Part shown: piece by piece, positions 1 through 21,530 of the stretch
Layout of the letters: each line of letters starts with the position of its first letter
How positions within the stretch are numbered: the first letter of the stretch is position 1
From: a virus
Length of the DNA: 21,530 bases
Virus record (IMG/VR): IMGVR_UViG_3300025674_007832
Location: 1-21,530 of that record
Strand: one strand, 5' to 3'
The notes under the pieces: generated by a model
The model's input: only the letters and a program-made list of their open reading frames with translations
What the model was told of the DNA's origin: nothing
Database searches by the model: none
Program-made: the position numbers and the translations under genes

Positions 1-307
1 ACTTGTAACCATAATTCTGCGACTCATTCTCAGTGGTTTCACGAACCAGTGAGGAAGTAACCAGAGAACCGTGCATAGCACTGAAGAGCGAACCACCGAA
101 GACACCAGCAACTCCAAGCATATGGAAGGGGTGCATCAGGATGTTGTGCTCAGCCTGGAAAACAAGCATGTAGTTGAAAGTACCAGAGATACCCAGAGGC
201 ATCGCATCAGAGAAAGAACCTTGACCGAAAGGATAGACCAGGAATACGGCAGAAGCAGCAGCGACAGGAGCACTGTAAGCAACGCAGATCCAAGGACGCA
301 TACCTAG
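1..307 (-). CDS. psbA: psbA exon 2 (photosystem II D1 protein), cut by window edge
   Basis: This is the second exon of the phage D1 gene, running off the left edge of the window. D1 is the photosystem II reaction-centre subunit that binds pigment and quinone in the thylakoid membrane and is rapidly lost under light stress; phage copies keep photosynthesis going during infection. Translation from the CTA codon at 307 gives [15 protein letters not shown], then the [18 protein letters not shown] segment, and [15 protein letters not shown] with the conserved histidines, and is still open at base 1. The exon joins in phase 0 to codon 136 at 1158, restoring the invariant D1 sequence ELSYR-LGMRPW across the intron. 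The C-terminal part, including the manganese ligands, lies outside the window. Identification is certain from sequence identity to the D1 family. Confidence 0.97.
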
Positions 308-1157
308 CACCATTTTTAGTGGTGGTGGACTATATCTTCACCATACTCATAAGAGTTTAGGTGTCGGGCGTTAATGCCGTATTACACAAGAAGCGTCTTG
401 TACCGGCTAGTCTCTGAACCTTTCATCCTCGCTAGGATGACTTGGCTGCTGATTGTATGGATTAAAATACTCCTTATCGGTTCCTTCGTTGATATGATAT
501 TCAACGAAATCCGAAGACAACTTTTTAAAAGGAACTCTAACTCCATCAATTTTTATACCCCATCTTTTCAGATTAGCAAGTTTTTGTAAAGTTGCTTTGG
601 GATTAAAGAAACCAGTATTAGTTTCTCTTTGAAATTGAAGAGTTTTTTGAGCACCAATTTTACCAGCAATTGAACGATGTTCATTTGTGATAATTTGGTT
701 TAACTCCTTCATCCATTTTTGCTTGTCTTCTTTTGGGCGTTTCAAAGAATTATTTCTTTGAGTTTTAGAACTATAAAAATTAGTTCCTTGCCCTTTATGG
801 ATTTGATTGGTCTTACGACCACCAAGTTTCCCAGCATAAGAAGCCATTTCACGACGAGCATCTACATCTTTCCAACCACACATCTTCCTCCAAGCATACT
901 TATCCTTTTCAGAAGATTTTGCCAACCAACGATAGTAGTGAGCAAGTTTGTGATTTTCAAATGTACATTTAACAACATTCATATCTTCATAAACTCCACC
1001 TTCGTGTCCAGGAATAATACGGTGTTTTTCGTAATATTCATTTTCACTAGGTTGAATAGTTATGAGATAAGAAATATATTCGTCGTAAATGTCCATAGTT
1101 TCCAGCAATTAACCCGATGTTTATCTTAAAGTTTCCTTTAAGAGCCGCCTAGGGTTG
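308..1157 (-). ncRNA. group I intron in psbA (IA-type), 850 nt, carrying an HNH ORF
   Basis: The intron is placed by restoring D1: the exon ends in U at 1158 and the intron ends in G at 308, the group I rule. Visible elements, on the minus strand: a short P1 pairing CCGU of the exon with GCGG in the intron; a perfect P2 hairpin at 1142-1125 (7-bp stem, GAAA loop); P3 between UCGGG (1117-1113) and CCCGA (368-364). P4 joins about 1108-1103 with 451-446; P6 is a 6-bp hairpin at 439-424. P7 joins GACUA (412-408, within CAGAGACUA) with UAGUC (332-328, within GAUAUAGUCC). A P7.1/7.2-like hairpin lies around 407-377 and a P9-like hairpin ends at the splice site. The P7 sequences resemble those of T4 td-type introns. 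A group I intron in psbA is known from cyanophage S-PM2, as a much shorter ORF-less version. Pairings were made by eye. Confidence 0.93.
407..1108 (-). CDS. intron-encoded HNH homing endonuclease
   Basis: A 233-aa open frame inside the psbA intron, probably the DNA-cutting partner that makes the intron mobile. An HNH-type (His-Me finger) motif is seen near the N-terminus: H29-R30 in YYEKHRIIPGHEGG, then N52-H53 and H57 in FENHKLAHYYRW. Two similar Gly/Lys-rich segments follow (AGKLGGRKTN and AGKIGAQKTL), probably DNA-contacting modules. The start is either TTG at 1108, which lies within P4 of the ribozyme, or ATG at 1096; I cannot decide, and neither has a strong Shine-Dalgarno. The stop TAG (409-407) overlaps the 5' strand of P7, so the last codons also encode P4', P6 and half of P7. 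Target specificity, presumably intronless psbA at codons 136/137, is inferred from position. Confidence 0.85.
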   Translation of the reverse strand: MLETMDIYDEYISYLITIQPSENEYYEKHRIIPGHEGGVYEDMNVVKCTFENHKLAHYYRWLAKSSEKDKYAWRKMCGWKDVDARREMASYAGKLGGRKTNQIHKGQGTNFYSSKTQRNNSLKRPKEDKQKWMKELNQIITNEHRSIAGKIGAQKTLQFQRETNTGFFNPKATLQKLANLKRWGIKIDGVRVPFKKLSSDFVEYHINEGTDKEYFNPYNQQPSHPSEDERFRD

Positions 1158-1565
1158 ACGGTAAGAAAGTTCCCATTCACGACCCATATAAGCATAGATG
1201 CCGATAAGGAAGTGGAAGACAACAAGTTGGAAAGGACCACCGTTGTAGAGCCACTCATCCAGAGAGGCAGCTTCCCAGATGGGATAGAAGTGAAGTCCAA
1301 TTGCGTTGGACGAAGGAACAACAGCACCAGAGATGATGTTGTTTCCATACATGAGTGAACCAGCAACGGGTTCACGAATACCATCAATGTCCACTGGAGG
1401 AGCAGCAATGAAGGCAACGATGAAACAAATGGTTGCTGCGAGTAATGTTGGAATCATCAAGGTTCCAAAATTGCCGATGTATATACGATTATCGGTAGAA
1501 GTGACCCAGTTGAGATACTTTTCCCAAAGATTTTCTTGTTGTTTTACTGAAATTGTAGCAGTCAT
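1158..1565 (-). CDS. psbA: psbA exon 1 (photosystem II D1 protein, residues 1-136)
   Basis: The first 136 codons of D1 start at the ATG at 1565 ([17 protein letters not shown]...). The segment [15 protein letters not shown] and the [20 protein letters not shown] stretch are D1 hallmarks, as is [18 protein letters not shown] at the exon end. An upstream in-frame ATG exists, but MTATIS is the usual D1 N-terminus. Without splicing the frame reads only two more codons (Gln, Pro) to a TAG at 1151-1149. The exon ends in T at 1158, as group I 5' splice sites do. No clear Shine-Dalgarno precedes the ATG; the leader is long and structured. An early and a late promoter lie about 165 nt upstream. Confidence 0.97.
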
Positions 1566-1729
1566 TTTTGTTAAGAGAGTTAGATAAGAGTTCGGGGGGA
1601 CGAACTGATACAATTATGCTCTGCGACACCCTCCATCGCAGATATGAAGGACGGATTTTACTTGCCCATTAGTCCTGGTGGGGCAAGAACAAGAATTAAG
1701 GTTTGTGTTGATTCCTTAACTTGTTGATG
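1566..1729 (-). promoter_or_regulatory. structured 5' leader of psbA
   Basis: This is about 160 nt between the psbA promoters and the ATG. Two strong hairpins are visible on the minus strand: CTTGCCC/GGGCAAG (arms near 1687-1681 and 1668-1662) and TCTGCGA/TCGCAGA (arms near 1642-1636 and 1626-1620). The loop of the second holds a GGAGG, the best Shine-Dalgarno-like sequence in the leader, but it is followed only by an 18-codon open frame (ATG near 1635). No Shine-Dalgarno precedes the psbA start itself. The layout suggests translational or stability control of D1 mRNA; this is inference. Confidence 0.5.
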
Positions 1730-1763
1730 TATTTATCATAACACGCTGACAAATCCCTGTCAA
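1730..1763 (-). promoter_or_regulatory. psbA promoter: sigma70-type overlapping a T4-type late promoter
   Basis: On the minus strand TTGACA (1763-1758) and TATGAT (1740-1735) are separated by exactly 17 bp, a near-consensus sigma70 promoter. The late-type element GATAAATA (1737-1730) overlaps its -10 box, fitting the NATAAATA late motif of cyanomyophages. The -35 box overlaps the stop codon of the upstream 54-aa gene. Both would start transcripts near 1725. This suggests psbA is expressed both early and late. Confidence 0.8.
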
Positions 1764-1924
1764 GCCCTGTATTCCTCTATTTTGTCCAGGACCTTATTGA
1801 GATACTGATGTGCCAACCATTTTGGATCATAACCAGATTTATCCATCCACTCTTTATCCAATTCGGATTTTATTTTAAGGACCTCACACCTTATAATATC
1901 CTTTGTTAGTTGTCCTCTTGGCAT
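1760..1924 (-). CDS. 54-aa hypothetical protein between prx and psbA
   Basis: This frame starts at the ATG at 1924 and encodes 54 residues beginning MPRGQLTKDIIRCEVLK and ending IEEYRA. It is charged and mostly helical-looking, with no membrane segment and one Cys. It sits alone between the terminator after the peroxiredoxin gene and the psbA promoter, whose -35 box overlaps its stop codon. Full use of the space between two regulatory elements and a sensible amino-acid composition support a real gene. I do not recognise a function. The nearest Shine-Dalgarno-like sequence lies in the terminator stem, so it may be translated from read-through transcripts. Confidence 0.7.
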   Translation of the reverse strand: MPRGQLTKDIIRCEVLKIKSELDKEWMDKSGYDPKWLAHQYLNKVLDKIEEYRA

Positions 1925-1928
1925 ATAC

Positions 1929-1961
1929 AAAAAAACTCTGCCTCTTATTTAGAAGCAGAGT
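1929..1961 (-). terminator. intrinsic terminator after the peroxiredoxin gene
   Basis: On the minus strand ACTCTGC (1961 onward) pairs with GCAGAGT across a short AT-rich loop, and the stem is followed at once by a run of seven T. It lies just past the peroxiredoxin stop at 1983 and so ends the hli-petF-prx transcription unit. Confidence 0.85.
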
Positions 1962-1982
1962 AAAGATATGTTAAGTGTTATA

Positions 1983-2555
1983 TCAGACAGTAGCGCCAAC
2001 CTTAACGGTAGAAGTCACATACTCAAACACTGCTTCAGGTGTCGATGTCTCATAAGGGTCGGAATCGGCATTATCACGCTGTCCTTCTTCTACAAAGAGT
2101 TTCTCAATCATACCATTATCAACAACAGCAGCATAACGCCAAGAACGCTCACCGAAACCAAGATTGGACTTATTGACAAGCATTCCCATCGAGCGAGTAA
2201 AGTAAGCATTTCCATCGGGAATGAGTTTTACTTTATCAATATTCTGATCTTGTGCCCAGGCATTCATCACAAACCCATCATTAACAGAGATGCAGTAAAT
2301 ATCGTCGATGCCACTACCAATAAAGTCGTCGTATTTCTCTTCGAATCCAGGTAGCTGATAGGCACTGCAAGTAGGAGTGAAAGCACCAGGCAGACTAAAA
2401 ATGACAACACGCTTCCCATCGAAAAGTTCTTTGGATGTACGATTTACAAATTCTCCATTCTCACGAAACACAAATTCCACTTGAGGAATCTGATAACCTT
2501 CTTTACGCATAGTAACCTCTTTAGTCATTTTCTTTTTCTTAAAAATATTAAACAT
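1983..2555 (-). CDS. peroxiredoxin (Prx5-like, thioredoxin-fold peroxidase)
   Basis: A 190-aa protein with the Prx5-type active site FSLPGAFTPTCS; the peroxidatic Cys is about residue 63 when counted from the ATG at 2555. Members of this family reduce hydrogen or alkyl peroxides using thiol donors, so the protein probably limits oxidative damage while photosynthesis continues in the infected cell. Downstream features fit the family: SVNDGFVMNAWAQDQ and the GERSWRYAAVVDNG segment with its conserved Arg. The ATG at 2555 overlaps the preceding hli stop by one base (TGATG), suggesting translational coupling. Shorter starts exist at 2528 and 2510; the latter has AGAGG about six bases upstream and would remove a lysine-rich N-terminus, so the true start is unsure. 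It is the last gene before a terminator. Confidence 0.9.
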   Translation of the reverse strand: MFNIFKKKKMTKEVTMRKEGYQIPQVEFVFRENGEFVNRTSKELFDGKRVVIFSLPGAFTPTCSAYQLPGFEEKYDDFIGSGIDDIYCISVNDGFVMNAWAQDQNIDKVKLIPDGNAYFTRSMGMLVNKSNLGFGERSWRYAAVVDNGMIEKLFVEEGQRDNADSDPYETSTPEAVFEYVTSTVKVGATV

Positions 2556-2674
2556 CAAAATACGCCAGGAATAATTTGACCAGTAGTGAGATAGGTGCCT
2601 ACCATAACCACAAACGCCACCATAGCAATTTTTCCATTAAGTGCTTCTGCTTGTTCAGTCCATCCAAATTTCAT
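2555..2674 (-). CDS. hli: high-light-inducible protein, 39 aa (Hli)
   Basis: A very short Hli protein starting MKFGWTEQAEALNGKIAMVAFVV. The chlorophyll a/b-binding-like helix with the ExxNGKxAM signature is clear, followed by TGQIIPG. Hli proteins sit in thylakoids, bind pigments and protect photosystems from excess light; cyanophages commonly carry them. The ATG at 2674 has AGGAG about eight bases upstream. That ribosome site and the first 20 bases of the gene lie inside the end of the upstream endonuclease gene (stop at 2655), an unusual overlap. The stop overlaps the peroxiredoxin start by one base. Confidence 0.93.
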   Translation of the reverse strand: MKFGWTEQAEALNGKIAMVAFVVMVGTYLTTGQIIPGVF

Positions 2675-3188
2675 TTTTTTTCTCCTGCAATAGTTGTTTA
2701 AAATTAAAAGTGATTTTTTCCAATTCTTCAACAGTAGCATCATTTTTAATTTGATTTGCTCTGTGAGAAATTACCCATATGTTATCTTTAGTATAACCTT
2801 TAGTTGAATCAATTCTATCTAAAGATGGGGCATCATAATGTCTATCTCTTGTGGAATGCTTAATTAAGGGTATTTCTAAAAGAGGACAAACATTTGGAAT
2901 TTTAATATCAGATAATTCTATATTGAAATCCCATCCTTTTTTAATGGACCTTTCTTGTGCAGATTTCCACATTCTATATTCAATTGTATGAGAAAGACCG
3001 TTTGCTTTCTTGCGAATGCAACCGCAAGATTTTACTTTATTGTGAAATATATCAGAAGGTTCTCTTCTAATTTCTCCACCACATTCGCATTTGCAAACAC
3101 ATATCTTTCTCTTTCTTTTATCTTTTTGTCTATCAAATCCAACAACTGTAAGCATATTGAATTTGTCACCGATTTTTATATTTAACAT
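2655..3188 (-). CDS. free-standing homing endonuclease, HNH/endonuclease VII-like
   Basis: A 177-aa protein with an N-terminal domain beginning IGDKFNMLTVVGFDR. It has a Cys cluster (C30, C32, C34, C36, then SCGC at 54-57) typical of phage endonucleases with a small zinc module. The catalytic region is CPLLEIPL (101-108) followed by SLDRIDSTKGYTKDNIWVIS and RANQIKNDAT, the His-Me finger pattern shared with T4 endonuclease VII-type homing enzymes. The known free-standing psbA-targeting enzyme F-CphI of S-PM2 belongs to that class from memory; relation to this protein is untested. The gene interrupts the photosynthesis cassette and its 3' end overlaps the downstream hli. A late promoter embedded in a hairpin that hides the AGGA ribosome site precedes it (3189-3238). 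Its target is unknown. Confidence 0.88.
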   Translation of the reverse strand: MLNIKIGDKFNMLTVVGFDRQKDKRKRKICVCKCECGGEIRREPSDIFHNKVKSCGCIRKKANGLSHTIEYRMWKSAQERSIKKGWDFNIELSDIKIPNVCPLLEIPLIKHSTRDRHYDAPSLDRIDSTKGYTKDNIWVISHRANQIKNDATVEELEKITFNFKQLLQEKKNEIWMD

Positions 3189-3238
3189 TTTATTTTCCTA
3201 TGATACTATAATATTATTTATAATGATAGGAAAATAAA
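3189..3238 (-). promoter_or_regulatory. late promoter inside a hairpin that sequesters the endonuclease start
   Basis: A perfect 13-bp inverted repeat (3189-3201 with 3226-3238) surrounds a 24-base loop. On the minus strand the second arm contains AGGA seven bases before the ATG at 3188, so a read-through transcript from the upstream petF unit would hide the ribosome site. The loop carries the late element TATAAATA (3222-3215). A transcript started there (about 3210) lacks the first arm and would leave the site free. T4 I-TevI is controlled in this way. The arrangement is seen directly; the control is inferred. Confidence 0.8.
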
Positions 3239-3241
3239 GTA

Positions 3242-3403
3242 TTATTTTTTCTCCCTTTTAGTAATGTTTTGAATTACAATAAATTTATCTTTAGGTAAAG
3301 TACCTGCAACACAAACTTTGAGTTCATCATCGTTAGTCCAGGCACCAGATTCGACAAGTTCTTGGAGAGCAAGTCCAAGTTGTCCTAACATATCAGCACT
3401 CAC
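3242..3403 (-). CDS. 53-aa hypothetical protein downstream of petF
   Basis: A 53-aa protein starting at GTG 3403 ([20 protein letters not shown]...) and ending NITKREKK. The GTG overlaps the petF stop by four bases (GTGA), with AGGAAG about eight bases upstream, which decides this start over the internal ATG. The sequence suggests an amphipathic N-terminal helix and a short beta-rich second half ([18 protein letters not shown]). No family recognised. Tight coupling to petF suggests it is co-expressed with the ferredoxin in the photosynthesis cassette. Confidence 0.75.
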
Positions 3404-3693
3404 AGATTCTCTTCCTGCTCAGTAAGAATCACACAGTCGCTGGTGGGATATGCCACACAAGTTAGTACCCAACCATCGGCAATCTGGTCATCATCAAGGA
3501 AAGATTGTTCCTCATTATCTACAGTGCCAGAAATGAGTTTGCCCGCACAAGCAGAACAAGCACCCGCTTTACATGAAGAAGGAAGGTCAACACCTGCTTC
3601 TTCTGCTGCTTCCAGAATGTACTGGTCATCAGCACATTCAATAGTGTTTTCAGTGCCGTCAGGATTTTGAAGAGTGATATTAAAAGTAGTCAT
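3400..3693 (-). CDS. petF: plant-type [2Fe-2S] ferredoxin (PetF)
   Basis: A 97-aa ferredoxin with the full plant-type iron-sulfur motif: C41, C46 and C49 in [14 protein letters not shown] and C79 in WVLTCVAYP. Length and the usual features ([26 protein letters not shown]) match cyanobacterial PetF, which takes electrons from photosystem I and passes them to ferredoxin-NADP reductase, bilin reductases and thioredoxin reductase. In phages it may supply reducing power for nucleotide or bilin synthesis. The ATG at 3693 overlaps the stop of the preceding 28-aa gene (TAATG), and a sigma70-like promoter lies inside that small gene. Confidence 0.97.
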
Positions 3694-3779
3694 TAGTAAG
3701 TGTCACAGATTTTTTCAACAGATGCTGCCAACAAAACGAAGAAGGCAACGGATGTTATTGTAAACAAAAGTGAAGTCAT
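3693..3779 (-). CDS. 28-aa single-span membrane peptide
   Basis: A 28-codon frame ([17 protein letters not shown]...KICDTY) from the ATG at 3779. Residues about 3-20 form a hydrophobic helix, followed by a short polar tail with one Cys. It exactly fills the gap between hli and petF and its stop overlaps the petF ATG by one base (TAATG), which argues for a translated gene. Size and form recall small photosystem or cytochrome b6f subunits, but I cannot match it to one. There is no clear Shine-Dalgarno. Confidence 0.65.
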
Positions 3780-3785
3780 TGTCAA
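3757..3785 (-). promoter_or_regulatory. internal sigma70-like promoter upstream of petF
   Basis: On the minus strand TTGACA (3785-3780) and TACAAT (3762-3757) are 17 bp apart. The -35 ends one base before the ATG of the 28-aa gene and the -10 lies within it, so this promoter would give petF its own early transcript. Confidence 0.6.
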
Positions 3786-3788
3786 GTA

Positions 3789-3998
3789 TCAAACTACTCC
3801 AAAGAAAAGATTACCTGTCAGGGCATAAGAAATAACCCCAGCAACAATACCGACCATTGCCCACCTTGAATTTGCTCTCTGTGCCCTTTCAGCATAAGGT
3901 TCGATACCATAACGCTCAAGATCTTCTTTTGTCATATACATTGAGGGTTCTTTGGCAAACATATTCATTTGCCCGCGCTCATTAGTTGTTACAGTCAT
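3789..3998 (-). CDS. hli: high-light-inducible protein, 69 aa (Hli)
   Basis: A 69-aa Hli protein with a polar N-terminus (MTVTTNERGQMNMFAKEPSMYMTKEDLERYGIEPYAE; read in two parts) and one pigment-binding-type helix, AERAQRANSRWAMVGIVAG, followed by TGNLFFGVV. The ExxxR/NSRWAMVG signature identifies the family. It works in the thylakoid membrane in photoprotection. It is the first gene of the photosynthesis cassette, directly after a consensus sigma70-type promoter, though no Shine-Dalgarno is seen before the ATG at 3998. The N-terminal extension is longer than in the 39-aa Hli encoded at 2555-2674. Confidence 0.95.
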   Translation of the reverse strand: MTVTTNERGQMNMFAKEPSMYMTKEDLERYGIEPYAERAQRANSRWAMVGIVAGVISYALTGNLFFGVV

Positions 3999-4027
3999 TT
4001 TTTAAATTCATTAAGAATTGTTACACA

Positions 4028-4056
4028 ATTATATAGGAAATCTAAAGGGATGTCAA
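4028..4056 (-). promoter_or_regulatory. consensus early promoter of the hli-petF-prx unit
   Basis: On the minus strand TTGACA (4056-4051) and TATAAT (4033-4028) are both perfect and separated by 17 bp. The start would fall near 4021, about 20 bases before the hli ATG. Confidence 0.85.
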
Positions 4057-4072
4057 GGAGTTTGGTCAGAAA

Positions 4073-4867
4073 TCACTGACTTTGCTGCTGAGAGGGGTGG
4101 GTTATACGCCCCAAGAATGGATCATAATTCATAAGGTCATCAATCTTCATCTCATACCCCTGATGTTCCCAGAAGCGTAGAAGACCATCATGACTTGCTC
4201 TATGGAAGTGATCAATGTGCTCAGGATGAATAGAAGACCCTAACTCAATTCTGTAAAGAAACAAGGGAATAGAAAAAGTATTCCCAGAATTATAAATCAA
4301 GTCATCTGCAACTGCTCTGGGTTTGACACCTTGATCAAGTTTATACTTATCACCTCTCGTGTGAAACTTGAGAAGTTTTTCTGCATGATGACGAGTAATC
4401 ATATAAGCAGCAGTAGAAAAATCATTCACAAATCTCTTATGCAACTTAACATGCAAATCTCCAGTGCAAATAATTGCTAGTTGTATAACATCCCAATCGT
4501 ATGGGACTTTTGATAGAAAATCTGCCCAAGTAAAGTCCCAAAATCTAACTGTTTGAATATCTACATCATCCTCCATAATAACTGCATAAGGACTATCGGA
4601 TGTTTCAATCCAATGTTTGATTGCCTTTAGATGAGAAGTTGTGCAACCAATCTCCCCTGTAGTCATATTATCTGGATATTTCCCCTTAATAATTTCACTT
4701 AAGTCATCTTCCCGCCCATCATAAGCAGAAATGCGAGTATAGTTATCAATTTCCCAATACTTAAACTGTTCTTCCATATACTCTTTTCTTTCTGGTTGCC
4801 CATCAAGATTCAGATAATATATTGGTCCTATGTTTTTAAGTTTATATGCTGATTTGTTCTTATCCAT
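4073..4867 (-). CDS. glycosyltransferase family 25-like protein
   Basis: A 264-aa protein with the GT25 (LPS/collagen-type galactosyltransferase) layout. It starts the fold with IYYLNLDGQPERKEYMEEQF, has the conserved GEIGCTTSHLKAIKHW segment (about 71-86) and the metal/nucleotide site VIMEDDVDI with EDD at 99-101. Further on, FSTAAYMITRHHAEKLL and RAVADDLIY match the family's acceptor-side region. Enzymes of this family add galactose or glucose to lipooligosaccharide. It is the last gene of the glycan island and overlaps the UDP-galactopyranose mutase gene by eight bases, so the two may act on the same sugar. A second, shorter GT25-like gene lies at 8231-8875. Confidence 0.88.
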   Translation of the reverse strand: MDKNKSAYKLKNIGPIYYLNLDGQPERKEYMEEQFKYWEIDNYTRISAYDGREDDLSEIIKGKYPDNMTTGEIGCTTSHLKAIKHWIETSDSPYAVIMEDDVDIQTVRFWDFTWADFLSKVPYDWDVIQLAIICTGDLHVKLHKRFVNDFSTAAYMITRHHAEKLLKFHTRGDKYKLDQGVKPRAVADDLIYNSGNTFSIPLFLYRIELGSSIHPEHIDHFHRASHDGLLRFWEHQGYEMKIDDLMNYDPFLGRITHPSQQQSQ

Positions 4868-5945
4868 TTTTGAATTTATTCATTGTAGACTCAATGACAA
4901 CGTGCATGTCCATATACTTATATTCAGACAGTCTACCTCCAAAAATAAAATTAGTCAATACAGAAGAATCATTCCGATACTTGGAATAAATTTTTTGATT
5001 GTCATCACTATTAATTGGATAAAAGGGAGTTCTACCTTTTACATATTCTAGAGGATACTCATAAGAAACTACTGTTTTTGGAGAGATTGAGTTTTCAAAA
5101 TGCTTGTGCTCAATGAGTCTTGTCATAGGTTGCTCATTGTCACAGTAATTTATAACAGCATTCCCCTGATGATTTTCAGTATCAAAAACTTTCTCATCAA
5201 ATTTCAAACTCCTATATTCCAATTCACCATACTTATAATCAAAGAATTCATCAATACATCCTGTATAAACAATTTTTGTCGCCAAACCATCAAAGTATTG
5301 TCTATTAGAAAAGTAATCAGTATTGAGTTGAACTTCAATACCATCCAACATTCTTTCAAACATTTGAGTATATCCACCAATTGGAATACCCTGATACCTA
5401 TCATTAAAATAATTATTATTGAATGTAAATCTAAGTGGAAGTCTTTTAATGATAAAGGTTGGAAGTTCTGTTGCCTTTCTTCCCCACTGCTTTTCAGTAT
5501 AATCCTTGATGAGTTTGGTGTAAATATCCCTACCAACAAGTGATAATGCCTGCTCTTCTAAGTTTGTTGGCGTTCCTTTAAATCTTTGATCTTCTATAAT
5601 CTGCTTTGCTTTTTGTGGGCAAGTAACACCCCAAAGTTCATAAAAAGTATTCATATTGAAAGGCAGTGAATACATCTTACCTTGATGTATTGCCTTAGGT
5701 GAATTGATATAATTATTGAACTCCGCAAAACGATTTACAAAATCCCAAACAAATTTATTACTAGTATGGAAAATATGTGCTCCATACTTATGGACATTAA
5801 TATTCTCTACCTTTTCAGTATAGCAATTTCCAGCAATATGATCTCTTTTATCAATAATAAGACAAGACTTGCCAGCATCTGTAGCAAGTCTTGCAAAAGT
5901 GGTTCCAAACAAACCACAACCAACAATCAAATAATCATACAACAT
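4860..5945 (-). CDS. glf: UDP-galactopyranose mutase
   Basis: A 361-aa flavoenzyme that converts UDP-galactopyranose to UDP-galactofuranose. It begins with the FAD-binding motif YLIVGCGLFGTTFARLA, then IDKRDHIAGNCYTE, and HKYGAHIFHTSNKFVWDFV, all diagnostic of Glf. YTEKQWGRKATELP and RLPLRFTFNNNYFNDRYQG carry the substrate-site residues, and FGGRLSEYKYMDMH near the end is the conserved C-terminal FAD/substrate segment. Length is normal for the family. It overlaps the upstream 466-aa gene by 11 bases. Its presence implies that the glycan built by this island contains galactofuranose. Confidence 0.95.
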   Translation of the reverse strand: MLYDYLIVGCGLFGTTFARLATDAGKSCLIIDKRDHIAGNCYTEKVENINVHKYGAHIFHTSNKFVWDFVNRFAEFNNYINSPKAIHQGKMYSLPFNMNTFYELWGVTCPQKAKQIIEDQRFKGTPTNLEEQALSLVGRDIYTKLIKDYTEKQWGRKATELPTFIIKRLPLRFTFNNNYFNDRYQGIPIGGYTQMFERMLDGIEVQLNTDYFSNRQYFDGLATKIVYTGCIDEFFDYKYGELEYRSLKFDEKVFDTENHQGNAVINYCDNEQPMTRLIEHKHFENSISPKTVVSYEYPLEYVKGRTPFYPINSDDNQKIYSKYRNDSSVLTNFIFGGRLSEYKYMDMHVVIESTMNKFKNG

Positions 5946-7335
5946 TAAACACTAGACCCCAAAATCTTTCCATATGAAGACCAAATTCTGGATTGCGAGG
6001 CAAAAACTCTTCATCAATTCCAGGATTACCAAGAAGTTTGATTGACAATTCATCCAACTCTTCTCCAGGATCATGCTCAAAAATATCTAAAATATTCTTA
6101 TAGAACTCAACTGGTCTCTCTCTAATTTTATCACGTGAGGCACAAAATTGTGCTCCAGCACCAAAAATAAAAGTTTCCATTTCTGGTTGCTTACCAAATA
6201 CTTTTTCGTAAGCATACTTGATGTTTGGAAAAATTGAATGGTAATCTTCTCTTTTATATTCAAAATCGCCTTCAACAATTCTTTCTGAGAACCAGAAGAA
6301 CTCTGGAATAATTTCATTAGCATACAAAAGATAATTTAAGTATCCATGAAGTTTTGGACTATGTGGATAAACAGGATCTCCTTGCAAGAACACAGTGTAT
6401 TCTGAGAGATTATCATAGTTATTGACTATATGATGTAGATAAGTATGTCCCTCTCTACCAATGTTTTCCAATTTGATAGAATTCTCAATTTCATCATCAC
6501 CTTTATTATATACGGTAACAAAATCTTTGTACCTGTTGGTCCATCTCAGATCTTCATTATATCTAGAAACAACTATTTCAAGGTATGACTTATCCTTATC
6601 ATCAATCAGATCTGAAAGCATCTGAAAGAGAACATCAGTTTTCTTATCTTTACTAGGTTGAAAATTATTATGCCAGGCACAGGCATTCCTAAAATGAAGG
6701 AACTTTCCGTTTGCATGGAGTTCAAATCCATATCCACCTGTCACCTCAGGGTCTTGCAGATCTATGCCTTTATAATCTTCTGGATACTCAACTCCCGTAT
6801 TTTCATACTTTAGACCAGCACGAAGTAACTTATAAGTTCCTCCGCCAGTGTCAAGCATTTGACCATCTACTGTTTGTGGAAAGAAATCAAATTCAATATT
6901 TTCTGTTGCAGATTTTTTGCAAAAGAAAAGACCTGGCCAAATGTACTTAACATCTTCTCTAGATTGGAGACATCCCATTACATCATTGACTGACATCTCA
7001 TTAGTAACGTCATAATCATCAATCAGGAACATATCATGATCCAAGAAGAGAGCGATACAATCTTCCTCCTCTGTTAGTATAAGATTATCATACGCCCATT
7101 TTGCAGTTTGAGCATGATAAAAACTTGGGGATCCTCCCGGTTCAGATTTATGGCGATGCAGTTCTACATCATGATCCTTACAGATCTTTTCAAAATCTTC
7201 GTAGTGCTGGTCATCTCTGGTATCATAAACAACACTTATAACTTTTTCACCAAATATAAATTTTTTTAATGACTTAATTTGATAGTCAAGTAAATCTGGA
7301 CGATTAAAAACGCAGCAAATAATTTTCGTTTTCAT
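5935..7335 (-). CDS. two-domain protein: GT-A-like N-terminus plus DUF3431-like C-terminus
   Basis: A 466-aa protein that reads as two joined domains. Residues 1 to about 245 start like a glycosyltransferase (IICCVFNRPDLLDYQIKSLKKF), with a DHD metal-site-like motif at 99-101 (IALFLDHDMFL) and HFRNACAWHNN near 214-224. Residues about 252-460 begin LEIVVSRYNEDLRW and contain NIGREGHTYLHHIV and VFLQGDPVYPHSP, the pattern I associate with DUF3431, a family of unknown function also found in fungi. The ATG overlaps the upstream epimerase stop (ATGA). A glycan-modifying role is inferred from the N-terminus and neighbours; the domain names come from memory of the motifs. Confidence 0.7.
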   Translation of the reverse strand: MKTKIICCVFNRPDLLDYQIKSLKKFIFGEKVISVVYDTRDDQHYEDFEKICKDHDVELHRHKSEPGGSPSFYHAQTAKWAYDNLILTEEEDCIALFLDHDMFLIDDYDVTNEMSVNDVMGCLQSREDVKYIWPGLFFCKKSATENIEFDFFPQTVDGQMLDTGGGTYKLLRAGLKYENTGVEYPEDYKGIDLQDPEVTGGYGFELHANGKFLHFRNACAWHNNFQPSKDKKTDVLFQMLSDLIDDKDKSYLEIVVSRYNEDLRWTNRYKDFVTVYNKGDDEIENSIKLENIGREGHTYLHHIVNNYDNLSEYTVFLQGDPVYPHSPKLHGYLNYLLYANEIIPEFFWFSERIVEGDFEYKREDYHSIFPNIKYAYEKVFGKQPEMETFIFGAGAQFCASRDKIRERPVEFYKNILDIFEHDPGEELDELSIKLLGNPGIDEEFLPRNPEFGLHMERFWGLVFNVV

Positions 7336-8234
7336 ACATTCTCCTTAATATAATCTTTGAGATCTACCTTTGATTCCCAACCATAAACTTGTTTTATTTT
7401 AGAAACATTAGCGATGCTTTTTCTTGCCTCTGCCAGTCTAGGAGGAATATGAACAATATTGTCAGAGATCAATGCTGCAATATTTTTGATTGATATTTCT
7501 CTTCCAGTTCCTACATTATACACTTGACCATAATCATTCACATCCTTTTCAGCAACTGTAAGATTTGCTGAAGCGATGTCAGATACATGAACAAAGTCTC
7601 TTGTTTGCCTGCCGTCCCCAACTACAGTAAGAGGTACTCCATCTTTCTTCTGATCAAAGAAAACTCCCATAACAGGAGCATATTGCCCACTCTTTGGTTG
7701 ACGAGGACCATAAACATTAAAATACCTAAGAACAACTGTTTGAACATTATAAAGATCATAGTACATCTTCATCAAATTCTCACAAGCCAATTTAGAAACT
7801 GAATATGGATTGAGAGGATCTGTAGGATTTGTTTCTACACACATCTTATTCGTCAATCCATAAATTGCTGCTGTAGAAGAAAAGACAACTCTTCTTACTT
7901 TTAATTTTCTAGCAACCTCTAGTACGTTACAAAGACTTGAGACATTATTGAGATAGGATTCAACTGGATTCTCAATACAATATGGTATAGAGACATCAGA
8001 CGCGAGATGAAAGATGTAATCACATCCGTTGGATATCTTTGTTAGAATTTCATTGTTTTCTGGAGAACTCAGATCAAACTGATAATTTTCAGCATCAGAA
8101 TTCCAGTAATATTCATCGTGACTATTAGCACATTCATTATCAACTACGACAACTTCGTAATTGTTTTTCAATAAAAGATCTACCAAATTAGAACCGATAA
8201 ATCCAGCACCACCAGTAACTAGTGATTTAGTCAT
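7332..8234 (-). CDS. NAD-dependent sugar-nucleotide epimerase/dehydratase (extended SDR)
   Basis: A 300-aa extended short-chain dehydrogenase. The NAD-binding motif is VTGGAGFIGSNLVD (residues 6-19), an Asp ends the second strand (VDN), and the catalytic set is S120/T121 in FSSTAAIYG with Y144 and K148 in PYSVSK. RYFNVYGPRQ and GDGRQTRDFVHVSD are the substrate-side motifs of UDP-sugar 4-epimerases and related enzymes. It may make UDP-galactose (or a GalNAc/uronate equivalent) for the UDP-galactopyranose mutase and GT25/GT6 enzymes; exact substrate cannot be told. At 300 residues it is slightly short. It is linked by four-base ATGA overlaps to genes on both sides. Confidence 0.9.
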   Translation of the reverse strand: MTKSLVTGGAGFIGSNLVDLLLKNNYEVVVVDNECANSHDEYYWNSDAENYQFDLSSPENNEILTKISNGCDYIFHLASDVSIPYCIENPVESYLNNVSSLCNVLEVARKLKVRRVVFSSTAAIYGLTNKMCVETNPTDPLNPYSVSKLACENLMKMYYDLYNVQTVVLRYFNVYGPRQPKSGQYAPVMGVFFDQKKDGVPLTVVGDGRQTRDFVHVSDIASANLTVAEKDVNDYGQVYNVGTGREISIKNIAALISDNIVHIPPRLAEARKSIANVSKIKQVYGWESKVDLKDYIKENV

Positions 8235-8875
8235 ACAACTCTCTCAGGTAGAAAATAATTTTTATTATAATTAAAGCATTCCTCAGTCGGATAACTTGTC
8301 AATGGATTCACAGTTCCGTGATATCCACTTGTTTGATAGAAGAATGGATCATCAAATGTATAAACATTAAACCAACGCTGAATCTCAGCAAATCCAATGT
8401 CTTGATAATCTTCAATTATGTATCCAGCGTGATATGTTATCCTTTGGCACATTCTAACATACTCATCAGTTAGATACAAGACTGAATGTCCCCCAAGCAT
8501 ATTATAAGTTCGATACAGATCATCCTTTATATGCTCATATTGAACATATGGTCCAGAATGACCATTCATTCTCCCCCAAGATGAAATACCAAGATAAACA
8601 GCATCAGCATCATCAGGAACTTCAATCTCTGGACGGAAGTTCTTGATCATACAATCATCTTCAAAAAGAATGAATGGTGGATCAATCTCAGATAATCCCT
8701 TATGGTGAGCAGCAGAGCATCCAGCAACAGGACGATCGGGGCGAGGAACACCCTCTACACGAATAATAGTCTTGAACCCACACTCTTTAAGAATATTTTG
8801 CATATTCTCATTTTTTTCAGTGTGCTGTTCAAGATTCATATAAACAGCAGGAATTTCTCTAAGATCTAAGTTCAT
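8231..8875 (-). CDS. short GT25-like glycosyltransferase
   Basis: A 214-aa protein resembling a compact GT25 enzyme: AVYMNLEQHTEKNENMQNIL at the start (compare IYYLNL...R in the other copy), GCSAAHHKGLSEI (about 52-64) and FILFEDDCMI with the metal-binding EDD at 72-74. TYNMLGGHSVLYLTDEYV and IIEDYQDIGFAEIQRWF fill the acceptor half. It is about 50 residues shorter than the 264-aa GT25-like protein and much diverged from it, so the two probably use different acceptors rather than being recent duplicates. Four-base overlap with the downstream epimerase gene. Confidence 0.75.
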   Translation of the reverse strand: MNLDLREIPAVYMNLEQHTEKNENMQNILKECGFKTIIRVEGVPRPDRPVAGCSAAHHKGLSEIDPPFILFEDDCMIKNFRPEIEVPDDADAVYLGISSWGRMNGHSGPYVQYEHIKDDLYRTYNMLGGHSVLYLTDEYVRMCQRITYHAGYIIEDYQDIGFAEIQRWFNVYTFDDPFFYQTSGYHGTVNPLTSYPTEECFNYNKNYFLPERVV

Positions 8876-8916
8876 TGTGATTTTTAGCGATAATCTTAAT
8901 ATATTTTAATATTTTA

Positions 8917-9576
8917 TTACTTATCATACACAAATACAGTATTCCATTGATTTTTAGAAATCTCAATATACCCCTGATTATTAATATACTTCCTAAGTTT
9001 AATCATCTCATTAACATATTCTGGATAATTTTGAAATGAAGGATGCTCATCTTCTAGTTCCACAATTACTATTTTTGGATTCCATTCTCTCAAATCAAAC
9101 GTTTGAAAAACTTCAGACTCCTTACCTTCAACATCAACAACCAAAACATCAAAATTTTTAGGAACTTCAAGTTTATTCATTAAGGTATCCAATCTCATTT
9201 GATCACAAACATCTTCAACAAATTGATAATTTTTAGACCAATCTATTTCTTTATATCTTGATAACTGCTCTTTATCGAGTGTAGTAAGTAATCCAGCCCT
9301 ATAAATTGTCATCTCACCCTCTTCTAAACCTATAGAAACATTAGCAACTGTTACATCATTATTTCTATGTCTTTTAAGACATTTTTCATAATGTTCATAA
9401 ATTGGTTCAATATATAATCCACCCCATCCCATATCAGCTAAACAAGATGTATTTGAAAAAGATTCTCCATCATAAGCACCAACTTCTACAAAATATCCTT
9501 TTGATGGATATCCAAAATATTGTTGATAAATCTCGCTTAAATTATCAACTTGGCAATTTGAAGGTAATTTGTACAT
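8917..9576 (-). CDS. FkbM-family methyltransferase
   Basis: A 219-aa SAM-dependent methyltransferase of the FkbM type. The SAM site is GYFVEVGAYDGESFSNT (about 27-43), followed by WGGLYIEPI with the acidic residue that binds the ribose. DTLMNKLEVPKNFDVLVVDVEGKESEVFQTF is the family's hallmark middle segment and KIVIVELEDEH follows. FkbM enzymes O-methylate sugars in polysaccharides and natural products. Here it probably caps or modifies the glycan made by the neighbouring transferases. AGGA lies about nine bases before the ATG at 9576, and the upstream GT6 gene ends four bases away. Confidence 0.9.
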   Translation of the reverse strand: MYKLPSNCQVDNLSEIYQQYFGYPSKGYFVEVGAYDGESFSNTSCLADMGWGGLYIEPIYEHYEKCLKRHRNNDVTVANVSIGLEEGEMTIYRAGLLTTLDKEQLSRYKEIDWSKNYQFVEDVCDQMRLDTLMNKLEVPKNFDVLVVDVEGKESEVFQTFDLREWNPKIVIVELEDEHPSFQNYPEYVNEMIKLRKYINNQGYIEISKNQWNTVFVYDK

Positions 9577-9580
9577 TTTA

Positions 9581-10291
9581 TTAATTCCTATATTCAGAAT
9601 GATTTTTATCTAAGGCTAAAATTTTTGGATTATAATATTTGCTAACAATCCATCCTTCGGGATTTTTTAATGCTGGTTCTGGATAACAGTATGAAGGATC
9701 TAAACTTAAGGTTGGTGGATTATCAATAAGATAACAATTTAAATGCGACTCATCATGCCATAAAGCAATCACCCCATTTTCAAGATCTTTGGTTACACGG
9801 TAGGAAAGAACCTCAGACATTTCAAGAAATCTCTTTGTTGACCCACCATTAAATCCACCAGCATAATAATGTTCACCTTCCTCACCGACAGGAACATAAG
9901 CTAATGATTTTGGATTTCTATCATAAGATCTTTGATCTTTTGGATAGAAAGATTGGCATGGATGCATTGTTGCAACAAGGTCACCAAAGACCTCTTCACC
10001 AACCTTATCTACTAAACCCATGTCCACATCAAAGTAGTAGCAATAATCAAACTGAGAAATAAACTCCTTCTCCTTCATAAAGTAATTATACCTTTTCAGA
10101 GTAGGCATTGGCCAAGGTTCGTGCTCAATCTGACAAACTCTCACATTATCAGATGCTTCTACTTCGTGGTCTGTAAAAAGAAGACATTCAATTTCGTGCC
10201 CATTAAGAAAGTTTTCTTCGATATTATCAAGAAGTCTTTCAACAAACTGAATGTACTTGTTTGTAGCAATAGTTAGGATGCAAATTTTCAT
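9581..10291 (-). CDS. family 6 glycosyltransferase (ABO/alpha-1,3-Gal type)
   Basis: A 236-aa enzyme with clear GT6 motifs: MKICILTIATNKYIQFVERL at the start, EPWPMPTLKRYNYF (58-71), YCYYFDVDMGL with a DVD metal site at 88-90, VATMHPCQSFYPK, then YYAGGFNGGSTKRFLEM (143-158), and ALWHDESHLNCYL (176-188). GT6 includes the human ABO transferases and the alpha-1,3-galactosyltransferase; the proteins retain configuration and move Gal or GalNAc from UDP. The compact length without a membrane anchor matches bacterial and phage members. As I recall, bacterial members often have NXN in place of DXD, whereas this one keeps DXD. The Gal donor fits the neighbouring epimerase. Confidence 0.92.
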   Translation of the reverse strand: MKICILTIATNKYIQFVERLLDNIEENFLNGHEIECLLFTDHEVEASDNVRVCQIEHEPWPMPTLKRYNYFMKEKEFISQFDYCYYFDVDMGLVDKVGEEVFGDLVATMHPCQSFYPKDQRSYDRNPKSLAYVPVGEEGEHYYAGGFNGGSTKRFLEMSEVLSYRVTKDLENGVIALWHDESHLNCYLIDNPPTLSLDPSYCYPEPALKNPEGWIVSKYYNPKILALDKNHSEYRN

Positions 10292-10306
10292 ATCAATTTA
10301 CTGTAA

Positions 10307-11092
10307 TTATTTTTTAGCAACTATGATTATATTTTTAGTATTTCCACATTCTGAATAATTATTATAAAAAGTAAATCCATCATCCTTTAATTTTGAAACT
10401 ATACAATTATAATTATCATAAACATTATCAACCATTAAATTATATGTAATGTAGACTATCTTACTATTTTTGATTACTTTATCATAATAATTTAATTGAG
10501 ATTGAATGTCAAGTTCTGAAAGAGAATAATTACTAATTAGAAGATCTATATCGTAAATACTATCTAATCGCTCACATGAAATAAATTTAATTTTTGAGTA
10601 TATCTTTGAAAAGTTTTTTAAATATTTTTCTTGAACTTTTAGTCCTTCAGAAAGATCGACATTTATATATTCATCAAAATCACATAAAACACTTAAGGTT
10701 TTACATAAACCACCATATCCACCACCAATTTCAACTACTTTAGAAATCTCTCCATTTTCACAGATTGAACTCAAGTCTAAACAATTTTTAATATATCTGA
10801 GAGTAGTTGGTGAAATTTTACCATCACCATAAACAAATTGTTTAGGATTTCCAATCAAATCATTTTCTAAAAATTGATCTAGATTTTCATCATAAATTTC
10901 TTTACCAACCTCTTGAATATAGTCAAAATATTTTTGCCCCAACTCAAAATCAACATGCTCAAGAATAACATTATATTCTGGCAATACTTTAAAATTAGAA
11001 AAGACTTCATCATCTTCTAAAATTTTATTACAAATATTAATATATTCTTTTGCATCATTTGGGTTAATGTCCCAACCATTAAGATTTTCCAT
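10307..11092 (-). CDS. putative sugar O-methyltransferase (NanM-like)
   Basis: A 261-aa class I methyltransferase. The N-terminal half is helical with GNPKQFVYGDGKISPTTLRYIKNC (read as two halves, about 81-104), and the SAM site is KVVEIGGGYGGLCKTL (118-133) followed by INVDLSEGLKVQEKYL. LLISNYSLSELDIQSQLNYYDKVI is the usual post-SAM strand region. The combination matches the putative sugar O-methyltransferase family that I know as NanM-like, found in surface-glycan clusters. Very AT-rich, with many Asn, Lys and Ile codons, unlike the genes at 4-8 kb. Confidence 0.8.
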   Translation of the reverse strand: MENLNGWDINPNDAKEYINICNKILEDDEVFSNFKVLPEYNVILEHVDFELGQKYFDYIQEVGKEIYDENLDQFLENDLIGNPKQFVYGDGKISPTTLRYIKNCLDLSSICENGEISKVVEIGGGYGGLCKTLSVLCDFDEYINVDLSEGLKVQEKYLKNFSKIYSKIKFISCERLDSIYDIDLLISNYSLSELDIQSQLNYYDKVIKNSKIVYITYNLMVDNVYDNYNCIVSKLKDDGFTFYNNYSECGNTKNIIIVAKK

Positions 11093-11109
11093 AAAAATAA
11101 TTTACAAAT

Positions 11110-11835
11110 TTACTTTAACAACTTTTTAGATAATTCTTCGATTGTACTATGATCAGCAATATTATATATTGGATCTTTGTACTTTAATAATTTTACTTTG
11201 GAATACTTATTCATTTTAAATTCATAATTCTCTCTAACTGCAATAGACCATATAACATCTTCACCTTCTCCCCAAACTAATTCATCATTCAAAGGAAACT
11301 CTATCATAACATTTTTTTTAGAAATCCAATAGGCCCCAGAAAAATACATGTATTTTGTGAATCTTTCTTCATCATAAGGAAGAAGACACTTCATTCCAGG
11401 TTCAACAATTCTACTAATTAATTCATTCCTCTCACCATAAGTACTCACATTCCTAGGATCGTTCCACATACAAAGACACCAATCACGATATCTTGTTTCA
11501 TCCGGATTTACAATTTTAGTCATACATAAATCAAAATTATTACCAAACTTCAAAAATCCAGTATACCAAGCATTATCAAATTTAATGTAATCGTGCAGAT
11601 ATACTATGTTTTCAAAACTAGCACAATTAGTAACAATATTTTTTTTCTTAGTAATCCAAGATTTTTTTATAGTTTCGTCAAAATTTATTACTTCAGTTTT
11701 ATTTCTGATAACCTTAGAATTTCCAACGACTATAATTTCATAATTTGGAATATTTTGAACTTCAATGCTATCGATAATTTCATTAATTTTGTCATCTTCC
11801 GTTCCATTAGTAATAATACCAAAGGTAAAATCCAT
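11110..11835 (-). CDS. GT2-like glycosyltransferase
   Basis: A 241-aa protein with the start of a family 2-type GT-A fold: FTFGIITNGTEDDKINEIID, then QNIPNYEIIVVGNS (27-40), and IVYLHDYIKFDNAWYTGF in the place where DXD-containing enzymes have LHDDI; here the second Asp is Tyr (HDY, 81-83). GEGEDVIWSIAVRENYEFKMN is the typical ED-containing acceptor region. The altered DXD could mean changed metal binding or a weak enzyme. AT-rich. The donor and acceptor cannot be told. Confidence 0.75.
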   Translation of the reverse strand: MDFTFGIITNGTEDDKINEIIDSIEVQNIPNYEIIVVGNSKVIRNKTEVINFDETIKKSWITKKKNIVTNCASFENIVYLHDYIKFDNAWYTGFLKFGNNFDLCMTKIVNPDETRYRDWCLCMWNDPRNVSTYGERNELISRIVEPGMKCLLPYDEERFTKYMYFSGAYWISKKNVMIEFPLNDELVWGEGEDVIWSIAVRENYEFKMNKYSKVKLLKYKDPIYNIADHSTIEELSKKLLK

Positions 11836-11848
11836 AATTTAAATATTC

Positions 11849-12313
11849 CTACAATAATCGTTTGACATAATCACTACAAATTCCATGACAATTAAATGCT
11901 TTTAGATCAGTGAATACATCTACTGACGTATTCCATTCTGGCATAACAATTACTGATTTTGGAGTATAAGTTTTACCAGGATAAGTCCAAATATAATTTT
12001 TACTCGTCAAAGTAAAATCATCTTTTTGGTGCCAAAAATAATTGAAACCTTCGGTTCCATAAGAAAACTCATAGAGTGATTCAATATTTTTACAATGAAT
12101 CCATAAAAAATCTTTGTACTTAGATAACCAAAACCAATCTACGTGATATTGTGGTTCATCGTGACCAAGATAAAATTTTCTATCATAAGTATCATATCTA
12201 ATATCAATTTCAACGTGGAATCCTTGTATTAGTGCTTTTTCCAGATATTCTGGGTTATTCTCTTCCAAAGGATTTGATCCATCAATATTACCTCGATGTG
12301 CTATAAGTTTCAT
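11849..12313 (-). CDS. short glycerophosphodiesterase-like (GDPD) protein
   Basis: A 154-aa protein of the PLC-like/GDPD TIM-barrel superfamily. LIAHRGNIDGSNPLEENNPE carries the catalytic His-Arg (H6, R7), HVEIDIRYD the metal ligands E35 and D37, and YLGHDEPQY the second catalytic His (H51). It is much shorter than standard GDPD enzymes (about 240 aa) and looks like the compact version seen in capsule and LPS loci. It may hydrolyse or transfer a glycerophosphate-type group on the glycan. Its ATG overlaps the stop of the HAD-nucleotidyltransferase gene (ATGA), so the two are probably functionally linked. Confidence 0.8.
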   Translation of the reverse strand: MKLIAHRGNIDGSNPLEENNPEYLEKALIQGFHVEIDIRYDTYDRKFYLGHDEPQYHVDWFWLSKYKDFLWIHCKNIESLYEFSYGTEGFNYFWHQKDDFTLTSKNYIWTYPGKTYTPKSVIVMPEWNTSVDVFTDLKAFNCHGICSDYVKRLL

Positions 12314-13680
12314 TGCTTATAATGCTCCAAGAAATAATTAAGATCTTCAGGAGTTCCAATTCCCCACATCTTTTCAATATCTTTGATTCGAATTTTTTTT
12401 CCATCTTGAATTGCTTCATTGAAGACTGGACAGACATAGAACTCATTATTAGTTCTGATATTTTTCTCAATCATTTGTTCGGCATATTTCACATAGTCAG
12501 AACCTTTCTTCCAAAAATAGATACCAACCGTTGCATTATCACTGATTGGTTTTTTCTCAGCAACTTCAGATACAAAACCATCCTCACCAACCTTGGCATA
12601 GGACCACTTAGGATGAGTTGCCTTGAAACTAACAATACCACCATCAATACCATCGGCATTAAATGCATAGAGACATTCATTACTGTTCCACTCCACAAAC
12701 TGGTCAGAGTTTGCCATTACAAGTGGAGAATCATTATTAATGAACTCTTTGGCAAGTAGAGTAGTGCAAGCAGCACCTTCAGTAACACCATCCACCTGAA
12801 CAATATTGCAGTTAGGAGCAATCAAGTTTAGGAGATATTGAAGACTATACTTCTCATAATGTTCCTTCTGAACAATAAAAGTATAATTTGCTTCAATATT
12901 AAGATTCTCAACTACCACTTGAATCATTGGTTTACCATTCACTTCAATCAGTGGTTTGGGAAAGGTATATCCAGCATTCGCAAAGCGACTACCGGCACCT
13001 GCCATAGGAATAATAACATTCATTTTATCAGACTTCCAAGGAATATGGTTTACATTGATTTTAGAGAGAGTTTTAATTGCCTCATCAATTTTTTGTTGAT
13101 TCATACTACTCCTATTCTCAATAGGAATTAAATGTGCTTTACTGTCCAATGCACCCTGTCTTCCAATATGACTGTCTTCAAAAATTACAGTATCTTTGGG
13201 AAGTGCATTACAAACAATCATACACTTCCAATACATTTCTGGAAATGGTTTATTGCGAACAACATCTTCATTACTCACATAATAATCAACAAACTCTAAT
13301 ACTCCCAATTTAAGTAAAACCAATTTAACAGTATTCCGAATACTATTGCTTGCAACAGAAATTTGATAACCTTTGGTTTTCAATTGTTGAAAATAATACA
13401 TCAATTCATGATCATGTTCCAATCTTGAAAAAATATCAAAAGTTGCTTTTTGCTTATCTTCCCAAATCTGACAATGCATATCTACAGGAAGACCCTTATT
13501 CTCAGTCAACATTGTAAGTTTTCTAGAAGTAGGAAGACCATCATAAAGACTCAGATGCTCGTCTTTGTTTATAATATATTTTTTATCTACATTTTTTAAA
13601 GCACAATTTAATGCTTCATAATGCATATCTCGACTATCAATTAGAACACCATCAAGATCAAAAATTACTAACTTGTTCAT
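12310..13680 (-). CDS. HAD phosphatase / sugar-phosphate nucleotidyltransferase fusion
   Basis: A 456-aa bifunctional protein. Residues 1 to about 215 form a HAD phosphatase: KLVIFDLDGVLIDS (D8, D10), the Ser motif SVASNS (108-113), Lys in VVRNKPFPEMY (144), and FEDS (167-170). Residues about 220-456 form a nucleotidyltransferase: MNVIIPMAGAGSRFANAGY with the GAGSR loop, FPKPLIEVNGKPMIQ with the donor Lys near 242, VMANSDQFVEW and GIYFWKKGSDYV. Such a pair could dephosphorylate a sugar phosphate and load a sugar on a nucleotide. Substrate is unknown. The start is ATG 13680 because GGAG lies seven bases upstream; a TTG 12 bases earlier would include the ribosome site in the coding region. Confidence 0.9.
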   Translation of the reverse strand: MNKLVIFDLDGVLIDSRDMHYEALNCALKNVDKKYIINKDEHLSLYDGLPTSRKLTMLTENKGLPVDMHCQIWEDKQKATFDIFSRLEHDHELMYYFQQLKTKGYQISVASNSIRNTVKLVLLKLGVLEFVDYYVSNEDVVRNKPFPEMYWKCMIVCNALPKDTVIFEDSHIGRQGALDSKAHLIPIENRSSMNQQKIDEAIKTLSKINVNHIPWKSDKMNVIIPMAGAGSRFANAGYTFPKPLIEVNGKPMIQVVVENLNIEANYTFIVQKEHYEKYSLQYLLNLIAPNCNIVQVDGVTEGAACTTLLAKEFINNDSPLVMANSDQFVEWNSNECLYAFNADGIDGGIVSFKATHPKWSYAKVGEDGFVSEVAEKKPISDNATVGIYFWKKGSDYVKYAEQMIEKNIRTNNEFYVCPVFNEAIQDGKKIRIKDIEKMWGIGTPEDLNYFLEHYKQ

Positions 13681-13702
13681 ATAAATCTCCAATCATTAGT
13701 GA

Positions 13703-14578
13703 TTATAAGTATACAGCACGTCCATCATTTCTGTGATATGTCATAATTATACCATCTTTTTTTATTTTATGTTTATTCTGATGATATACATCATGTATCA
13801 ACCATAATGGTTTATATGACAGTTTTTCATTTATTTGAAAATAAGTTTCAATAGGCATAGATTCCATACTCCAATTTCTAGTAACACCATAGGTTTTTAA
13901 ATTAATTAAATCATAACCTTTATAGAGAACACAATAATAAATGTACGATATGTAATCAAATACCCACCAAGATAACTTATTTACAAATGTCTCATAATTT
14001 TCAAAATTTATAAATTCAAGAAATTCAGAAGCAATTTTAGTATCATAAATTGGGATGTCGGAAAACCAAAAATAATGAGTCAAACCATAAGTTTTGTTTT
14101 CCAATTCTTGAATATCTTGTTTAAAAAAGATTGAAGAACAATCTATTATGCTTTTTGCTATTTCTAGCCTTTTTTCATTTAAAGATGCTCCAAAAATTTT
14201 TTTTCTATCACAATATTGTTTAAATTTTTCATACACATTATCTACCGATACAAATTCAATTTCAGAGTCAACTGCTGCAATATATTCATATCTATTCTTC
14301 AACATGTTTATAGCATAATATTTTTTAAACGTAATTATTGTTCTAGAATTGATAACATTAGAGATAAAATCACGATTAAATTTTTCTTCTAATAATATAA
14401 AATTATATATTTGGTTGAAATTATATGAATTTAAAATATCCAGATCTTCTCTATAAGACAAAACAAAATAGATGTCAAAATCCAAATCATTTGGGAGACT
14501 ATTAAGAAAATTTAAATATTCATAATGAGGAGGATGAACCGGAATGACGAAAGCAACTTTATTTGATTTATGTTTCAT
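13703..14578 (-). CDS. divergent GT-A-like protein of the glycan island
   Basis: A 291-aa protein from the ATG at 14578 (a TTG nine bases earlier would overlap the upstream gene). It begins VAFVIPVHPPHYEYLNFLNSL and has a possible metal site, YEYIAAVDSEIEF (98-109) with DSE in the DXD place. FGASLNEKRLEIAKSI, HYFWFSDIPIYD and WWVFDYISYIYY follow. The layout (nucleotide-binding-like start, central DXD-like motif, aromatic acceptor half) suggests a glycosyltransferase, but I recognise no family. It is very AT-rich, like its next two upstream neighbours. Confidence 0.6.
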   Translation of the reverse strand: MKHKSNKVAFVIPVHPPHYEYLNFLNSLPNDLDFDIYFVLSYREDLDILNSYNFNQIYNFILLEEKFNRDFISNVINSRTIITFKKYYAINMLKNRYEYIAAVDSEIEFVSVDNVYEKFKQYCDRKKIFGASLNEKRLEIAKSIIDCSSIFFKQDIQELENKTYGLTHYFWFSDIPIYDTKIASEFLEFINFENYETFVNKLSWWVFDYISYIYYCVLYKGYDLINLKTYGVTRNWSMESMPIETYFQINEKLSYKPLWLIHDVYHQNKHKIKKDGIIMTYHRNDGRAVYL

Positions 14579-14583
14579 TGTTC

Positions 14584-15540
14584 TCAATAACTTAATTTAT
14601 CATGAATTTTTTTAATTAAATCAATTTCATAATCAAGACCATTCACCATACCAATACCCCAAACATTGTGGTTAGAATTATGAATAGTGTTATAAGTTAA
14701 ATGAATTGAAAATCCATTTTCAATATAAAAAGTTTTTTTGTTAAATGCATTTTTAAAGTTGTTAAAAGAAACTTCATCAAATGCATCATATCTTGGTATT
14801 GAAAGAAGTTTATGCCAATCTTCAGTCTTAATCAGAAAAACACTATTAGTATAATATGGACAGAAAAATTCTTTGATTGAATAATCTTGATTATCTGTTA
14901 TTTTATGAAAATTATTTAAAATATAATCATTTAAAATAATTTGAGATTCTGCACAAATACGGATAGGATGAATTCCCTTATAATAATGATTTATATTATT
15001 AACACCCTCATAAAAAGCAGAAGGATTCCAAGTTTTTGCCTGAAGTGTATATACATTTAGAGAAGAATAATCAACACCCCAAAGTCCATTTGGCATATCT
15101 CTTTTTAAAAAATTTGAATGAATTTTACTTTTAACAGATTCGTCAGTAATAAAAGATTCTATGAATCGATCTACCAAAGGAATATTATTTGAAAGTAATG
15201 GTGCTAGGATAAAGTTATCATCAGATTCTAAAATATCAACATTTTCAATCATATAATCCCACACATGATTACCGATAAAACAATCTTCATCTAATTTTAC
15301 AGAATATTTTGTATCTTGAGATACGGCATACTCAATTTTGGACATATAATTATATCCCAAATTAAATACGATTACATTAGTTTCTATACCATCAAGTTTT
15401 TGAAAATTGACATCATGAGTTGCAAGAATATTAACTCTAATTTTTGATTTATTTTTTTCTTTAATCAAATTAAGAAAATGTTTTGTAATGCTCCAAAAAT
15501 TTTCAGATCGATCATGACTAAGATAATTAATAGTTATCAT
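14584..15540 (-). CDS. putative GT-A glycosyltransferase
   Basis: A 318-aa protein with a GT-A-like start (MITINYLSHDRSENFWSITK) and KYSVKLDEDCFIGNHVWDYM carrying DED at 84-86 in the DXD position, preceded by the typical short strand. The second half has NGLWGVDYSSLNVY, AESQIILNDYIL and FHLTYN-like aromatic stretches. These fit a glycosyltransferase, though the family cannot be named. It overlaps the upstream methyltransferase gene by 14 bases and ends five bases before the next gene, so it is part of one transcription unit. Confidence 0.65.
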   Translation of the reverse strand: MITINYLSHDRSENFWSITKHFLNLIKEKNKSKIRVNILATHDVNFQKLDGIETNVIVFNLGYNYMSKIEYAVSQDTKYSVKLDEDCFIGNHVWDYMIENVDILESDDNFILAPLLSNNIPLVDRFIESFITDESVKSKIHSNFLKRDMPNGLWGVDYSSLNVYTLQAKTWNPSAFYEGVNNINHYYKGIHPIRICAESQIILNDYILNNFHKITDNQDYSIKEFFCPYYTNSVFLIKTEDWHKLLSIPRYDAFDEVSFNNFKNAFNKKTFYIENGFSIHLTYNTIHNSNHNVWGIGMVNGLDYEIDLIKKIHDKLSY

Positions 15541-16231
15541 TTTTTACTCTTGACAAATTTACAATGTTTAGTGGGATACTATAAAAATTATGTACATAAG
15601 AAACAACATTTTCAAATCCAGAGTATGAAAACATTTGCTCTACCAATTCTACATTAAAAGTATGATGATGTACAACTCTTGTAAGATGATTTATTTCACA
15701 CAATTCATAAAAATTCGGAAGTCCCCCAAAACTCCAATCGTGCAATTGTTTTTGCTCTTGGATATGAGTTGTATCATCCTCTCCCATATTAGATTTATAA
15801 TCTTCAATCAAATGTTCTATAGTAGTTAACGGTCTTATTCTATCAAAACAGAAATCTTTATTGGGTATGATAGATAAAATATATCCATTAGGTTTTAAAA
15901 TATATTTTTTCCACAATTTTAAAGTATTAATAGGATTGGCAAAATGCTCTATAGCATGAGAGGTAACTATAAAATCATACCTTTCTAACAAAGAAAGTTG
16001 CTTTTCATCTGTACAGTCAATATCAAATTGTTTTCCAATTTTTTCAGAGTATATAAAATTTGACCCAATATTAGATTGAAAATGATTATTGTTTAATATA
16101 TTGCCACCATCAAGATTTACATGTGGATATAAGTACATGTTATGTTCTGGGCAATTAAAAATTTCAGTTGGTCCACCGAATTCAATTCCTTGTTTATTTT
16201 TTAAAGTTTCTATAATTAATTCAAATGACAT
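15527..16231 (-). CDS. class I SAM-dependent methyltransferase
   Basis: A 234-aa methyltransferase. The SAM motif is QGIEFGGPTEIF (about 14-25), a variant with Phe-Gly-Gly, and the motif after strand 4 is DFIVTSHAIEHFANPINTLKLWKKYILKPNGYILSII (read in two parts), typical of Methyltransf_11-type enzymes. LTTIEHLIEDYKSNM and HTFNVELVEQMFSYSGF lie in the C-terminal half. It probably methylates a sugar of the island's glycan. Overlaps the downstream gene by 14 bases. AT-rich. Confidence 0.85.
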   Translation of the reverse strand: MSFELIIETLKNKQGIEFGGPTEIFNCPEHNMYLYPHVNLDGGNILNNNHFQSNIGSNFIYSEKIGKQFDIDCTDEKQLSLLERYDFIVTSHAIEHFANPINTLKLWKKYILKPNGYILSIIPNKDFCFDRIRPLTTIEHLIEDYKSNMGEDDTTHIQEQKQLHDWSFGGLPNFYELCEINHLTRVVHHHTFNVELVEQMFSYSGFENVVSYVHNFYSIPLNIVNLSRVKNDNY

Positions 16232-16247
16232 ATTTTGTTTACAGTGT

Positions 16248-17513
16248 TTAACTTTTAATTAAAAATAATAGATCGTCCCATCTCCCCTTTTTATCACGAA
16301 GATCAATGCATTCAATAACATATTCAATTTCGTTATCAATAGATTGGCATACTTTTTCAGATTTATCAATCAACAAATCAAACCATTCAATACTCTGCAC
16401 ATCTTCAATTACAAAAAGTCCATTTTGCTTTAATTTTGGCAAATATAATTCTAAAGATTTTAGTTGACTTTCCAATGTGTGTGGTCCGTCATCAATGATA
16501 ATATCAAATTGTCCAAAGTTTTCAGAAAACTTTTTATCATAAGCATCACCAAAATGCATGGTTACACCAGTAATATCCCTATATTTTTTATCTATTTTTT
16601 CATCAGAAATATCAACACCAACAATAGATTTAGAATTTAAAAAATATTCTTTCCATAATTTTAAAGAACCACCAGTTTCTATTCCAATTTCTAATAAATC
16701 AATTTCCTTTTCTCTATAAGTTTTAAATTCTTTTTCATATACATTTTCAATATAACTATGGCAAGTATTTTTATCAGTTCCTCCTTTATCATAACCTTCA
16801 TTAAAAAAATCAGAATCTAAATTAAATTCTTTCAAAATATCAATCAATTTCATTTTTTTATATTTTAATATTTTATATCTATTTAGATGTCTTTCATATA
16901 CGTTTATATTAGAATTCCAAAGACTTTTCAAATTACCACCACCCATGCCAATCCAAAATTCGCAGTTATGGCGTATAGAAAGTATGGGGGGAGTTTTGGG
17001 AAATTTAATTTCATCAATGGTGGGAAGTTTTTTAATATAAGAAGAATTTGCCCACCAAAAATTTCCAGAATAATGAATAGTAGGTTCATTAACCAAATCA
17101 ACTCCACAAGAATCATATTCTTCCAATGTATCAAAACACTTTTGATATTGATTAACATTAAAATAAGTCATATATTTACGCCAATCATCTATACAAGGAT
17201 TATCTGGGGTTGTTACTCCTTTTGTATGCACATATAAAATTTTACAATTTTCATCTATTGAATCTGAAAATGTTTTAATTAAATTTAAAGTAAAAAATTC
17301 TCCAGTTTCAACATAAAGATGTTTATGAATTTTAATCTTGCTGTGTGGTTGAACGGTCAATTCACCCCCTCCAACCACAGAAAGATTTAACAAATTAACT
17401 TTATCCATCAATCCAGATTGTATTATTTCAGAATAAATTTCATCAAAAATTTCTTGATATTTTCCAATCGTTGCTATGTGAAAATATATTACACTTGGAA
17501 TGACATTTTCCAT
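16248..17513 (-). CDS. glycosyltransferase-like / MycE-like methyltransferase fusion
   Basis: A 421-aa two-domain protein. Residues 1 to about 215 start IPSVIYFHIATIGKYQEIFDEI and contain ILYVHTKGVTTPDNPCIDDW (92-111), then HYSGNFWWANSSYIKKLP (147-164) and CEFWIGMGGG, a pattern found in glycosyltransferase-like proteins of surface-glycan loci and large viruses. Residues about 240-421 form a SAM methyltransferase of the macrolide sugar O-methyltransferase (MycE/CmcI-like) type: YDKGGTDKNTCHSYIENVYE, LLEIGIETGGSLKLW (273-287), VGVDISDEK, and IIIDDGPHTLESQLKSLELY (338-357) with the acidic pair and His. The fusion could add a sugar and methylate it. First of the very AT-rich genes. Confidence 0.83.
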   Translation of the reverse strand: MENVIPSVIYFHIATIGKYQEIFDEIYSEIIQSGLMDKVNLLNLSVVGGGELTVQPHSKIKIHKHLYVETGEFFTLNLIKTFSDSIDENCKILYVHTKGVTTPDNPCIDDWRKYMTYFNVNQYQKCFDTLEEYDSCGVDLVNEPTIHYSGNFWWANSSYIKKLPTIDEIKFPKTPPILSIRHNCEFWIGMGGGNLKSLWNSNINVYERHLNRYKILKYKKMKLIDILKEFNLDSDFFNEGYDKGGTDKNTCHSYIENVYEKEFKTYREKEIDLLEIGIETGGSLKLWKEYFLNSKSIVGVDISDEKIDKKYRDITGVTMHFGDAYDKKFSENFGQFDIIIDDGPHTLESQLKSLELYLPKLKQNGLFVIEDVQSIEWFDLLIDKSEKVCQSIDNEIEYVIECIDLRDKKGRWDDLLFLIKS

Positions 17514-17523
17514 AAGTATTTTT

Positions 17524-18324
17524 TTAAATTATAATCCAATCTGGAAGATAAAGATCGCTAAGATCTTTAGAAGCGTCTGGTCCAGCAAACCAAACACTTG
17601 GAGCAACTGTTTTTTTACTTTTTGCCAACCAAGAACCCCACCAAGAAAATGAAGAATTGGCAATAATATGATATGTGCAAAGAGATTGGAGGCAAAGATC
17701 TACGCCAGTATTATTTCCTTCCGCAAAAATAAAGCGATCACCCTGAAAAATTTTTTGCTCTTTACACCATTCAATTCCATCGGAAAAGACCATGACTGGA
17801 ATATCTTCTGGCATATGAGTCAATCCCTGAGCATAATATTCTAAGATTTGTACTGGATGATGCGGATAATTTAGATAGTCTCCTCTACGCAAATGAACTG
17901 CAACTACCTCAGTATCTCCAAAGTTTGATTTAAATGCTTCCTCTGTTGGTTCACGAATCTCATCAGCAAAAGTAAATGCTAGACGAATATCATCTTCAAT
18001 ATGCTTGAAATACTTTTCCGTCTGAAAATACCCATACAAACTAATATTATTTGGACAACTATTCCAAAGATTTTCATCAAGAGAAAAAGTAGACTCCATC
18101 ACCTTTGGAAAGTTAGTTACATGCTTTGGTGCTTCTGGAATCTTAAAACACTCAAACATTGTAATATCAGAATTTACACAGTTAATATCTCTTGTGGCAA
18201 CAACTGCTCTTGGTGGAAGACAATACTCATAACCGTGCCTCTGAGCAAGACCACGGAGAGCAGTGTATTGAAACATCTGGTTTCCAAGTCTTCCTAGATT
18301 TCCTAAATCATCATTTGCAAGCAT
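17524..18324 (-). CDS. family 11 fucosyltransferase (alpha-1,2-FucT type)
   Basis: A 266-aa GT11 enzyme, the first gene of the glycan island. GRLGNQMFQYTALRGLAQRH at 11-30 is the family start motif, VVAVHLRRGDYLNYP (140-154) is the HxRRGD donor-binding motif shared with alpha-1,2- and alpha-1,6-fucosyltransferases, and YHIIANSSFSWWGSWLA (218-234) is the third conserved block. Enzymes of this family move fucose from GDP-fucose to galactose. There is no GDP-fucose pathway gene in the window, so the donor would come from the host or elsewhere in the phage genome. Base composition is less AT-rich than the next genes. Confidence 0.93.
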   Translation of the reverse strand: MLANDDLGNLGRLGNQMFQYTALRGLAQRHGYEYCLPPRAVVATRDINCVNSDITMFECFKIPEAPKHVTNFPKVMESTFSLDENLWNSCPNNISLYGYFQTEKYFKHIEDDIRLAFTFADEIREPTEEAFKSNFGDTEVVAVHLRRGDYLNYPHHPVQILEYYAQGLTHMPEDIPVMVFSDGIEWCKEQKIFQGDRFIFAEGNNTGVDLCLQSLCTYHIIANSSFSWWGSWLAKSKKTVAPSVWFAGPDASKDLSDLYLPDWIII

Positions 18325-18351
18325 TTTTTAATTAATTTTGCTATAGTAGTT

Positions 18352-18380
18352 ATTATACTAAAAAAAGTGGGTTTATGCAA
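18352..18380 (-). promoter_or_regulatory. possible promoter of the glycan island
   Basis: On the minus strand a perfect TATAAT (18357-18352) lies about 28 bases before the fucosyltransferase ATG. Seventeen bases upstream is TTGCAT, a poor -35 that falls within the terminator hairpin. Being the only promoter-like site before 15 co-directional genes, it probably drives the island together with read-through. Confidence 0.45.
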
Positions 18381-18389
18381 CCCACTTTT
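18360..18389 (-). terminator. intrinsic terminator before the glycan island
   Basis: A 10-bp perfect stem (18364-18373 with 18379-18388) has a five-base loop; on the minus strand it is followed by a T run at 18366-18360. The plus strand also has a short T run, so it may work weakly in both directions. It ends the unit of small genes upstream. Confidence 0.85.
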
Positions 18390-18407
18390 GGTAACTCAGG
18401 CTCGCCA

Positions 18408-18533
18408 CCAATTCTTTGACTGGAAATTGGAAACCAGGCGGGAAAGAGTCCCATCCGCACCACCAGTTTTTTTGAGAAACTGGAAACTCAATGGGTCTTT
18501 TGACTCCACCACCTAATTTACATACAAATTAGG
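18408..18533. repeat. three tandem, covarying hairpins about 50 nt apart
   Basis: Three units share a pattern on the plus strand: (C)CACCA, then a hairpin, then GGAAA. Stems: CCAATT/AATTGG (18408-18413, 18425-18430), CCAGTTT/AAACTGG (18463-18469, 18477-18483) and CCTAATTT/AAATTAGG (18512-18519, 18526-18533). Stem bases differ between units in a paired way. Smaller GGGA/TCCC-like stems sit between them. In mRNA sense (minus) they form the 3' UTR of the gene ending at 18513, and the third stem contains its stop codon. Function unknown. Confidence 0.6.
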
Positions 18534-18752
18534 AAAGGATAGATGGATTAGTTTTGGAATTTCAATAGCACCATAAAAAGCGCATAATACAAGGATGTCC
18601 CAAAACTTATACTTGATAGCAAAAGGAATGACAAAGATATTGCCAATACATTTTACAAGTAATCCAGTTTTTGGATCTCCCCATAAGAGGACAAAATATC
18701 CTGATAAGAGGAGAATATTTCCAATGTATCGCAATACATCAGTGTTTTTCAT
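18513..18752 (-). CDS. 79-aa membrane protein
   Basis: A 79-aa hydrophobic protein (MKNTDVLRYIGNILLLSGYF...). Hydrophobic spans lie near residues 8-24, 31-45 and 50-65, separated by short loops with GDPKTG and KYKFWD. The repeated IGN motif (YIGNILLL and CIGNIFVI) suggests two similar helices. I know no function. Its stop codon is within the third of the tandem hairpins. Probably co-transcribed with the two genes upstream from the promoter at 19284-19312. Confidence 0.8.
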   Translation of the reverse strand: MKNTDVLRYIGNILLLSGYFVLLWGDPKTGLLVKCIGNIFVIPFAIKYKFWDILVLCAFYGAIEIPKLIHLSFPNLYVN

Positions 18753-18778
18753 AAGGGGTTTGCTCCCGACCAGTGCTG

Positions 18779-19045
18779 TTATAGACCATCCGTGTCTTCG
18801 TCATCATCTTTTACATAAGCAGGGACTCTATCAGGATCTAACCAGCAGGTATAGTCGTGATCCTCCATAGCAGTCATAAGTTGCATTTCATTATCTAGAA
18901 GATACATATCCCTATATCGACCAGTGTAGGAATCTACTTTTTGGATGCGATAATCGGGTTTGCCGTTAATTTCAAGAATACCAACTTGAACGTACCGATA
19001 AGGAAAACGCTCAAGAAGCACAGTGGGTTTCCTGACAACTTTCAT
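18779..19045 (-). CDS. 88-aa hypothetical protein
   Basis: An 88-aa soluble-looking protein beginning MKVVRKPTVLLERFPYRYV, with a beta-rich middle (VGILEINGKPDYRIQKV) and a strongly acidic tail (DDDEDTDGL). No motif or membrane segment recognised. Its ATG overlaps the upstream stop by one base (TGATG), which supports the start and coupling to the 71-aa gene. Confidence 0.8.
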   Translation of the reverse strand: MKVVRKPTVLLERFPYRYVQVGILEINGKPDYRIQKVDSYTGRYRDMYLLDNEMQLMTAMEDHDYTCWLDPDRVPAYVKDDDEDTDGL

Positions 19046-19260
19046 CAGGCAACCTCAACTGCTTCAAGATCTTGAGCGATGTAATCAATCAACATTTCAT
19101 AATCGTCAAGGGGGTCACCAGAAAATACGACACCTTCATTTTCATAAAAGCGACGGACCTTTTTATAAAGTTTCGGATTCTTTACATCAAGGTAGATTTC
19201 CCCGTTAGCAGCAAGACGAAGAGTGCTAACATCTTTCTTGAATTTTGTAATCAGAGACAT
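19045..19260 (-). CDS. 71-aa hypothetical protein
   Basis: A 71-aa protein (MSLITKFKKDVSTLRLAANG...) with a basic first half and an acidic second half (GDPLDDYEMLIDYIAQDLEAVEVA; quoted in parts of the tail). No family recognised. It is the first gene after a perfect consensus sigma70 promoter, yet has no Shine-Dalgarno: the leader is a run of CAAAACAAAACA-like sequence before the ATG at 19260. The strong promoter suggests an abundant early transcript. Confidence 0.8.
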   Translation of the reverse strand: MSLITKFKKDVSTLRLAANGEIYLDVKNPKLYKKVRRFYENEGVVFSGDPLDDYEMLIDYIAQDLEAVEVA

Positions 19261-19283
19261 TGTTTTGTTTTGTTTGCTCTAGT

Positions 19284-19312
19284 ATTATAAGGTGCTTGAG
19301 GTTTTATGTCAA
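19284..19312 (-). promoter_or_regulatory. consensus early promoter of the 71-aa/88-aa/79-aa genes
   Basis: On the minus strand TTGACA (19312-19307) and TATAAT (19289-19284) are both perfect with a 17-bp spacer. The predicted start is near 19277, about 17 bases before the ATG at 19260. It lies immediately after the tRNA-Pro-like RNA. Confidence 0.85.
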
Positions 19313-19337
19313 GTGTGCCAGTAGAAAAACTGGACAT

Positions 19338-19407
19338 CGGGGTAGAAGGTACTGCCCCCTCTTCGCTGCGTCCCAAACGCAGAGTTATACTTTTCTACTA
19401 TACCCCG
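19338..19407 (-). tRNA. degenerate tRNA-Pro(UGG)-like RNA
   Basis: Seventy nt fold as a cloverleaf on the minus strand. The acceptor pairs CGGGGTA (19407-19401) with TACCCCG (19344-19338), with discriminator A at 19337. The anticodon stem CTGCG/CGCAG encloses the loop TTTGGGA, giving anticodon UGG with U33 in place. The T stem is GAGGG/CCTTC. But the T loop is GGCAGTA instead of TTCGANT, and the D arm is weak (GTAG..TAAC, one mismatch) and lacks the GG pair, so the usual D-loop/T-loop contact is missing on both sides. Acceptor and anticodon identity match proline tRNA; whether it is a working tRNA, a decaying one or a tRNA mimic is open. A consensus promoter starts about 25 bases upstream, and a late-type AATAAATA (19424-19417) lies ten bases upstream. 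Confidence 0.55.
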
Positions 19408-19415
19408 TTACACCT

Positions 19416-19532
19416 TTATTTATTTCGGTGTATAAGCATTATACCCATAAAAGGCACGACTGTCAACCCCATTCCACATATAAACAACCAGACTGGACTT
19501 GCTGCGAGGGTCTCTACAATATGAAAAATCAT
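19416..19532 (-). CDS. 38-aa membrane peptide
   Basis: A 38-codon frame (MIFHIVETLAASPVWLFI...MLIHRNK). Residues about 13-33 are a hydrophobic helix with a basic end. The ATG at 19532 overlaps the stop of the 65-aa gene (ATGA) and has GAGAGGAAG directly upstream, so it is well supported despite its size. A perfect sigma70 promoter (19438-19466) lies inside the coding sequence. Function unknown. Confidence 0.7.
   Translation of the reverse strand: MIFHIVETLAASPVWLFICGMGLTVVPFMGIMLIHRNK
19438..19466 (-). promoter_or_regulatory. consensus early promoter for the tRNA-Pro-like RNA
   Basis: On the minus strand TTGACA (19466-19461) and TATAAT (19443-19438) are perfect with a 17-bp spacer. It lies within the 38-aa gene. 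Transcription would begin near 19431, just before a small TACACC/GGTGTA hairpin and the tRNA-like RNA. Confidence 0.82.
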
Positions 19533-19726
19533 CTTCCTCTCCAATTCTTGTATTCAAAGTAAAAGTATTGGTCTACCTCATCAAGACCCGACAGAGGGGC
19601 ATCTACACCCCACTCAGACCATTCTAAGCAAAACTGTTTGATGTCGTGATTGTTTATGATTGAATGCCCGTGTATTCTCACAAACGATGACATAGCAAAA
19701 TGATACTTCTTATTGTGGGTAGGCAT
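19529..19726 (-). CDS. 65-aa hypothetical protein
   Basis: A 65-aa protein (MPTHNKKYHFAMSSFVRIHG...) ending YKNWRGR. It is rich in His, Trp and Tyr and looks soluble; no motif recognised. GGGGA lies about six bases before the ATG at 19726, inside the end of the upstream 28-aa gene, which overlaps it by 17 bases. Its own stop overlaps the next start (ATGA). Confidence 0.75.
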   Translation of the reverse strand: MPTHNKKYHFAMSSFVRIHGHSIINNHDIKQFCLEWSEWGVDAPLSGLDEVDQYFYFEYKNWRGR

Positions 19727-19796
19727 TGTGAAGTCCCCAGTTTATGAATAGAGCAATTGCCGAAAAAAGTAAAATAGCAGATATGGAAGTTTTCAT
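19710..19796 (-). CDS. 28-aa membrane peptide
   Basis: A 28-codon frame (MKTSISAILLFSAIALFINW...) whose residues 4-20 form one hydrophobic segment, either a membrane helix or a signal-like peptide. GGAGG lies seven bases before the ATG at 19796, and the upstream gene's stop overlaps it (TAATG). The ribosome site is the main evidence. Function unknown. Confidence 0.68.
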   Translation of the reverse strand: MKTSISAILLFSAIALFINWGLHNAYPQ

Positions 19797-19918
19797 TACA
19801 TTCCTCCGTTTCTAAATCCGACTATGTATCCAATAATAACTCCACACATAAATGCTATAAACATATAGAGCATATGTGAAGCAAACTCAATAAATATCAA
19901 CCAGTCCGTCGTAGTCAT
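19796..19918 (-). CDS. 40-aa membrane peptide
   Basis: A 40-codon frame (MTTTDWLIFIEFASHMLYMF...GFRNGGM) with a hydrophobic stretch over about residues 6-34, interrupted by Glu and His. It overlaps the end of the 43-aa gene by 32 bases and its stop overlaps the next ATG by one base. Its last codons supply the ribosome site of the following gene. Function unknown. Confidence 0.65.
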   Translation of the reverse strand: MTTTDWLIFIEFASHMLYMFIAFMCGVIIGYIVGFRNGGM

Positions 19919-20018
19919 CGTCCTCGTAAGTAGATGGTTCTTCAAATAATTCAATCATTTTTTGTTTCAAAACTATTTCTTGTAACTCTTGCAAATCTTC
20001 TTCTGTTAAACTTATCAT
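19887..20018 (-). CDS. 43-aa acidic protein
   Basis: A 43-codon frame (MISLTEEDLQELQEIVLKQK...) that looks like one long amphipathic helix followed by an acidic tail (YEDDDYDGLVDIY). AGGA lies five bases before the ATG at 20018, and the start overlaps the stop of the 59-aa gene (ATGA). No family recognised; the acidic tail could mimic nucleic acid or bind a basic partner, but that is a guess. Confidence 0.68.
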   Translation of the reverse strand: MISLTEEDLQELQEIVLKQKMIELFEEPSTYEDDDYDGLVDIY

Positions 20019-20194
20019 TTGTCCTTTAAAAGTTCTTCTAATCTTTTACGCATACTGGAACTTTCTTGCTTCATATAGTCTCTGAGTGAATATCCTCTTC
20101 GACCTTTCATGATACAAGTGCCTTGATAAAACATAGTGCCAGCAAATACTAAAAGGAAAATAATTCCTATTATTTCAGGGTAATGTCTAACCAT
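20015..20194 (-). CDS. 59-aa membrane-anchored protein
   Basis: A 59-codon frame (MVRHYPEIIGIIFLLVFAGT...) with one N-terminal membrane helix (about 8-22) and a basic, helical tail (GRRGYSLRDYMKQESSSMRK...). It overlaps the upstream 67-aa gene by 25 bases and the next start by four (ATGA). The membrane-then-basic layout suggests a bitopic protein with its tail in the cytoplasm. Function unknown. Confidence 0.72.
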   Translation of the reverse strand: MVRHYPEIIGIIFLLVFAGTMFYQGTCIMKGRRGYSLRDYMKQESSSMRKRLEELLKDK

Positions 20195-20373
20195 GGGAAT
20201 ATGGGAGGAATAACACCTACAAGTCTTAAAAGTCCCTCAGCAAATAAAGCAAGAACAACCCAACCAACGCACATAGAAATAATGGAAGCATTTCGATTGT
20301 GCCTTCGTATAGCAGCATCAATCATCTCCTGAACTTCATACCTACTCACAAACTCATCATTTTCATGAATCAT
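20170..20373 (-). CDS. 67-aa membrane protein
   Basis: A 67-aa protein with a polar, helical N-terminus (MIHENDEFVSRYEVQEMIDA) and a hydrophobic segment from about 30 to 57 (IISMCVGWVVLALFAEGLLR and on). GGAG lies about eight bases before the ATG at 20373, and the start overlaps the upstream stop (ATGA). Looks like a conserved small cyanophage membrane protein; no function known to me. Confidence 0.8.
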   Translation of the reverse strand: MIHENDEFVSRYEVQEMIDAAIRRHNRNASIISMCVGWVVLALFAEGLLRLVGVIPPIFPWLDITLK

Positions 20374-20519
20374 TTTTCATCTCCAAGAAACTTTGCCAAG
20401 GGGTCTCTTCGGGTTTTGACAATTTCAACTGCTCTTTTGTAAAACATATTATCTAGATTTCCAGAAGCTTCGAAAGTTTCCTTGATCTTCACCCAGTTTT
20501 CGTAGGTGTGTTGATCCAT
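20370..20519 (-). CDS. 49-aa hypothetical protein
   Basis: A 49-codon frame (MDQHTYENWVKIKETFEASG...FLGDEK), soluble, helical and charged. It is the first gene of the small-gene series, placed after a promoter-like region and a palindrome (20533-20573). No Shine-Dalgarno is seen. Its end supplies the ribosome site of the next gene, and the stop overlaps that start (ATGA). Confidence 0.7.
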   Translation of the reverse strand: MDQHTYENWVKIKETFEASGNLDNMFYKRAVEIVKTRRDPLAKFLGDEK

Positions 20520-20532
20520 AAGGTTTAGGTTG

Positions 20533-20573
20533 AATACTACTAGTTATACTAGTGAGTATTTTTACTATGTCAA
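20533..20573 (-). promoter_or_regulatory. promoter-like region with overlapping palindrome
   Basis: On the minus strand a perfect TTGACA (20573-20568) is followed by TATAAC with a 19-bp spacer or TAGTAT with 16 bp, so the -10 is weak. An imperfect inverted repeat (AATACTACTAGT at 20533-20544, partner ACTAGTGAGTATT at 20548-20560) covers the -10 region and could be an operator. It precedes the 49-aa gene. Confidence 0.5.
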
Positions 20574-20587
20574 GTTTGTGTTGATAC

Positions 20588-20611
20588 AAAAATATAGATT
20601 AAGAAAATCTA
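20588..20611 (-). terminator. weak hairpin terminator after tRNA-Ser
   Basis: On the minus strand TAGATT pairs with AATCTA (20611-20606, 20600-20595) around a five-base loop, followed by a short T-rich tract. The stem is AT-only apart from one pair, so strength is doubtful. It may end the tRNA transcript. Confidence 0.35.
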
Positions 20612-20641
20612 AAACTTTGTAATATTTGTAACTTTGTAAAC

Positions 20642-20722
20642 GGAGAATAATAGAATCGAACTATCAGGTGTTACCCTGGCATCGTTTTCAAGACGATTTA
20701 CCGACCATCGGTGCTATTCTCC
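20642..20722 (-). tRNA. tRNA-Ser(UGA)
   Basis: An 81-nt class II tRNA on the minus strand. Acceptor GGAGAAT (20722-20716) pairs with ATTCTCC (20648-20642), the discriminator is G (20641). The anticodon stem ATCGT/ACGAT encloses CTTGAAA, giving anticodon UGA, which reads UCA. A long variable arm follows, then T stem GATAG/CTATT with the canonical loop TTCGATT. CCA is not encoded. Its first nine bases overlap the end of the HNH endonuclease gene. T4-like cyanophages often carry a few tRNAs that suit their AT-rich codons. Confidence 0.93.
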
Positions 20723-21169
20723 ATATTTTGAATAACCTAAATGTTTTGTGTAATGGCAATTAGGACATAATAGTTGTAGATTATTATCATCATTTGTTCC
20801 ACCATTACATCTTTCTATTATGTGATGAATTTGAAGAATACTATAATTTTCATTACCACATTCTTCACAAGTACCACCTCTAATTTTAGAAAGATTTTCT
20901 TTTAAAATTTTTGTTTTATTAGCATTATTCTTTTTATTTAATCCATCATATTTTATTCCATATCTACTTTTATTTGAGCAAGTTCTGGAACAAGTTTTTG
21001 AATTACCAAAAATTATTTTACCACAAATAGGGCAAGATTTTTCATTTTTTCTACTATGTTTTCCAGTACAAGTTGTACTACAAAATACTAAACCATTTTC
21101 TATTTGATTTGGTCTCCTATAAATTTCCTTACCACAATAAGTACAAGAACAATTTGGATTTCTAGGCAT
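20714..21169 (-). CDS. free-standing HNH endonuclease next to tRNA-Ser
   Basis: A 151-aa endonuclease. Two N-terminal zinc-finger-like units are seen: CSCTYCGKEIYRRPNQI...FCSTTC (C9/C12, C30/C34) and CPICGKIIFG...CSRTC. The HNH domain is at the C-terminus: CEECG (101-105), LQIHHIIERCNGGTNDDNN (112-130) and LLCPNCHYTKH (134-143), with H115/H116, N130 and H139, and the four Cys that hold its zinc. The last codons GGA GAA TAG are the first nine bases of tRNA-Ser, so the gene ends in the acceptor stem. It probably acts as a homing endonuclease, perhaps cutting phages that lack the insert. A late promoter within a hairpin precedes it. Confidence 0.9.
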   Translation of the reverse strand: MPRNPNCSCTYCGKEIYRRPNQIENGLVFCSTTCTGKHSRKNEKSCPICGKIIFGNSKTCSRTCSNKSRYGIKYDGLNKKNNANKTKILKENLSKIRGGTCEECGNENYSILQIHHIIERCNGGTNDDNNLQLLCPNCHYTKHLGYSKYGE

Positions 21170-21173
21170 AGTG

Positions 21174-21211
21174 GTTTATCAGTATCTTATGAAATATTTA
21201 TACAGATAAAC
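21174..21211 (-). promoter_or_regulatory. late promoter inside a hairpin upstream of the HNH gene
   Basis: A stem of 7 bp, one mismatch and 4 bp (21174-21185 with 21200-21211) has a 14-base loop. The late element TATAAATA (21202-21195, minus strand) spans the first arm and the loop. The second arm ends five bases before the ATG at 21169. A transcript starting at the late promoter would begin near 21190 and lack the first arm. The same logic is seen at 3189-3238. Confidence 0.65.
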
Positions 21212-21223
21212 ACAAATAAGTCC

Positions 21224-21481
21224 TCAACGGACTTCAAAATCTAATCGTCTTACTTTGCGTTGACGCCTTGCCTCTTGCCAAGCAATATCCTCACTTGTAA
21301 GCACACCAGATTTTGTTTTGTTATGATAAGAGTTTAGCATAACAACTTGCCCTAAGTCAACTGCTGAAATTTTATCAGCACGAATAGTTGCCATATTCGG
21401 GCAACCACAAGTCACTGTTTTATTTTGATGCCCTTCTAATTCCTTATTACAGGAGCGGCATCTTATTCTTATGTTTTCCAT
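21224..21481 (-). CDS. 85-aa zinc-ribbon-like protein
   Basis: An 85-aa protein starting MENIRIRCRSCNKELEGHQN. C8, C11, C25 and C27 (CRSC and TCGCP) form a likely zinc-binding knuckle pair. The second half is basic (WQEARRQRKVRRLDFEVR), which may bind nucleic acid. No specific family recognised. The ATG at 21481 directly follows a hairpin at 21484-21499 and a late-type TATAAATA at 21522-21515. Confidence 0.78.
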   Translation of the reverse strand: MENIRIRCRSCNKELEGHQNKTVTCGCPNMATIRADKISAVDLGQVVMLNSYHNKTKSGVLTSEDIAWQEARRQRKVRRLDFEVR

Positions 21482-21483
21482 TG

Positions 21484-21522
21484 GTATAACCAGTTATACT
21501 TCTTCAATTTTTTTTATTTATA
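21484..21522 (-). promoter_or_regulatory. late promoter and start-site hairpin of the 85-aa gene
   Basis: On the minus strand TATAAATA (21522-21515) is a late-type element about 35 bases before the ATG. Between them GTATAACTGGTTATAC (21499-21484) is a near-perfect palindrome ending two bases before the start codon. The purine-rich GAAGAAG upstream of it would be brought nearer the ATG if the hairpin forms. Confidence 0.55.
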
Positions 21523-21530
21523 TGGGCGAT

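Follow-up and report, generated by a model that had tools for sequence, protein, structure and literature searches.

A hairpin enclosing a late promoter motif before an endonuclease-type gene in a cyanophage photosynthesis cassette, and related leaders in other cyanophages

An arrangement in which a promoter is combined with a hairpin that hides the ribosome-binding site (RBS) has been described for I-TevI, I-TevII and I-TevIII, for segB of phage T4 and for mobE of Aeromonas phage Aeh1 (PMC2988022). In the three I-Tev genes, the RBS is held in a stem of the early read-through RNA, while the promoter's own transcript lacks the 5′ arm (PMC2988022). Cyanophages possess homologues of g33, g45 and g55, together with the late promoter motif NATAAATA (PMC2984593). 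In cyanophage S-PM2, the psbA leader combines a hairpin with a gp55-type motif and has been discussed for light response (PMC5931967), and an antisense RNA, CfrI, has been reported for F-CphI, the endonuclease gene downstream of psbA (PMC2984593, PMC5931967). A literature search that covered few subscription papers yielded no earlier account of late hairpins that hide the RBS of cyanophage endonuclease genes.

Here we analyze a leader located in a 21,530-nt stretch of viral DNA (the window), which belongs to a T4-like cyanophage whose nearest isolate is the freshwater Synechococcus phage S-SRM01. The preliminary description of this locus had named I-TevI as its precedent; the predicted kind of control is the same, but the closest precedents also include the free-standing genes segB and mobE (PMC2988022). 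The window shares with the I-Tev genes an RBS predicted to lie in a stem of read-through RNA and a promoter whose transcript would lack the 5′ arm. However, those genes are intron-encoded and reside in coliphage nucleotide-metabolism genes, whereas the window gene is free-standing, stands beside petF and hli, and differs in both protein and stem sequence. SegB and mobE are free-standing as well, and in these endonuclease genes the promoter and the hairpin that hides the RBS are similarly arranged (PMC2988022), but they belong to other nuclease families, hosts and gene contexts, and the window is known from sequence only. F-CphI resembles the window gene as a cyanophage endonuclease close to photosynthesis genes and carries TATAAATA at −31, but it encodes an EndoVII-type protein and lacks an RBS-hiding stem, its late motif being immediately preceded by an intrinsic terminator. 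The mechanism is thus already known from T4 (I-TevI, segB) and Aeh1 (mobE), of which the window is probably a further case. What appears to be new is how general it is among cyanophages, where it is found beside photosynthesis genes and where F-CphI-type genes are preceded by a different insulator, a terminator plus a late promoter.

The cassette lies on the minus strand, in the order hli, small ORF, petF, ORF of 49–53 aa, endonuclease, second hli, peroxiredoxin and split psbA. The gene petF (3400–3693), encoding a 2Fe-2S ferredoxin, is the upstream gene of a presumed early unit. It is followed by the ORF of 53 aa from a GTG, or 49 aa from the likely ATG (3242–3403), a homologue of the ORF found between petF and hli in phage DSL-LC02. 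Directly downstream of the endonuclease gene is hli (2555–2674), which encodes a high-light-inducible protein and whose Shine-Dalgarno sequence overlaps the last codons of the endonuclease gene, as is also the case in two close relatives (L004 and L005). We found two sigma70-like promoters on the same strand, TTGACA-17-TATAAT (12/12; 4028–4056) upstream of the first hli and TTGACA-17-TACAAT (11/12; 3757–3785) upstream of petF. Since no terminator was called between them and the endonuclease gene on that strand, early read-through into the gene is plausible. The endonuclease is present or absent at one site among related genomes: in S-SRM01, petF and hli are 16 nt apart without it, and in DSL-LC02 it is missing from a row formed by petF, the small ORF homologue and hli; both are empty sites. 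The psbA gene (about 1–1613) is itself interrupted by an intron-like insert that contains an HNH-type endonuclease ORF of its own (407–1108; phrog_655), the same arrangement as in S-SRM01 gp319–321.

The free-standing gene at 2655–3188 encodes a 177-aa protein that matches the endonuclease family phrog_3322 (E 9e-31) and the HNH family phrog_374 (E 3e-16). No Pfam family, HNH included, matched it at E 0.1, and Endonuclease_7 (PF02945), which F-CphI does match, gave no match; a sequence-profile search of solved structures returned nothing. An AlphaFold2 model built from 17 relatives (mean pLDDT 87.5) had PacI, an HNH restriction enzyme, as its closest match, with a Foldseek probability of 0.97 but an E value of 0.02. 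We treat the protein as a putative HNH-related, homing-type endonuclease, which may have homing activity.

The hairpin before this gene spans 3189–3238 on the minus strand and, exactly as preliminarily described, has perfect 13-bp arms. The 5′ arm TTTATTTTCCTAT (3226–3238), absent from the predicted late RNA, pairs with the 3′ arm ATAGGAAAATAAA (3189–3201), whose last base directly precedes the ATG; between them lies a 24-nt loop with an inner weak stem (3202–3225). With mismatches allowed, the inverted repeat reaches 22 nt at 86%. The Shine-Dalgarno AGGA (3199–3196) stands 7 nt from the ATG (3188–3186), and we could verify to the base that it falls within the 3′ arm together with everything up to that ATG. 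The T4/cyanophage late (gp55-type) promoter motif (PMC2984593), in the form TATAAATA, was located in the loop, at 3222–3215, where it had been placed. If the motif lies at −13 to −6, as in T4, the predicted late +1 is 3209, also inside the loop, in agreement with the late start near 3210 proposed earlier.

It had further been claimed that the start of the gene would be folded away when the RNA reads through from upstream and would be accessible in late RNA, and predicted folding bears this out. The mean unpaired probability of AGGA is predicted to be 0.00 in a 460-nt read-through RNA and 0.77 in the late-start RNA, and that of the region from −16 to +3 to be 0.22 and 0.76, respectively. We consider it quite probable that the leader acts as a translational switch gated for late expression, of the I-TevI/segB/mobE type. 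In such a switch, read-through RNA from the early hli-petF unit would fold the leader so that pairing covers AGGA and everything from there to the AUG, and the endonuclease would remain untranslated. Late in infection, gp55-type polymerase would initiate within the loop, near 3209; the resulting RNA, without the 5′ arm, would form no hairpin, allowing translation of the endonuclease. Because the stop codon of the small ORF immediately precedes the perfect 5′ arm, a ribosome terminating there might briefly open the hairpin.

The hairpin is not a product of chance. Its fold, predicted like all stem energies here at 37 °C for AT-rich RNA, reaches −17.9 kcal/mol (z −5.0), a value equaled by 0 of 200 shuffles; in its 141-nt context z is −2.1, and 6 shuffles were equally good. 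Since the 80-nt leader is only 17.5% GC, we conditioned a further test on leader composition: a 13-bp stem ending at the ATG occurred in 3 of 20,000 dinucleotide shuffles of the leader, and such a stem with the late motif inside in 2 of 20,000. Perfect 13-bp repeats with a short loop occur once in the whole window and were missing from 18 of 20 shuffled windows. The motif TATAAATA is by itself not rare, with 3 occurrences in the window and 3.5 expected; what is unusual about it is its location and the accompanying stem. A stem of this kind could also be a transcription terminator or an RNA processing or stability element instead of hiding the RBS, given that F-CphI-type genes do carry a terminator just before the late motif and that a 36-bp inverted repeat in the S-PM2 psbA leader has been proposed to act on the mRNA (PMC5931967). 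In the window, however, the AT-rich stem of the coding strand is followed by ATGTTAAATA and by no U-run, no terminator is called there, and the position of the stem is tied to the ATG rather than to a 3′ end. The missing U-run rules out termination by this hairpin, and we regard the explanation as a whole, processing and stability included, as very unlikely.

The preliminary description had also suggested looking for the same repeat in related phages, where we found the arms, the loop motif and their position to be kept, while the sequence of the stem changes. A search of viral contigs for the core hairpin sequence returned two close relatives and two unrelated loci (L027 and L028), and no others. 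The proteins of the close relatives, L004 and L005, are 80–84% identical in amino acids, and they share an ungapped 34-nt leader core that contains CTAAATA; in L004, 12 bases of this core are paired, whereas the window has inner mismatches there and eight extra outer pairs. Since the hairpin, late motif and gene are found together in these close relatives, they probably move as one unit. At greater distance, S-SKS1 SWZG_00023 and the RB11-B endonuclease are homologous (35–44% amino acid identity) and have a stem, a late motif in the loop and the ATG in register, although their stem sequences are unrelated to that of the window and the S-SKS1 copy follows psbA. These two and many IMG/VR relatives carry TATAAATA or CTAAATA about 18–36 nt before the ATG, and their starts are covered by stems of unrelated sequence. 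Comparison of these leaders thus points to a conserved architecture and not to a conserved hairpin sequence.

Within the family, the late motif precedes 31 of the 34 genes located beside psbA or hli, compared with 7 of 42 other members, and at least 4 of those 7 are cyanophage-type too (L024, L030, L031 and L190). The relatives display two geometries, with the promoter either in the loop or just before a short stem, and in both of them a late start would cut away all or part of the 5′ arm. For six leaders (L034, L036, L048, L057, L069 and L190), long-range pairing was no better than in swapped controls; one of them, L048, has a local stem that the predicted late start would cut. Several psbA-linked relatives display sigma70-like −35/−10 elements around the 5′ arm, from which an arm-less RNA would be produced early as well. 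In three relatives (L030, L031 and L033), the gene sits in an hli cassette of this same kind but at a different junction, in front of the small ORF, which suggests that photosynthesis cassettes have been invaded repeatedly; most others lie after psbA.

To assess pairing across the family, we used 24 non-redundant leaders, picked by protein homology and motif only, and paired the pre-start segment of each with the post-start segment of every other. The leaders' own pairing sums to −350.5 kcal/mol, compared with −192.9 (sd 14.0) after permutation; the best of 20,000 permutations reached −261.2, so that p equals its floor of 5e-5, and 18 of the 24 leaders individually beat at least 95% of swaps. 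In a subfamily alignment of 8 leaders (7 distinct), from which the window itself is excluded, 6 of 16 pairs have changes on both sides, and 87% of cells are paired in register compared with 31–46% in slid registers. Double-change cells number 11 as against 4.3 after shuffling (0 of 500), a figure that is not to be taken as a probability, because the related rows are so few. A MAFFT alignment of the window with the leaders of L030–L033 was too gapped for pair counts and was not used. Compensation among relatives, visible in both the swap test and the double changes, keeps the pairing, which argues for RNA pairing over a conserved DNA site.

Such a DNA site would be expected if the dyad were an operator, to which the endonuclease would bind over its own late promoter so as to repress itself like I-TevI, the RNA folding being incidental. 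Operators that overlie the promoter are known for I-TevI and probable for I-TevII and I-TevIII (PMC2988022), and a dimeric binder would naturally use an inverted repeat around a promoter. Against this, the stems of homologues differ completely in sequence while their complementarity remains, the same layout occurs in unrelated nuclease families, and the 3′ arm regularly stops at the ATG or close to it, as an RNA mechanism requires. We find an operator in place of RNA gating unlikely; by analogy with I-TevI, both layers could coexist.

To determine how general such leaders are, we surveyed the complete genomes of cyanophages S-SKS1, S-PM2, DSL-LC02, S-SRM01 and RB11-B. Endonuclease-type genes were listed by domain or homology, independently of their leaders, with two exceptions that leaders had prompted, namely one GIY-YIG query (S-SRM01 77663) and the NUMOD searches. 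A gating stem was defined as a duplex of ≤ −12 kcal/mol with z ≤ −3, and the late motif was counted at −40 to −17. In a first count of 24 genes, before the NUMOD additions, the motif was enriched (19/24 vs 167/1889; p 7e-16), while enrichment of the stem was weak (p 0.01–0.02), since the highest-ranking ORFs counted as “non-endonuclease” proved to be GIY-YIG/NUMOD3 genes that PF01541 had not detected. We reclassified these by NUMOD3 or NUMOD-like domains and homology and reran the test. Across the five genomes, the late motif then preceded 25 of 32 endonuclease-type genes and 158 of 1878 other ORFs (p 1e-20), and the gating stem 9 of 32 and 0 of 1878 (p 3e-17), counts that leave out three strong-stem ORFs that are endonuclease-like by eye or by weak match. 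The nine gated genes include HNH, EndoVII-like and GIY-YIG/NUMOD3 types. To judge from these leaders, the predicted gate is not peculiar to the photosynthesis cassette and is common to many cyanophage endonuclease genes.

These counts also bear on the possibility that the late promoter alone matters, driving late transcription of the endonuclease gene together with hli, peroxiredoxin and psbA downstream of it, with the hairpin as an AT-rich by-product. The motif is indeed the most general feature, some leaders have it without a strong stem, and late RNA from 3209 would continue into hli. However, the stems outperform AT-matched shuffles and swaps and they covary, and the 158 other ORFs with the same motif have no strong stem, making this explanation quite unlikely.

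A strong terminator followed at once or shortly after by the late motif was found before F-CphI of S-PM2, its S-SRM01 counterpart and one S-SKS1 EndoVII gene. Such a terminator with a late promoter is a second way of insulating a gene from psbA read-through. The succession of a terminator and TATAAATA at −31 to −34 is seen in L124 (3585–3685; S-PM2 F-CphI), L001 (1153–1250) and L122 (26588–26690). We think it somewhat likely that most mobile endonuclease genes of T4-like cyanophages, across unrelated nuclease families, carry a sequence-independent late-gated leader, either a promoter placed in a hairpin that hides the RBS or a late promoter joined to a terminator, and can in this way invade photosynthesis operons without being co-expressed. 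If so, the early-silent, late-on solution of T4 and Aeh1 would be a usual means by which selfish endonucleases persist within important phage operons, and gating would extend to cyanophages of marine and fresh waters, which are abundant and whose photosynthesis genes are of ecological importance. The leaders, which follow a common rule with unrelated stems, offer a large natural set for testing promoter-in-hairpin gating, and a late motif with a paired start is a signature for finding mobile endonuclease genes missed by Pfam.

Other leaders combine these elements differently. A second HNH endonuclease gene in the window, HEG2 (20714–21169, minus strand), has its own late motif, TATAAATA at −33 (21195–21202), inside a weak 7-bp stem (arms 21205–21211 and 21174–21180; leader 21170–21211). 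In its relatives L110–L113, ATAAACCACTATG is kept and the other arm varies, and three members of this family (L111, L113 and L114) display little gating. In S-SRM01, five plus-strand leaders (18053, 48536, 51348, 56059 and 192520) have a long outer stem, within which lie a terminator-like hairpin and the late motif; the 3′ arm of these composite leaders stops several nucleotides short of the ATG, and hiding of the RBS would be partial at most. The gp4-like gene of S-SRM01 (22597–23037, minus strand) and a NUMOD-like ORF of S-SKS1 (189209–189547, plus strand) have a common leader sequence and both begin with MSYKG, which would fit the capture of a gp4 leader by an endonuclease gene. In RB11-B (PV261925), a terminator-like hairpin and its U-run abut the ATG of an EndoVII-type gene (28648–29091, minus strand), with TTAAATA upstream.

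Follow-up and report, generated by a model that had tools for sequence, protein, structure and literature searches.

The window (the whole stretch of 21,530 nucleotides that was analysed) is a piece of a T4-like cyanophage, and its closest annotated relatives are the Synechococcus phages S-SRM01 and DSL-LC03. Two RNA motifs that are typical of cyanophages, wcaG RNA and PhotoRC-II RNA, are found in it at 18394-18491 and 1606-1698, respectively. On the minus strand the window carries an RNA gene of the tRNA-Pro(UGG) type, together with the features listed here in the order of transcription. L followed by a number is our handle for a locus or contig.

19438-19466, minus strand: perfect sigma70-type promoter, TTGACA-17-TATAAT (12 of 12 positions), upstream of the RNA and conserved in L010 and L103
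19410-19431, minus strand: leader hairpin ACACC...GGTGT with AATAAATAAA in the loop; a varied form is also present in L010 and L103
19337-19407, minus strand: tRNA-Pro(UGG)-type RNA gene with a non-canonical elbow, 71 nt, CCA not encoded (identified by Rfam RF00005 and 26 distinct covarying homologues)
19401-19407, minus strand: 5' strand of the acceptor stem, CGGGGTA; C1 is the same in all homologues
19384-19398, minus strand: D arm GTAG-AAAAGTA-TAAC; weak stem with an A12.A23 (or A12.C23) mismatch, nearly invariant
19366-19382, minus strand: anticodon arm CTGCG-TTTGGGA-CGCAG with anticodon UGG; the stem covaries and the anticodon is invariant
19345-19361, minus strand: T arm GAGGG-GGCAGTA-CCTTC; T54, T55, and A58 replaced, C56 and R57 retained
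19337-19344, minus strand: 3' strand of the acceptor stem, TACCCCG, and discriminator A73
19318-19333, minus strand: 3' trailer hairpin CCAGT...ACTGG, common to the odd and ordinary alleles of the site
19284-19312, minus strand: second perfect sigma70-type promoter, downstream of the RNA, for the downstream genes
19045-19260, minus strand: 71-aa open reading frame of unknown function (cluster c4), a conserved downstream neighbour
18779-19045, minus strand: 88-aa open reading frame of unknown function (cluster c5), a conserved downstream neighbour

Read on the minus strand, the window RNA forms the cloverleaf CGGGGTA-TA-GTAG-AAAAGTA-TAAC-T-CTGCG-TTTGGGA-CGCAG-CGAA-GAGGG-GGCAGTA-CCTTC-TACCCCG-A, with an acceptor stem of 7 bp, anticodon and T stems of 5 bp each, a discriminator A, and the anticodon UGG. 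The initial annotation had described the acceptor stem, discriminator A, anticodon stem, and UGG loop of a proline tRNA as intact, and this was confirmed, as the Rfam tRNA model RF00005 matches the window RNA end to end (model positions 1 to 71) with 34.9 bits and an E value of 5.9e-6 for 271 bases; the gathering cut-off of this model is 29 bits. Another homologue of the same class, which we call the odd class, scored 35.5 bits. The fast filters of Rfam missed the window RNA, and ARAGORN did not call a tRNA for the window copy. ARAGORN does call the L008, L010, and L058 variants tRNA-Pro(tgg) and misses most odd-class copies, so that censuses of phage tRNAs undercount proline tRNAs. A match to an azaaromatic riboswitch scored 16.8 bits, below its cut-off of 45, and was attributed to chance. 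The perfect sigma70 promoter that had been claimed for the RNA was also found, and a promoter of the same kind lies ahead of the ordinary tRNA-Pro alleles at this site, hereafter the first locus. The AATAAATAAA element between promoter and RNA may be of the T4 late-promoter type, which it resembles. That CCA is not encoded is not distinctive, since the ordinary alleles of S-SRM01 and DSL-LC03 at the first locus and of phage B23 at a second locus also lack it. In L080 (1892-2053), and also in L027, L032, L039, L064, L084, and L085, a Phd/YefM-type antitoxin gene follows the tRNA-Pro gene behind the same promoter.

Few features of tRNAs are as strongly conserved as the elbow formed by T54-A58, G18-Psi55, and G19-C56, except in mitochondria and in tRNA-Pyl. 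The canonical elbow is made up of the contacts U54-A58, G18-U55, and G19-C56 (PMC7912444). In the register of a 5-bp T stem, the T loop of the window RNA is GGCAGTA, so T54, T55, and A58 are gone and C56 and R57 stay, as in the odd class as a whole. The earlier claim that the T loop had lost TTC thus holds for T54 and T55 and not for C56. Similarly, the claim that the D loop had lost GG is right for G18, but one G is kept, and in an alignment with the nearest canonical allele, L122 (D loop AATGGTA), this single G can be placed at G19. Because C56, R57, and an alignable G19 remain, the loss of the contact between the D loop and the T loop, as first proposed, is not established. In the odd class, positions 54/58 are G/G (A/U in the AGCRTTA form) and positions 18/55 are A/G, whereas 19/56 can stay G-C in the alignment with L122. 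With this combination of bases, the elbow looks rebuilt as a unit and not simply lost. A substitute contact, either U20-G55 or A18-G55, is possible. The core is changed as well: G15:C48 and U17a are lacking, and A15 and A48 are invariant in the odd class.

To collect the family, an anticodon-arm scan, which returned ordinary tRNA-Pro as well as the odd type, was followed by D-arm and T-arm patterns. Besides the window, the odd RNA is present in nearly 70 IMG/VR contigs, which contain 26 distinct sequences and one hybrid, L267, where an ordinary D arm (loop AGCGGTA) is combined with an odd T arm. One pattern scan yielded L172 as a genuine member. Of 89 distinct tRNA-Pro(UGG) alleles, 62 have an ordinary T loop and 27 an odd one, with no intermediates, and T-arm scans without a constraint on the anticodon found the odd T arm with UGG and with no other anticodon. 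The D arm of the class is nearly fixed (GTAG-AAAAGT(T)A-T[AC]AC; a single base immediately 5' of the arm varies), its loop being AAAAGTA or AAAAGTTA with only one G. The T loop is also nearly fixed, as GGC[AG]GTA or, in two sequences, AGC[AG]TTA. None of the 26 sequences departs from the anticodon UGG, C1-G72, A73, G35, G36, G37, or G49, and U8, A14, and U33 of canonical elongator tRNAs are present, as are the 7-, 5-, and 5-bp acceptor, anticodon, and T stems. Pair 49-65 is G-C, and pair 51-63 is G.U in 17 of the 26 sequences and A-U in the other 9.

The stems of these homologues covary. Pairing is kept in 99.8% of the 520 stem cells of the 26-sequence alignment, compared to 44 to 57% in slid controls, and double changes occur at 10 pairs. 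The covariation score is 0.293 versus 0.144 in shuffles, none of 500 shuffles being as high, and compensated variation is found in the acceptor, anticodon, and T stems. The initial annotation had proposed a maintained RNA rather than random decay, with the stems of relatives as a refuting test set in advance. The changes found there are compensated, which favours maintenance, and almost 70 contigs have nearly the same loops. A tRNA-Pro pseudogene in decay, its stems kept by chance, would fit the silence of ARAGORN on the window copy and the missing loop bases, which are otherwise universally conserved. Such a gene should have uncompensated stem changes and drifting loops, and it is rejected by the covariation; with loops nearly invariant in 26 sequences and the element present in many phages and in several genomic contexts, we regard decay as extremely improbable. 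A blastn search with the 71-nt element in both subfamilies gave no real match in 50,697 phage records, strict patterns for the odd RNA matched none of the GTDB genomes, and no tRNA is present in the isolate S-EIV1, a relative of some contigs that carry the odd tRNA. In the open-access papers that were searched, we came across no description of the class, which we rate as a tRNA-Pro(UGG) whose elbow is non-canonical.

Judged from its sequence context, the first locus is a tRNA-Pro(UGG) site of cyanophages. S-SRM01 and DSL-LC03 have an ordinary tRNA-Pro(UGG) at the position of the window RNA, behind the same promoter. Among 80 syntenic loci that were gathered via the downstream 88-aa gene (cluster c5), nearly all have a tRNA-Pro(UGG) at an equal distance, most of them ordinary and some odd. 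L010, with an odd allele, and L103, with an ordinary allele, have 98.7% identity in 936 bp of upstream sequence and 94% in the downstream sequence, whereas their tRNAs are only 54% identical; the difference is limited to the tRNA and a few bases of the trailer. Likewise, the window and L092 (ordinary) share 96.8% identity over 400 bp downstream and 51% in the tRNA. In a tree of the downstream flank, a quick tree from a small alignment of 320 columns, odd and ordinary alleles are intermixed; branches with good support require three or more changes of class, and the grouping of all odd alleles in one clade is rejected. The same alternation is seen at the second, unrelated locus, where L222 carries the odd allele and isolate B23 an annotated tRNA-Pro-TGG between homologous neighbours.

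The ordinary tRNA-Pro(UGG) genes of S-SRM01, DSL-LC03, and B23 are close to the odd class in their position among shared neighbours, anticodon, C1-G72, A73, and lack of an encoded CCA, and those of S-SRM01 and DSL-LC03 at the first locus also share the type of promoter and trailer hairpin. They differ in having G18G19 and a TTCRA T loop in place of A18 and GGCRGUA or AGCRUUA. The nearest ordinary allele, L122/L143, has the 71-nt length, the 4-nt variable region, A12.C23, and the CTGCG-TTTGGGA-CGCAG arm in common with the odd class, but it has an ordinary D loop (AATGGTA) and T loop (TTCGATT). Ordinary alleles are swapped among themselves too: in 73 of 139 ordinary-ordinary pairs with flanks that are at least 90% identical, the tRNAs are less than 75% identical, so that the tRNA-Pro locus (L087-L166) is a hotspot of tRNA allele exchange.

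The odd RNA is usually the sole proline tRNA in phages with 14 to 26 other tRNAs. L181, the contig of L023, has 26 ARAGORN tRNAs for 18 amino acids, none of them for proline, and it carries the odd RNA; L056, L074, L075, and L084 similarly have the odd RNA without another proline tRNA. L013 and the contig of L069 depart from this pattern in holding the odd and the ordinary tRNA-Pro(UGG) together. This points to a possible lack of full equivalence between the two.

Alternation with an ordinary tRNA-Pro(UGG) at two loci and the filling of the proline slot favour a working proline tRNA. Conservation across dozens of viruses and one-for-one swaps with ordinary tRNA-Pro also indicate that this is probably a working tRNA and not a dead gene or a decoy. 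We therefore do not favour the roles first suggested for the RNA, namely, a tRNA mimic, a processing signal, or a decoy, at least as far as the sequence comparisons go. With reasonable though limited confidence we take it to be a phage tRNA-Pro(UGG) of an unusual, self-contained type, with a rebuilt elbow, that would decode proline codons with its UGG anticodon during infection. Cyanophages maintain a UGG proline tRNA at this locus, and the gene is repeatedly exchanged for tRNA-Pro(UGG) alleles of other phages, apparently through recombination at the tRNA boundaries. One widespread class of alleles has a rebuilt elbow and core (A18 for G, GGCRGUA or AGCRUUA for TTCRANY, and A15/A48) and retains the acceptor stem, the anticodon arm, the T stem, C56, R57, G19 by alignment, and most identity elements for ProRS. 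The RNA would be transcribed from the sigma70 promoter, its ends would be processed and CCA added by the host, and it would be charged with proline. It would then decode proline codons in infection by means of an alternative elbow, possibly G19-C56 and a new contact. The bacterial proline identity set consists of A73, G72, G15:C48, U17a, G49, G35, G36, and G37 (PMC9976931); six of these elements are invariant in the odd class, and G15:C48 and U17a are absent. As T54, T55, A58, G18, and G15:C48 are absent, TruB, TrmA, EF-Tu, RNase P, and ProRS may each recognise the RNA less well. Translation without GG and TPsiC is known, as tRNA-Pyl and type II mitochondrial tRNAs likewise lack G18, G19, and TPsiC and are functional (PMC7609411). 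Those tRNAs have short D loops or long anticodon stems, or compensate by means of the variable loop, whereas the phage RNA has ordinary lengths and a sense anticodon for proline.

The same features could also be read as those of a tRNA that is charged with proline and kept out of ribosomal translation, serving as a proline donor for a non-ribosomal reaction or as a regulator of infection. In Staphylococcus aureus, a non-proteinogenic tRNA-Gly has changed positions 18/19 and a weak 51-63 pair and T stem, and is thereby kept from EF-Tu and from translation (PMC4052509). The odd class has parallels with it: ProRS identity is mostly kept, positions 18/19, T54, T55, and A58 are changed, and pair 51-63 is G.U or A-U, where the S. 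aureus tRNA, with its synthetase identity also kept, has GG18-19 replaced and A51-U63. Pair 49-65 of the odd class, on the other hand, is G-C. The two contigs with odd and ordinary alleles together would agree with such a division of labour. Yet the S. aureus tRNAs are host cell-wall tRNAs that exist alongside proteinogenic copies, whereas the phage RNA usually replaces the only proline tRNA of the phage. It substitutes one for one for ordinary tRNA-Pro in near-identical phages and is the only proline tRNA of several large tRNA sets, and inspection of the conserved neighbours by eye recognised no recurrent aminoacyl-tRNA-transferase-like gene. We consider a role outside translation unlikely.

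A further alternative is that the RNA draws off a host tRNA nuclease, or another protein that binds the anticodon arm of tRNA-Pro, as a decoy or as a substrate to be sacrificed, with the altered elbow barring it from translation. In favour of this are the intact anticodon arm, the strong promoter, and the known ability of phage tRNAs to counter defences that target tRNAs (PMC10264068; PMC11555353; PMC13096335); in addition, some phages have the Phd/YefM-type antitoxin gene directly downstream at the first locus. This gene also adjoins the ordinary allele in DSL-LC03, and we rejected it as a link to the odd class. A decoy would not need C1-G72, A73, G49, an exact elbow, or alternation with ordinary tRNA-Pro, and no nuclease for tRNA-Pro(UGG) from Synechococcus or other cyanobacteria was identified in the present analysis. 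Altogether, a decoy seems very unlikely to us. Phage tRNAs that evade anticodon nucleases (PMC10264068) are likewise phage borne and have deviant positions, but in these the anticodon loop is changed; in the odd class it is the elbow that is changed, and the anticodon loop, TTTGGGA, is shared with ordinary alleles.

It is also conceivable that selection acted on the DNA, the odd allele being a form that resists a homing endonuclease, encoded beside tRNA-Pro genes and cutting the ordinary ones, and is spread by gene conversion, with the tRNA still usable. In several contexts, HNH endonuclease genes extend into the 5' end of the tRNA-Pro gene and stop there, often with T8-A9-G10 of the tRNA as their TAG stop codon; such loci include L017, L026, L035, L056, and L216 in the odd-class list and L003, L099, L106, L124, and L140 among the canonical ones. 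Free-standing homing endonucleases accompany phage tRNA genes (PMC13096335), and the alleles are swapped at the tRNA boundaries. However, an adjoining HNH gene is present in 8 of the 53 contexts of odd alleles and in 8 of the 81 of ordinary ones, and a homing endonuclease as a specialty of the odd class was rejected on this ground. Furthermore, stem covariation and fixed loops would require selection at the RNA level as well. Resistance to cleavage of the DNA is in our opinion a poor candidate.

Returning to a working proline tRNA, one may guess that the altered elbow protects the tRNA from some factor by which ordinary elbows are recognised. Both host defences that cleave tRNAs and phage tRNAs that act against such defences are well documented (PMC10264068, PMC13096335), and Cas12a3 contacts the T arm of tRNAs (PMC12851939). 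We put forward tentatively, as a possibility that we consider unlikely, that the elbow was redesigned in one piece (18-55, 54-58, and 15-48 replaced) so that translation accepts it and an elbow-recognising host enzyme, such as a tRNA-degrading defence, does not. If this is true, the tRNA-Pro(UGG) locus of cyanophages is an arms-race locus with swappable alleles. Pairs of alleles such as L010 and L103 offer a natural test of which elbow contacts translation needs, and also of whether phages alter tRNA elbows to escape host enzymes.

Other unusual tRNA-like RNAs are present in cyanophage tRNA arrays. These RNAs, of 110 to 127 nt, have ordinary acceptor, D, and T arms and an insertion of 50 to 70 nt in the anticodon arm. 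They were found at L264:5239-5348 (phage B23), at L181:182-299 and 371-483, and in L252, L178, L188, and L255, and those tested score 45 to 55 bits with the Rfam tRNA model. They may be introns or a further tRNA-like class. Several of them have a hairpin like TATCTAGTTTTAGATA followed by CAGCAATTA, and one copy in B23 is annotated as tRNA-Undet.

Follow-up and report, generated by a model that had tools for sequence, protein, structure and literature searches.

In phage T4, the homing endonuclease gene I-TevI has a late promoter positioned such that the 5' arm of a hairpin hiding the translation start is absent from late RNA (PMC2988022). Similar arrangements have been published for I-TevII, I-TevIII, segB, Aeh1 mobE and ordinary late genes such as e, with hairpin control being implicated for segB (PMC2988022, PMC3014915). 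The pairing of a late promoter with a hairpin in front of endonuclease genes, to which a sequence-only reading of the DNA analyzed here had drawn attention, is thus not a new design, and the presence of such a T4-type switch in cyanophages is an extension of a known one. Among cyanophages, S-PM2 carries a free-standing homing endonuclease that targets psbA (Zeng et al. 2009), as described in later papers citing that work (PMC10448857, PMC3037559).

The DNA under study (hereafter the window) is a viral stretch of 21,530 nucleotides that can be recognized as a cyanomyovirus fragment from its psbA pieces and T4-type late motifs, and its closest named phage at the DNA level is S-SRM01. On its minus strand, positions 20714-21169 encode a 151-residue protein with a cysteine-rich N-terminal part that matches PF01844 (E 1.6e-11) and phrog_1271 (E 2.9e-20) and which, given its matches to PF01844 and HNH PHROGs, is a putative homing-type endonuclease. 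Its relatives are 70-85% identical to it; none were found in bacterial genomes, and named phages harbor only distant ones (31-33% identity), so that the close relatives are metagenome contigs. The gene had been described as tRNA-linked, and the link takes the form of an overlap, with the stop codon (TAG) lying inside a tRNA-Ser(UGA) gene (20640-20723, minus strand) at tRNA positions 8-10. Upstream, a co-directional gene of phrog_8074 encoding 85 residues (21224-21481, minus strand) is a likely source of read-through RNA, and a phrog_8074 gene likewise lies upstream of an intact tRNA-Ser in S-SRM01. The tRNA-Ser carried with the HNH gene is itself unusual, both in the window and in the relatives L005, L007, L012 and L016; in these four relatives, the Rfam family that it matches best is tRNA-Sec, with a score under the cut-off of that family. 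L005 also presents a wcaG RNA (RF01761), well above cut-off, at positions 5080-5180.

Between the HNH gene and its upstream neighbor, the minus strand from 21211 to 21174 reads GTTTATC T GTAT AAATATTTCATAAG ATAC T GATAAAC, an inverted repeat whose 5' arm (21211-21200) and 3' arm (ATACTGATAAAC, 21185-21174) can pair in read-through RNA through 7 bp, one mismatch and 4 bp around a loop of 14 nt. The stem and coordinates originally reported for this repeat agree with the sequence, as does its position around a T4-type late promoter motif (TATAAATA, 21195-21202, minus strand) and close to the start codon: the 3' arm is followed by CACT and then by the HNH ATG (21169-21167), which lies 4 nt outside the stem and 25 nt from the late motif. 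By analogy with T4, late RNA would start at approximately position 21189, some 6 nt after TATAAATA. The two arms lie on either side of this predicted start, so that the 5' arm would be missing from late RNA. Reading of the 3' arm and the leader reveals no evident Shine-Dalgarno sequence; with the ATG outside the stem, the claim is therefore that the start region is covered, and not that a Shine-Dalgarno sequence is hidden.

This geometry is like that of T4 I-TevI and segB, in which the late motif is located 22-23 nt before the ATG. The likeness to segB extends to a late motif lying in a start-spanning stem (-14.9 kcal/mol, p 0.001) and to a location among tRNA genes. In contrast with the HNH gene of the window, segB is a GIY-YIG gene, free-standing in the T4 tRNA cluster, its coding sequence is separated from the following tRNA by a 5-nt gap instead of overlapping it, and its target is a tRNA intergenic region rather than a D-arm (PMC2988022). 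The I-Tev genes reside inside group I introns, whereas the element studied here has no intron, and their stems hold the Shine-Dalgarno sequence that is not evident in the window stem. On this comparison, we describe the element as apparently working like the I-TevI switch, and not as a strict member of its class. Like the S-PM2 psbA endonuclease, the putative enzyme belongs to a cyanomyovirus, is free-standing and would act near its own place; unlike it, and as far as the citing papers describe the S-PM2 system, there the target is psbA rather than a tRNA gene, with no tRNA replacement (PMC10448857, PMC3037559).

A stem located between co-directional genes and adjoining tRNAs might also serve as a transcription terminator, or as an RNA-processing site, at the boundary that separates the HNH gene from the upstream gene or tRNA cluster. 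We regard this as very improbable, since the start codon lies 0-8 nt after the stem, an unusual place for a terminator, and since no T run follows the 3' arm in the window, nor in the phages S-RIM50 and DSL-LC03, whose related loci are described below; an intrinsic terminator was rejected for lack of such a run. Taken alone, the window stem is only marginally above chance. Folding of the whole leader yields a z of -1.3, with 20 of 200 shuffles folding equally well, and the stem forced across the predicted late start reaches -10.0 kcal/mol (p 0.04-0.06 in three runs), a value comparable to that which this test gives for T4 gene e (p 0.03). The case for a hairpin is carried by the relatives of this locus and by a survey of cyanomyovirus genomes, and not by the window stem alone.

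We compared the locus with those of twelve close relatives (L002-L013) and of L016, which encodes a distant relative of the window HNH protein. On the downstream side, the HNH gene is joined in all of them to a tRNA-Ser(UGA) that overlaps its end. The HNH stop codon is a TAG within tRNA positions 7-10 in the window, L002, L003, L006, L011 and L016; in L005, L007 and L012 the HNH frame continues to a TAA at tRNA position 23. On the upstream side, the late motif in L006-L013 is immediately preceded by the 5' half of a second tRNA-Ser whose sequence breaks off in the D-loop, as illustrated by the L011 junction (GGAAGCGTGGCAGAGTGGTTTATT / CTTATAAATATTTCATAAGATATCAATAAACCACC / GTG, with the tRNA-Ser stump upstream). 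Broken 5' halves of this kind adjoin the cassette in L006, L007-L010, L011, L012-L013 and L016. Intact tRNA-Ser genes corresponding to these stumps occur in named phages: S-SRM01 (GGAAGCGTGGCAGAGTCCGGTTTATTGCGCTTGTCTTGAAAAC...) has flanks that match L007 DNA on both sides, S-SKS1 (GGAGAGGTGGTCGAGTGGTTTATGGCTC...) matches the stump in L012, and the L016 cassette sits in yet another tRNA-Ser allele, which is intact in S-PM2, S-CREM1, S-RIM32 and DSL-LC03. L007 versus S-SRM01, and the L012 stump versus S-SKS1, hence provide filled and empty versions of the same site. The different tRNA-Ser stumps and their intact alleles indicate that the cassette entered several tRNA-Ser alleles, and each insertion then carries a tRNA-Ser(UGA) of its own whose D-arm is different, unlike that of the intact target in both S-SRM01 and S-SKS1. 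Most of the stump is gone in the window, which keeps GTTTATC (also present in L006), and in L003, which keeps almost nothing. By reading, the upstream 5' half is unpaired with the downstream acceptor end, and it is the 5' end of the cassette's own tRNA that pairs with it. A group I intron in a tRNA gene was considered and rejected: the tRNA halves do not pair, and Rfam searches at E<=1 returned no intron in L005, L006, L007, L011, L012 or L016.

Comparison of these junctions reveals where the stem comes from. In L006-L013, the D-loop of the broken tRNA (GTGGTTTATT or CCGGTTTAT) supplies the 5' arm, and the element itself contributes the 3' arm (AATAAACCAC). This origin in a broken tRNA gene is the main peculiarity of the stem, and it had escaped the sequence-only reading. 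In the window, the 3' arm together with CACT is complementary to a 10-nt stretch (AGTGGTTTAT) in the D-arm of an intact tRNA-Ser(UGA), and among 282 control leaders 4 show an equally good match to some tRNA 5' half; for the 3' arm of S-RIM50, complementary over 9 nt, 18 of the 282 controls are as good. Such complementarity lends only modest support. The strongest stems are those of L011 and L012 (-18.5 kcal/mol, p 0.001-0.007), and the stem of L007 is also stronger than that of the window. The L006 stem is poor (p 0.8), and that of L003, where almost no stump is left, is correspondingly weak. Pair counts in the tRNA-Ser family detect no covariation beyond shuffling, and TATAAATA is invariant among its seven aligned leaders. 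Absence of covariation would follow from a constant 3' arm combined with a 5' arm taken from the target, and it leaves the structural case to rest on the sister families. A stronger proposal, that the 5' arm is always a tRNA stump, fails in the family tied to tRNA-Thr (DSL-LC03 included), in most of that tied to tRNA-Gly and in L016. The last of these has a strong hairpin of different sequence (positions 535-579) with no late motif, and this copy is possibly permanently silenced.

The survey sample consisted of eight cyanomyovirus genomes (those of DSL-LC02, S-WAM2 and S-SRM01 being not quite complete), in which endonuclease genes were located by family searches independent of stems and every ORF with NATAAATA 6-60 nt before its start codon was taken as a late-motif gene. 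Folding of each leader was restricted to pairs across the predicted RNA start, and the results were compared with 300 dinucleotide shuffles. As positive controls, T4 I-TevI, segB, gene e and gene 49 scored p 0.007, 0.001, 0.03 and 0.26, respectively; the recovery of I-TevI and segB in this test, in conjunction with the published T4 arrangement, identifies the shared design as the known T4-type switch. With the window excluded, stems at p<=0.02 precede 6 of 21 late-motif endonuclease genes and 4 of 280 other late-motif genes (Fisher 1e-5), and stems at p<=0.05 precede 7 of the 21 and 15 of the 280, which for the other genes is the chance level. Hairpin and promoter are therefore not paired equally often before ordinary late genes, and the suggestion of a convergent or general control of homing endonucleases in this phage holds as far as an enrichment before endonuclease genes goes but not for universality, given that 14 of the 21 surveyed endonuclease genes lack such a stem. 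Two endonuclease VII-like genes were added to the endonuclease list after appearing among the strong stems, and independent family searches later recovered both, plus stemless kin. The late motif precedes 21 of 36 listed endonuclease loci versus 280 other genes among some 2,100 annotated features, a rough comparison because the ORF list does not coincide with the annotation. Without composition correction, raw stem energies fail to distinguish the two groups (window excluded), since GC-rich leaders fold well anyway; unconstrained duplex energies, which ranked GC-rich ordinary leaders high, had been tried as a score and were replaced by the composition-corrected, start-spanning folding. Among the endonuclease genes surveyed, the strongest case comes from S-SRM01 (126172-126582), an endonuclease VII-like gene that is not tRNA-linked and whose start-site stem around CATAAATA is 20 bp long (-24.5 kcal/mol).

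Survey hits also led to two further HNH families that share the layout, tied to tRNA-Gly(UCC) and tRNA-Thr(UGU). In the family of S-RIM50 (phrog_3106), all 14 distinct loci with at least 56% identity are tied to tRNA-Gly(UCC). The S-RIM50 locus reads ...GCGGATGTAGTT / TTATAAATAGAATT ACTACATCC TCAGAAAC ATG...HNH... / GCGGATGTAGTTCAG..., and S-H25, in which the tRNA-Gly(UCC) is intact, provides its empty counterpart. The stem arms of this family change in concert (GGATGTAGT/ACTACATCC, GGTATGATGTAA/TTACATCATACC and others), with 5 of 9 pairs altered on both sides, 17 compensatory cells and 89% of cells paired, versus 23-48% with the arms slid, which constitutes strong compensatory change. In the family of DSL-LC03, 11 of 17 distinct loci with at least 56% identity are tied to tRNA-Thr(UGU), broken tRNA-Thr 5' halves precede the genes of DSL-LC03 and L145 (and a shorter one that of L152), all 11 tested leaders reach p<=0.05, and two stem pairs show compensatory change. 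Both families also include more distant members, whose genes terminate in tRNA-Asn, Asp, Val, Pro, Ser and Leu. In S-WAM2 the end of an HNH gene lies inside a tRNA-Asn, and S-RSM4 has no HNH gene there. In DSL-LC02, an HNH ORF (104441-104881) passes through the 5' half of a tRNA-Ser(UGA), the annotated stop codon (TGA) being the anticodon of this tRNA, and in the leader of this ORF a 10-bp stem surrounds TTATAAAT, lying for the most part before the start region.

These families bear on two other explanations of the stem. The repeat could act at the DNA level, as an inverted copy of a target half-site beside the late promoter through which the HNH protein would bind and repress its own gene. 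I-TevI offers a precedent, as it binds a homing-site-like operator over its late promoter (PMC2988022), and the 3' arms are complementary to the D-arm at which the element breaks tRNA-Ser and, in S-RIM50, to the tRNA-Gly 5' piece. The copy in the window is inverted, however, and only about ten bases long, and the Gly-family stems of L231-L237 stay paired even as the two arms diverge from the tRNA sequence, which favors RNA pairing over a fixed binding site. We thus deem self-repression unlikely as the explanation of the stem, although both mechanisms may operate together. Alternatively, the stem could simply be what remains of a tRNA-gene insertion in an AT-rich region and have no regulatory role, a reading with which the marginal p-value of the window stem, the lack of covariation in the tRNA-Ser family and the weak stems of L003 and L006 agree. 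Nonetheless, stems are enriched before endonuclease genes that were not chosen by stem, they persist with wholly different sequence in L016 and L231-L237, and they show compensatory change in the Gly family; furthermore, a complementary 3' arm would not be created by insertion alone. A functionless by-product appears unlikely, somewhat more so than self-repression.

The element is most likely a free-standing homing cassette that would break a tRNA gene, supply a replacement and be translated only late. The cassette, comprising the HNH gene and its own tRNA-Ser(UGA), would enter the D-arm of a resident phage tRNA-Ser gene, leaving the broken 5' half upstream and providing the replacement tRNA. 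Read-through RNA from the upstream gene would hold both arms and fold, hiding the translation start, while RNA begun at TATAAATA would start inside the loop, without the 5' arm, and be translatable. The HNH enzyme would in this manner be made only late, while genomes replicate and recombine. We accordingly favor, with some confidence, the interpretation of positions 21174-21211 as the 5' control region of an HNH homing cassette with hairpin-gated late expression, built on a tRNA-Ser insertion. More tentatively, and with odds that we would put below even, such cassettes may form a 'home and rescue' class, in which the HNH enzyme breaks the conserved 5' part of a tRNA gene, a tRNA with the same anticodon and an altered D-arm evades the enzyme, a hairpin completed by the stump silences the gene until late, and several HNH families have adopted the scheme with different tRNAs. 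As part of this tentative reading, the tRNAs involved would be Ser, Gly and Thr, and possibly Asn, Asp, Val, Met, Pro and Leu, these last judged from stop-codon overlap alone.

A homing cassette in a phage tRNA gene with a replacement tRNA and a stump-derived hairpin arm was not found in the open-licence papers searched, a scope that does not prove its absence. If correct, these interpretations would carry the best-studied timing switch of homing endonucleases from T4 to cyanophages and would show that the switch can be built from the very gene that the element breaks. They would further provide a counterpart in nature to engineered 'home and rescue' gene drives, whose cargo includes a version of the target gene modified to escape the cutter, and would account for the presence of HNH genes in phage tRNA clusters. 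Both claims can be put to a direct test on the named pairs of filled and empty sites.

The window encodes a second HNH/endonuclease VII-like protein (2655-3188, minus strand; 177 residues; phrog_3322, E 9e-31), for which the same motif-in-hairpin design had been noted. Its companion hairpin is indeed present (3191-3236, minus strand), with 11-bp arms (3236-3226 and 3201-3191) around TATAAATA (3222-3215) and the ATG at 3188, and at -14.1 kcal/mol (p 0.003) it is stronger than the stem of the tRNA-linked gene. The two endonucleases, earlier described as unrelated in domain layout, share no PHROG family, and their stem sequences differ. In L023 (4953-5001) and L024 (1263-1311), whose genes are relatives of this second gene (80-84% identical), a start-site hairpin of 10-13 bp is kept and ACTAAATA replaces TATAAATA; since L016, L023 and L024 keep the stem without the late motif, stem and promoter are not inseparable. 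At positions 407-1613 of the window, psbA is interrupted by an ORF of 233 residues (407-1108, minus strand; phrog_655 homing endonuclease) that has no late motif in front. Its psbA junctions are near-identical to those of the relatives L042-L045, and a similar psbA intron ORF has been reported in S-SRM01 (PMC8557907). Lastly, the minus strand from 4073 to 18324 presents a long run of ORFs whose translations, as read, resemble glycosyltransferases, epimerases and methyltransferases, and which is probably a sugar-modification cluster.
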